From Siphonodentalium dalli (Eukaryota; Mollusca; Scaphopoda; Gadilida; Siphonodentaliidae): a DNA stretch of 64,000 nucleotides. The translations under genes and the position numbers were made by a program. This document shows positions 1 to 64,000 of the stretch, one piece after another. The stretch lies in assembly GCA_032622095.1 (NCBI GenBank), contig CP136066.1, forward strand, positions 173,723,164-173,787,163. Direction: 5' to 3'. Numbering within the stretch: the stretch's first letter is position 1; every line of letters starts with the position of its first letter. Below the pieces are notes generated by a model. That model made no database searches. It was not told where the DNA came from and saw only the letters and a list, made by a program, of their open reading frames with translations.

Positions 1-138
1 TTCAACGTTTTTTAGCCTGAGAAACGTGAAATGGACTTTGCATGGCCTTTCCACTGTTTTTTATTTGGTGTTCAGTGTGCAACATCTGATATAAACGAGA
101 ATGCTCATTCAGTTAGAATATAGAGCACATATCTTTTC

Positions 139-390
139 AGATTAATGTGACTTGCGCAGTAATTGGAACTTTACCATGTTAGTGAATACAGTTTTAGATT
201 AACATGACTTGCTCATCAATTGGAACTTTACCATGTTAGTGAATACAGTTTTAGATTAACATGACTTCCGCAGTAATTCGAACTTTACCATGTTAGTGAA
301 TACAGTTTGAGATTAACGTGACTTGCTCAGTAATTCGAACTTTACCTTGTTAGTGAATAAGGTTTTAGATTAACGTGACTTGCGATACCG
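139..390. repeat. 57-bp tandem repeat, about 4.3 copies
   Basis: The unit begins agattaac and contains cttgc, tggaactttaccatgttag and tgaatacag. It recurs exactly every 57 bases (139, 196, 253, 310, 367) with few substitutions. It lies in the intron before the first actinin exon in the window. Confidence 0.9.
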
Positions 391-554
391 AGAGATAGTC
401 TCAAAGAAAGAAAAAATCTCTGGTGACTATCTTCTGGTGACAGGAGTCTCTCAATCAAAAGTCTTGTACTTATCAATCTATATGAGGAGATAAGAGAAAA
501 CAGACCCCATATTTTAAGTCTTAATCTTAAAGCCACATGAAGATGCACTACAAG

Positions 555-985
555 ATACTCCTAATAAATTCGCTTTTAAATTTTTTCCCAGCATTGAAAT
601 TGGTTGATAAATACCTGTAATACCTTTCTACAAACATATGTTTACGAAAAAACATTGAAGTCATAAAAATACTACTTCGAACACAATGTTTGGGATCCAA
701 ACACTTGTTACACCATTTGTATTCATTGAAACGTAATATTGCGCTACTGTCTGGAAAACGTATATTGTGTTATGTTAACGGGAAACTATTTTAACTTCAC
801 GCACTGCTTTCTTTTCATTTTAATTATAAAATTATGTAGTACCATAAAACTTGCAAAGTGACGACAACTCTAGATTATTTTTCTAGTCTAACAACTTTTA
901 CCGAATAATATAAGAAACAAAACACATTTTTTCAGTGCTATACCCGAATTATGTATAGATAATTTTGGGGTACAAGCCGTATCCG
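555..985. repeat. dispersed repeat H, copy 1
   Basis: It shares long blocks with 11195-11740, including attatgtagtaccataaaa, ttcagtgctata and gtccgtttaa-type ends. The copies are diverged, suggesting an old mobile element. No coding capacity or terminal repeats were recognised. Confidence 0.6.
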
Positions 986-1025
986 TTTAAGCATCATTTG
1001 ATTTTCGTAATTTGTTCTCTTCCAG

Positions 1026-1155
1026 GCTTGAGCGGTTGGACCATCTCGCTCAGAAATTCAGACATAAGTGTAACATCCACGAAGAATGGGCAGAGGGCAA
1101 AGAAGAGATGCTGCAACCTCAAAACTTCAGAGCATGCACCCTCATGGAGCTAAAG
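1026..1155 (+). CDS. ACTN: alpha-actinin exon: end of spectrin repeat 1, start of repeat 2
   Basis: The acceptor is cttccag at 1019-1025. The first base completes an Arg codon, then 43 codons run from LERLDHL to LMELK. The donor is aag/gtttgt. It matches the alpha-actinin stretch around the spectrin repeat 1-2 junction (LAQKFRHK, then [13 protein letters not shown]). The donor region is duplicated about 365 bp downstream (see the repeat at 1150-1811). Confidence 0.95.
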
Positions 1156-4100
1156 GTTTGTTCCATTTCCAACAATTTATTCCTTTCAATACTAAATGGA
1201 TTCTCAAAACTACAAAAAATACAAAAGTATACGTTGGAAAGGTCTTATTCATTTGGTGGGGCATTCAGGTAATAAAAGCAGACGATAGACAGTCGAAAAG
1301 CTAATACAAGTGCAGAATGATTCATATTCTTTGGTGGGAAATACAGTAATGCTATAAATAATTGACTCCTTAACCACAGCAGAATTATGGGTAACTTTTC
1401 AGGATTTAGTCGGAAATATGGCTTGTTGCCATTCATCGGAAAGCTCTCATTGAGAGCTTTCCGATGAATGGCAACAAGCCATATTTCCGACTAAATCCTG
1501 AAAAGTTAACAAATGATCTATAAAGGTTTGTTCCATCGCCAACAATTTATTCCTTTCTACACTAAATGGATTCTCAAAACTACAAAAAATACAAAAGTAT
1601 ACATTGGAAAGGTCTTATTCATTTGGTGGGGCATTCAGGTTATAAAAGCAGACGACAGACAGTTGAAAAGCTAATACAAGTGCAGAAGGATTTATATTCT
1701 TTGGTGGGAAATGTTGAGATAATAAGTTCAACAAATGACCAATTATCGTTTGTTGAACTTATTATCTCAACATTTCCTAAGGGAATGAATACTTAGTATA
1801 GAAAGGGTTAAACCCCGGACTAAGGCCAATATGAAAATCTTTGGTTGGCAATTCCTTCCCAACGTTTCAAATTTGGTTATGTATGTTAGCCTACGGTAAT
1901 AATAGTACACAATTTCCATCAGTTTTGGACACTTTGACAGGGGTTCTCTGCTTTGAATCTGTGTTTAACCATTTTCCATGGGTCATTTGTTTACTTTAGA
2001 TCGTAACAACTTGAGGAAACGTATCTGCACCTTAGTTGTGCCGCTTGCACCCATGATATACCCAAATTCCAACAAAAAAATTGCCTATTCAATTTGACAG
2101 TTTTCTCATATGGTGACTTAACTGAAGTTAAAACCTGGTAAAACTACAGTAATGCCCTAAGTAATCGACTCCTTAACCACAGCAGAATTATGGGTAACTT
2201 TTCAGGATTTAGTCGGAAATATGGCTTGTTGCCATTCATCGGAAAGCTCTCCCCGAGAAAAGCTCATCCTGAAAAGTTACCCATAATTCTGCTGTGGTTA
2301 AGGAGTCGATTACTTAGAGCATTACTGTACCTCTGCTGAATGTCACTATCTAAAAGTTTTATGCTGTTACGAATGGGTTCATTTGTTTAATCTTATTGAT
2401 TTAATAGTATCAAATCGATTGGGGAAATTAAGGACTTTTGGAATTTTCTATAAATTTCTCTTAATTTCTTTTCAGGCGATGAAGAAGAAGCACGAGGCTT
2501 TTGAGAGTGATTTAGCCGCTCATCAAGACAGAGTCGAGCAAATTGCTGCCATAGCACAAGAACTCAAGTAAGTAACTTGAAACCCTTTCATGACAGGAGC
2601 TGCAGTGGTGCCGCATTAAAGATTCTGTGCCAGTGCATTCTCCCATTGGGAGCCTCGCATATATAAGAGAATGCACTGGCTTACAAGGTCAAGGTAAATA
2701 TAGTTAGGCTAATGTATTCTCTTACATATGCGAGGCTACCTATAGGAGACTCGCATATTTAAGAGAATGCATTGGCACAGGGGTTTCACAAATTTTCAGG
2801 AAGCTCCAGTCATGGAAGGGTTAAATAAGTTTTCTTCTAACGTCCTATTGATTTTATGACTTTTGAATTAAAGTGATGTGAAACACTCCTGTAGTGTGAT
2901 CAAATATAAATGGAAAATAATCTTGTTCAAAGTAGTAATTTTTACAAATATTATATCCAAATTGACAACACACACCATCATTCTTATATATTAATTAAAT
3001 GCGGTGACTATCAACGGCGAAATCGTTTACGTTAGTTTATCGCCGATAGATGCGTCCCGAATCGAGATGTAAATATTTACAATTGAGCGTAGTTCAGACG
3101 ATGTTTTCTATGCAGTGGTATGGTCGATTTGCTTCAGATTTTCGGCAATATTAGTAGAATGCTACATTCCTCCAGTTTGCATAGTGCCTGGATACTAACT
3201 GATCAGTTTCACGCACCAGAACAAGTACATGATATGTCTTTAAGCACTATCTCTGCACATGCGCTCTCAAGCATGCAAGTACTCAGCTGGTCGATATTAG
3301 CTCACTACAATACTTCTAAATTTTCCATATATGTGACCCGCCATATCAAATCCAGCCGGAAGTCGGGATTTTTTTACCCTGTGCCAATGCATTCTCTTAT
3401 ATATGCGAGTCGACCATAGGTCGCCTCGCATATATATGAGAATGCATTGGCCTAACAATTTTTTATCATGTTTTTTAAATAAATGTTTCTTACAATTTTT
3501 AGGACATAAAATAAAAAACATCCATTACCCTGCAGGGAGCCCCACACATATATAGAAGAGTGTCGTCTGCTCATGTTTGTCTGGGGCTCTGTATGGGTGA
3601 AATTATAAAATTGTTAAAGAATACAAGAAAAAATTATTAAAATTGTAAAAAATTGTTAGGCCAATGCATTCTCTTATATATGCGAGGCGACCTATGGTCG
3701 ATTCGCATCTATAAGAGAATGCATTGGCACAGGGTAAAAAAAATCCCGACTTCCGACTGGATTTGATATGGCGGGTCACATATACAGTGTAATATGTGAG
3801 GGGGGCACTTGCTTATTTTGAGCTGTTTATTTAGATTGGAGAACACAATTCCTTCTTTGTACATTCTTTTTAGTGCAGAGTGGGATAACTTTGTAGAAAT
3901 ATCCATGTATAAATTGACTGTAAATTGAATATATCAGTGAACAGGTAAGTTTGACGTTTGACTATCTCTTAAGAGCGATATCTATTTAAGACAGTGAACA
4001 TCTCTGTTTTCTATCATTGCAGTCAATTAGATTACCACGATGTCGTCACGGTTAATACAAGATGTCAGGTTAGTAAACAATAAAGTTTTAAAATATATTT

Positions 4101-7100
4101 ATTGTTGGATATTTCAAAGCTATGTGTTTTGTATGGTAGATCTTTATTAAAAACTAGTTCAAGCAAAATATTAACGTAATGCTGAAACAAAATATAATTA
4201 TTCAACTTGACACTGTTTATCACTCGCCAACCAAGAATATGAAAATAATTCCAGCTCACCTAGGACTCAATTGATGGGTGGAGCTATGAACTAATCACTG
4301 TCAATCAAGTACATCACAGCTAATCCACTTGTGTCAAACTGCATATATAAGCAGTTTACTGTTTACTTGAACTGTTCCAATATTACATTTCTTTTCACAT
4401 TAATGACAATCTTTTCCTAAAGCAAATACAAGTGTTTTCCTTTTGGTGATTAATATAGATATAAAAGCTTAATGGATCTATATAATATGAAGCATTAAAA
4501 TGACTGAAAATGTACTGGTATTCGGTCCTTTATAATTGAAATGTACTGGAAAAGTACTGGAATTTCTCTTTGTGAAATGTGTACGAATCATGATTTAAAT
4601 TTCCGATGTAATTGTTTCACCAATCAGTTTCATGTATTATTAATGTTTCTTAACATTATTTTTTTTTCTATTTTAGAGAATATGTGATCAATGGGATCGA
4701 CTGGGATCATTGACATCAAACAGGAGAACTGACCTTGATGTATGTATTTATTAGACACATTAGAAATTCTAATAGGAAATTTGAAAATAATTGAAAGATG
4801 CAGTCAATGTATCAGACCTCAGGATTTATACAATAATAATAATTCTATTATTAAGCTTAACCTAGTGCCACATATGGTCAATTTCATATAAAAAAAATTT
4901 GGGACCTCTAATTATCTGAGTTCAGTGGCATATGCTACTCCGACCAACCCATGGCCATTTTGATAAGAAATGAGAATTTGATCACACACATCTCAAACCT
5001 ATGAAAAACTCATACTGAGACAATGCCTCTCAATTACTGATACCAGTACTCTCGCAATTTTGTCAAAATATTCACACCGAATGGTATGCTTTATTAACTC
5101 AATCATGGATTAACATGAAATTAGAGATGAATGTGAACATATATACCCCTATGGTGCTTTATTTGGATTTCTATATTTATTAATTTCTTAAGCAATGTTG
5201 CGAGCATCTGCACTGTATGTGTATCAGGGATCTGGTGTTGTAAATTGAGAATAGCCATCAGTTTTCCACCCCTATGTTTAATCCACCCCCTACTCTTATC
5301 TGATTCTGGAATATTTTCCAACCCCCCCCCCCCCCCCATACTTTTATTCCGAATTCTCAGATGTTGAGAGTATATCTTTAGTTTGAGCAATTTAACAGAA
5401 CTACTGACTATGCTGTTTATCTACATGGAATTACACAACTGATATCAATTATATGTATTCAAAGATAAATTGTCTAAACAATACCTTCTTCATCTGATCT
5501 CCTGTTTTCAATCCATTGAAAATAAAAAGAAGCCTGACTGTCCATGTCATGCAATTTCCATTTCAGCGATTTTGTGTAATGCAGTGTTTTGTTTTGTTTT
5601 CATCAGGAAGCTGAGAGAATTGCTGAAAGAATTGATCAGCTTCATCTCGAGTTTGCCAAGAGAGCTGCTGTATGTATAAATATATTTATACCATAATTGC
5701 CTATTCTATTGTGTGTATAACACATATTTTGTAAACTTAATCTTTACACCCTACTTTGGGTACACAGCTTCCTACTGTGGATTTTTACTGTGTAAATGTT
5801 CAAACCCAAACGTTTTTACCCAGAGTAGAACTACATCGTAGTTAGCAAAAAATAGTTCCTGTTTCACAATCATTTAAAATTGGAAGTTGTCATGATATCG
5901 ATTAGATATGAGGAAAATTGCCTGCATTTCAATAAAATGTAACTTGCTAGTGTTATATGAAATAGAAAACATACGAATGCTAATTCCAAGTGACTGACGT
6001 CATGACGTAAATCTATGCATCACTACGCTTGACGCAAATTCCATATATCGTCATGTTTGTATCTCTCATTGTGGATACACATTCAAAGTAAATAGCAGGA
6101 TAGTTGAATTCGCAGAACAAATCAAAAATAATAATTATGGCATAAATAAAATACACGCATAGTAGCCGAGAGTACAAAATTTTAACCACTAATGGTATTG
6201 TGGTATTAACCACTTGCCAAAAGGCTCATGGTTAAAACTCATTAAAAAATTCCACTCGTGTTGAAAATTTGGTATTCTCGGCTAATATGGGTGTATTCTA
6301 TATATAATCGTACACCCTCTACATTCACACAATTGCAGATGACGATACTGTTTATTCAAATCTTTATCAAGCAATAACTGAAGCCTCCATTTCATAAAAA
6401 GCAATGAATCCACCTGCGTCACTTCAATTCGCTCATGTGCTTGCCGCATGTTGTTATATTGGGCACACTTTCAACTCTAGTTTTCGACTTTTCCAATCAG
6501 CTGTTTTGTTTATATTTGTGCGTAATTTTATATTGGGCTCATTTGCGTTGCGATATCTATTATCTCTAATACTGTAAAAAAAATCATAGAGATATATCAG
6601 TTTGATTTGCAGTAAATCCTCGGGTATATGATTATAAGGAATGACTGAAAGATCGATCGGGGTCATTGGGTTTTTTCTTCAGCGAATAAATCATCTCGAA
6701 TTCGGACTAAATGTTTACAATTTTGCGTAATTTAGATGTTGTGTTTTCTCAAATGGTTTGATCAATGTGGTTGGAAATTTTGACAATATTAGTTAAATGC
6801 TATATTCTTCCAGTCGACACAGTGCCTTGGAATCAACGTATCAGTTTGATGCACTGAAATAAGGGCAAACTATATATGTTTAATCTATAAAATATAAAAG
6901 TGAGTTAAATTTTAATCTTTCAATTGCAGCCATTCAATAACTGGATGGACGGTGCCAAAGAAGATTTGATGGACATGTTTATCGTTCACACTACAGAAGA
7001 AATTCAGGTGAGAATTTGAATTGATGTAGATCAAGCAAGACATGGTAGATAACTCTATACAAATATATGCTTAAAATTTCATTCACTTATTAGTGAGACA

Positions 7101-10100
7101 TTGGAAATAACTCTATACAGATATATGCCTTAACAATTTTGTTCAGATGAGTTGAGATTTATTTGCTTCTATAAAATAATACCTTTATTCTGTTTGAGGT
7201 TTCTTACTTGATTCCCATTTGTTCATTTGTAGTGATGTTCGGCTAATATAAATTGAATTTGTCTGTCTGTTGAACTTGATATCTAAACAACTCTACAATT
7301 GAATGAGACTGTAAGGTTTATCTCTTACTGTCATCTGCTTTAATCCCTCCAAATGAGGAACATCCCATACAAATGTATACTCATAATCTAATCGTTATAT
7401 ACTCATAAACTAATCGTTAGATTGGTAGAATCAAAGGATAATAATTTATAATATAAATAACTCGCAGAATATTGTAAAATCAGTTTGATTCTTGGGGGGT
7501 CTTTTATTTGTTGAATTTGTGGTATGGCAAAACCACAACATGAAGAGCCAATGAAATATTTGATATTTCTTTGATGGGCGTATATCAATATACGGGATCG
7601 GAACATAGATCAGACGATATTTCCATTTTCGGGATGTGGTAAGATGAATGTATTAAAACACATAAGGCAAGACGAAAAGTAATCAATTTAGATAAAATCG
7701 CTTATTGTTTTATCAGCTGTAAGCAATTTTCTCTGAACACTTCTGTATCATTTTATGCAAACAACACTCAATGGATTTCGTACTCAATAAAGGCCAATTG
7801 TTTCGCCACATGAATGTTACATAAAACAATGTGAAATATAGCCGGTAGCTATTAATTGTCGCCCTCATTGAACTATGCCTTATATGTGTCAGGACTATCG
7901 TGAGGTCTAAGTTGTTAACAGTGACTACTCAAAGCTGTCATAATAGCCCGTATTGTTGAGGGTGGATAAATACCTATCTATCTCCGATCCATGATTTCAT
8001 GTCCCCCACAAAATGGCCTTTTGCGAAAAAACTCGAAAATTGATGCCGACGAATTCAAATCCATTCACAGAATCTTCATCTCTCATTTCAGTCCCTGATG
8101 GGTGCACATGAACAGTTTAAAATGACACTACCCCAAGCCGACAAGGAATACAACACCATCGTTACTCTTGTACGAGAGGTCACACAGTTTGCAGGAGTTC
8201 AAGTCCCGAACCCATACACTACATTAAGTGCACAGGTAAGCACCCTACTGGGCTTATAATTACTATACAAATTAGGGAAGGGAAAATGTTATGCTTCGTA
8301 AATCTAGGCACATTTTCGTCAATTGTTGTGTTTAAAGACTTGAAATAGTGTCTATCATCTGCAGAATGCACAGTGGGCTAGCATCACCAAATTCACCCTC
8401 TGGGAACCTCATTCTAGTATGGCCTCAACTGATATCTTCTGCAAATTAGGATATATAGAAACTGAACAGAAGGGAAAAGTAACTATAATGTTAATTTGAG
8501 ACTATAGATACTTCCCAGAAGATGAGGCCTCAGCAGAATGAGGTCCCCAGATGGTGAATTTAGTGATGCTAGCTCGCTGTGTGGGGTAGCGTCACTAAAT
8601 TCACCCCCTGAGGACCTCATTCTGCAAATGGCAGACACTAATTCAAGGCTTGGGTGTGTTTACAGTTTTTGCTTCTTTCATTTTTCAATAAAATGTATAG
8701 AACAGTGTCAAGCATTTAATTTCAGTACAGCGATGAATGGGAGTAGGGTCCTGCGATTGATTGAAATTCGATTCTTTATTCTGATTTTTCAATTTTGATT
8801 TTTTAACCCTTTCATGACGGGAGCTTCCTGAATTTTTTAGAAAGGCCTGTGCCAATGCATTCTCTTATATAGGCGAGTCGACCATAGGTCGCCTCGCATA
8901 TATAAGAGAATGCATTGGCCTAACAAATTTTATAAAAAAAATATTTTTTGATAATTGTTAAAACATGTAAGAAAAAAATTCTAAAAAATTCTAAAAAATT
9001 GTTAAAGAATGTAAGAAATAATTATAAAAAGTAATGAAAATTGTTGAAGAATGTAAACAAAAATTATAAAACTGATAATGAATGTAAGAAAAAAATTATA
9101 AAATATTATAAAAATTGTTAAAGAATGTAAGACAAATTGATACAAAATTATAAAAACTTGTTAGGCCAATACATTCTCTTATATATGCGAGGCGACCTAT
9201 GGTCGACTCGCATATATAATAGAATGCATTGGTAAGGGTCTTTAATGTTGCGCCAGCACAGCTCCCGTCATGAAAGGTTTAACAATTCAATTGTCTCGAG
9301 GTATATGAAGTCTGCTTCAAACTTCTTGTTGCCCATTTACTGATTCATCTGGCAGTGTTTCTGCCTCTGTTGTTCATCTATTACCACAACTTAGCTTTAC
9401 ATTATTTTTATTATGTACTATATATTCTCTTCACAAAAAAAAAATGCCAAAAATTTGTGAGCGATTATCTGATTGTTTATTCACGATACAATATTGCATC
9501 TTTGTGAACCAATATCACACATATACTGGTAACTACAGACATTGGAAGGCTTGCAGACAAGTCAAAACTTAATCCGGATCCCACTTATTTTTAAATTATT
9601 GTGTGGTGGAACAAAGTATCGAATATCATTGTGCTCAAATTGAATTCGATCAAATCAAGTAAACAAATTAAGAAATGAATCGAATGTCTTTCAAATCGCT
9701 GGGCCCATGATGGGGAACTACAGCTTATGATAGTACTTAGTCATGTTTTTAGTTTATTTTAAATGAAGATTATTGAGGAATCAGCGATTAACTTTCTCAT
9801 TCTGTAGAAATTAAGCATGGTTATTCTAACAGTATTTGATTGGCTGATGACGAAACTAAAATTGCTTGAACTGCATGCATTATTTTTGATAATTATGTTT
9901 GCTTGGAAAATAATGGCACAAAACTTAGTAGTAATGTCTAAAACCTATTGAGGCGCTAATATTTCTTGTTAGGAAATATTATTTCCTGCTAGAAATTGTC
10001 ACATTCGAGGTGGGAAGCCCTCATAATTAGATGTTTAATATGCAATAGCCGAATGTAATCTGTTGACTGATATTTTCATATTTACCAACTTGCTCAGAGC

Positions 10101-13100
10101 ATATTTATTACAAATGCACTTAAAACATGCTTTGATGTTTTGAAAAGATAAAACAAAACACTTATTTTTTCATTTTTATTAAACTGATAAAATTCTATAG
10201 CTTTCCAATAATATACATTAGTATTTAGTTCTTCTATTGGTATATAATATAATAACTTTCATATAGATATATACATGTGTTATAGATTTTTTTTTCTTTC
10301 TATTGCTGTCCATTGGGGATATAATGTAGAATATATGATGTAATATAATTATGAATACTATATACAGTAATGCCGTAAATAATTGACTCCTTAACCACAG
10401 CAGAATTATGGGTAATTTTTCAGAATTTAGTCGGAAATATGGCTTGTTGCCATTCATCGGAAAGCTCTCACTGAGATCTTTCCGATGAATGGCAACTAGC
10501 CATATTTCCGAATAAATCCTGAAAAATTACCCATAATTCTGCTGTGGTTAAGGAGTCGATTATATAGGGCATTACTGCAGGTTTGTAAAATCAGATAGTC
10601 TGACAATGCTCAAAACAAACTTCAATGTTTTGAAAAATAAAACATGCTTATTTTGTTTTAGATACTTCTTTCTACTTGATTATTTAAATAGATTTGTATC
10701 GCTTACACTTTCCTATTGTTTATACTATAGAATAAATGAGTTGGGAACTCGAGCACTTTGTGAGGGGGGGGGGTTATTGTTAATAGTTTTGTCACAAATC
10801 ATGTGTATGAAATATGCTATCAACTGTTCAGTCTATTGCTTGTATCCAAATGATTGTCTCTCTTTGTGTGTGCATTCCTAATTTGGCAACCCAATTATAT
10901 AGCCTGGTTTATGAGCATAAATTACAGTAATGCCCTAAATAATCGACTCCTTAACCATAGCAGAATTATCAGAATTATTTCAGGATTTCGTCAAAAATAT
11001 GGCTTGGTGCCATTCATCGGAAAGCTCTCACTGAGAGCTTTCCGATGAATGGCACCAAGCCATATTTCCGACTAAATCCTGAAAAGTTACCCATAATTCT
11101 GATATGGTTAAGGAGTCAATTATTTAGGGCATTACTGTACAACTTTTTTCCACAATTTAAATCCACATGGTGATTTGTGCTCTAAAACACACGTAATAAT
11201 ATACGCTTTTGAGTTTTCCCGGCATCGAAATAGGTCGATAAATACCTGAAATACTTTCTACGAACATAATATATCCCAGAAAGATACTTTCGAGCATGAT
11301 AATCACGCCCGAGGCTTTGCTGCACAATTAGTATTCATTGAAATTCTGGAATCGGAAATGGAATAATGTGTAACTATCTGGAATAGGTATATTGCGTTAT
11401 CTTAGCTTGAAACTATTTTAAAACTTCACTTGCAGCTTTCTGTTAATTTAATCTTCAAAATTATGTAGTACCATAAAAGTTTCATAACGTTTTACAGCTT
11501 TTGAGTTTCTTTCCATGGACTACATGTGTAATTGTTATGCGACCGCTGATAAATTTGAACCGACACAAACGATATGATTTAAAATTTATCAAAAACTATA
11601 AGTAACGAAACACGTGTTTTCAGTGCTATATCGACCCGTTTGTTCGGAAAACTTCTGCGTAGGTATGTTTTGAGATAACTCTTAACAAGTTATATATACA
11701 TAATTTTGGGTTCGAATGAGCCATGTCCGTTTAAACAGTTGTAATGGAATAAATACATTGATTTATTTTTGTAATTTGAATAAAATTTGCTTTAAAAAAT
11801 CTTATAAAATTCTTGGGAGAGTTCCACTGTTTGTCAATTGTTGGGGCAGTTATGAATATTTTACAAATTAATTTTATCCTTCTGCATCAACATTTTTATC
11901 GAATGTGTGTAATCCAGGCTATACTATTGCTGTTGCTATTAATAATTTTGTGTTAATCACCTTGTTTGGTATTTACTGACATGCATTGATTATGATTTAT
12001 TTCCCTTGCACCTGCTTTGCTTGGATTTTGCAGGAGGTTAGTAGTGTCTGTAAGTGCTTCTGTAACTAACACGATAAGTGCTAGAAAGTTACAGTAATGT
12101 CCTAAATAATTGACTCCTTAACCACAGCAGAATTATGGGTAACTTTTCAGGATTTAGTCGGAAATATGGCTTGTTGCTATTCGTCGGAAAGCTCTCAGTG
12201 AGAGCTTTCCGACTAATAGCAACAAGCCATATTTCCGACTAAATCCTGAAAAGTTACCCATAATTCTGCTGTGGTTAAGGAGTCGATTATTTAGGGCATT
12301 ACTGTACAGGGTTCACGCTGGTCCAACAATTATTTTGCCAATTTCTGTGAATTTGTTTGTCCATTTTCCAGAAACTGGTCAAATTTATTAATTTACATTG
12401 TATTATTTTGAAGCCAGAAAGCCGTAAAGTATTGTCACTTGCACATGATTAAGAAAGTACAGCGTTCTAACAGCTAATCCTCATTGTTTTAATAACTAAA
12501 CATGTGTGATTTTTGATAAATTGTTAATCATATACAGTAATGTCCTAAATAATTGACTCCTTAACCACAGCAGAATTATGGGTACTTTTTTAGGATTTAG
12601 TCAGAAATATTTGAGAGCTTTCCGATGAATGGCAACAAGCCATATTTCCGACTAAATCCTGAAAAGTTACCCATAACTCTGCTGTGGTTAAGGAGTCGAT
12701 TATTTAGGGCATTACTGTAGTAGACAGCTGCTGATTATCTGTTAACAAATTAAGGGTTTTGTGGAAATTTGGTAATAATTTGAGGTGTTTGCCGACTATA
12801 GCCTCTAAACTTTTTAGCCAAATTAAAATTTCTTTGGACATTTACCAAAAATATTCACAATTTGGATACCGACAGCGTGAACCCTGGAAAGTTAACAACT
12901 GAATTAGGGATGTCACGATTAGAGTTGCTACATCCAATTTCGCACTTCAAGATCATACTTTTTCTTTGGACGTCAAACCTGTCTCAACTATAGGGCGATA
13001 AAATCACTCCAAATGCTTGGCACTACTATGTTTTGATATTTAAAATTATTTTTGCTTAATATTCAGACCATGTTAGGCTAGAAAAAAATCTCAAATTTCT

Positions 13101-16100
13101 CTTCAAGAAGATTTATTGATAAAATGATTGAAATAATAATAATATGGTTGATTATCGTTGATTGAAATAATAATAATATGATTGAAATAATAATAATATG
13201 ATGAAACAAGTATCATATTATATATAAAGGAAGATCTTGAATGGTATTGTTGATTAATCGTTGATGAAATAGTCGTCTATAATTGAAATTTAAAAAAAAT
13301 TTCATAGTACTTTAAGGAAGCAGCCTGATTAGTTTTCACGTACCTTACTTGTATTTATGTTCTTCAGAATCTAATTAACCCGAGATATAAGGAAATGAGT
13401 GGGAGAGGGAGGCACTCCAAGGATAAGCTTGTTCATAGATTCACATTGTATTATAATTTGCTCAGTTTTAAATTCGCATACTTAGTATTTGCCCACCGTG
13501 ATGTGCGAATTCAATTGATTAAAACTGCATGAATTCTGATCGCAGTTTGCATTATTTAATATAAAAATCATGACATCCCTAATGAGTACTATAAACAGAA
13601 TGCCCGTATTAACGTTGTACCATCTTTAATGCTAACACACTAACATTCTGTGTTATAATATTTGATTGACAGGAACATTGTTTGAGGTATATTTAGATAC
13701 TAAGTGTGATCATCACTAAATCCAGCATTCCGATTGGTCGGCGCCCACCTGGCTAGTTGCAATTATTTCTCGGTGAATGCGCAACAGCTAATAACTGCAG
13801 CCTCATAACAACATCGACACGTCATTGGGTTTGGAAAGACGAACGCGTAATGTTTTGGGCGCATTTGGACTCGCGCAGGATTGACTTAATAAATCATCGG
13901 GTTTCAATATAAAGAGAAATTGTTCCTGTTATCTTTTGCCAAGGGATATTTTGGGCTGGTTTTGTCACCATACACTTTTCGATTTAAATACATTTACAAA
14001 AGTGGCTTTTTCGCTAAATGTATATAAATATAAGGATTTTACACAAGTTATGACCACTTACCTCACGGTTACATCTCCATAAAAACAGTCCACATGACAG
14101 TTAATCCTTATATAATGCTATTGAAGTATAATGCTATGACGGTGTAGATTACTATTGTTATAGATTGCGCTATTGAAAAAATATATTTATGGGATCATAT
14201 ATACAAACTATTATCTTTTACGATTTCAAATTTTATACAAATTTGTCTCCATAAATATACTAAATTATCTGTAATATAACAGAAACCTTCCATAAACTTG
14301 AAAAACTTTTTTTATTTTGATCTCATCATGGTTCTTTCCGTAATCATGCGACATTGAATTTGGCTACTCGGGCTGTCAAAATTTGTATCAGATATATTTT
14401 ATTTGTCACCTTTAGCAGGTTTACCTGTGTAGCATGTTTTTCTTGTTTTTTTTGTTGTTTTTTTTAATAATAATTTTCATGACAAATTACTATAGACTAT
14501 ATAGTTAACTTGGATTTGAAAACTTTGACAGCATCTCTAACCTTCTTTACTAAATAGGTTGTCCCATTCAGTTATAAAAGTATTCATTGGAAAGGTCTAT
14601 TATTCATTAGGAGGAATATTCAGGAAAAATTAACCTCAGGCAATGTTCCTGTTCAATGTTTCATCTAACCTATTATGCTAACCACCCTGAGAATATGGTG
14701 CCGGAAATTTGCAGAATGAGGTCCCTAGAGGGTGAATTTAGTGATGCTAAGCCGCAGAACAGTCGAGCATCATTAAATTCACCACCTGGGGACCTCATTC
14801 TGCTTAGGCCTCATCTTCTCTGGAAAGTATCTTTATTATCAAATTAACAAGTTTCTTCCGAAAGTTTCTTTTTCTTAGTTTAGTTTCTCTATGTCCCCAA
14901 ATTGGCAGATGTCTCATCGCATAATCGAGGAATCTAATCAGTGCACATCACAATATTCACCATCTGGGAACTTAAATCTGAGTCTAGGTCTTCCATAGCT
15001 GAATGAGGTCCACAGAGGATGAGTTTGGTGTTGCTAGCCTACTGCGGAGTAGCGTCACTAAATTGACCCTCTGGGGACCTCATTCTGCAAATGACCAGTA
15101 CCATATTTTCAGACTTGATGCTAAAATGTTATGATAATGTATTCAGGGGTTCTTTTGGGTGTCTTCAGGGTTCTATTATCAGACCTTCCCCACTGTCATT
15201 TGAATATGATTGTTTCCAGGTACCAAACAGTATTAAAATTCAGTTTTCGGTGTCCTGAACTGAACTGGGGAGTCATACATGTAACTCATATGGCTGGTAG
15301 CCAGATCTCAATGATGGATATTAGTTCTTTATCATGTGTTTCCAATGATTTGGTACATACAGTAATGCTCTAAGTAATCGACCCTTTAACCACAGCAGAA
15401 TTGTGGGTAACTTTTCAGGATTTAGACGGAAATATGGCTTGTTGACATTCATCGGAAAGCTCTCGGGGAGAGCTTTCCGGTGAATGGCAACAAGCCATAT
15501 TTCCGATTAAATCCTGAAAAGTTACCCATAATTCTGCTGTTGTTAAGGGGTCGATTACTTAGAGCAATACTGTAGGCTGATTGGCCCACCTATTTGGTGT
15601 AACGCTCTCTACCTCATTTCAATTAATTCAGTTATATAATTTCTTAACATTTACATGTCTATTTTCATAAAGTTATTTTATGCCTTCACTTAATCTATAT
15701 GTACTATTAACCCTTCCATGACTGGAGATGAAATTTTGTGAAAACCCTGTGCCAATGCATTCTCTTATATATGCGAGTCTCCCATAGGGAGCCCCACATA
15801 TATAAGAGAGTACATATGCTAACAATATTTACCTTGACCTTGTAAGCCAGGGCATCCTCTTATATATGCGAGGCTCCCTATGGAAGACACATATATAAGA
15901 GAATGCACTGGCGCATAATCTTTAATGCTGCACCAGCGCAGCTCCCATCATGAAAGGGTTAACAATGCTGCTACACTTAACTGCATATATTGAGATTAAC
16001 TTTATGCAAGAAAATAATATACACTTTATATATATTCTTGCTATTCTTGTATCTATATCATATATAGAGGATCTCTGATTCAATGCAATTCTGTGTGAAA

Positions 16101-19100
16101 TTTATTAATCAAATTTAGTGCATGAGGATAATAAATTTTGTTTAGAATTGCAAGAAATTTGAGATCCATTTTATTACATAATCACATTTTAGCAAGGAAA
16201 ACCCATCTCAAATTGGCTGGAGTTAAATGAAATTAATATTGATTTCCTTATTACAACCACAGAGGAAGTAAAGAAAATATAGTTCCATTTTAAATGTCTT
16301 TTCATGTTGACAAAATTGTTCACCCATGTTTATCCCACACTAAATAACCCAACACAAATTTAATATCATAATTATATTCTAATTAACATAATACTAAAGT
16401 TCCGGCATTTCCATCGATATCTCTGCACTAAGCTCTTACGTCACTGCTCGTGCAGATAATACAAGTGTGTCTTACTAAAATATGAGGCCCGGATTTAGGT
16501 GCTAATTATGTTATAAATAAAACTATAGTACATATGTACAGTGAGTTCCTAATGGCGGAAATTGTCAAATGTTTAGCCAAAGTTTTCTCGTCTTGTAATT
16601 ATACTAGGAACCGCTCCATCCCACCATGACTTCATACTATCGAGCAGCATTTGTTGTTAACCCTTTACCCAACAGAAGGGCCCTGTGCCAATGCATTCTC
16701 TTATATATGCGAGTCGACCATAGGTCGCCTCGCATATATAAGAGAATGCATTGGCTTAACACATTAAAAATTAAAAAATTGTTATAGAATGTAAGAAAAA
16801 ATGGTAAAAAGTGTTAAAAAAAGATTTTTTTTAGGCCAATGCATTCTCTTATATATGCGAGGCGACCTATGGTCGACTCGCATATATAAGAGAATGCATT
16901 GGCACAGGGCATAACTAACTATCACAATGTGGTCAAGGAGCCGGTTCCAATGATATCCATATCTGTATGGTTCTATTGAGACAGACCGAAGATATTTAAG
17001 GCTGTTGAAGCTTTATTTGGCCGGTTTTGGCCGGTTTGTTGGGTAAAGGGTTAATTAGTGTGATTTTCAGGTCATTATGAATACATCTTAATGATATGGA
17101 ATCCTTCCAATTCTCATTAATGAGGATTTCTGGCAAAATTGATTAATAATAAAGCACCAACTTAATTAGTCTTTTGAAGGATCTGTTATTTGCTGAGTAA
17201 TAGTCTAATGATTTTCCACTGAATATTGCAAATATACTCTGAACTCAAAAGCTTGATATTGTTGTAAACTACCCGTCCATCACTCTCTAGTCTGTTAAAT
17301 ATAATTATATTTCTTTCTCTTGCTTGAAATTTGTCTTCTTTATGTTGGCATGCATACTACTTGCATAAAGTAACTACCGACTTCATTGATATAATATAAA
17401 ATTAGTAATATCAAGACTTCTGTAAGATAGTTGCAATAAGAAACATTTTCAGCATAATTTAAGCATTTAGATTGTATATTCTTCTATCCTCTGTACACGC
17501 ACTTAAGGTCTCACCTCCTGAATTCTATTCCCGTTGATATTTATATTACTGTCGCTGATGAAAATTACAATAATTCACTGACTGAAATAATTTCATATCT
17601 GCGTCAGTTAGCAAAATTCCTTTTTGACGCCTTCTCTTTCTGAGAATGGTCCTGGAAAAGTGTCAACTAATGAAAAATGAACAGATCTTCTTGAATCTAA
17701 AATTCATTGATAACAAACCCCAATTTCCTAACAATGTGTTCACGTATGTTTGCTGTTGTTATTGTTGTTGAAGGTATTCTTTCAAAATGTTCCCACAGGT
17801 TCTTCAAAACCTTAAATTTGGCAAATGGCAAATCAAGGCCTGAAAACTGCGCATATGGGGGCCACAGAATAGCCTTAAATTTCAGCAATATTTGCCCCAC
17901 TTGCTGGACTTGTAATTACTTCCAATTCGCATATTACAATATTTTACTCAGTGTCTTTTTAACCCTTTACCCGACAAACCGGCCAAAAACGGCCAAATAA
18001 AGCTGCAACAGCCTAAATTATCTTGGGTCTGTGTCAATAAAACCATACAAATATGGATATCATTGGAACCGGCTCATTGACCACATTGTGATGGTTACAG
18101 TTATGCCCTGTGCCAATGCATTCTCTTATATATGCGAGTCGACCATAGGTCGCCTCGCATATATAAGAGAATGCATTGGCCTAAAACACTTTTTACCATT
18201 TTTTCTTACATTCTTTAACAATTTTATAATTTTTAATGTGTTAAGCCAATGCATTCTCTTATATATGCGAGGCGACCTATGGTCGACTCGCATATATAAG
18301 AGAATGCATTGGCACAGGACGGTTCTGTTGGGTAAAGGGTTAAATAAATGTGAATATTGCTGAGAATTGGTCTTAACGGCCTTGAATTTTAGAATTGAGT
18401 GCCTGGGAAAACTTTGAAAATTGTTGAGAAATAGCCTTGAACTTATTAGTTCCGACCTGTTTCAAAACTAATCTTTCATTGTGTTATAAGAAGATGCAAT
18501 ATATTGTTAAAGTGATGTGAAACACTCCGGTAGGGTGATCAAATAGAACTTCAGAATAATCTTGCTCAAAGTAGTTATTTTTTTGAATATTAATCCAAAT
18601 TGACAACAAACACCGCCATTCTTATATATTAATTAAATGCAATGACTCTCGATGGCTAAATCATTTCTCTTAGTTTATTGCCAATACTTGCATCCCGAAA
18701 TGGGGGTGTAAATGTTTACAATTGAGTGTAGTTCAGATTTTGTTTTCTATGGAGTGGTACGGTTGATTTCTTTGAAATTTTCGTCAATGTTAGCAGAATG
18801 CTACATTTCCCAGGTTGGCTTAGTGGCCGAGTTCTAACTTATCAATTTCACATACAAAGTCCATAACATGTCTTTAAGTCCTACTGTCTGGGTTTTCTTA
18901 TATCTTATCGATATATCTGACTAAATGTCCAACTTATTTTCATTTTACCAGGACATCATCCAGAAGTGGGAGGACGTCCGATCACTCGTCCCAAAACGCG
19001 ATGGAATCCTGCAGGCTGAGATGCTTAAACAACAGAACAACGAGAGACTGAGACGCCAGTTTGCTGCTAAGGCTAACATTGTCGGACAATGGATAGAAAA

Positions 19101-22100
19101 CCAACTCGACGCTGTGGCAGCCATCGGCATCCAAATGAAAAGCTCCCTTGAAGATCAACTTAAGAAACTACAACAGTATGAGACTGCTGTCCATCAGTAT
19201 AAACCCAACATGGATGAGCTTGAAACGATTAACCAGGTTAGTAAGATCAAACGTCGTGTTCTCTCATCGTTGCTGAATAGTTAGTGTATGAGAATGCTGT
19301 CCATCAGTATAAACCGAACATGGATGAGCTTAAAACGATTAACCAGGTTAGTAAGATCAAGGGTCGTGTTCTCACGTCGTGGCTGAATAGTTAGTGTATG
19401 AGAACTCTGTCTATCAGTATAAAGCTAACATGGACGAGCCGGAAACTATTAGCCATGTTAGTGGGATCAAAGGTTGGTTCATCATATTCTGTTGTTGAAT
19501 GATTAGTACATCAATATAAACCTAACATGGTCAAGTTATATACAGATGAACATGTTAGTGAAGTTAACCCTTTACCCAACAAACCGGCCAAATAAAGCTT
19601 CAACAACCTAAAATATCTTCGGTCTGTCTCAATAAAACCATACAAATATGGATATCATTGGAACCGGCACCTTGACCACATTGTGATAGTTACAGTTATG
19701 CCCTGTGCCAATGCATTCTCTTATATATGCGAGTCGACCATAGGTCGCCTCGCATATATAAGAGAATGCATTGGCCTAAAAAAAATATATTTTTAACACT
19801 TTTTACCATTTTTTCTTACATTCTTTAACAATTTTATAATTTTTAATGTGTTAAGCCAATGCATTCTCTTATATATGCGAGGCGACCTAGGTCGACTCGC
19901 ATATATAAGAGAATGCATTGGCACAGGGCCCTTCTGTTGGGTAAAGGGTTAAAGGTCGTGTTCTCACACTGTGGTTCAATGTTGACATGTAAAATATCTT
20001 AAAGGCCCACTTAATTTTTCGAGTCACCGATTATTATATTTTATAGTGCCTTGATATACGGTTTTAATAACAATCTATGCCATTAAATATGATTAAAATA
20101 GTATAATTTGTCACCATTTGAAATGTCTGTGTCTCAGAAGATGCCTATAGAGAAATTGAAAGATTCACCCATTATGGCTCCTAGAATGCAACAGAATTCA
20201 AACTAATAATGTATTTTCAATGAAAGGGGAATAACTATCTTTAAGATATAGAGTTATTCCCCTTAATTGAAAATAATACACTTTGCACTACAAAACAGAT
20301 TAAACTTAACACAAAAACACGTCAATAACTCAACAAAAGCAATATTTTCACAGTTAATACACCAGATAAGATGATAATACAATGTTTTGAAGCTTCCTCT
20401 TTCAAATGGTATATAATATGGCATATATTTTATATATGTGATCTGGGGGTTCATGGTGTATAATATGGCATATATTTTATATATGTGATCTGGGGGTTCA
20501 TGGTATATAATATGGCATATATTTTATATAATGTAATCTGGGGGTTCATGGTATATAATATGGCATATATTTTATATATGTGATCTGGGGGTTCATGGTA
20601 TATAATATGGCATATATTTTATATATGTGATCTGGGGGTTCATGGTATATAATATGGCATATATTTTATATATGTGATCTGGGGGTTCATGGTATATAAT
20701 ATGGCATATATTTTATATATGTGATCTGGGGGTTCATGGTATATAATATGGCATATATTTTATATATGTGATCTGGGGGTTCATGGTATATAATATGGCA
20801 TACATTTTATATATGTGATCTGGGGGTTCATGGTATATAATATGGCATATATTTTATATATGTGATCTGGGGGTTCATGGTATATAATATGGCATATATT
20901 TTATATATGTGATCTGGGGGTTCATGGTATATAATATGGCATATATTTTATATATGTGATCTGGGGGTTCATGGTATATAATATGGCATATATTTTATAT
21001 ATGTGATCTGGGGGTTCATGGTATATAATATGGCATATATTTTATATATGTGATCTGGGGGTTCATGGTATATAATATGGCATATATTTTATATATGTGA
21101 TCTGGGGGTTCATGGTATATAATATGGCATATATTTTATATATGTGATCTGGAGGTTCATGGTGTATAATATGGCATATATTTTATATATGTGATCTGGG
21201 GGTTCATGGTGTATAATATGGCATATATTTTATATATGTGATCTGGGGGTTCATGGTATATAATATGGCATATATTTTATATATGTGATCTGGGGGTTCA
21301 TGGTATATAATATGGCATATATTTTATATATGTGATCTGGGGGTTCATGGTATATAATATGGCATATATTTTATATATGTGATCTGGGGGTTCATGGTAT
21401 ATAATATGGCATATATTTTATATATGTGATCTGGGGGTTCGAAAATTACGTGGGCCTTTAATAGAAAATAAATGATATTTGTTATATTTTTTAATGCACC
21501 CTCAATCAAAGATGAGAACTGAACAGCAATATAAATACTCATCCATATATTTTAACCCTTTACCCAACAGAAGGGCCCTGTGCCAATGCATTCTCTTATA
21601 TATGCGAGTCGACCATGGGTCGCCTCGCATATATAAGAGAATGCATTGGCTTAACACATTAAAAATTATAAAATTGTTAAAGAATGTAAGAAAAAATGGT
21701 AAAAAGTGTCAAAAAAAGATTTTTTTTAGGCCAATGCATTCTCTTATATATGCGAGGCGACCTATGGTCGACTCGCATATATAAGAGAATGCATTGGCAC
21801 AGGGCTAACTGTAACTATCACAATGTGGCCAAGGAGCCGGTTCCAATGATATCCATATTTGTATGGTTCTATTGAGACAGACCGAAGATATTTTAGGCTG
21901 TTGAAGCTTTATTTGGCCGGTTTTGGCCGGTTTGTTGGGTAAAGGGTTAAACGATTGGTATTCATTTTGAAACTAGAGTAATGTCAGTACACTAGCAGTC
22001 GGCCATAATTCACAACTGGAACTCAGAGATTTGTGCATCGGAACAACTGTAGCTCGATGTTTCAAACAGTGTATGATGTTCCACGATTGTGAATGATAAT

Positions 22101-25100
22101 GGCCTTTCAACTTTCCCCATCATATTTTTGTACTGGAAAATGGCCATAACGTCATCGGCCCAGCACTCAATGTCATAACGTCATTAGCAGTGAAGAGGCT
22201 AAAAGCCACTTGACTCCTATTTTCTTTCCGTATTTCTACCTCTTCATACACTTTGTGTTGTTTTCTGTTCGTTCAAAATAATCTATTGTTTGAACTAACA
22301 CATTATTTTATGTTATATTTCAGGAGGTACAAGAGGCTATGATCTTTGAGAACAAATACACACAGTACACCATGGAGGTAAGAAAGTGCTATAGTTTAAA
22401 TATGTGATTTTCAGATATTACTCGGCCACTTTATCCCTTCCATGACTGGAGCTTTCTGAAATATTGCGAAAACCCTGTGTCAATGCATTTTCTTATATAT
22501 TTGAGTCTCCCTATCGCATATATTATAAGCAAATGCACTGGCACAGGACCATTAATGCTGCACCAGCGCAGATCCCGTCATGAAAGGGTTAAATATCTCC
22601 CTGGTTCGCTCTTATTTCGTGAGATGAATAATTTACAGCAACTATGTGTTTTGACTAATGTTTTAGAAAATTGAAGTGCGTTAAGGGGTACCCACACCTG
22701 AGCTGTGTCAGGAGGTGCCAAGTTTAGATGGACCTACATAGAAAACTACTTAATTGTTAAGCTAGTACACCACATGAACGAATCTATGCTATTTGAAGAC
22801 AACATCAAGCATATTATATAACAATACAAATGTCAAAAATTAATGGAAATGAATAACTGCCATAAAGAGTACATGATTTGAACTAGTAAAAGGTTTGAAT
22901 GACAAGTTAGAGAGCAACACTGCTTCAAGAATGTTACTTTGTGCTGGAAAATTGTAAGCATCTACTTTGCACAAAAATGCAGCCTGATATCAACATAAAC
23001 ATCTTTTATTTCTACTTTCAGACACTGCGAGTCGGCTGGGAACAGCTCTTAACAGCAATCGCCAGAAATATCAATGAAGTTGAGAACCAGGTAGGTTTAC
23101 TTCTAATTTTAATTTGGGCCTAACTTGAATAAATTCAAATGTTTTTTTAGTATCTAGGTGTGCCTGTGTGATCACTCCAATTGCAAGAATTCTTTTTCAG
23201 ACTTCTAAGATTAAATTCCCTGAGTATAAGATTGCTTGCTAGCTACCAAACATGGTTTGGCTGAAAATACAGGCCAAGTTGAAAAAAGTGTTCGGTCCCA
23301 TGTTTTTTGTCTGAGTTTTGAGTCTGACTTTCTTTAATTTCCAGATGATAATTCTTCCCATTGGCTTATTTTCTCGTTTCAAGATATTAAATTAAATATT
23401 AACAATTATATATATATATTAATTTGTGCTAATGTGAAACTCCCTGATGCAACATTAATAACACTCTGATGAAACATTAATAACACTCTTTCTCGGCATG
23501 TTTTTCAGGTCTTGACAAGAGATTCCAAGGGAATCAGTGAAGACCAGATGAATGAGTTCAGAATGTCATTCAATCATTTCGACAAGAACAGAACTCGACG
23601 ACTTGAACCCAAGGAATTCAAGGCTTGCCTCGTCAGTTTGGGTTACAATATCAGGGACGACAGACAGGTACGTGGTCTACAACTCTCCCATTTATTAGAG
23701 AGGTTTAGGCAAACTAATATGTGACCCGCCATATCAAATCCAGTCGTAAGTTGGGATTTTTTTACCCTGTGCCAATGCATTCTCTTATATATGCGAGTCG
23801 ACCATTGGTCGCCTCGCATATATAAGAGAATGCATTGGCCTAACAATTTTTTACAATTTTAATAATTTGTTCTTGTATTCTTTAACAATTTTATAATTTC
23901 ACCCATACAGAGCCCCAGACAAACATGAGCAGACGACACTCTTCTATATGCTTCTATATATGTGTGGGGCTCCCTGCAGGGTAATGGATGTTTTTTATTT
24001 TATGTCCTAAAAATTGTAAGAAACATTTATTTAAAAAACATAATAAAAAATTGTTAGGCCAATGCATTCTCTTATATATGCGAGGCGACCTTTGGTCGAT
24101 TCGCATATATAAGAGAATGCATTGGCACAGGGTAAAATTAATGCCGACTTACGACTGGTTTTGATATGGCGGGTCACATATTAACCCTTACTCTACAGGC
24201 CTTAACACTACAAGCTTTTGTAGTATCTTGCACAAAACAAAAAATACATTGGAAATGACCAATGTTCTGCTTCTTAATCTGTGAATTTCAAATACAGCTA
24301 TGTTCTGATTCTAATCAGTGCGTTCTAAATACAGATATGGTCTGATTCTAATCAGTGCGTTCTAAATACTGATATATTCTGATTCTGATCAGTGCGTTCT
24401 AAATACAGCGATGTTCTGATTCTAATCAGTGCATTCTAAATACAGATATATTCTGATTCTAATCAGTGCATTCGAAATACAGATATGTTCTGATTCTAAT
24501 CAGTGCGTTCTAAATACACCTATTTTTTCTGGTATATTAAATCTTGTATAATACTTACAACTTTTCTGGACAGTTTTATCGGCTATTTTTAGAACATAAA
24601 CTGCAGGCGCATTCGGAGCATAACACGAGCGAGAACTCTTATCTTGTAAGCACTCTCCATCAAGGCAAAATGTCATTTCAATATACAGTAATGCCCTAAA
24701 TAATCGACTCCTTAACCACAGCAGAATTATGGGTAATTTTTCATGATTTAGTCGGAAATATGGCTTGTTGCCATTCGTCGGAAAGCTCTCACAGAGCTTT
24801 CCGATAAATGGCAACAAGCCATATTTCCGACTAAATCCTGAAAAATTACCCATAACTCTGCTGTGGTTAAGGAGTCGATTACTTAGGGCATTACTGTATC
24901 TAGCAAGAATAAACCACTTTACTATGCCTTGATAGGCAAATAATATACCAAATCTTCAGCTTTTTTCTGCGTTTTATTAACAGAAAAAGGTATATGTAGT
25001 CTTGAAATCGAGTTTTATATTAATTATGTTGTTGTTGTTGTACGTGTGGCCCAGAAGAGATAGACCATCTTTAAAATATTATTAAGATCTCATTTCAATC

Positions 25101-27357
25101 TTTCTTTGTTTCCTCAGGGAGAAGCTGACTTCCAGAGAATTATGACGATTGTTGATCCTAACGCATGTGGATACATTACCTTCGAATCCTTCCTTGATTT
25201 CATGACACGAGAAACGGCCGACACCGACACTGCTGAACAAGTTATGCAGTCATTCAAAATCCTCGCAGGAGACAAGGTATGCATCCTTTATCACATGAAA
25301 CAAGACTAATTATACCCCTACTTGAGTATCGGGATGGGGGGGGGGACACTGAATTATAATATCTATCATTCCATTCGTCCGACATTTATCGTAATGAGGA
25401 CATCCAGAATGTTAAATGGAGTTTTTAACATTTCCCGATCCAGAGTTATTCTCTATTTAACCCTTTACCCAACAAACCGGCCAAAACCGGCCAAATAAAG
25501 CTTCAACAGCCTAAAATATCTTGGGTCTGTCTCAATAAAACCATACAAATATGGATATCATTGGAACCGGCTCATTGACCACATTGTGATGGTTACAGTT
25601 ATACCCTGTGCCAATGCATTCTCTTATATATGCGAGTCGACCATAGGTCGCCTCGCATATATAAGAGAATGCATTGGCCTAAAAAAATGTTTTTTACTTA
25701 CATTCTTTAACAATTTTATAATTTTTAATGTGTTAAGCCAATGCATTCTCTTATATATGCGAGGCGACCTATGGTCGACTCGCATATATAAGAGAATGCA
25801 TTGGCACAGGGCCCTTCTGTTGGGTAAAGGGTTAACTGGTAATATTGATTTTGTTTGTTCATCTGCACAAATATCTTAGCCAAATCTCATTCTTGTGAAT
25901 GTTCATCAACATTAACACTTTAAAAGTTTTTTTTTTTTTTCATTTAAATTTTTTCACTCGTTCCAGTGGTATATAATATAATTAGGAGCTTGTAAACTAT
26001 GTGTAATTTGACAACAAATGAGTCAGAATTTCCTGAGCCAATTTTCTGCTTACCAAACATAAGAAATAAAAAAATACTTTCAATCACGATCATTCGTATC
26101 ATCGCACATCCATCACGAAAATCCACGTGGAATCATCCATAAATAATACGTTGAAAATGTCACAAAAGCTCATAATTCAGAACGCTCTTTAGTATCTACT
26201 GCTTTTCGCCGACTGAAGCATGGATGCTCTTTCTAAATGATGATCATTGGGAATTTTGCTAGCCTGACAAATATTCAAAACCTGTTAAAACTTCCTCTTT
26301 TGAAAGTCTATATCCGGCCATCAGATCTTCATATTAACCCTTTACCCAACAGAACGGCCCTGTGCCAATGCATTCTCTTATATATGCGAGTCGACCATAG
26401 GTCACCTCGCATATATAAGAGAATGCATTGGCTTAACACATATTAAAAATGATAAAATTGTTTAAGAATGTAAGAAAAAAGATTTTTTTAGGCCAATGCA
26501 TTCTCTTATATATGCGAGTCGACCATATCACAATGTGGTCAATGAACCGGTTCCAATGATATCCATATTTGTATGGTGTTATTGAGACAGACCGAAGTTA
26601 TTTTAGGCTGTTGAAGCTTTATATGGGCGTTTTTGGCCGCTTTGTTGGGTAAAGGGTTAATGGGCTCATAAATCAGATCTAGTTATTTTCTGGTGTGAAC
26701 CAAGTCTGCAGATAGTGTGTCTGTCATTTGCAGAATGAGGTCCCCGGAAGGTGAATTTTTTTATGTTATCTTGCACAGCAGGCTAGCATCACCAAATTCA
26801 CCCTCTGAGGACCTCATTCTGCTTAGGGAAATATTTATAGTCTCAATTTAACATTGTTTTTAGTTACTTTTTCCCTTCTGTGAAGTTTCTATATCCACTC
26901 ATTTGCAGAAGATAAATTGCATTATCAGGTGACTAATGGGTGAACATCACCAACTTCAACTGGGGAACTTCAGTCTGATCCTAGGTCTCCCATAGCAGTT
27001 GATGCCTCTGCAGAATGAGGTTCCGATAGGCTGAGTTTGGTGATGCTAGCCCGCCCTGCAAATGACAGATACACTCTTTCCAGGCTTGCGGACAGTGCAT
27101 CTTTATATCTTCAGAATTAACAAAAAAAAAAATAGAATCCATTGAACTAAACATTTTACATTCCGAAACTAACGAATCAACCTGTGTTTTATTTCCAGGC
27201 ATTTATTACCGCCCAAATCCTACGAAATGAACTGCCTCCAGATCAAGCTGAGTACTGCATTCAGAGGATGGCACCCTACTCCGGACGCGAAGCTGCACCC
27301 GGGGCTCTCGACTACACATCATTTTCGACAGCTCTATATGGCGAGAGCGACCTGTAG
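1026..27357 (+). CDS. ACTN: alpha-actinin, C-terminal part (13 exons, 5' end outside window)
   Basis: Alpha-actinin is an antiparallel dimeric F-actin crosslinker of Z-discs, dense bodies and the cell cortex. Thirteen exons splice in a consistent frame: 1026-1155, 2476-2567, 4023-4068, 4677-4739, 5607-5669, 6930-7007, 8092-8235, 18952-19236, 22324-22377, 23022-23090, 23509-23667, 25118-25276, 27199-27357. They give 499 residues after one partial codon. Residues about 1-10 end spectrin repeat 1; about 10-110, 118-225 and 232-342 are repeats 2-4; about 348-499 are the EF-hand domain. Recognisable stretches are [49 protein letters not shown] and the C-terminal ALYGESDL. The actin-binding CH domains must lie upstream. 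EF-hand loop 1 (D366-E377) has Arg where Gly is usual at position 6. Loop 2 (D407-S418) lacks the Glu at position 12, so calcium binding, if any, rests on loop 1. Family assignment is very secure; paralogue is not determinable. Confidence 0.97.
1150..1811. repeat. tandem duplication of donor region plus C-family MITE
   Basis: About 190 bases starting at the actinin exon end (ctaaaggtttgttcca) recur from 1518 with high identity. A truncated B element (1342-1508) sits between the copies. The second copy ends in tatagaaagggTTAA (1808-1811) and holds a perfect 27-bp inverted repeat (1709-1735 / 1749-1775). Confidence 0.75.
1342..1508. mobile_element. B foldback MITE (Tc1/mariner-like), truncated
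   Basis: It starts TACAGTAATG and runs through cgactcc-type, cagaattatgggtaa and gcttgttgccattcatcgg, then folds back at ctctca. The right arm stops early. Confidence 0.8.
1812..2144. other. intron sequence without recognised content
   Basis: No repeat family, exon or structure is recognised between the C copy and the B copy. Confidence 0.5.
2145..2329. mobile_element. B foldback MITE (Tc1/mariner-like)
   Basis: It is bounded by TACAGTAATGCCCTAA and attactgta, with arms that are near-complementary over about 50-110 bases. TA-type ends with CAGT suggest Tc1/mariner mobilisation. There is no ORF. Confidence 0.85.
2476..2567 (+). CDS. ACTN: alpha-actinin exon: spectrin repeat 2
   Basis: The acceptor is tttcag. 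Thirty codons (AMKKKHEAF to IAAIAQEL) plus two bases are followed by the donor gtaagt. This is one of the most conserved parts of the rod ([21 protein letters not shown]). An A2 MITE begins only about ten bases past the exon end. Confidence 0.96.
2577..2824. mobile_element. A2 hairpin MITE
   Basis: Ends are aaccctttcatgacaggagc and catggaagggTTAA (2821-2824). It contains two tatatgcgag-type hairpins facing each other. It starts ten bases after the donor of the 2476-2567 exon. Confidence 0.8.
2869..3260 (+). repeat. dispersed repeat G, copy 1
   Basis: It begins agtgatgtgaaacactcc and contains ccaaattgacaaca, taattaaatgc and gtagttcagacgatg. Related copies are at 6690-6890 (partial), 18511-18885, 42640-42830 (reverse, partial) and 50955-51336 (reverse). 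Class unknown. Confidence 0.7.
3329..3784. mobile_element. A3 hairpin element (GTGACCCGCC ends)
   Basis: Inverted ends ATATGTGACCCGCCATATCA / TGATATGGCGGGTCACATAT extend about 55 bp. Just inside each lies a ccaatgcattctcttatata hairpin. The middle holds agccccacacatat-type sequence with its own inverted partner. Confidence 0.85.
4023..4068 (+). CDS. ACTN: alpha-actinin exon: spectrin repeat 2 (46 nt)
   Basis: A short exon after acceptor attgcag. One base completes Asn, then [15 protein letters not shown], and the donor is gttagt. Vertebrate proteins have ELDYYDSPSVNARCQ here, so the residue count matches exactly. Confidence 0.93.
4677..4739 (+). CDS. ACTN: alpha-actinin exon: spectrin repeat 2 C-terminal helix (63 nt)
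   Basis: The acceptor is ttttag and the donor gtatgt. Twenty-one in-phase codons, [21 protein letters not shown], correspond to the family stretch [21 protein letters not shown]. Confidence 0.95.
5322..5337 (+). repeat. poly-C run (16 bases)
   Basis: An uninterrupted run of 16 C in an actinin intron. The length may be inaccurate in the assembly. Confidence 0.9.
5607..5669 (+). CDS. ACTN: alpha-actinin exon: repeat 2-3 junction helix (63 nt)
   Basis: Acceptor tcatcag, donor gtatgt. Twenty-one codons read [21 protein letters not shown], matching the family's IDQLYLEYAKRAA helix with no residue gained or lost across the splice. Confidence 0.95.
6690..6890 (+). repeat. dispersed repeat G, partial copy
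   Basis: It matches the second half of G: taaatgtttacaatt, ttttgacaatattag, aatgctatattcttccag and atcagttt. It is strongly diverged. The exon acceptor at 6929 lies about 40 bp downstream. Confidence 0.5.
6930..7007 (+). CDS. ACTN: alpha-actinin exon: spectrin repeat 3 (78 nt)
   Basis: Acceptor attgcag, donor gtgaga. Twenty-six codons start [17 protein letters not shown] and end HTTEEIQ, the start of spectrin repeat 3 with its conserved PFNNW. Confidence 0.96.
8092..8235 (+). CDS. ACTN: alpha-actinin exon: spectrin repeat 3 (144 nt)
   Basis: Acceptor catttcag, donor gtaagc. Forty-eight codons start [20 protein letters not shown] and end NPYTTLSAQ. Vertebrate actinin has AHEQFKATLPDADKE and NPYTTITPQ in the same places. 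It precedes the largest intron of the gene (10.7 kb). Confidence 0.96.
8346..8639. mobile_element. D foldback element
   Basis: It contains cagcagaatgaggtccccag followed by its inverted copy ggacctcattctgcaaatg, with gtgatgctagc / tagcgtcacta between. This is a hairpin module found about twelve times in the window. Confidence 0.75.
8803..9282. mobile_element. A2 hairpin MITE with expanded AT-rich middle
   Basis: TTAA borders; ends CCCTTTCATGACGGGAGCT and AGCTCCCGTCATGAAAGGTT. Two 67-bp hairpins flank about 240 bp made of repeated aattgttaaagaatgtaaga-like units. Confidence 0.9.
9283..10362. other. intron sequence without recognised content
   Basis: About 1.1 kb of AT-rich sequence within the large actinin intron. 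No repeat family, exon or palindrome was found. Confidence 0.5.
10363..10579. mobile_element. B foldback MITE
   Basis: A nearly full foldback: tacagtaatg..., arms of about 105 bp meeting at ctctcactgaga, ending ggcattactgca. Confidence 0.88.
10923..11139. mobile_element. B foldback MITE
   Basis: Complete copy from TACAGTAATGCCCTAA to ggcattactgta with near-perfect inverted arms. Confidence 0.9.
11195..11740. repeat. dispersed repeat H, copy 2
   Basis: A longer relative of 555-985, sharing gataaatacctg, attatgtagtaccataaaa, ttttcagtgctata and gtccgtttaa. Its start abuts a B element. Unclassified. Confidence 0.6.
12090..12306. mobile_element. B foldback MITE
   Basis: A complete copy. The arms are almost perfect complements, including an arm-specific change (ttgctattcgtcgg / ccgactaatagcaa) mirrored on both sides. 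Confidence 0.9.
12533..12719. mobile_element. B foldback MITE, left arm shortened
   Basis: Both TA-CAGT ends are present, but about 30 bp of the left arm near the centre is missing (cagaaatatttgagagct). Confidence 0.88.
13126..13202. repeat. short tandem repeat (20-mer, 3 copies)
   Basis: gattgaaataataataatat occurs at 13126, about 13160 and 13180, with a short gap after the first. AT-rich simple repeat. Confidence 0.7.
14555..14650. repeat. C-family fragment
   Basis: It contains tactaaataggttgtcccattcag-like sequence, aaaggtctattattcatt and ggaggaatattcagg, all C-family interior words. There are no clear ends. Confidence 0.5.
14700..15097. mobile_element. D foldback element, two hairpin modules
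   Basis: A first module gcagaatgaggtccctag ... ctcattctgcttag and a second gaatgaggtccacag ... ctcattctgcaaatg flank about 180 bp of common D interior (tttctctatgtccccaaatt). Confidence 0.75.
15358..15574. mobile_element. B foldback MITE
   Basis: Complete copy, tacagtaatgctctaa to gagcaatactgta, with full arms meeting at ctctcggggagag. Confidence 0.9.
15707..15962. mobile_element. A2 hairpin MITE
   Basis: TTAA-CCCTTCCATGACTGGAG at left, CTCCCATCATGAAAGGG-TTAA at right, with two hairpins of the tatatatgcgag type and the A2-specific ttaatgctgcaccagcgca. Confidence 0.9.
16657..17054 (+). mobile_element. A1 hairpin MITE (piggyBac-like ends)
   Basis: TTAA-CCCTTTACCCAACA at left, TGTTGGGTAAAGGG-TTAA at right. 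Two 67-bp hairpins (the first at 16688-16754) flank an AT-rich spacer. After the second hairpin comes about 140 bp of unique tail (cacaatgtggtcaaggagcc ... ggccggttttggccgg). The TTAA target and CCC ends are piggyBac-like. Confidence 0.92.
17959..18343 (-). mobile_element. A1 hairpin MITE
   Basis: The same element as at 16657-17054, in reverse orientation: the tail is at the left. TTAA borders at 17959-17962 and 18340-18343. Confidence 0.92.
18511..18885 (+). repeat. dispersed repeat G, copy 2
   Basis: It begins agtgatgtgaaacactccgg and shares most of its length with 2869-3260. It ends about 65 bp before the 18952 exon. Confidence 0.7.
18952..19236 (+). CDS. ACTN: alpha-actinin exon: repeats 3-4 (285 nt)
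   Basis: Acceptor tttaccag, donor gttagt. Ninety-five codons start [17 protein letters not shown] and end MDELETINQ, spanning the end of spectrin repeat 3 and the first helices of repeat 4 ([21 protein letters not shown]). The last 60 bases and the donor are tandemly duplicated downstream with a 110-bp period. Reading through the donor meets an in-frame stop at 19282-19284. Confidence 0.97.
19177..19563 (+). repeat. 110-bp tandem duplication of an exon end and donor
   Basis: The last 60 bases of the actinin exon plus 50 bases of intron (tatgag-ctgtccatcagtataaa ... aaccag/gttagtaag) recur at 19287 and 19397 with a 110-bp period, then as a decayed fourth copy to about 19563. The second copy keeps a perfect donor; the third and fourth have it mutated (ccatgttagtg, acatgttagtg). 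Confidence 0.93.
19564..19952 (-). mobile_element. A1 hairpin MITE inside the decayed exon-end array
   Basis: TTAA borders at 19564-19567 and 19949-19952. Flanking bases on both sides (gttagtgaag / aggtcgtgttctcac) belong to the 110-bp repeat, so the element inserted after the array formed. Confidence 0.92.
19999..21461. mobile_element. F MITE carrying a 47-bp minisatellite
   Basis: TTAA-AGGCCCACTTAA at left, ACGTGGGCCT-TTAA at right. Inside are a 28-bp-arm palindrome (tttcaatgaaaggggaataa ... ttattccccttaattgaaaa, about 20213-20270), then the array at 20408-21440. The TTAA target is piggyBac-like. A second copy (38965-41166) lacks the expansion. Confidence 0.88.
20408..21440. repeat. 47-bp minisatellite, 22 units
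   Basis: The unit starts ggtatataatatggcatata and ends gtgatctgggggttcat. Units are nearly identical; there are a few ggtgtata variants, one 48-bp unit and one gatctggagg. Such homogeneity implies recent expansion or ongoing homogenisation. Confidence 0.97.
21552..21950 (+). mobile_element. A1 hairpin MITE
   Basis: Full copy with TTAA borders, in the same orientation as 16657-17054. Very similar to it, including the tail and the aagattttttttaggcc spacer. Confidence 0.92.
22324..22377 (+). CDS. ACTN: alpha-actinin exon: spectrin repeat 4 (54 nt)
   Basis: Acceptor atttcag, donor gtaaga. Eighteen codons read [18 protein letters not shown]. The family has LIQEALIFDNKHTNYTME at this place. Confidence 0.95.
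22431..22592. mobile_element. A2 hairpin MITE, internally deleted
   Basis: Ends cccttccatgactggag and cccgtcatgaaaggg-TTAA with only one, rearranged hairpin between. It lies about 55 bp after the 22324-22377 exon. Confidence 0.8.
23022..23090 (+). CDS. ACTN: alpha-actinin exon: end of spectrin repeat 4 (69 nt)
   Basis: Acceptor ctttcag, donor gtaggt. Twenty-three codons start [15 protein letters not shown] and end INEVENQ, the near-invariant last helix of the rod leading to the EF-hand domain. Confidence 0.97.
23509..23667 (+). CDS. ACTN: alpha-actinin exon: EF-hand 1 (159 nt)
   Basis: Acceptor tttttcag, donor gtacgt. Fifty-three codons run from [10 protein letters not shown] to GYNIRDDRQ. 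The EF-hand loop is [12 protein letters not shown]: Asp1, Asn3, Thr5 and Glu12 are present, but Arg replaces the usual Gly at loop position 6. An A3 element begins about 50 bp after the exon. Confidence 0.97.
23717..24182. mobile_element. A3 hairpin element
   Basis: ATATGTGACCCGCC ends as at 3329-3784. The interior is in inverted orientation relative to that copy (gagccccagacaaacatgag here). Two 67-bp hairpins sit just inside the ends. Confidence 0.88.
24263..24525. repeat. 37-bp tandem repeat, about 7 copies
   Basis: The unit is ctgattctaatcagtgcg then ttctaaatacagatatgtt; ctgatt recurs at 24305, 24342, 24379, 24416, 24453 and 24490. The gattctaatc core is itself a small palindrome. Confidence 0.9.
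24684..24898. mobile_element. B foldback MITE
   Basis: Complete copy, TACAGTAATGCCCTAA to gggcattactgta, with full inverted arms meeting at ctctcacagag. Confidence 0.9.
25118..25276 (+). CDS. ACTN: alpha-actinin exon: EF-hand 2 (159 nt)
   Basis: Acceptor cctcag, donor gtatgc. Fifty-three codons run from GEADFQRIM to FKILAGDK. The loop [12 protein letters not shown] has Ser instead of Glu at position 12, as is common for the second hand in this family, so it is probably not a calcium site. It contains the conserved [16 protein letters not shown]. Confidence 0.97.
25457..25835 (-). mobile_element. A1 hairpin MITE
   Basis: TTAA borders at both ends, tail at the left, two intact hairpins and a shortened spacer. 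Confidence 0.92.
26334..26660 (+). mobile_element. A1 hairpin MITE, second hairpin truncated
   Basis: TTAA borders intact. The first hairpin is complete, but only the left arm of the second survives (tatatatgcgagtcgaccat), joined directly to the tail. Confidence 0.9.
26696..27090. mobile_element. D foldback element
   Basis: It starts tgtctgtcatttgcagaatg and ends gcaaatgacagatacactc, with a hairpin module at the left and a degenerate one at the right. It ends about 110 bp before the last actinin exon. Confidence 0.75.
27199..27357 (+). CDS. ACTN: alpha-actinin last coding exon (159 nt, ends TAG)
   Basis: Acceptor atttccag. Fifty-two codons plus the stop at 27355-27357. It contains [38 protein letters not shown] and the stop. 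The GESDL-type tail is the PDZ-domain-binding end conserved across alpha-actinins. Confidence 0.98.
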
Positions 27358-30300
27358 AAACAGATCTGTTTGATTTGACTGTGTTTTAGAGGACGAACTT
27401 GTTGCCATGACGACAAGTGCCTGGAAACCATAAGTCATGTGATGAGAACTCACCGTCAGCACCATCATTGCTATGGTTACCGCTCATAGCCCACCATAAG
27501 CTGAGCGAGTGTCCCATGTGGAGTTAACTCCCTTGATGTCTGACTTGGAGTGTGCTTGGAAAAGTATTCATATATTCATTCGTTCACCAAATTGCTCCAT
27601 TTCAACTGTCGAAAAAGGCTGCTCATATCAACTAATTACGCCAAGACGCCTACATTGAGTTGTGAGCAATTGAGGTGATCAAAAAGGATTTATAATCTAC
27701 GCAAAGATCTTGCATAAGTTTATCTTTATCTGACAATAAATTTATGATAATATAAATCAACTTGAAAGAAAAAATATAGTGAATTTGGCACTGAAAACGG
27801 ATCTGAATGTCAGAAAAATGCATTCAGGCCACAGACAAAAACATCTCAAATCATCACGAATCATGACATTTTTACATCTGGTTGCAACTGCACGTTTTTT
27901 CATTTGATTCCTAGAATTTATTTATGCACTAATATTTTCATTACCCTCTATTTCACAGTATCCATGGCAATACAACATATCTGTTATCTGGGGTATATGG
28001 TCATTCTAAAATCTAAACACAACGTAGGCTAAACCCACATTCTTTAATACCCCGAGATGACTCATGCTTGTGTTGGCCGTGGATGTGTTTGATTGTGTTC
28101 GTTACCCAAGGTAAACTCTAGTGCTTTTGTTTTCAGAAAATTATTGGTAACCATGGAAATGAGGCGAATGGAGGATAGAATGAATTATTGTTAGTTGTGA
28201 TATCTGTGCTTCGATCCTTCGGTTCCATGCTACAGGGTATAAAAGTATAAAAAATGCTTCCCCTATGAGCATCAAATTTGTCAAAAAACTTGAGTCGTCA
28301 GATTGAATCTCGTGTTTCATGCTGGTGCAGCATTAAAGACCCTGTGCCAGTGCATTCTCTTATATATTCGAGTCTCCCATAGGGAGTCTTGCATATATAA
28401 GAGAATGCACCGGCTTACAAGGTCAATGCAATCTCTTATATATGAGAGGTGCCCTATGGGCGACTCGCATATATAAGAAAATGCATTGGCACAGGGTTTT
28501 CGCAAAATTTCAGGAAGCTCCAGTCATGTAAGGATTAATGATCAGCACAATCTTGTTCTAGTTCAAAGGTCTTTTGACAAACTTGGTGTTTACAGGAAGT
28601 ACAAAAAAAAATTATTTTTAAAAAAAGTAACCGTCTGTTCCCTCTCTCCAGGGCAACAAAGTTCTTACATCCGAAAATCCTGTGTCTGTTAACACACTTT
28701 TAGTTATTTTTTAATGTGACTACCGACCACCTTATAAATTCAAGGTAGATTATATAACATATCTAAGCAGAGAACTCCTTACTGCTGAATCTTCACAGTT
28801 CTCTATTATGCAACTTATTTGATTTGCTTCATTGGTTGTTCACGGTTCGGACGCACGGAACAGATGTCAACTGACAAATGCATAAGCATTCTGTTTGGAA
28901 ATTTGTTTTAAAAGTTTGTCTTGTAACAATTGTTTCAGTACATCAGATTGTTCTATTATTCAAAAGGAATGTTTGTCGCTATTAAATGGAGTTTGATTTG
29001 GGATTTAGCTTGTTTCGTAGGATTTAATGTTCTATTTGTAAACATAGGAATATGAGTTGTGTTTTCCACCGCAATCATTCAACAACAACTCAATTGTTTC
29101 AAGATATTTTTCTATTTTTGTACATTATGGTTGTATTTAGTTCTCTGTCGATATATATGTTGAGTGGAGTTAATTTATCTTTGTAATTTATTGATTCTAC
29201 AATTGTAATTTAAAAATTGCGAAAATTTGTTGTCTTAATTTGGATTTCATCAGTTCAGGCTCGCTGACGACATGAAATTTACCGTCTGCTCCTGATAGCT
29301 GGAAGTGATAAGAAAGCGCTATGCTCTAACATTACATCTTAAGCTCTAATAGATCTTTCAATGCTTTACTGAGGTGACCTTTACCTGACCTGGACCTTTA
29401 CCCGACCTTGACCTTTACTTGGATCTGAGAACTGCTGTCTTGCAGAATTTGTTATTTGCTTTGTTGTTGGAGGAATGATTCTTTTTAAAATAGGTGTTAT
29501 GAAAATTATAATTCAGATCTGATTTCTGAAATTGTTTTATCAATTGTTTTGCTTTTTGAAGACATCAGAGACTACAGCATCCCGTGTTATAAACCTGAAC
29601 TAACACTGGGTGTATCTCTCCAGATATACTCAGTAACCACTGCCACATTACTAGTTCAGGTGTATAATGGGTTTGCTGGTCTCACCCACCGATCTGACCA
29701 ATTATTTCTTTATATGCAAAAGTATCAATTACTTCCATAAAATGCATCATTTATTTAGAAAAACAAAAAAGTTGTTCAGAAGAAATTTTAGCAAAAAGAA
29801 TAGAAATTTTCGTTCTTTTTTTTTTTGGTACAACAGTCATATTTCTAATTAAATTTTTTTCTTCTTCAAAATTTTCTTAACTGTCAAAATTTTTATTCAC
29901 TTAACATGTTGTAATCAATGTAATTAAAGAAATTAACATATTTTTGTCTATATTTTAAACCAATAGCAGCAACATTCTCGGATGTACAAAGCTCACAATA
30001 TATTTTTTACCTCATTCCTGTAGATAGAACAAACCAGTGGAATTAATCCCGATGTTACACCCGATGTCATACCATTACCTACATTGAATTTTGTGGATGT
30101 TTATTGAATCAAACAAGGCACGTTTCAGTCTGTCCGATTGAGCAGGGGTTCCATCCCGATTGCATGAGGTACATCTCACACCTATCTTATCTGAATGCTC
30201 GGGCCTTTGAACATGTAGTTTTTAGAAAGTTCGTCTCGTGTTCATCTCCCAGAAGTTTTCAGAAAATTTTATACAAATTGCAAACTTCCATAATCATGGC

Positions 30301-30360
30301 TTTTTGATGATTATGAACCACAATAAATATTTCAACCCAATAAAATGGTTCCTTGTTTTT
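27358..30360 (+). other. alpha-actinin 3' UTR and downstream flank
   Basis: No further coding exon is seen after the stop. AATAAA hexamers lie at 27735-27740 (a short UTR of about 400 nt), 30322-30327 and 30339-30344 (a UTR of about 3 kb). The stretch is AT-rich, mostly unique sequence, and holds one inverted A2 hairpin element (28319-28534). Which poly(A) site is used cannot be told from sequence alone. Confidence 0.45.
28319..28534. mobile_element. A2 hairpin MITE in the actinin 3' flank
   Basis: Two tatatatgcgag-type hairpins with A2 flanks (gctggtgcagcattaaag, caggaagctccagtcatg) and a right border ggaTTAA. If the long UTR is used, this hairpin pair is part of the mRNA. Confidence 0.82.
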
Positions 30361-31147
30361 CTGTATTCATTATTTATCCATTATGAATCCATCAGCCCTG
30401 TTGTAAGGAGACCTGCCCCGATCATGAACCATGGGATTCCAGTCCGGGACCAACCTAGACTTGGGAGACATCTTCTCCATAAAATGGGCAACTTCTCCAT
30501 ATTTTTGTCCCAAGGGAAGTGTTGTCTTAATTTTGATCTCTGCAATCATTCTTCCTTGCATAATTTGAGCATTTTTCCACTCTAGAAGGACAAGTTATTC
30601 AATTTTGCAGAAAATATCAATTTCATTCGATTTCTAATTTCATTCGATTCCTGGTGACCTCTCTGGTTCATATACCAGTATGCATATGTTCCGTCAATGT
30701 GTATTTACTGATTATAATGGTACACTTACCACAGTGGTATTATAAATGGGCCCTTGTATTGCATATTTATTGAATCACTGAAATGTGATGTTAGAGAGTA
30801 AATTGAACTTCAGCCTTAATGACTTCTCCCTGAAAACAGTCCATTTCTCCCTAATAATCTAATATGGAGAAGTGACTTCTCCCATTTGGAGAAGTTAACT
30901 TCTCCCATTTGAAATATCTTGGCTGGTCCCTGGCCAGAGTTTTCATTTGGGGAGGGGGGAATGGGACACCTGTGGCTGCTTGGGAAAACCTGCAGTTGGC
31001 AGTTTATATTACCAACTGAGAATAGACAGGTTTAGCCTCAGGTACTCGTAACTTGTATTGCATGTTACCAATGATACAGAATTCACCTGACTCACTCGAC
31101 CATTCTGCATACGCATACATGGTCAAACTGTTTTTGTGCCCAACATA
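29000..31147. other. downstream and intergenic sequence
   Basis: Mostly unique. 30840-30920 holds several close gacttctccc / gagaagtcact-like words (small internal repeats). No gene or RNA gene was recognised. Confidence 0.45.
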
Positions 31148-31287
31148 TACAGTAAAGCCCTAATTAATCGACTCCTTAACCACAGCAGAATTATGGGTAA
31201 CTTTTCAGGATTTAGTCGGAAATATGGCTTGTTGCCATTCATCGGAAAGCTCTCAGTAAGGAGTCGATTAATTAGGGCTTTACTGTA
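31148..31287. mobile_element. B foldback MITE, right arm shortened
   Basis: Both ends are present (tacagtaaagccctaatt / aattagggctttactgta) with the same change (taaa for taat) mirrored at both ends. The right arm is reduced to about 30 bp. Confidence 0.88.
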
Positions 31288-31430
31288 TATAGCATACAAA
31301 ACTTGTAGCAAAGAGGAATAATCCAATTTTCTAATAACCGTTTGAGTGATCAATACAATGCAGGCAGTACGTGACCTTGGGATTTAGCTGAGCTTATTTT
31401 AATTGCAGCCTATTAAGTCAGAAAGGGCCA

Positions 31431-31524
31431 GGTTACTATGAATTGGGCGGTAGGTTTGACAGTAACACATTACAGGTTACTATGAATCGGGCGGTAGGTT
31501 TGACAGTAACACATTACAGGTTAC
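31431..31524. repeat. 44-bp direct repeat, 2 copies
   Basis: ggttactatgaattgggcgg then taggtttgacagtaacacat repeats at 31475 with one substitution. Confidence 0.9.
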
Positions 31525-31778
31525 ATGTACTTGTTGCTGAACCTGGCTAATATCTATTTCTGGTAGAATCAACAAATCAAGTAATAATTTAAGGCCAAAT
31601 TGGAAAATCTTCCATTAATTAATTTAACGAGATATCTTGTTTATATAAAAGTTCAACAAACAGCCAAATGAAAATACTATTAACTGCTCATCAGTGTCAA
31701 AGGGTCAGACTATTTTCCATTGTCATTATGGTTGCCACGATTAATCGACTAACCTTCGACAGGTGTGTTAGTCAGTTA

Positions 31779-32818
31779 TTAGCTCAACTTTGTAAAGTTT
31801 GAGTTATTGCCATGGCTTTGTCGTCCGCGTGTGCGTGATTTGTCAACAATTTCCTTTAGCATGGGCTACAGGTCATACCTTTGTTCAGATCATTATAAAA
31901 TTTGTCAAAGCTGTTGACATTGACATGTAGATGGGAACGAGTCATTTTGGGGTCATTCGGAAAAAAAAACATGGCTGCCAGTGGCCATCTTGGATTTCAT
32001 AATTCAATCCATTAGCACAGGTCCTACTGTTTGTCTGATCATCTTGAAATTTGTCATGGATGTTAATATTGACATGTAGATGGGAACGAGTCATTTTGGG
32101 GTCATTTGGCGAAAAAACATGGCCACCAGCAGCCATCTTGGATTTTACTCTTTGCATGACTAAATTGTTTGGCACGGGCTACAGGTCCTACCTTTGGTCG
32201 GATCATAATGAAATTTGTCATGGATGTTAACAATGACATGTAGATGGGAACGAGTCATTTTGGGGTCATTCGTCGAAAAAACATGGCCACCAGCAGCCAT
32301 CTTGGATTTTACTCTTTGCATGGGAACGAGTCATTTTGGGGGTCATTCGGCCAAAAAACATGGCCGCCAGTGGCCATCTTGGGAACGAGTCATGTTTTGG
32401 GGTCATTCGGCCATAAACATGGCCATCGGTAGCCATCTTTGATTTTACTCTTTGGATGACTAAATCCTTTGACACAGGCTACAGGTTGTATCTTTGGTCG
32501 GATCATCATGAAATTTGTCATGGATGTTAACATTGACATGTAAATGGGAACGAGTCATTTTTGGCTCATTCGGCAAAAAAACATGGCTGCCAGCAGCCAT
32601 CTTGGATTTCAAAATTCAATCCATTATCATGGGCTACAGGCCGTACTGTTTGTCTGATCATCATGAAATTTGTCATTTATGTAACTTAATATTGACATAC
32701 AGATGGGCACGAGTTATTTTGGGGGTCATTCGGCCAAAACACATGGCCGCCAGCAGCCATCTTGGATTTTATCTTTGCATAACCAAATCCTTTGGCACGG
32801 GCTGCAGGTCGGATCATC
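31779..32818 (+). mobile_element. E element (pearl/HINE-like), 5'-interrupted copy E1a
   Basis: It starts TTAGCTCAACTTTGTAAAGT (terminal hairpin plus reverse of CTAA), then has several roughly 160-bp tandem units built around gggaacgagtcattttgggg, aacatggc and agccatcttggatttt. It breaks off at about 32818 in unrelated sequence. Confidence 0.8.
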
Positions 32819-33885
32819 ATACTTTTGTGGACAAATCACCTGAGGGGTGGGGGATGGGTATGTTTGTGTATGTAAGCAGGACTATGCACCGATGCCATGC
32901 ATGGAAGCAACAAGTCTTCCCTAACCCCAAATAAACAACAATAACACTCTTCTGCCACGAAGCGATGTGCGCATTTATTGAGGACGCCATATATATAATT
33001 ACATCCAGGGTGTGCACAATCACGGCAATTCATATTTCACTCACATTGTTTGTAATGTGAAGCACTGAAAACAATATCAAATTATAACTATATATTCACG
33101 CATTCAAAATAATAATCACACGAAACACTAAATTATTTCTCCCTGCTCTATTTACCTAGTCTAATGTTCCGTAGCCGTTCAGGAAAAACCGTTTTTGGGA
33201 AAAAACCTATGGAAACCTCTCTCCGGAAAACTGTACAAGTGCCATGTACTGCTACGCAACAAAATTGGTGTCCGGAGTTCACACAAATAAATATAAAAAA
33301 CTCAATAAAAGTACTTTTGTAAACAAAAAATAAGCACACTGTATATAAAGTGCAAAATTATCTTCTATATATCTCTTTGGGAAACCAAATTACATTCGTT
33401 TAGTTTGTAAAATTGTGTGCTATCGTCACGCTCTTCGCTTGAAAACTGACTCTACACAGAATATTCTCGATCGTTCACTAAAACATCACGTGACCAATAT
33501 ATGGGACTCCCCATTGGTCAATACTCCTGAGTTGTTTATTTTGTGCAACAGTACAAGACATAATTTTCCCGCTATACTTGGCGAAACGCGGGAAAATACA
33601 ATTAACAGCATATACAATTCAATGTACCACCCGACAGCCTGTTCTCTCATCAGATGCTCCACTTCCGAATCGGCTTCCTTTGTCTGATGTCGCAGCCAAC
33701 GTTTGGTGGTCATCTTCAAAGAATTCTGTGCGACATATTCTCAGTCCGTGGCTGACTGGCGGAATCATTTTCCTTTGATATTGGTGCTGACGCAACTTTT
33801 TATTGCGAAGCATATGCTCTCCCAAAATACGTATCGCTTTACTTCTGTATCTAGCTCCATGCAGAGTTCAGTCCCCTGTTTGAAG
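32819..33885. other. 1.1-kb unclassified insertion between E fragments
   Basis: Less AT-rich than its surroundings, with no family assigned and no convincing coding sequence. It includes an inverted pair of TTTTCCCGC / GCGGGAAAA words (33566-33597) and an attggtcaat CCAAT-like word at 33514. It could be a solo LTR or a regulatory region, but no LTR ends were found. Confidence 0.35.
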
Positions 33886-34240
33886 CCTAAGCAGAATGAG
33901 GTATTCAAAGGATGAATTTGGTGATAATGACCCACAGTGTCAGACAGCCATCGTCTGATTCAATTATCTATAGTCTCAAATTAACTTTGTTTTAGTTAAT
34001 ACTTTCCCTACTGTTCAGTTTCTAAATCCCCTAATTTACATAAGATAAATAGAATTATCAAGGTGACACATGGGTGAACATCACCAACTTCAACATGATC
34101 CTAGGTCTCCCATAGCCGTTAAGGCCTAAGCGGAATGAGGTCCCCAGAGGGTGAATTTGGTGCTTGATGCTAGCATGCCATGAGGGATATTGTTAATAAA
34201 TTCACCCTCTGGGAAACTCATTCTGCAAATGTCAGGCACG
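33886..34240. mobile_element. D foldback element
   Basis: It starts cctaagcagaatgagg and ends ctcattctgcaaatgtcagg, with common D interior. The left module has lost its inverted partner. Confidence 0.7.
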
Positions 34241-34250
34241 GTGACCCTTA

Positions 34251-35472
34251 TTAGCTCAACTTACTTTATAAGTTTGAGCTATTGCCATGGTTTGGCGTCC
34301 GTCGTCCGTGTATGCGTGTGTCCGTCAACAATTTACTTTGGCGCGGGCTACAGGTCGTACCTTTGGTCTGATCTTTATATTTGTCATGAATGTTGACATT
34401 GACATGTAGATGGGAACGAGTCATTTTGGGGTCATTCGGCAAAAAAACATGGCCGCCAGTGGCCATCTTGGATTTAAAAATTCAATCCATTGGCGCGGGC
34501 TACAGGTCGTACTGCTTATCTGATCATTATAAAATTTGCCATGGATGTTAACATTTACATGTAGATGGGAACGAGTCATTTTGGGGTCATTTGGCCAAAA
34601 AATATGGCCGCCAGCAGCCATCTTGGATTTTACTCTTTGCATGACTAAATCCTTTGGCGCGGGCTACAGGTCATAGTTTTGGTCGGAACTTCATAAAATT
34701 TGTCATGGATGTTAACAATGACATGTAGATGGGAACAATTAATTTTGGGTCATTCGTCTAAAAAACATGGCTGCCAGCAGCCATCTTGGATTTTACTCTT
34801 TGCATGACTAAATCCTTTGGTGCGGGCTACAGGTCGTACCTTTGGTCTGATCTTTATGAAATTTGTCATGAATGTTGATATTGACATGTAGATGGGAACG
34901 AGTCATTTTGGGGTCATCTGGCCAATAAATATGGCCGCTGGTGGCCATCTTGGATTTCAAAATTCAATCCATTGGCGTGGGTTACAGGTCGTGCTGTTCG
35001 TCTGATCATCATGAAATTTGTCATGGATATTAATATTGACATGTAGATGGGAACGAGTGATTTTGGGGTCGTTCGGCCAAAAAACATGGCCGCCAGCAGC
35101 CATCTTGGATTTTACTCTTTGCATGACTAAATCCATTGGCACAGGCTACAGGTCGTACCTTTGATCGGATCATTATGAGATTTGTAAAGGCTGTAGATGG
35201 GAACAGGTCATTTTGGGGTAATTCAGAAAAAAACATGGCTGCCGGTGGCCATTTTAGAATTTACTCTTTGCATCAATAAATCCTTTGGCACACCATAATC
35301 ACCACATCCCTGATCCGATCATTATGAAACCTGTCATGAATGTTGATATTGACATGTACATCTAGTCTTACTTAGACATTTCAATTAGCACCTTTCCTAT
35401 TCCTCCATTTACTGTCAACCATTAAATTATTCCCCTACCTAAGTTGAGCTACAGTGTCATTGACACTTTCAT
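34251..35472 (+). mobile_element. E element E1b (pearl/HINE-like)
   Basis: A complete element: TTAGCTCAACTTACTTTATA at one end, about six to seven 160-bp units, then ccatttactgtcaacc, aagttgagctacag and tgtcattgacactttcat at the other. There is no coding capacity: the period is not a multiple of three and frames change along the array. Confidence 0.85.
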
Positions 35473-35648
35473 ACTTGAGACTCTCCCATCAGGGTCAGGA
35501 TGGTGAACACTTTGGATATCAATAGGAAGGTTTCGCAAAACACGGATAGAGTTACGATTATGTTTATGGTACTACGCCATATGTAATCAAATTATGCACA
35601 CATTCTGTCACAATGGATAGGGCATCAATCATTCGGTTTCTATAAAAA
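35473..35648. other. spacer between opposed E elements
   Basis: 176 bp of sequence not seen elsewhere in the window separates the tails of E1b and E2. Nothing is recognised in it. Confidence 0.6.
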
Positions 35649-38600
35649 ATGAAAGTGTCAATGACACTGTAGCTCAACTTGGAAAGGGAATAATTTAATG
35701 TATTAGTCAATGGAGCGATTAGGAATGTGGAAAGTTGAATGTCTAATACTAGTTTATAGACATGAAGAGAAAAGTAAAATCCAAGATGGCTGCTGACGGC
35801 CATGTCTTCGGCCGAATGACCCCAAAATGATTGTATCCCATCTACATGTCATCGTTAACATCCATGAAAAAATTTATGACGATCAGACTAAAGGTACGAC
35901 CTGTAGCCCATGCTAAAGAATTTGAATGACCCCAAAATGATTGTATCCCATCTACATGTCATCGTTAACATCCATAAAAAAAATTATGACGATCAGACTA
36001 AAGGTACGACCTGTAGCCCATGCTAAAGAATTTAGTCATACAAAGAGTAAAATCTAAGATGGCTGCTGGCGGCCATGTTTTTTGGACAAATGACCCCAAA
36101 ATGACTCGTTCCCATCTACATGTCATTGTTAACATCCATGACAAATTTTATGATGATCAGACTAAAGGTACGACCTGTAGCCTGTGCTAATGGATTGAAT
36201 TTTGAAATCAAAGATGGCCACTGGCGGCCATGTTTTTTGGACGAATGACCCCAAAATAACTCGTTCCCATCTACATGTCATTGTTAACATCCATGAAAAG
36301 TTTTATGATGATCAGACTAAAAGTACGACCTGTAGCCCATGCTAAATGATTTAGTCATACAAAGAGTAAAATCCAAGATGGCTGCTGCGGTCATGTTTTT
36401 TGGCCAAATGACCCCAAAATTAATCGTTCCCATCTACATGTCAATATTAACATTTTATGATGATCAGACGAACATTACGACCTGTAGCCTGTGCTAATGG
36501 ATTGAATTTTGAAATCAAAGATGGCCACTGGCGGCCATGTTTTTCATCCGAATGACCCCAAAATGACTCGATCCCATCTACATTCCAATTTCAACAGCCA
36601 TGAAAATTTCATGATGATCAGACTCGAGGTACGACCTGTAGTCCGTGCTAAAGGATTTAGTCATACAAAGAGTAAAATCCAAGATGGCTTCTGGTGGCCA
36701 TGTTTTTTGGCCGAATGACCCCAAAATGACTCGTTCCCATCTACATGTCATTATTAACATTCATGACAAATTTTATGATGATCAGACTAAAAGTACGACC
36801 TGTAGCCCGTGCTAAATGATTTAGTCATACAAAGAGTAAAATCCAAGATGGCTGCTGGCGGCCATGTTTTTTGGCCGAATAACCTCTAAATGACTTGTTA
36901 CCATCTACATGTCATTGTTAACATCCATGACAAATTTGATGATGATCAGACTAAAGGTACGACCTGTATAGCCTGTGCTAATGGATTGAATTTTGAAATC
37001 AAAGATGGCCGCTGGCAGCCATGTTTTTCGGCCGAATGACCCCAAAATGACTCGTTCCCATCTACATGTCATTGTTAACATCCACATGACAAAGTTTATG
37101 ATGATCAGACTAAAGGTACGACCTGTAGCCCGTTCTAAAGGATTTAGTCATACAAAGAGTAAAATCCAAGATGGCTGCTGCGGCCATGTTTTTTGGCCGA
37201 ATGACCCCAAAATTAATCGTTCCCATCTACATCTCAATATTAGCATCCATGACTAATTTCATGATGATCAGACGAACATTACAACCTGTAACCCGTGCTA
37301 ATGTATTGAATTTTGAAATCAAAGATGGCCACTGGCGGCCATGTTTTTCATCCGAATGACCCCAAAATGACTCGTTCCCATCTACATTACAATTTCAACA
37401 GCCATAAAAAATTTCATGATCAAACTCAAGATACGACCTGCAGTCCGTGCTAAAGGATTTAGTCATACAAAGAGTAAAATCCAAGATGGCTGCTGCGGCC
37501 ATGTTTTTTGGCCGAATGACCCCAAAATTAATCATTCCCATCTACATCTCAATATTAACATCCATGACAAATTTCATGATGATCAGACGAACAGTACGAC
37601 CTGTAACCCATGCTAATGGATTGAATTTTGAAATCAAAGATGGCCACTGGCGGCCATGTTTTTCATCCGAATGACCCCAATTTTTTTTATCATGATCAGA
37701 CTAAAGGTACGACCTGTAGCCCGTGCTAAATGATTTAGTCATACAAAGAGTAAAATCCAAGATGGCTTCTGGTGGCCATGTTTTTTGGCCGAATGACCCC
37801 AAAATGACTCGTTCCCATCTACATGTCATTATTAACATTCATGATAAATTTTATGATGATCAGACTAAAAGTACGACCTGTAGCCCTTGCTAAATAATTT
37901 AGTCATACAAAGAGTAAAATCCAAGATGGCTGCTGGCGGCCATGTTTTTTGGCCGAATGACCCCAAAATGACTCGTTCCCATCTACATGTCATTGTTAAC
38001 ATCCATGACAAATTTTATGATGATCAGACTAAAGGTACGATCTGTAGCCTGTGCTAAAGAATTTAGTCATACAAAGAGTAAAATCCAAGATGGCTGCTGG
38101 CGGCCATGTTTTTTGGCCGAATGACCCCAAAATTACTCATTCCCATCTACATGTCAATATTAACATCCATGACAAATTTAATGATGATCAGACGAAGAGT
38201 ACGACCTGTGGCCTGTGCTAATGGATTAAATTTTGAAATCAAAGATGGCTGCTGGTGGCCATGTTTTTTGTCCGAATGACCCCAAAATGACTCGTTCCCA
38301 TCTAAATTCTAATTTCAACAGCCATTACAAATTTCATGATGATCAGACTAAAGGTACGACCTGTAGCCCGTGCTAAAGGATTTAGTCATACAAAGAGTAA
38401 AATCAAAGATGGCTGCTGGCGGCCATGTTTTTTGCCCGAATGACCCAAAAAAAGCCTCGTTCCCATCTACATGTCATTGTTAACATCCATGACAAATTTT
38501 ATGATGATCTGACCAAAGGTACGACCTGTAGCCCGTGTCAAAGGATTTAGTCATGCAAAGAGTAAAATCTAAGATGGCTGCCGGCGGCCATGTTTTTTGG

Positions 38601-38947
38601 TCAATTGACCCCAAAATTACTCGTTCCCATCTGCATGTCAATATTAACATCCAGTACAAATTTCATGACAATAAGACGAACAGTACGGCCTGTAGCCCGT
38701 GCTAATGGATTGAATTTTGAAATCCAAGATGGCCACTGGCGGCCATGTTTTTTTTCCGAATGACCCCAAAATGACTCGTTCCCATCTACATGCCAATGTC
38801 AACATCCATGACAAATTTCATAATAATCGGAGCAAAGGTACGAACTGTAGCCCGTGCTAAAGGAAATTGTTGACGCATCACGCACACACGGACGACGGAT
38901 ACCAAGCCATGGCAATAGCTCAAACTTTACAAAGTAAAGTTGAGCTA
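35649..38947 (-). mobile_element. E element E2 (pearl/HINE-like), about 20 tandem units
   Basis: It starts atgaaagtgtcaatgacact, continues gtagctcaacttgg, then about twenty units of about 164 bp, and ends catggcaatagctcaaac plus the terminal hairpin and CTAA. Two unit types largely alternate: one opening gatttagtcatacaaagagt, the other ggattgaattttgaaatc. Confidence 0.88.
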
Positions 38948-39031
38948 AAAAAAAAAACATTCATTTAAAGGCCCACTTAATTTTCCGATTATTATTTTTG
39001 TTGTTATATAGTGCCTTGATATACGGTTTTA

Positions 39032-39330
39032 ATGTCAATATTAACATCCATCACAAATTTCATGATAATCAGACAATCTGTAACCCGTGCTAATGGATTG
39101 AATTCTGAAATCCAAGATTTTTTTTGCCAATTGACCCCAAAATGACCCGTTCCCATCCACATGTCAATTTTAACAGCCATGAAAAATTTCATAATGATCC
39201 AACCAAAGGTACGACCTGCCCATGCTAATGGAAATTGTTGACTTACGTCTCCACATACATACACATGCACACGGATGACGGATACCAAGCCATGGCAATA
39301 GCTCAAACTTTACAAGTAAAGTTGAGCTAA
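39032..39330 (-). mobile_element. E element fragment E3
   Basis: Two partial 160-bp units followed by the usual end (acggatgacggataccaagc, catggcaatagctcaaac, hairpin, CTAA at 39327-39330). It sits inside the F copy. Confidence 0.85.
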
Positions 39331-39805
39331 TAATTCATCCCCATTTGAAACGGATGACTAAGAAGATGCCCATAGAGAAATAGAAAACAGCTGAAATCAT
39401 AGAAGGATGTCCCCCATTTTGGCTCCCAGAATGCAACAGAATTCACACTAAAAATTTATTTTCAATGGAAGGGGAATAACTATATCTTAAGATATAGTGT
39501 TATTCCCCTTCCTTTGAAAAAGTCAGAATCTCAACAAGACAGTCAATGACTGGGGTCGCTCACCAGACTGTAAAGACGGAGAAGACTGGGACTACAATAG
39601 TCAGTATGTTATAACATAATTTATTTTCAAAATTTTAATTTAAAATTGAAAAAAAAAAATCATAAAAAAAAAAAATAATTGAGCAAGGAGTAAAATTTAC
39701 TGGTTTTTTTTACATTTAAAAATATTTTTTTGGGTTAAATTTAGCAAAAGGAGTTATATCGAAAAACTTAAATCTAAAAATAGTTTAAAAAAAAAAGATA
39801 TTGAC

Positions 39806-40150
39806 CCTGCCCATGTTTGCCCCAGTGACCCCATTTTAACAAAACTGAACCCCAGAAAACCAAAGACCCTTCATACCAAATATGAACTAATTTGGCCTGA
39901 TTCCACTTGAGAAGAAGTCGTTTTAAGAATTACTATAAGAGGGAAAGTGTTATGGCCCTGGCTTCGGAACTAATTGACCCAGTGACCTCATTTGAAAAAA
40001 TCTGAATACCAGTCACCAAGGGAATATCCACACCAATTATGAACCCATTCAGTCCTATGGATCTGGAGAAGATGTTCAAAGAATTGTTGATGGAGGGACG
40101 ACGAGTGATGACTTTTGCTCGACTGGAGACTTCATCTCAGGCGAGCTAAA
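39806..40150. repeat. two degenerate 130-150-bp direct units
   Basis: Both units contain cccagtgacc(c/t)cattt, a run ending gaaccc or aatacc, a 'cataccaaatatgaacta'-like phrase and cctgattcca / cctatggatctggagaag. They are diverged and of unknown family. Confidence 0.5.
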
Positions 40151-40599
40151 AAAGATGTCACCAGTCTTAGAAACAAAATCCATGCAAGTAAAGGTGGATT
40201 ATTATCATTATAAACCTGGAGATAGAATCTGAGAATTTAAATTAAAAATATCACAAAAGCATAAAATTGGTGTCAAGGGTTAATACATGTAACCCATTAA
40301 ATGATGGAACTGTACCCAGTATATCACTTGAGTGTACCATAGATACAATGCTAATATTTCAAATGTGTTGATAAACAAATACCACAGCTGGCACACACAA
40401 TTACAGTAATCCCCCCTGCTGCCCACTAGCAGAATGAATTCTAATTTATTGTTTATTTAATCTGAGAGACCAAGTGTATGGTGATTGATGGGCCAATTCT
40501 ATATCACCCAGATAATGGATCATTTTCAATTAATCTCAAGATGTCTATATTTAAAATGGATCAAATAAATTTTGATAGCATGTATTTATGTTGCTTAAA

Positions 40600-41120
40600 G
40601 TAATATGCCAGAATGAGGTCCCCAAAAGGGGAATTTAATGACACTATTCCGCAAGGCGGGCTAGCATCAGGGAATAATGAGTTCAACTGGATATGTGGTG
40701 GTTAAGAATATAATAATGGAACAGCCAAGCCTGAATATAGTGTCTGACATTTGCAGAATGAGGTCCCTAAAGGGTGAATTTAGTGACGCAATCCTGCAAT
40801 GTGGGCTAGCATCACCAAATTCACCCTCTGGGGACCTCATTATGCTTAGGCCTCAACTGCTATGGGAGACATAGGAACAGACCGATGTTATCCAGTTAAA
40901 GTTGGTGATGTGCACCCATTGGGCACCTCAGTTATCCATTTTATCTTCTGCAAATTAGGGGGATATAGAAACTAAATAGAAGGGAAAAGGTAAGTAAAAA
41001 TGTAAAATTAAGACCCTATATACTTCCCTGAAGATGAGGCATAATGAGACTGAGGTCCCTGGAGAGTGTATTTGACGATGCTAGCATAATGTGCAGGGCA
41101 GCATCACTAAATATATTTTA
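40600..41120. mobile_element. D foldback element, rearranged
   Basis: Hairpin modules at about 40610-40680, 40750-40850 and 41035-41110 with D interior between. The third is decayed. Confidence 0.65.
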
Positions 41121-41752
41121 TATAAAGTGATCTGGGAGAGGGGTCGAAAAATAAGTGGGCCTTTAATGACATCACTTATCAAGCATCGACCACAATCCTC
41201 AATTGGCCGATTTTGTGTGCATTGCGCTTAATCTTGTGGATTGTGTGCAAAAGCGAAATATCTCACCGACTGATGACCCGCATTGCCGTGTTCAATAACC
41301 CTTATCGTCATCACTGTTTTTTTGCAAAACAAATTTTTGGACCTACATGAATTTTACGACTTCGAATAGCTAAACAAAGTCGTTGCTCTATCCATGAGTT
41401 GCAAAACCCCCCTAATATAGAGAAAGAAAGACAGAAATTGGATGGATATTTTATTGATATCTAGTCTAATGGATTATTGACTAAACAGTAATGTGACATC
41501 GAGCACTAGAGCCAGAGACAATCAGTGAAAGGTAAATGGGTTTTTTTTTATGCCATTGCTTAAAGATACGGTATAAAGCATTGGTGGTCAGTATTGCTAT
41601 TAAAATAGTCACATACATTAAAACTGCCATAAAGACAAAGAATATTGTATTGTAGACAAACTTTGTTCTTATGAAATTTACACGATAATTATAATTGGCA
41701 TGTTAGTAAACAAATGCCATGTTATGTAAAGAAACATTACGTAAAAGAGTAT

Positions 41753-41938
41753 GCGATAAGCAAAACACTCAACACCGGGGGAGACCCCACAAAGAACTTT
41801 GGTTAGAAAGGGCCACCAAATTCTTAACCTACCGTTATAGTGCTCGTTAATCCTGGCCACTCAAGATTCCGGTGTTGAATGGGTCACCGAGAATCACTCC
41901 TAAAAAATCTCCACGGTGTTGAGAGTTTTGCTTATCGC
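41753..41938. mobile_element. foldback element with 24-bp inverted ends
   Basis: gcgataagcaaaacactcaa (41753) pairs with ttgagagttttgcttatcgc (41919-41938) with one mismatch, and weaker complementarity extends about 15 bp outward. No second copy is in the window, so family and target site are unknown. Confidence 0.6.
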
Positions 41939-42639
41939 TCACTATTTACACGTATATAAACAAATGCTTGGCTCACACAAAGTGTGTCTTGTGGATAATA
42001 TCGCAATCATATGCTATCATTATACTATAATATTAGTGTATTCTTGATGATATTTTAATAATTTGGTAACTGTTATTTCTAAATTATAACCTATAACGAA
42101 GACAATCCGTGCCTTTAAAGATATCAGTACTCTCACCACAGCTGGTAATTTTTTAACTCAAGGCATCATCAAAGAGATTTCTGTGAGTTTAATGCGCCCT
42201 AGCCAAACTTGACATGGTGATTGTATGTCACTTAATGAATTTCACATAATAATTATAATATGGCACATAGCTCCCATTCAACTTCAACTCATTTTATTCC
42301 CAGCAGCACTGTGTACAAAAATTACATTTCACATTTACATGTTTACAGATTTATACACTTTACAAAATTCAGCAACAACATTCAAAATGGTCTGAATATA
42401 AATGAATAAACCCTTCGATTCCTGAATGAATTCTCGGAAGGGTTTAGGGAAGAAATACACCATCTTTGAATTTCTATTAAGTTTTTAACCTTTTCAAAAT
42501 AGCACTCAGACATATTTATATATTTATTGTGATCAATGCTTATGAAAGATATTTTTTATAAAGTAAAAAACATTCAGTTACATAACTGTGAGAGAGAATA
42601 ATTAAGAGTTGACACGCAGCTTTGTTAACAGTTAAAAGA

Positions 42640-42830
42640 CATATTGTGGACTTATTTCAGTGAATAAAACCGATAATTTAGTATTCAAACACTATCTCCA
42701 CTGTGGCAAATCAACTAAGATGGTTGACAATTATAATCACATCAATTCTACTATTTCAGAGAACACAACATTTGAACTACGCTAAATTGTATATTTACTA
42801 CTTTATTCGGGACGAATTATTGGGTGATAA
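42640..42830 (-). repeat. dispersed repeat G, partial reverse copy
   Basis: Reverse matches to G: ttatttcagtgaataaaac, agagaacacaacatttgaac, tacgctaaattgtatattta and ttcgggacgaatta. Heavily diverged. Confidence 0.45.
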
Positions 42831-44329
42831 ACATTTGGAAATAATTCCTCCAACAATATTCACTGTTATGTAATTTGTTTATAACAATGTCGTTCTTTTC
42901 TGCCTATTTGGATATAAAATTGAAAACAACTTATTTTGTTAAGATTATGAGGGTAATCTTGATGACATCGGTCACATCGTGGTAGTTTGAAAATGCCTTA
43001 GTTTTGTGCAACATACCATGCAATCATTCGACCAACTCAATGATTATACTTTCATACACCCACCTTCAACATTACTGACCCTCTGATAAATGCTTCTTTT
43101 ATAAAGACAACACGAACATCTAATACAACCTGCACCATGAGAAAATAGCACTGTGTATAGAAGACAGAGCACAGAATCAACTCGGGGCCCCATCAGTTTA
43201 TACAGATATTGTTTTTGTTAACAACAGAAAAAATGCAAATAGGTGATACAATTCTTTTGACAATTGTGATAGATATATATAGTTTATAGTTACTAAAGGG
43301 TATTCGAAAAACTTTTTTCATTCAGAAACAATAAATTTTAATCAGCATTGAATTTAAGAAACTCTATTTTCCTGAGTATTACTGACATCTAAACTGACAG
43401 GCCCAGAGTTCATTCCATACTTTAGTAGATCAATACTTCCCATAGATAGCAAATACCAAATGGCAGGCCCAAATTGTTTTAAATGAGCCCAAAATACATG
43501 AACTGGCAGGCGACATGAAATGTAAGGTACCAGATTAGGCCGGCCATTGCTGAGTTGGTCATTTTTTAAATATTTTTTATTATAAAAATATTTAAGTTCC
43601 AGTATTTGTGAAAAGGTACCGATGTTGGGGAAAATTTAGTTTAAAGGTACCAATTTGATAAAATCTCATTATAAATATAATATGTTTGCAATTGAAATGA
43701 ACTCAATTTATAACCTCATTAATATAAAAAACAACAAAGCATTTGCCAGCAATTGCGAGAGAGAAAATAGAAATAAATTAACCTTTCCCATTCGAAAGGA
43801 AGGTAAAAATTCTAAAAAAGCACAAATATTTCTCAATGTTGGAAACTATAAAGGTGCAAATTATAATCCTCAAGATAATCAAAAACAGACCAGCTACTAA
43901 GAAAAAATAGAATGCAAAAACATGAAAAAAAAATTTGATAAATATATTTCATGCAATATTTTCTTTATAGGAGATCTCAATGTTAGGGTATTATTGCAAA
44001 GAAAATTAAATTGAACTGTTTTCAAGCAAAATAATTGATCTTGAATGGGATTGATAATTATTTGGGTAGAAGACAACACCTCACATATATATAGGAGCTA
44101 GACATAAACAAATTAATCCCATAAAAACAAATACACAGGGTCTCGGAAAATATCCAGATAAACTTACGAAAAATATCCATCTAATCAGATTAACAGATAT
44201 GCATAAAAAATTTCCTTGCAGATATGAGATGAGAATGCAAATTTTATCTCCGTGAATCGAGTCTCTGTCTAGTACCAAACATTTACCATCAGAGATATTG
44301 GCGCGGTGGTTACCATTCAGGTATATTGG

Positions 44330-44480
44330 CGCGGTGGTCCAGTGGTTACCATTCATGACTTGTAACGTCATGATTTGAAGCAGGGTAAAATGGCATGAAA
44401 TAAAAATTTTGCCAATTGTTTTCATTGTTGATGAAAATAGATTTTGGACATGAAAGGTACACGTTACAATACCACTGGAC
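44330..44480. repeat. possible tRNA-derived SINE head, inverted pair
   Basis: tggtccagtggttaccatt resembles a tRNA A box (TRGYNNAGTGG), followed 25 bp later by a weak B-box-like gatttgaagc. About 100 bp on, the opposite strand carries ctcgagtccagtggtattg. The ggcgcggtggt word also occurs once upstream at 44309. No poly-A tail or TSD was found, so this is tentative. Confidence 0.3.
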
Positions 44481-44865
44481 TCGAGAAAAGCTACACCATA
44501 TGGTAGTAACAACCTCATGGGACATATTATATGAACTACTAGTATTCAAGTATTCAAACAAGACAAGTTGCCCTTCCTGAGCATAAACAAAATGTGTTTA
44601 GAAAGGTATGGGTTGGATTTTATTCTTACTACAGCATCCAGCACAAGTATGATATTCCAAACTGGCGCGAACTCAGGAGACCCGGTCTAAGGATACAGAT
44701 CGTGTCAAGTGACGAGGGACTCGATTTTAGAGACCGAATGTTAATGCACTGTACAGCAGAAAACACACAGTTTTTTATAATTTTATATAGACGCTCTCTA
44801 TACAATGATGAATGAATATATATGACTTTACACATGAACATAAATGGACTTTAGGCCATTAATTT

Positions 44866-45046
44866 TCAGTAATGCCCTAAATAATCGACTCCTTAACCAC
44901 AGCAGAATTATGGGTAACTTTTCAGGATTTAGTCGGAAATATGGCTTTCCAATGAATGGCAACAAGCCATATTTCCGACTAAATCCTGAAAAATTACCCA
45001 TAATTATGCTGTGGTTAAGGAGTCAATTATTTAGGGCATTACTGTA
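44866..45046. mobile_element. B foldback MITE, centre deleted
   Basis: cagtaatgccctaaataatc to attatttagggcattactgta, with arms of about 80 bp meeting at a short centre (ggctttccaatgaatggc). Confidence 0.88.
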
Positions 45047-45094
45047 TATACATGTGTTCTCAGGCAATTACAGACGAAAAACTGAATGAAGACA

Positions 45095-45437
45095 AGCCTT
45101 GAAATAGTGTCTGACATTTGCAGAATGAGGTCCCCAGAGGGTGAATTTAGTGACACTATCCCGCACAACAGGTTAGTTGCCCAGTTGAAGTTGATGTTCA
45201 TCCATTAGTCACCTCGATTATTCATTTTATCTTCTGCAAATTAAGGGATATAGAAACAGAACAAAAGGGAAAAAGTAACTAAAACAATGTTAATTTGAGA
45301 CAATATATACTTCCTAGAAGATGAGGGTAAGAGGAATGAGTTCCCCACAGGGCGATTCAGTGATGCTAGACCGCTGTGTGGGGTAGCGTCACCAAATTCA
45401 CCATCTGGGGACGTCATTCTGCAAATGACAGACACAT
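45095..45437. mobile_element. D foldback element
   Basis: tgtctgacatttgcagaatg at left, cattctgcaaatgacagaca at right. The left module is truncated; the right module is a complete hairpin. Confidence 0.78.
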
Positions 45438-45446
45438 TTCAAGACT

Positions 45447-45575
45447 TACAGTAATGCTCTAATTAATCGACTCCTTAACCACAGCAGAATTATGGGTAAC
45501 TTTTCAGGATTTAGTCGGAAATATGGCTTGTTGCCATTCATCGGAAAGCTCTCCGGAAATTAGAGCATTACTGTA
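45447..45575. mobile_element. B foldback MITE, right arm reduced
   Basis: tacagtaatgctctaattaa to aattagagcattactgta with most of the right arm missing. Confidence 0.85.
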
Positions 45576-45690
45576 CTTGAAGGAGGCAGGCTTAGTATCA
45601 ATATCCTCCCCAATAGTTCAAGAAAGTAATGGATGTATAAATAATTTCATAGAATAAAATTCTACAATCTCTAGATCATATCCTCCAACA

Positions 45691-45906
45691 ATAACCCTTT
45701 CTATACTAAATGGATTCTCCCACCCAATTATAAAAATATATATTGGAATGCTCTATTATTCATTTGGAGGGATGTTCATGTAATAAAAGCAGACGAAAAA
45801 CAGATGAAAAGATAATACAAGTGCAGGAGGATTTATATTAATTGGAGGGAAATGTTCAGATAATAATTTAATATTTAGTAATAATATTTAGTATAGAAAG
45901 GGTTAA
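45691..45906. mobile_element. C MITE (piggyBac-like ends)
   Basis: aaccctttctatactaaatgg at left, tttagtatagaaaggg-TTAA at right. The interior shares attggaatgctctattattc and taataaaagcagacg with other C copies. Its right TTAA (45903-45906) is also the left border of an A2 element. Confidence 0.82.
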
Positions 45907-46126
45907 CCCTTCCATGACAGGAGCTTCCTGAAATATTGCCAAAATCTGGGGCCAATTTCGTACTGGGAGAAGTACTGGTGCAGCATTAAAGATCCTGTGC
46001 CAGTGCATTACCTTATATATGCAAGGCTCCCTATGGGAGACTCGCATATATAAGAGAATGCACTGACGCAGGGTCTTTAATGCTGCACCAACACAGCTCC
46101 TGTCATAAACCTCATGAAATTGTTAA
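45903..46126. mobile_element. A2 hairpin MITE
   Basis: TTAA-CCCTTCCATGACAGGAG at left; the right end is degraded (cagctcctgtcataaacc). It holds one complete tatatgcaaggctccctatg hairpin. It begins about 190 bp downstream of the PARP stop. Confidence 0.75.
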
Positions 46127-46316
46127 CCATTATATCTTCAAGATAAATCTACATACTATAATTGTGGATAAATTGAATGATGAGTTTTGAACTCTTTAAA
46201 AAAAATTGATAAATATGCAAATATTTTTTTTTTTATGAGGATATTTTGCATGATGAGAGAGGTGCCAGAGAACACAGTATTTTTTTGTATTAAAATGGAC
46301 TAAATGGACTATATTA

Positions 46317-46453
46317 CTAAAATTCAACCAGGTATCGAAGACACACCTGATCCTGGTTAAACACGATGAACTCGTTATATGGCATGTAAATCTTTTTGGC
46401 CTTGTCAGAAGAAGATTTCCTGGCCATAATTGCATCCAGAGGCATCATAGCAC
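46317..46453 (-). CDS. PARP gene last exon: catalytic Glu and stop (137 nt)
   Basis: Acceptor tgttttag. It encodes GAMMPLDAIMARKSSS, then PYNEFIVFNQDQVCLRYLVE, F and a TAG stop at 46319-46317. Glu799 (YNEFIVF) is the glutamate that supports chain elongation in polymerising PARPs. The intron right at the acceptor is a 42-bp tandem array. Confidence 0.97.
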
Positions 46454-49400
46454 CTAAAACATAAAATACACAATAATTAACCCCTTTATCTCTAACTAAA
46501 ACATAAAATACACAATAATTAACCCCTTTATCACTAACTAAAACATAAAATACACAATAATTAACCCCTTTATCACTAACTAAAACATAAAATACACAAT
46601 AATTAACCCCTTTATCTCTAACTAAAACATAAAATACACAATAATTAACATAAAATACACAATAATTAACCCCTTTATCACTAACTAAAACATAAAATAC
46701 ACAATAATTATCCCCTTTATCACTAACTAAAACATAAAATACACAATAATTTTAACCCCTTTATCATTAACAGGACTCTCAACTCAGTTATAAAAGGATA
46801 CGATGGATTGGTCTATTAATCATTTGTGGAGATAATATTAGCAGGAAACAGGCAGAGAAACAACATGCTGTACTACAGTAATGCCCTAAATAATTGACTC
46901 CTTAACCACAGCAGAATTATGGGTAATTTTTCAGGATTTAGTCGGAAATATGGCTTGTTGCCATTCATCGGAAAGCTCTCACTGTGGCTAAGGAGTCGAT
47001 TATTTAGGGCATTACTGTACATCTCGTTTAGACCTTGATTAATGAATGGTAAATTCCATTCAGTTATAAAAGTATACATTGGAATAGCCGATTCTTAATT
47101 TGTATGTTTGAATAGTCATGGTTAATAGTTGAGTGAATGGGCATTCAGAATTAAAATGGCAACAGCCCCACCCCACCTCAAGAGTCAAGACATGTAATGT
47201 TCTTACCATAAGGAGTTGTTACATTGTAGCCATCACGTGGTGTTGTTTTTCCTTGGATCATAAGACTGTTAAAGTGCGTGTGAGTTATATCTTCGTGCTG
47301 TGTAGATTCCCTGACGTTACCCAGAGCAACCTGAAAGGAGTTTGGTGAATTAATATGACCACACACACAAACACATATATACCTTGACTAGAATTTGGGA
47401 ATGCACCCAGCCCAATACCCTATCACAGTGTTATAATTACAATAGCAGTAACCCATATTCTGAAATAACAAGTTTGATACTGGGACTCTAGAATGCATTC
47501 CTTCACAAGACACTGGGAGTGCCCCAAATATGGAAGGGATTCACTGAGATAGTTTCATATTTTATAAAACTAGCAGGGTTCTACTAATACAAGATTATGC
47601 AATAAAAATACAATAATAATCAGGTGAATACAAAGACTTAATATTTCGACAATTGTTTACAAATTTAAATTTGTTATAGTGACTACCGATCGACTTCAAT
47701 TATCTACTTCATTGTATTTTTGTGGCAGTGAAAATCACTTAGCATTAAAAACAAACTCGATATTGGACCTGATCAGACCCTAAATAATTACCTCACATAA
47801 CAGAGCCAGGCGGCTGTTTGACTCTGTAGAAAGGTTGTAGCTGTAAGCTTCACACTTCGCAAAACAATCGGCTGTGTAGAGTCCCTGGAAGAAAACAGAA
47901 TTCACAATCTTTTACTTCTTTATATTTAACACTTTCTATAGTGAATGTATTCTCCGATTCAGTAAAAAAATTATACATTGGAATGGCCTATTATTCATTT
48001 TGAGGGGTGTTCAGGTAATAAAAGCAGAGACCGATAGAAAAACAGATAATACAAGAGCAGAAAGAATCATATTCAATTGTGAGAAATGTTCATATAATAA
48101 GTTCAACAAATGATCATAAGTCGTTTGTTGAATATTATCTGAACATTTCCTGAGGGATCTACTCATCAATGAGTTTTAGTATAGAAAGAGTTAACCCTTA
48201 CTGTACTGAATAGTTTCTCCCACACAGTTATAACTGTATACATTGGAATGGTCTATTATTAATTTGGAGATGTGCTCAGGAAAAACAAGAGCTGGGTTGT
48301 CGCCCAGTGCATACCCCCAAGTGGCATACCTATAACCAATGGCTGAGATACTCAAGGAGCGGGAGCAAAACAAATCAAAATATCCAGATAAACAAAGATG
48401 AATAAACACTAGAATGGAAAACCTATATAAAACAATGGAACACTCCATTGAAAGTCCGGATAGTGGTGAACATCCATACAAATTTCATTGAGATCCGACA
48501 ACCAGGGGTTGAGATACATGTATATGCCTGGATGGACAGCACGACGGACGATAGAATTGGACGCATGTAATCCAGTATACCCAAAATTTCCTTCGGTCAT
48601 ATGGTATAATAATGACCAGGAGACTTGGCTCTATGGAATCTACTACTGATATGTATAATGTATATTATTATATGATTCCGCATTAATTAGTGGGATACTG
48701 CCGTGGTGAAGAACGTTGATTTAAGTTCCCTATTAGGTACCTCGATTATGCATTGATTTGTGTCTTCTGCCAATTTGGGGATAAAGAGAAACTAAACTAA
48801 ATGAAAGTGTCAATCACAGTAGTGGCTCAACTTAGGTAGGGGAATAATTTAATGGTTGACAGTAAATGGAGGAATTAGGAAAGGTGCTACTTGAAATCCC
48901 CCCCGAATGACCCTAAAATGACTCGTTCCCATCTTCATCTCAATGTCAACATCCATGATAATTTTTATGAAGATCAGACAAACAGTACGGCCTGTAGCCC
49001 GAGTCAACACGGCCTGTAGCCCGCGTCAACGGATTCAATTTTGAAATCCAAGATGGCCACCAGCGGCCATGTTTTTGGCTGAATGACCAAAATGACTCGT
49101 TCCCATCTACATCTCAATATCAACATTTATGACAAGTTTCATAATAATCGGATCAGGGATGTGGACTGTAGGATTTAGTGATGCAAAGAGTAAATTCTAA
49201 AATGTTTTTTAGCCAAATGACCCCGAAATGACTCGTTCCCATCTACATGTCAATGTCAACATCCATGATAAATTTCATGAAGATCAAACAAACAGATCGG
49301 TCTATAACCCATGCTAATGGATTTTGTAGAAATATTTAGTCATACAAAGGGTAAAATCCAAAATGGCCATTGTTGGCCATATTTTTTTGCCGAATGACCC

Positions 49401-52400
49401 CAAAATGACTCGCTCCCATCAAGAGGTTTGGTGATGATCAGATCAGGGATGTGGTCTGTAGGGTGAAAGTATTTAGTGATGCAAAGAGTAAAATCCAAGA
49501 TGGCCACCAGTGGCCATGTTTTTTGGCCGAATGATCCTAAAATGACTCGTATATATATAACAAATTTTATGATGATAAGACAAACAGTAAGGCCTGTAGC
49601 CCCCGCCAATGGATTCAAATTTGAAATCCAAGATGGCCACCAGCAGCCATGTTTTTTGGCCGAATGACCCCAAAATGACTTGTTCCCATCTACATGTCAA
49701 TGTCAACATTCATAACAAATTTCATAAAGATCAGACTAACGATACGACCTGTAGCCCGCGCCAAAGGAAATTGTTGACTGACACACGCACACACACACGA
49801 ACGACGGACGCCAACCCATGGCAATAGCTTAAACTTACAAAGTAAGTTGAGCTAAAAAGAAAAAGAAACTTTCTAAAGAAACTATAAAACTATTTAATTT
49901 GATAAAGATAGTTTCAAGAAAAGATGAGACCTAAGCAGAATGAGGTCCCCAGAAGTTGAATTTAGTGACGCCAGCCCACTGTACAGGTTAGCGTCACTAA
50001 ATTCACCCTCTGTGGACCTCATTCTGTAAATGTCCGGCACCATATTTTCAGGCCTCCTTCAATTGTCCATCTTCTGTAGATGTTTAGGGAGAATAAATAT
50101 TGGTCACACTCACTTCTCCAAATAGAGCTCCGGTTTGTGGAACTTCTGGGGGACATATGAGCAGGCCACGATTGAGGATACTGATGAAGTTAGCGACTGA
50201 GCTGCCATGCCATAAAAGTCTGTGGTTATCCATGCTGAGTTTCTTCATCTTCTCTTCCTCGGCGGGTCGAGACAGTTTGTACACTGCTTTGACTTTTGTA
50301 TGTGTTGCTATATGGTAAATAATGAAGCAATTTAACAATGGACCTTTCCACAGCTGTCAATCAAATAATTATCAGCAGATATTGTTCTATCAATCAGGGA
50401 CTGAGGCGGTCGCTTGCTGCAATACAAATTCTATGTTCACATTAATGTTGATATCCGCGTATACTTTCAGTGTGAAATTGCCTCCATTCAAACAACTTTT
50501 TTGTTGTCAAATCATAATGTAGTGAAATTTCTATTTCTCCACGATTCATCGATGATTGTAACACTGTTTTTCATTTGCATGACACTTGTCATAAATTTCA
50601 CAATTAAACTTTTAAAGACAAAATGAATGTATGTTCTCCTGTATATTATAGTATAAGGGCAAGCGCTGTTAACCTAATTAAACTATTTCAGACACCTTGT
50701 CTACTAGCTCCTCCCACTAGTGAATATGTGTGGAAAGCTATATTATTGCCAGTTCTAGTTTGCTGTTAACTAAATATTTTCTAAACAAAGACTAAATATT
50801 TTCTAAACAAAGACAATTATTCATTATAGAAGACCAGCCCAAAATATTTTGAAAACTAATAAATTAAAAATTCCCATCATCATCAATGGTATATATATTT
50901 TACTCCATTTTATAGTTTCCCTACTGATATTATACTACAGGTGCTGCACTTATTTAATTTTCTAAAGACATATTATGTACTTGTTCAGGTGCGTGAAACT
51001 GAGCAGTTAGTATCCAGGCACTATGCCAACTGGATGAATGCAGCATTCTACTAACAAATGTCGAAAATCTGAAGCAAATCGACCATACCACTCCATAGAA
51101 AACATCGTCTGAACTGCGCTCAATTGTAAATATTTATATATTGATTCGGGATGCATCTATTGGCGATAAACTAATGAAAACAATTTCACCATCGAGAGTC
51201 ACTGCATTGAATTAATATCAAAGAATGACGGTGTGTGTTGACAATTTGGATATAATATTTGTAAAAATTACTACTTTGAACAAGATTATTCTCCATTTAT
51301 ATTTGATCACCCTACCGGAGTGTTTCACATCACTTTAAGTAGATGTAGGTAAACCATGATCATATATTTAAAAACGAGCATAACTCTGACAAAAAAGCTA
51401 ATTTTAAAAGCATAACTGTCAGGACAACTATTCAATTTAGTCAATTTACCCCAGTATTTAAATTAAAATTGTTTATTAGTGCATGTTTAAGTCGTGTGAG
51501 GTGAATCATGAACCGGTGAATCAATTTTCAATGACCAGATTCCAACCATTTGGGGTAATTATTTAGTTAACTTAATTATTAGTGCCCCTGATGTCAACAG
51601 CACCTATCCGATGACACTCCCTGGGTCAATCGATCCCTGTGTACAAATTTTCAGCTCCGAGGGTCCAGCCATTTGGTTGCTCATAGCCCAACATACAAAC
51701 AAATACATTTGAGTTTTATTAGTATATATATACTGCTGAACGAGCATAAATTTGAAATTGGCACCCATTATTATGAGGGTGTGAAATCGGGTGTGCTATT
51801 ACATGTATGATTAAAATCATGAGTAGCTACTCACATGAGTTGAGGATGTATCTGAGGATGTACTGTGTTTCATCATCAGACTGATTCATCAGCTCGATAC
51901 GGCAGCCAATAGCATGATACATGTAGTCCAATGGATGCATATCTTAAATAATTAAATAAGGATATAAATTACGTCATGATACATGTAGTCCAATGGATGC
52001 ATATCTGAAACATTAAATTAGAGATAAATTACAACGTCATGATACATGTAGTCCAATGGATGCATATCTGAAACATTAAATTATAGATAAATTACATCAT
52101 GATACATGTAGTCCAATGGATGCATATCTGAAACATTAAATTAGAGATAAATTACGTCATGATACATGTAGTCCAATGGATGCATAACTGAAACATTAAA
52201 TTAGAGATAAATTACGTCATGATACATGCAGTCCAATGAATGCATAACTGAAACATTAAATTATAGATAAATTACAACGTCATGATACATGTAGTCCAAT
52301 GGATGCATATCTGAAACATTAAATTAGAGATAAATTACAACGTCATGATACATGTAGTCCAATGGATGCATATCTGAAACATTAAATTAGAGATAAATTA

Positions 52401-55400
52401 CAACGTCATGATACATGTAGTCCAATGGATCCATATCTGAAACATTAAATTAGAGATAAATTACAACGTCATGATACATGTAGTCCAATGGATGCATATC
52501 TGAAACATTAAATTAGAGTTAACCCTTTCATGGCGATAGCAGTGCTGGTGCAGCATAAAAGATACTGTGCCAATGCATTCTCTTATATAGGCGAGTCTCC
52601 TGTCTCGCATATATATATAAGAGAATGCACTGGCTTACAAGTCAAGGTAAATATTGTTAGGCCAATGTATTTTCTTATATATGTGAAGACTAGCATATAT
52701 AAGAGAATGCATTGGCACAGGGTTCTCGCAACATTTCAAGCTCCAGTGTCATGGAAGAGTTATATTACAATAGCATGATATCTGAAAAAGAAACAATCAT
52801 TTTAATCAATATTTGACCTAATAAAGTCCTAATTTTAGTTCACTATTCACCCCTATTGGTGGCTGATGTGTGACAAAATTTTATTGGAGCCATCATCGGC
52901 ATACCTAGTAGTCAGGAAATGGAAGAAACCCGCATGTAGTTCACTATAGATAGTCATTACCGGCAGCATTTCACCTCTGAAAATTTTGTTTTGATGCAGA
53001 CACTTGAAACGTTTTTGGGAAATGAGTTAATATATTTCATGGAATATATCCACTGCACGCCTGTTAATATTTCATGGTTCTAGGACTGTTCACGGTAATG
53101 TACCAACAGATTAAATGCATCAAAAGGAAAATCAGATTATGATATATAGCACCAATAATGAAAGTGTCGATGACACTGTAGCTCAACTTGGAGAGGGGAT
53201 AATGTCATACATTACAGTCATTGGAGCAATAAGGAATGCGGAATGTTTAGGTAATACTAAAGGTCAACCCGAAGAGCCATATGAAGTTTGGGATGATTTC
53301 GTGATGCAAAGTGTAAAATCCAAGATGACTGTCGGCAGCCATGTTTTTGTTTGAATATCATTCAAATTCAATAGCTCCCATCTAAAAGTGATCCTGAACA
53401 TGCATGTAAACTTTATAAACATTTCTCCAATTAATGACGGCTACAGGGTGTACCGATGGATTCAAATGTGAAATCCAAGATGGCCACTAGCAGCCATGAT
53501 TTTTAATGAAATTTGGAACAAAAATTATGGCTCTCATCTAAAGATTACCCCTCATCTAAATGTTATGAACTTTGGGATCAATTGGGTGAAAAATGGAAGT
53601 TGGGCTAGCCAAAGGATTTAGTCATGCAAAGAGTAATTTCCAAGACGGCTGCAGACAGCCACGTTTTCAAATTCGATAGCTCCCATCGAGAGGTGATCCA
53701 AAAGATGTCTGTATATTTTCAAAACAATTCTTCAATAAATGCAGCCTGCAGGGTGTGCCAGATGAATTCAGATTTGAAATCCAAGATGGCAGCTGGCAGC
53801 CATTACTTTTAGAGGTCCCCCCGAAGAACCATATGAAGTTTTGTGACAATCATATGAGAGATGCGACCTGTAGGGTGGGCTAAATGAAATTGTTGACACA
53901 TGCACATGAGCACGAATGGACGGACGACGGATGCAAACCGATGGCAATAGCTCAAACTTGACTTTGTCAAGTTGAGCTAAAAAGAGCTTTTCACACATTT
54001 TCTATTATATAATTCAATAGATTTTCAACGGAAATAAACACATCCTGTTTTGTTGGGGTTCGATCAAGAAAACAGGGTGCGTTCTCTCCTCCATTCTCAC
54101 CTTTGATATTGAGCTGTGAGCCTAACAGGATCCGCTGAGCCACATGTAAATCGATGAGATTACTAATGTTTGATAACTGAGCCTTCAGCTGTTTCTTGTT
54201 ATCAATCGGCTTAATTTTCTCATACTCGTAACCAGATTGTGGGACTAAATGGTAGTAGTCATTCGTCAAATTCAGAATCTGAATAGAAATATTTTCATAT
54301 TACTCATCTATAAAAGTAACCTGGGAATCGCAGCGACTCCAGTTGTTCTTCTGCGTACCATACAATCTCAGCTATTTAATAAATGACAAGAATCGCATTA
54401 GAGATGCGTGGTTAAGTTTTGGTAGCTATGCCAAACATCGGCTTGGATTGAGAATGAATTAATTGTAATGGCTATCATATAAAACGCTGTTGAGGACGTC
54501 TGATACCAATTATTAACTGAAGTTAGTTGATCAACAAAATCAGTTGATATTTGTTTCAAGTTATTGCGCTATCATGATCAAATTTCACACAAATGAACTA
54601 ATAAAGGGCTGTAACTCCACCCAAAATATGTGGACCTAACCAATTTTCAAACTCGATTAAGAGCAAGTTTCATATACCAAATATCAACAAAATCAGTTGA
54701 TATTTGTTCAAGTTATCATCCTATCGCCATTTGTAGATATACTTTGAAAATACTAACTCAAAAACAGTTACCATATTTGAGTTCAATTATACACATGGCC
54801 TACATAACTTTTGAGGCCATAAACTTTGACTTTTTGGACGAACAAAACTCAGCATTTAGCTGAAGTATATATTTCACTTCCTATTTTAATCACAAGACAA
54901 AAATAGAACGGTAAAGATATTTTATGGATTGGTTGGAAAATTGTAATGATTTGTTTAATAAACTGATCAATATATCCATTACTTTCTAAAATTTTACAAA
55001 ATATGTTTTTAACCCTTTCATGATGGGAGCTGCACTGGTGCAGCATTAAAGATCAAGTGCATTCTCCCATCAGGAACCTCGCACATATAAGAGAATGCAC
55101 TGGCTTACAAGGTCAAGGTAAATATTGTTAGGCCATTATATTCTCTTATATATGCGAGGCTCCCTATGGGAGACATGCATAAATAAGAGAATGCAATGGC
55201 ACAGGATCTTTAATGCTGAAACAGCGCAGCTCCCATCATGAAAGGGTTAATGATCATATGCATCATGTTACAACCCCGTCAGAGACACTAAGAGGGTTAA
55301 TACCTTTTCACTGTTTTGCTCATGCTCAGCAGAAACAATTGCCAGGGTGTTATCCCTCTGTTTCTGGACGATTTCTATCAGCTCACTGAAACAATAGAAA

Positions 55401-58400
55401 GTATTATTGAGTTACCTATATCCTAATCCAACAAAGCCTGAATTTAGTGTCTGACATTTGCAGAATGAGGTCACCAGAGGGTGAATTTAGTGATACTATC
55501 CCGCACAGTGGGCTAGCATCAGCAAAATCCCACTCTGAGGTCCTCATTCTGCTTAGGCCCCAACTGCTATTGTTGGTGACGTTCACCCATTAGTCACCTC
55601 AATTATTCATTTTATCTTCTGCAAAGTAGGGGATATAGAAATTCAACAAAAAGGAAAAACTAACTGAAAACCATGTTAATTTGAGACCATAGATACTTCC
55701 CAGAAGATGATGCCTAAGCAGAATGAGGTCCCCAGAGGATGAATTTGGTGATGCTAGCCCGCCATGCGGGATAGCGTCACCAAATTAACCCTCTGGTGAC
55801 CTCATTCTGCAAATGTCAGAGCATTAAAGTTAAGAGCATTTGAAATATGAACTAAAACTAAAGTAGCATACCAAGAAGAACAACTCTATTGTTTTGTTTA
55901 TGTGTGTTTAGTTACAACTTTAAATAAGCCTTTAGAAGAAAGATGCATCTTACATGAATTTATTCTACAACTAACTCACTGCTATATACATAACCCATTG
56001 GAATGCATCCAATGACAGCTTATTCTAGGTCTGAAAATGTAATTATGTTTTGGTGCCCAATTAAAAAACATTTCTTCCATGTCAGTCCGATGTTCCTCAT
56101 GATGTGCCCAAATTCAACCAAACTAATGTCCTGTCAAAACAGTATTTTAATAATCAGAAATTTTAAAAGGGTACTGTAAATTCAATAAATTCCTGGTGAT
56201 AACAACGGTCTGTTATCGATAATATATCGAAAACTAAGTAATTTGAGTCGAAGATGTATTCTGTAAACGTTCAGGTTAATATGTCAACTTAAAATCAAAG
56301 TTTAAATAATTTGATATAAATTTAATTTATGGCTGGAGTCATAAATTAAATTACGCATTTCGGTGTAAAAGACGTAATCAAAATAATTCACGGAAGTGGA
56401 TGGGGGCAACTCGTGGCACACATGATCATGTAAAAAAATTATGTTCATACGGGGCATAAACTCAAGCCACACACTGACCAGTGACGAAACAATGACTTAA
56501 ATGAGTATGTGGGACTAGTATGCATATAATATAACATTTATTTGATACATTTGCTTGAAAACTGTACAAAAATTTCCCGACAAAGACAATTGGTATTATA
56601 GTGATACTATCCCGCACAGTGGGCTAGCATCAGCAAAATCCCACTCTGGGGTCCTCATTCTGCTTAGGCCCCCAACTGCTATTGTTGGTGACGTTCACCC
56701 ATTAGTCACCTCAATTATTCATTTTATCTTCTGCAAAGTATTTGATACATTTGCTTGAAAACTGTACAAAAATTTACCTGACAAAGACAATTGGTATTTT
56801 CGCAATCCGGCTAATCTGCCATCCTTAACATTACTTCGTACTCCACACTTTCAAATAATGGAAATCTGGTTACCTTATTCTTCGATTGAGAGACTATAGT
56901 AACCAACACAACATTTGAGTACAATATCACTTGAATGAAGAATAGACTTTATGCAATTCATACCTTAGCTGGTGGAGAATTTTGCCAGCTTCAGCGAGAA
57001 CGTTCCTCTGGATGCGTCCGAGCGGCATCAGTTCACCATCAATCCCTGCCTTGTTCATGGCTAACTTGAGCATTTTTACATTTGTCTGTAGATAAAAATG
57101 AAATACATTGAGAATTAATCAAACAGTTTGTTATCCCTTTCATAACGGGAGCCGCGCTGTTGCAGCATAAAAGATCCTGTGCCAGTACATTCTCTTACAT
57201 ATGTGAGTATCCCATAGGGAGCCCCACATATATAAGAGAAGGCACTGACTTATAAGGTCAAGGTATATATTGTTTGGCCAATGCATTCTCTTATATATCT
57301 GAGGCTCCCTATGAGAGACTCACATATATAAGAGAATTCATTGGCACAGGGTTCATGACGGGAGCTGCGCTGGTGTAGCATTAAAGATCCTGTACCAGTG
57401 CATTCTCTTATATATGCGAGTCTCCCATAGAGAGAATTCATTGGCACAGGTTTTTTGTAAAATTTCAGGAAGCTCCAGTCATGGAAGGGTTAATATGAGG
57501 TATCTGATGTTTAGTTTTACAGCATCTTGTGACAACTCGATATGTTGCTCCGATATGTTGCGATTCAGATATTTACTCACCATACTTGCTACGAGGTCTC
57601 TGATATGTTCTGGCAGTGACGATGTAGCATCGGATGTTATCGTGAACTCAACTGGCTTCAATTTCACATGATTCTGTTCTTTTTGCACCAAACGGTATTT
57701 TTTCGGATGATTTGTGAAACTGGAAAGAAAAAGAAAATAATTAAAAACGTTATAAATGAATTATAGTCCATTTAATTCTGTCAATGCATTTACAGTTTAT
57801 AAGTGCTGTTGAATTTCAAGGTAATATATTAATGTAATATTTAAAGTAGATGTAACATAATTAGGAGCTCACACAACTTCAACCCTTTAATACGTTGACT
57901 GCCCATACACCTATAATGTATTATTCCAAGATATTAACTTGAGACTAAGCCTGAATTTAGTGTGTCTGACATTTGCAGAATGAACAAAAGCAATTCATTT
58001 TACATGTCAAGTATATTATAGTTATTTTACAGACTTTTATGTTATTTTGCATGAAACCACTTCGAAAGCCTTGAGTCCATTTAATATTTATGCTTTTGAA
58101 TGAGAGAACTTACATTTTGAGTTTATGCCAGTCGTTCCCTGTTTTCTGTTTGAATATTTTACAGAACTCCTTTATAGCGTCATCTTCTGACATGGGCGTA
58201 TTCTGGTACTGACCTCGGTCACCAATTCGTCCCCACCGGGTAAACACATCATATATCCCCTTACCCGGCAGCCACAGAATCTGTAAAGAGATTGTAAAAG
58301 TAACAGCATTGATTGCACTAGAGTTGTGAATGTGAATGTGAATGTCTCATAGTCGAAAATTGGCAATAACTATGCTAAAAAGCTGGCATGTTTTCTAAAT

Positions 58401-61400
58401 TACCTAAACAAGATTGAAGAATGGACAAACAAGCAGATTTCTGTTGCAGTTTACACCTGAGGTGGGGGGGGGGGGGGGGGGGGGGGTGGGAGCTCTATAT
58501 CACTAATGGTAGCAGTAAACAGCTCCACAATTAAAGGGACAGGCAGCCTTCATTGTAGTTTATAATTTAGATTAACATTATCAAATTATGATAACAACCT
58601 CAAGAATATACTAATAGTATAGCATAATGATGATATGAATGCGATAATATTCACAAAACATGCTTTGTGTCCGAGAAAATACAGGTCGACTGTTGTTTAG
58701 TTTCTCGCAAAAAATGCAGTAGATTGTTTATAAGCAGAATCACGATATTGCACCATTTCCTTATTTAGATTCTCGCGCTTTATAGGTCGGTTGTAAAAAC
58801 CCTAATTTGGTGCGCCTACAACTTATAGCTCACAATACGACGGTAGTAATATTCCTTATTTGGTATGTATGACCATATATCGGTTAGGAGAAAATGCTGA
58901 CTGGATTGAAAAATATTCATCTCTTTGCAAGAACAATTATATTATGTACACGTTTTCTGTCTGATCAATTCCCAATCATGAAGTAACGTGGATTAGCTTG
59001 ATTTTGAACTGACAGCGAGTAGAATAGGTTGTTTAAAATAAAATTAGTTGTGATTTGAATGCGATTGTTGATTGCGCCAATAATTTTATCTACGCATTCC
59101 ACAGCGCTACGGAACATTTTTATTGGACGATACAGTAGTTAAAAGTGTTTGTCTATATAAACAATCATAACATAACATTTTTTATGTTTGTTTACATAAC
59201 CAAGGGTACAATGTGACAATAACATTCAATGTACCCGATATCTATGATTTGTAAAAGAATAACATCTGTCTATTATATAATATTCTTTCTGTTTATGGCC
59301 GTTTTAGTGGATGTGACTATTTTAAAACCTCTACTCACAGGGAAGGCCGCCCACATCTTTAAAAGACAAAAGAAATTTTGCCACCCAAAGTTGGCTGCAT
59401 TAGCATGTTTCAGTAGCTAATTTTATTTGGGACAGATTAATTTTGCCATGAAATGCCATGCACATAGAAATTACCAATCCATGGCAAGTAACTGTTTATC
59501 TATCTTCAAATACCAGACTTTACCTGAATTACGTTTAATTTTTTTATTGAAAAAGGAATGACAAAGATGAAAGTGATAGTATCCTTTAGCATGTCCATGC
59601 TCGCAATCCCAGACAGAATAGAGTGGCCCCCCACTTTGCACAGGCCTACTCACTTTCTTGCGACATCTGGATTATCCGTTAGTCAACTTTGGCGTTATCT
59701 GTTACTTTGTTACACAAATTATAGAAAATATCTGATTTATCATTGGTTTTGATGATTCTCTATTATTCAAACAATTGTTTTGCTCATCGGTTTCGACAAT
59801 ATTCGGGGTGTTATACAACGATCACATTAACTTGCAGATCAGTTTGTTAAACTATTATCGGGAACTCAGTTCTTTTGTGGTATGAGTAAAAATATTTTCA
59901 TGGCATTTGTTACAGGTCTAATCAACGCGTTGAGCAGATTGTGTATTCGTATTCAGGGCCTCTGAAATAAGTAGGCTATAATAGACATAACCTTTCATGG
60001 CAATCAAATCAATGGCTATGTAAGAGTAACGTTTAGATCGCTGTTAAACTTTTAGGACATTTCGACGATAGGACCATTCATATTTAAATTGTGGCACATA
60101 CCTGAATAAAGTTAGTACTGATGGTTAACAAGGCGCATCAATATGATACATGATATATGATGCACTTTTAAATGTATGTGACAATAATTTCTTAAATATA
60201 TAGCAACATTATTACAAATACTTCTGACAGTGCTCTGGACTTACCTGCAATTTATAGAAATTATACAAGCCCCATGTTCCACAGTTGACATCAATCTTAC
60301 ATAACGTTGCATCGTATGGAATGTTCTGTTGCTTATCGGTTAATACTTCTCTGCAAAAAAAAAAATTAAATCCAGAATTAATAACAATCTCATCTGTATA
60401 TTCACATTTAGCATGGAAGTTGATAAAGGTATACAGTAATGCCCTAAATAATCGACTCCTTAAACACAGCAGAATTATTGGTAACTTTTCAGGATTTAGT
60501 CGGAAATATGGCTTGTTGCCATTCAAAGGAAAGCTCTGTATATATATAAGAGAATGCAATGGCACAGGATCATTAATGCTGCACCAGCGCAGCTCCGGTC
60601 ATGAAAGAGTTAAGACCCAATATTTATTATAAATCAGGAATTAAAATCTGACGAGAATCACATTCATGATTTTCGAAAAAGCAGTGGATCGCTGTAGAAA
60701 TGCTATATTTTGATTCTTGCAAATTTTATGGATTTTAATTATTATAATTATTTTATGGCGGCAATTTCAACCGAGGACATTTTTGTGACTACACTGGACT
60801 ATATCAGATTAACTAGCGGATACACTGAGATCATTCTCACTAAAACATACCCAACATCCTTCATACCCAAGTATTTGTCTGGTTTGACTGTATTAGTGTA
60901 ACTTACCCGACGTCCTTCATACCACAGCATTTGTCTGGTTTGACCGTATTAGTGGACACGCTGCCATTACTCTCAGTGGAGTCATGTAGTTTTGTGAGCA
61001 TTTCAGTTGCGTCGGCTTGGAAATCAACACTCTTGTTCTCTATCTTGTCTGCCACTTCAAATGCAGCAAACGAGGTTTTTTCCTACAAAAATACAATTGA
61101 ATTAATCAACACCGAAATATGGAGGAAATCATTGGTAGAAAAGTTTATTTTCTTTCGAAAACCAAGAAGTATTGTTTTGAAAAGTGTGCAAATTTTTTTC
61201 TAATCGTGTCTTTTTCCAGAAAATAAACCTTGCTTGCACAAGTTAAGTGTTCTAGTTTCTAATTAATCTTTTAGTTGAAGATGTAGCTTCATTTCCTGAG
61301 TAAGCCTGAGGACCCCAGAAGGTGAATTTAGTGACGCTATCCTGCTAGCATCACCTAATTCACCCTCTGGGGACCTCATTCTGCTCAGGCCTCAATCTTC

Positions 61401-63936
61401 TGAGAAATCTATAATCTCAAATTAACATTGTTTTTAGTTACTTTTTCCCTTGTGTTCAGTTTTTGTATCCCATAATTTGCAAAAAGATAAAACACATAAT
61501 CAAGGTAATAATAAACTTCAACTGGGGAACTTCAATCTGATCCTAGATCTCCCATAACAGTTGAGGCGCAAGCAGAATGAGGTTCCCAGAGGGTGAATTT
61601 GGTGATGCTATCCCGTATAGTGGGCAAGCATCACCAAATTCACTCTCTGTGGACCTCATTCTGCATGGCCTCATCTGCTATGGGAGACATAGACTCAGAT
61701 TGAAGTTTCCAAATGGTGAATATTGTTATGTACACCCATTGGGAACCTTGATTATGCAATGTGTCATCTGCCAATTTGGGGATATAGAGAAACTAAACTA
61801 AAAAAGAAATAGAATCTATGTGAAGAAGTTTCTATAGAAATCAGATAATAAAGAAACTTTCCAAAGATGAGGCCTAAGCAGAATGAGGTCCACAGAGGGT
61901 AAATTTAGTTATGCTAGCCCGCTATGCGGGATAGCGTCACTAAATTCGCCCACTGGGGACCTCATTCTGCAAATGTCAGACACACTATATCCAGGCTTGT
62001 ACCTGAGAAAATTTATCTTCTAAGGCTTTTTACTGACTTTGAAAGAAACTCTTCGTGCCCTATCAGCAAGTATGAATTTAGTGTGTCTTACATTCGCAGA
62101 AAGAGATCCCCAGAGGGTGAATTTAATGACACTATCCCGCACAGTTGGCTAAGTCACCAAATTCTCCCTCTCGGCAGCTCATTCTGCTTAGTCCTCAACT
62201 GTTGTTGGAGGCCTAGATCAGTTTGAAGTTCCCCAGCTCACCCATTAGTCACCCATTAGTCACCTCGATTATGCATTTTTTCTTCACCAAATTAGGGGTT
62301 ATAGAAAGTGAAAAGAATGAAAAAAGTAACTAAAAACACGGTTTATTTGAGACTATAGATACTTCCCAGAAGATGAGGCCTAAGCATAATGAGGTCCCAT
62401 AGGGTGAATCCCACTGTGTGGGATAGCATCACTAAATTCACCCTCTGGGGACCTCATTCTGAAACTGACAAGACACACTATTTGCAGACTGGATCATGTC
62501 TATGTGGTTGGTACTCACAATCTTGTCCTCTTTCACACCCGTAAGCTTCTGTAACATCTTCGCCAACTTGGGTGCACCCTGGATGATAGCATGTTGTAAG
62601 GGAGATAACCCTGCACTGTCAACTTTCTCTAGCGGAGCACCGGCTTTGGCGAGAATGTGTAGAAGACCATCATTATCAAAGGTGCCTAAATCGAGTGGAC
62701 GGACGAGGTGGTGTATCACTGTCCATCCCTGCTTATCTGCTGCCGCCAAATCTACTGGACTCGTCTTCTCTACAGTCGTAAAACTGTTCTCTACAAAACA
62801 GACGAGATCATGCGGAACTGTTGATCGCAATGAGAGCGGCATAACATATTGGTCTATCAATTGACAATATATATCTTAAAAGGATGTTTCTTTATATATT
62901 GGCCATGCTTGGATGCATATTATAGGTTACAAACACTAAGTACTACAGTTTTAGTTTTAAATTTTAAGTCAATTTAACCCTTTATGACTGGAGCTTCCTG
63001 AAATTTTGCAAAAACTCTGTGCAAATGCATTCTCTTATATATGCTAGTCTCCCATACAGAGCCTTGCATATATAGAGAGTCCATTGGCCTAACAATATTT
63101 ACCTTGACATTGTAAACAAGTGCATTCTCTTATATATGCAAGGCTCCCTATGAGAGACTCGCATATATAAGAGAATGCACTGGCACAGGATCTTTAAAGT
63201 TGCACAAACGCAGCCCCATCATGAAAGGGTTAAAAGGATGTTTTTTTTATATATTGGCCATGCTTGGATGCATATTATAGGCTACAAACAGCAAGTACTA
63301 CGGTTTTAGTTTTAAATTGTACGTTAATTTAAAAACTATAGTTTGGTTTAAAGGTGAAATTTGATCTTAATCTTGATTTTGTCGATGAATGACTAACTAT
63401 TTCTGCAAAAAAAAACTTGATATTGAGTTGTTAAAAAAAAGCTTACCTTTTCCAAGTGATGTTATTTTTTTCAGCGATGGCTGTTTGACCAAGGCAGTAA
63501 CAGAGGGATCTTTCTCATCATCGGATTTATCTCCCGATTCATCCCCATCGTCCTCGTCATCATCGACGATGTCTGTGTCCTTATCACTATCATCATCTTG
63601 CTCCTCTTCATCAGAATCATTCCCGAAATCGTCACCCGCATCGTCCATTTCATCTTCGTCCTCATTCATATCACCATCATCGTCATCATCATCATTCCCA
63701 AAATCATTGTCATCGTTATCGTCTTCTTCTGGTTCAGCCTCCTCTTCCACCTCCTCCTTATCGTCTCCATTAGACTCAGCAACGACTACCGGGACGTCGT
63801 CATCATACTTTATTCGGAACACTTGACGTGACAGCTGTTTAGACAGGTTGGTTTTTAAACCAGGTTTAGCTGTCTCCGTCGCCTGAGTTGGGTCATATTT
63901 GTAGTTCAGCAACAACTTTGCTAGCTGTGCATCATT
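46317..63936 (-). CDS. ankyrin-WGR-PARP poly(ADP-ribose) polymerase, PME-5/TANK-1-like (14 exons, 5' end outside window)
   Basis: The enzyme transfers ADP-ribose units from NAD+ to acceptor proteins. Fourteen exons on the minus strand splice in frame to 816 residues plus stop: 63936-63447, 62853-62519, 61082-60907, 60350-60245, 58280-58114, 57719-57581, 57085-56964, 55385-55304, 54278-54101, 51942-51835, 50307-50114, 47884-47792, 47330-47207, 46453-46317. Residues 1-15 end an ankyrin repeat. About 45-135 is an Asp/Glu-rich tract. About 175-275 are ankyrin-like repeats. About 345-425 is a WGR domain (RWGRIGDRGQ at 384). About 430-600 is the alpha-helical regulatory domain. About 600-816 is the catalytic domain with His668 (LLWHGS), Tyr702 (GLYTAD) and Glu799 (YNEFIVF). 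Ankyrin repeats combined with WGR match C. elegans PME-5/TANK-1. No SAM domain is present C-terminally, unlike vertebrate tankyrases. The triad predicts an active polymerase. Confidence 0.94.
46455..46772. repeat. 42-bp tandem array at the last PARP splice acceptor
   Basis: The unit taaaacataaaatacacaat then aattaacccctttatcactaac starts at 46455, immediately beside the exon at 46453, and repeats about seven times (46497, 46539, 46581, 46623, then shorter units). Each unit carries, on the minus strand, the acceptor-like tattttatgttttag. Confidence 0.92.
46874..47019. mobile_element. B foldback MITE, internally deleted
   Basis: tacagtaatgccctaaataa to tatttagggcattactgta. The right arm is cut to about 40 bp. 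Confidence 0.87.
47207..47330 (-). CDS. PARP gene exon: catalytic domain loop (124 nt)
   Basis: Acceptor ctttcag, donor gtaaga. It encodes VALGNVRESTQHEDI and GKTTPRDGYNVTTPYG, matching PARP1 VALGNMYEL and GKTTPDPS. The shape is PARP1-like. Confidence 0.94.
47792..47884 (-). CDS. PARP gene exon: catalytic Tyr segment (93 nt)
   Basis: Acceptor cttccag, donor gtaatt. It encodes GLYTADCFAKCEAYSYNL then RLALLCE, aligned to PARP1 GIYFADMVSKSANYC and LILLGE. Tyr702 is the second triad residue. Confidence 0.96.
47936..48194. mobile_element. C MITE
   Basis: TTAA-CACTTTCTATAGTGAATG at left, gttttagtatagaaagag-TTAA at right. It carries the same palindrome as the 1515-1811 copy (ataagttcaacaaatgatca ... 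tcgtttgttgaa). A related element starts at the shared TTAA (48191). Confidence 0.82.
48191..48300. mobile_element. C-related MITE fragment abutting the previous C copy
   Basis: TTAA-CCCTTACTGTACTGAATAG then cagttataactgtatacatt and ggtctattatt, with no right end recognised. Confidence 0.5.
48801..49854 (-). mobile_element. E element E4 in a PARP intron
   Basis: atgaaagtgtcaatcacagt at left, then about six diverged 160-bp units, ending catggcaatagcttaaac, a 6-bp-stem hairpin (acttac/gtaagt) and gagCTAA. Confidence 0.87.
49930..50045. mobile_element. D foldback single hairpin
   Basis: cctaagcagaatgaggtccc ... ggacctcattctgtaaatg, a single hairpin module of about 100 bp lying 70 bp downstream of a PARP exon end. 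Confidence 0.75.
50114..50307 (-). CDS. PARP gene exon: NAD+-binding core with catalytic His (194 nt)
   Basis: Acceptor catatag, donor gtgagt. It encodes THTKVKAVYKLSRPAEEEK then HRLLWHGSSVANFISILNRG, LLICPPEVPQTGALFGE. His668 in LLWHGS is the first triad residue. The stretch CPPEVPQTGALFG matches PARP1 APPEAPVTGYMFG. Confidence 0.98.
50769..50813. repeat. 22-bp direct repeat, 2 copies
   Basis: ctaaatattttctaaacaaa is repeated at a 22-base offset. Confidence 0.85.
50955..51336 (-). repeat. dispersed repeat G, reverse copy
   Basis: The best-preserved reverse copy of G, from ggtgcgtgaaactgagcag to ccggagtgtttcacatcact. It is close to 2869-3260 (shared ccattgtatg-free middle, gacggtgtgtgttgacaatt). 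Confidence 0.7.
51835..51942 (-). CDS. PARP gene exon: catalytic domain start (108 nt)
   Basis: The acceptor is atttaag, weaker than a CAG; the donor is gtgagt. It encodes MHPLDYMYHAIGCRIELM then QYILRYILNS, matching PARP 'HPLD--Y--L-C-I' and 'E---I--Y--N-T'. The first 30 bases and the acceptor are reiterated nine times just upstream in the intron (51978-52517). Confidence 0.94.
51978..52517. repeat. 60/63-bp tandem array of a PARP exon start and acceptor, 9 units
   Basis: Each unit holds the first 30 bases of the exon at 51942 together with an acceptor on the minus strand (tttaatgtttcag/ATATGCATC). Units start at 51978, 52041, 52101, 52161, 52221, 52284, 52347, 52410 and 52473, so periods are 60 or 63, differing by an acaa/aca change. 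All but the real exon run into an in-frame TAA within the unit. Confidence 0.95.
52519..52763. mobile_element. A2 hairpin MITE adjoining the array
   Basis: TTAA-CCCTTTCATGGCGATAG at left; right end agctccagtgtcatggaaga with a degraded border. Two shortened hairpins. Confidence 0.8.
53158..53980 (-). mobile_element. E element E5 in a PARP intron
   Basis: atgaaagtgtcgatgacact at left, four diverged units, ending gatggcaatagctcaaac, hairpin acttgac-ttt-gtcaagt and gagCTAA. It ends about 120 bp from the exon at 54101. Confidence 0.87.
54101..54278 (-). CDS. PARP gene exon: regulatory domain end (178 nt)
   Basis: Acceptor tattcag, donor gtgaga. It encodes ILNLTNDYYHLVPQSGYE (PARP1: LSNRFYTLIPHDFG) and LSNISNLIDLHVAQRIL, the helix leading to the catalytic domain. 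Confidence 0.94.
55009..55250. mobile_element. A2 hairpin MITE
   Basis: TTAA-CCCTTTCATGATGGGAGCT to AGCTCCCATCATGAAAGGG-TTAA, a well-preserved inverted pair. It lies 54 bp downstream of the end of the exon at 55304. Confidence 0.9.
55304..55385 (-). CDS. PARP gene exon: regulatory domain helix (82 nt)
   Basis: Acceptor tgtttcag, donor gtatta. It encodes ELIEIVQKQRDNTLAIVSAE then HEQNSEK, a helical segment of the regulatory domain. Exon phases (2 in, 0 out) fit both neighbours. Confidence 0.88.
55441..55823. mobile_element. D foldback element
   Basis: atttagtgtctgacatttgc at left, ctgcaaatgtcaga at right, with two hairpin modules and the common interior. It is the likely source of the 141-bp patch at 56600-56740. 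Confidence 0.8.
56541..56799. repeat. D fragment flanked by a 59-bp direct repeat
   Basis: tttgatacatttgcttgaaa and the next 39 bases occur at 56541 and again at 56741. Between them lie 141 bases nearly identical to 55488-55628 of the D element (one substitution, one extra C). Confidence 0.9.
56964..57085 (-). CDS. PARP gene exon: regulatory domain (122 nt)
   Basis: Acceptor tctacag, donor gtatga. It encodes MLKLAMNKAGIDGELMPLGR then IQRNVLAEAGKILHQL, corresponding to the PARP1 stretch with MPLGKLSKRQI. Confidence 0.94.
57131..57493. mobile_element. composite A2 hairpin MITE
   Basis: It begins ttatccctttcataacggga, runs through two hairpins, then a second A2 start (ttcatgacgggagctgcgct) and part of a third hairpin, ending gtcatggaaggg-TTAA. 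It looks like one A2 joined into another. Confidence 0.82.
57581..57719 (-). CDS. PARP gene exon: end of WGR, start of regulatory domain (139 nt)
   Basis: Acceptor tttccag, donor gtgagt. It encodes FTNHPKKYRLVQKEQNHV (PARP family: F--HPKKY-L) and LPEHIRDLVASM, the first helix of the PARP regulatory domain. Confidence 0.93.
58114..58280 (-). CDS. PARP gene exon: WGR core (167 nt)
   Basis: Acceptor ctttacag, donor gtaagt. It contains VFTRWGRIGDRGQYQNT, the signature that names the domain, then DDAIKEFCKIFKQKTGNDW, the conserved helix. In PARP1 and PARP2 this domain contacts DNA ends and relays activation. Confidence 0.96.
58464..58486 (+). repeat. poly-G run (23 bases)
   Basis: Twenty-three consecutive G followed by tggg in a PARP intron. 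It could form a G-quadruplex, and its length is likely to be unreliable. Confidence 0.9.
58487..60244. other. PARP intron without repeats
   Basis: 1.8 kb with no family recognised and no coding segment required by the protein alignment. It is the cleanest intron stretch in the gene. Confidence 0.5.
60245..60350 (-). CDS. PARP gene exon: WGR domain N-terminal part (106 nt)
   Basis: Acceptor ttttgcag, donor gtaagt. It encodes EVLTDKQQNIPYDATLCK and NCGTWGLYNFYKLQ, the first strands of a WGR domain (Y-ATL-I-VN-N-FY-LQ pattern). Confidence 0.92.
60432..60613. mobile_element. B fragment fused to A2 fragment
   Basis: A B left arm (tacagtaatgccctaaataa to ggaaagctc) runs straight into the right half of an A2 element (tatataagagaatgcaatgg ... 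ccggtcatgaaagag-TTAA). Confidence 0.85.
60907..61082 (-). CDS. PARP gene exon: linker before WGR (176 nt)
   Basis: Acceptor ttttgtag, donor gtaagt. It encodes EKTSFAAFEVADKIENKS, a Ser/Thr-rich linker (HDSTESNGSVSTNTV) and DKCCGMKDVG. The phase fits both neighbours. No domain is recognised in the linker. Confidence 0.87.
61302..62470. mobile_element. cluster of three D foldback elements
   Basis: Modules at about 61302-61395, 61565-61670, 61868-61985, 62090-62195 and 62385-62465, each opening gaatgaggt-like and closing ctcattctgc. Interior blocks match other D copies. The last module ends about 50 bp from the exon at 62519. Confidence 0.75.
62519..62853 (-). CDS. PARP gene exon: ankyrin repeats (335 nt)
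   Basis: Acceptor ttgatag, donor gtgagt. It encodes about 112 residues including DKQGWTVIHHLV and SAGLSPLQHAIIQGAPKLAK, two recognisable ankyrin-repeat cores. The upstream part (PHDLVCFVENSF) may be another, weaker repeat. Confidence 0.92.
62876..63325. repeat. 90-bp direct repeat flanking an A2 MITE
   Basis: taaaaggatgtttctttata, then cttggatgcatattatagg and agtactacagttttagtttt, occur at 62876-62968 and again at 63232-63325 with about six differences. The A2 element 62974-63233 sits between them. Confidence 0.88.
62974..63233. mobile_element. A2 hairpin MITE
   Basis: TTAA-CCCTTTATGACTGGAG to CCCCATCATGAAAGGG-TTAA with two hairpins, the first partly degraded. Confidence 0.88.
63447..63936 (-). 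CDS. PARP gene exon: ankyrin end and acidic tract (490 nt)
   Basis: The minus-strand acceptor is tattatag and the donor aaaag/gtaagc. It opens with NDAQLAKLLLNYKYD, a typical ankyrin second helix and loop. It continues into a basic stretch and then about 90 residues dominated by Asp and Glu, from DDKEEVEEEAEPEED onward, and ends SLGKG. The acidic tract is low complexity and probably unstructured. Acidic tracts often bind histones or basic proteins; no specific role can be read here. Confidence 0.9.
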
Positions 63937-64000
63937 CTATAATAGAAAAGACTGAGAAGATGATGATTCCAGAATCATTGAAAACAAGAGGACTGCACCA

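Follow-up and report, generated by a model that had tools for sequence, protein, structure and literature searches.

A tandem array in the PARP gene of the scaphopod Siphonodentalium dalli, located in the intron in front of the exon that starts the catalytic domain, is, as far as the genome sequence goes, a genuine new example of the intron-exon boundary minisatellites that have been termed mirages in amphioxus. We consider it quite probable that the array is a by-product of local duplication, that the last acceptor is the one used, and that the decoy acceptors in the array are mostly bypassed. The window analyzed was a stretch of 64,000 nucleotides of contig CP136066.1, in which a WGR-PARP gene, apparently intact, lies on the minus strand. 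The exon models of this gene and of a neighboring alpha-actinin gene were based on homology and splice consensus; in the PARP model, the three most upstream exons were left unjoined, and exons are possibly missing between 60907 and 58280. The last ten modelled PARP exons gave an open reading frame of 447 codons, and the alignment of the predicted protein with PARP1 ran through the exon at 51942–51835. Judging from frame and homology, the use of the acceptor at 51942 is most likely.

Nine intronic units are arranged head to tail on the minus strand between 52499 and 51943 (Table 1), and TRF called the array at 51913–52522 with a period of 63, 9.8 copies, and a score of 1034. The consensus of the 30-base exon part of the units was identical to the first 30 bases of the exon at 51942, with no difference at all in six of the nine units, and the exon copy was preceded by TTTCAG in all nine, whereas TTTAAG precedes the functional exon. 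A probable origin of the units from the exon start and its acceptor by tandem copying is therewith supported. These data bore out a preliminary description of this DNA, in which units repeating the first 30 exon bases with an acceptor carried tttcag in the intronic copies and tttaag at the functional exon. Its nine units were also found, although a tenth, upstream unit had been missed; its unit lengths of 60 or 63 bp were correct for units 1–8, but the last unit is 62 bp; and within the feature placed there at 51835–52517, the functional exon is indeed 51942–51835, but the array reaches about 52800, because the tenth unit has its acceptor at 52781. The intron parts of units 1–9 showed 0, 0, 0, 1, 0, 0, 1, 0, and 10 differences, respectively, in an ungapped comparison, and a gapped comparison of the unit 9 intron part with the unit flank gave 4 substitutions and 2 indels. 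The core of the array is thus homogeneous, with divergence at both edges. One exon-copy difference was common to two adjacent units, so that the differences in the exon copies may represent perhaps four events.

The tenth unit (unit 0) is decayed, 22 bases shorter, and interrupted by an inserted repeated element, whose exact ends are ambiguous, as the alignment of its relatives, among the matches listed, starts either within the left TAACTCT or ahead of it. Unit 0 retains CTATTG of the functional exon, joined to the unit-type TGTAATATAACTC; this fits a duplication breakpoint and would be consistent with the original one. The 13-mer TATCATGCTATTG was confined to the 5′ part of unit 0 and the functional exon, and the acceptor directly upstream of this 5′ part had the top score in the intron.

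Table 1. Modelled exons, array units, and further junction arrays in the window; the higher coordinate of each of units 1–9 is its first exon-like base.
Feature	Coordinates	Strand	Remarks
Upstream PARP exon	54101..54278	−	donor of the array intron at 54100, phase 1
Unit 0, 5′ part	52756..52781	−	ATAT + CATGCTATTG...; 22 exon-copy bases absent
Inserted MITE-like repeated element	52522..52755	−	TAACTCT flanks both sides
Unit 0, 3′ part	52500..52521	−	TAACTCTAATTTAATGTTTCAG
Unit 1	52437..52499	−	63 bp
Unit 2	52374..52436	−	63 bp; 1 exon-copy change
Unit 3	52311..52373	−	63 bp
Unit 4	52248..52310	−	63 bp
Unit 5	52188..52247	−	60 bp; 3 exon-copy changes
Unit 6	52128..52187	−	60 bp; 1 exon-copy change
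Unit 7	52068..52127	−	60 bp
Unit 8	52005..52067	−	63 bp
Unit 9	51943..52004	−	62 bp; exon copy + diverged intron end, the functional acceptor's own upstream flank
Functional PARP exon	51835..51942	−	108 nt; catalytic domain start; TTTAAG acceptor, GTGAGT donor
Acceptor-side array adjoining last PARP exon (46453)	46454..46771	−	42-bp units, six more TTTTAG acceptors
Donor-side duplication, PARP gene	60844..60954	−	exon end + donor, two copies: GTAAGT 60906, GTATGT 60850
Donor-side array, neighboring alpha-actinin gene	19176..19474	+	exon end + donor, 110 bp x 2.7

The acceptors were scored with a matrix built from the other 25 modelled sites, which come from two genes only. Among the 82 AGs of the intron and exon, the array acceptors occupied ranks 1–10, with scores of 9.5–12.0, while the functional acceptor ranked 15th with a score of 5.0 and was also outscored by four AGs outside the array. 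The earlier impression that the decoys look better than the functional acceptor was thus upheld by the matrix, and bypass of the decoys is therefore not predicted from site strength alone. The AAG at the functional exon is unique among the 26 modelled acceptors; all ten array acceptors carry CAG, which suggests that CAG is ancestral. In poison exons and in alternative 3′ splice sites coupled to nonsense-mediated decay, use of the alternative site brings a premature stop, and the PARP decoys are alike in that a premature stop was predicted from all ten, after 5–17 residues. The decoys of units 1–9 gave at most 10 PARP residues (DMHPLDYMYH) and 5–7 foreign residues before a TAA, 15–17 residues in total, so that the preliminary description was right about the early TAA but too generous with its approximately 13 correct residues. 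The acceptor at 51942 was the only one of eleven that kept the PARP frame open. A donor-like GTAATT after the exon copies scored 2.9–6.0, compared with 2.9–11.1 for real donors in a leave-one-out analysis.

The window contains three further arrays at splice junctions. The array at the last PARP exon is in frame and without stops, its unit having no clear exon part, and the functional acceptor scored 10.5 versus 9.3 for the copies. The functional donor scored 10.1 versus 4.1 for the copy in the PARP donor duplication, and 11.05 versus 11.05 and 8.6 for the copies in the alpha-actinin array, where donor-like sites are located at 19237, 19347, and 19457. The functional site thus equals or exceeds its copies in all three, making the array at exon 51942 the exception. 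In the two donor-side duplications, the process that formed the array appears to have acted on 5′ splice sites as well. The C-terminal part of the actinin was identical to human at 145 of 199 positions and to fly at 147 of 199, with 143 of 199 between human and fly. No enrichment of arrays at junctions was observed in the two gene spans, where 4 of 49 junctions lay in or adjoined arrays against 3.7 expected (P = 0.51; 42 TRF rows written as 30 intervals and merged to 27), and we rejected a special preference of arrays for junctions. A local second copy (36 bases, ungapped, at least 30 matches) was found at 1 of 50 junctions versus 239 of 1500 random positions (118 of 1282 once positions in two satellite blocks had been removed), and at the threshold of at least 26 matches at 2 of 50 versus 170 of 1282. 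This test is strict: the junction of exon 51942 scored 29, and scores of 25 and 22 were obtained for the PARP donor and the last exon, respectively. Rfam at the gathering threshold gave no matches in the whole window, and the 28-base exon copy had no exact match in the non-eukaryote collections viral_contigs and genome_contigs.

Mirages are described for the amphioxus globin genes BflGb6 and BflGb9 (PMC3087553) and for PGBD5, with TnC and Adh cited there (PMC3902484). According to PMC3087553, the BflGb6 units consist of the intron end with its acceptor and the exon start, and BflGb9 has a duplicated 3′ exon boundary. The two reports describe interior units that are homogenized, with the cluster boundaries excluded, AG/GT signals kept in many units, effects on both splice sides, and Adh3 units of 10–72 bp, and mirages are further marked by a length that is unstable between haplotypes; the authors regarded interference with regular splicing as improbable (PMC3087553, PMC3902484). 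The PARP array resembles mirages in its tandem units spanning an intron-exon boundary, in the splice signal retained in every unit, and in its homogenized interior and diverged edge units, and the window resembles amphioxus in that both 5′ and 3′ boundaries are hit. It differs in that all of its ten intronic units have acceptors scoring above the functional one, in the transposable-element-like insertion in the first unit, and in the gene concerned. In human genes within segmental duplications, internal tandem repeats at exon-intron boundaries alter the splicing potential, differ from one paralogue to another, and can give rise to novel introns supported by transcripts (PMC2812944); the PARP array is likewise a tandem repeat at such a boundary and would alter the splicing potential. 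A literature search, with most subscription papers outside its scope, gave only these amphioxus mirages and human repeats as close reports.

For the mechanism of duplication, the choice of splice site, and the decay, we infer the following. Tandem duplication of a segment spanning the intron end and the exon start would have come first, followed by expansion and homogenization through unequal exchange or slippage, with the decoy acceptors arising as by-products. Mature mRNA would most likely be spliced at 51942, and the decoys would probably be mostly skipped because each has only about 30 exon bases and lies at a greater distance from the exon's donor, and any transcript spliced to a decoy would contain a premature stop, so that nonsense-mediated decay should remove it. 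A sub-case of this mirage explanation, weighed separately, is leaky and unselected mis-splicing, in which enough transcripts would be spliced to the decoys to be measured, and these would be broken down at little cost and without regulation. We give it slightly less than an even chance: the decoys are stronger by the matrix, and mirage copies could be used as cryptic sites according to PMC3087553, but the amphioxus reports lean, indirectly, toward regular splicing (PMC3087553, PMC3902484).

A regulatory role under selection, such as the poison splice sites suggested in the preliminary description, is unlikely. An array of poison splice sites, in which tuned decoy use, the TAA, and decay would throttle catalytically competent PARP at a rate set by copy number, would accord with the top ranks of the decoys, the stop behind each of them, the sole AAG, the apparently ancestral CAG, and the exceptional weakness of the functional site among the four junction arrays. 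Nevertheless, we judge it improbable, as unselected intron sequence would commonly give early stops, arrays fall on junctions about as often as chance predicts, no stops occur in the sister array of the last exon, the amphioxus data (PMC3087553, PMC3902484) suggest that regular splicing is retained, and edge divergence could account for the weak acceptor without selection. That a decoy bank, tunable by copy number, sets the amount of full-length PARP is quite improbable; if true, the functional acceptor would have been weakened to AAG after array formation while the decoys kept CAG, and PARP output would change whenever units were gained or lost, whether among individuals or in somatic cells. 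Tandem arrays are prone to misassembly, but private variants, two length classes, and an insertion in one edge unit make an assembly artefact very improbable. Scarcely credible is a role of the units as alternative coding exons or microexons, despite the acceptor in each unit and the donor-like site after the exon copy: all five exon-copy base differences, a small number, change the peptide, so coding constraint was not seen, and coding use through exon extension was rejected on the early stop from all ten array acceptors.

Taken together, the PARP intron represents a natural test of splice-site choice, with eleven related 3′ splice sites: splicing at any of the ten best-scoring ones would disrupt the protein, and the single site that preserves it is only fifteenth in rank. 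Its occurrence in an animal other than a lancelet suggests that boundary minisatellites are not a lancelet speciality, and the same may hold for the intron-gain route proposed in PMC3087553.

Nine head-to-tail units were found in the intron of a minus-strand PARP gene, before exon 51942-51835, when the minus strand from 54600 to 51400 was read directly and split into repeat units at every acceptor. TRF delimited the array at 51913-52522 with a period of 63, 9.8 copies, 94% matches, and a score of 1034, and the consensus of the units over their first 30 bases was identical to the exon start. These results, far beyond chance, supported the preliminary description of a nine-fold tandem array made from a PARP exon start and its acceptor; the unit length of 60 or 63 bp stated there held for eight units, but not for unit 9 (62 bp).

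Thirteen PARP exons and, on the plus strand, 13 exons belonging to the C-terminal half of an alpha-actinin gene were modelled from homology and splice consensus. Joining the last ten PARP exons gave an open frame of 447 codons with Pfam matches to WGR (4.3e-14), PARP_reg (4.4e-23), and the PARP catalytic domain (1.8e-37). Its product aligned with solved PARP1 over residues 10-446 (E = 1.1e-57), continuously across exon 51942, and the gene seems to be intact from its WGR exon onward. The segments LLWHG, GLYTAD, and YNEFIV presumably hold the H-Y-E catalytic residues. An upstream exon outside the joined frame matched ankyrin (Ank_4, 5.3e-6); 63936-46317 (-) appears to be a single gene that combines ankyrin-like, acidic, and WGR parts with the PARP regulatory and catalytic parts, and its three upstream exons lie outside the joined frame. 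The C-terminal part of alpha-actinin showed identities of 145/199 and 147/199 to the human and fly sequences, which share 143/199 with each other.

Features of the PARP array and of other arrays at splice junctions (for units 1-9, the position of the first exon-like base)
Feature	Position	Strand	Description
Unit 1	52499	(-)	63 bp
Unit 2	52436	(-)	63 bp
Unit 3	52373	(-)	63 bp
Unit 4	52310	(-)	63 bp
Unit 5	52247	(-)	60 bp
Unit 6	52187	(-)	60 bp
Unit 7	52127	(-)	60 bp
Unit 8	52067	(-)	63 bp
Unit 9	52004	(-)	62 bp
MITE-like element	52522-52755		internal inverted repeats (TGCCAATGCATTCTCTTATATA...); relatives include 15695-15963, 62971-63233, 2581-2826, 57130-57354
Acceptor array abutting last PARP exon (46453)	46454-46771	(-)	42-bp unit; six more TTTTAG acceptors
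Exon end and donor, PARP donor 60906	60844-60954	(-)	2 copies
Exon end and donor, alpha-actinin donor 19237	19176-19474	(+)	about 2.7 copies

A strong acceptor, TTTCTTTTTCAG, followed by ATATCATGCTATTGTAATATAACTCT, was observed upstream at 52781, and a search of both strands of the window located the 13-mer TATCATGCTATTG only at this site and in the exon. A repeated MITE-like element, abundant in the window (at least dozens of partial matches among the matches listed), sits between the 5' part of this tenth, decayed unit (unit 0) and unit 1. TAACTCT flanks the element on both sides, but the alignments of its relatives begin either ahead of the left TAACTCT or within it, so its exact ends are unsure. 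With its flanks joined, unit 0 comprises 41 bases, i.e., a 63-base unit minus 22; its alignment to the exon contained one 22-base gap, and in that to unit 1 the difference was split into two gaps. The alignment score against unit 1 (45.7), to which the 3' part of unit 0, adjoining unit 1, contributed much, exceeded those of all 2000 shuffles (maximum 9.3). Unit 0 carries the CTATTG of the exon, followed by intron sequence of the unit type; at the corresponding place, units 1-9 have ACGTTG, in full or shortened. We infer that unit 0 keeps the original duplication breakpoint.

The modelled splice-site set comprised 25 acceptors and 23 donors, or 26 and 24 with both sites of exon 47884. When 82 AGs in the intron and exon were scored with a position matrix built from the 25 acceptors other than 51942, the ten array acceptors, or decoys, took exactly ranks 1-10 (9.5-11.95). 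The functional acceptor 51942 scored 5.02 (rank 15), with four non-array AGs also above it, supporting the claim that the array acceptors look better than the exon's own. In leave-one-out scoring the 25 real acceptors ranged from 1.2 to 15.3 (median 8.2), 20 of them above 51942, and base -3 among the 26 acceptors was C in 19, T in 6, and A only at 51942. The functional acceptor is weak, yet within the range of the modelled sites.

The exon copies of the nine units differed from the consensus at five bases, all of which change the peptide (H>D, D>V twice in neighbouring units, P>S, and Y>C). The last 26 intron bases of units 1-8 carried 0, 0, 0, 1, 0, 0, 1, and 0 differences, and those of unit 9, the flank of the functional acceptor, carried 10 ungapped differences (gapped, 4 substitutions and 2 indels). 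With its homogenised interior and divergent edges, the PARP array resembles that of the amphioxus globin gene BflGb6, described in an excerpt of PMC3087553 as uniform in its core and diverged at its edges. Edge divergence could by itself account for the lower strength of the functional acceptor, although selection for weakness may also have acted.

The preliminary description had decoy use yield about 13 residues of correct protein and then a stop. Splicing of 54101, the upstream exon end, to every array acceptor was indeed predicted to meet an early stop, but translation would end after 15-17 residues from units 1-9 and after 5 from unit 0, no more than 10 of them PARP residues; only 51942, among the eleven acceptors, keeps the frame open. 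The most interesting reading left, in which the decoys are regulated splice sites tuned to cause this early stop, seems to us rather improbable. We favour a course in which a boundary segment was duplicated into a minisatellite within the intron, the core of which turnover would hold uniform. The spliceosome would most likely pick 51942, because under exon definition it is the sole acceptor that opens a complete exon whose donor is close by; each decoy carries only some 30 exon bases and is at least 62 bases more distant from that donor. Some leak to the decoys is quite possible, and such RNAs would carry early stops.

Three further arrays in the window touch splice junctions. At the last PARP exon the frame is open from each acceptor copy, and their use would add 14 residues (nearest) or more, as SDKGVNYCVFYVLV-like repeats, to the catalytic domain. 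Bypass of donor 60906 would meet an immediate stop in one frame, the one open through the exon, and bypass of the first alpha-actinin donor would likewise lead to a stop. The functional sites scored at least as high as the copies at these arrays (last PARP exon, 10.47 vs. 9.32; PARP donor, 10.13 vs. 4.1; alpha-actinin donor, 11.05 vs. 11.05 and 8.6), and the array before exon 51942, with its functional site below the copies, is the exception among the four. Merged arrays numbered 27 window-wide and covered 7.4% of the two gene spans. Random shifts within these spans revealed no junction excess (4 of 49 junctions in or adjoining arrays vs. 3.7 expected, P = 0.51), nor did a stricter ungapped test. 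Junctions are not visibly targeted; short segments are often duplicated in the window, and junctions are caught among them.

Other repeats were also observed. Diverged satellite blocks with a unit of about 160 bp lie at 32017-38864 and about 48900-49700, and satellite-like sequence in the PARP intron (53900-53250) seems similar to them by eye. A very uniform minisatellite (47-bp unit, 22 copies, 98% matches) occupies 20406-21440 in an alpha-actinin intron. A local duplication (1155-1300 and 1510-1670, plus strand) starts at about alpha-actinin donor 1156, with 23/36 bases matched around the junction in the second copy.

Mirages, as described in excerpts of PMC3087553, are amphioxus tandem repeats across exon-intron boundaries, found in globin genes at 3' and 5' boundaries. 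Adh3 units are given there as 10-72 bp, BflGb6 has 6 and 3 units in two haplotypes, and somatic instability is cited for Adh3. Many copies carry signals with the potential to serve as cryptic sites, and the Adh3 data and the authors' RT-PCR suggest regular splicing without interference. In excerpts of PMC3902484, Adh and TnC are cited as cases in which splice sites are duplicated yet aberrant mRNAs do not result, and an automatic gene model treating repeat copies in PGBD5 as exon is doubted by the authors. Compared by sequence with mirages as these excerpts portray them, the PARP array shared every feature tested, suggesting that it belongs with mirage-type boundary repeats.
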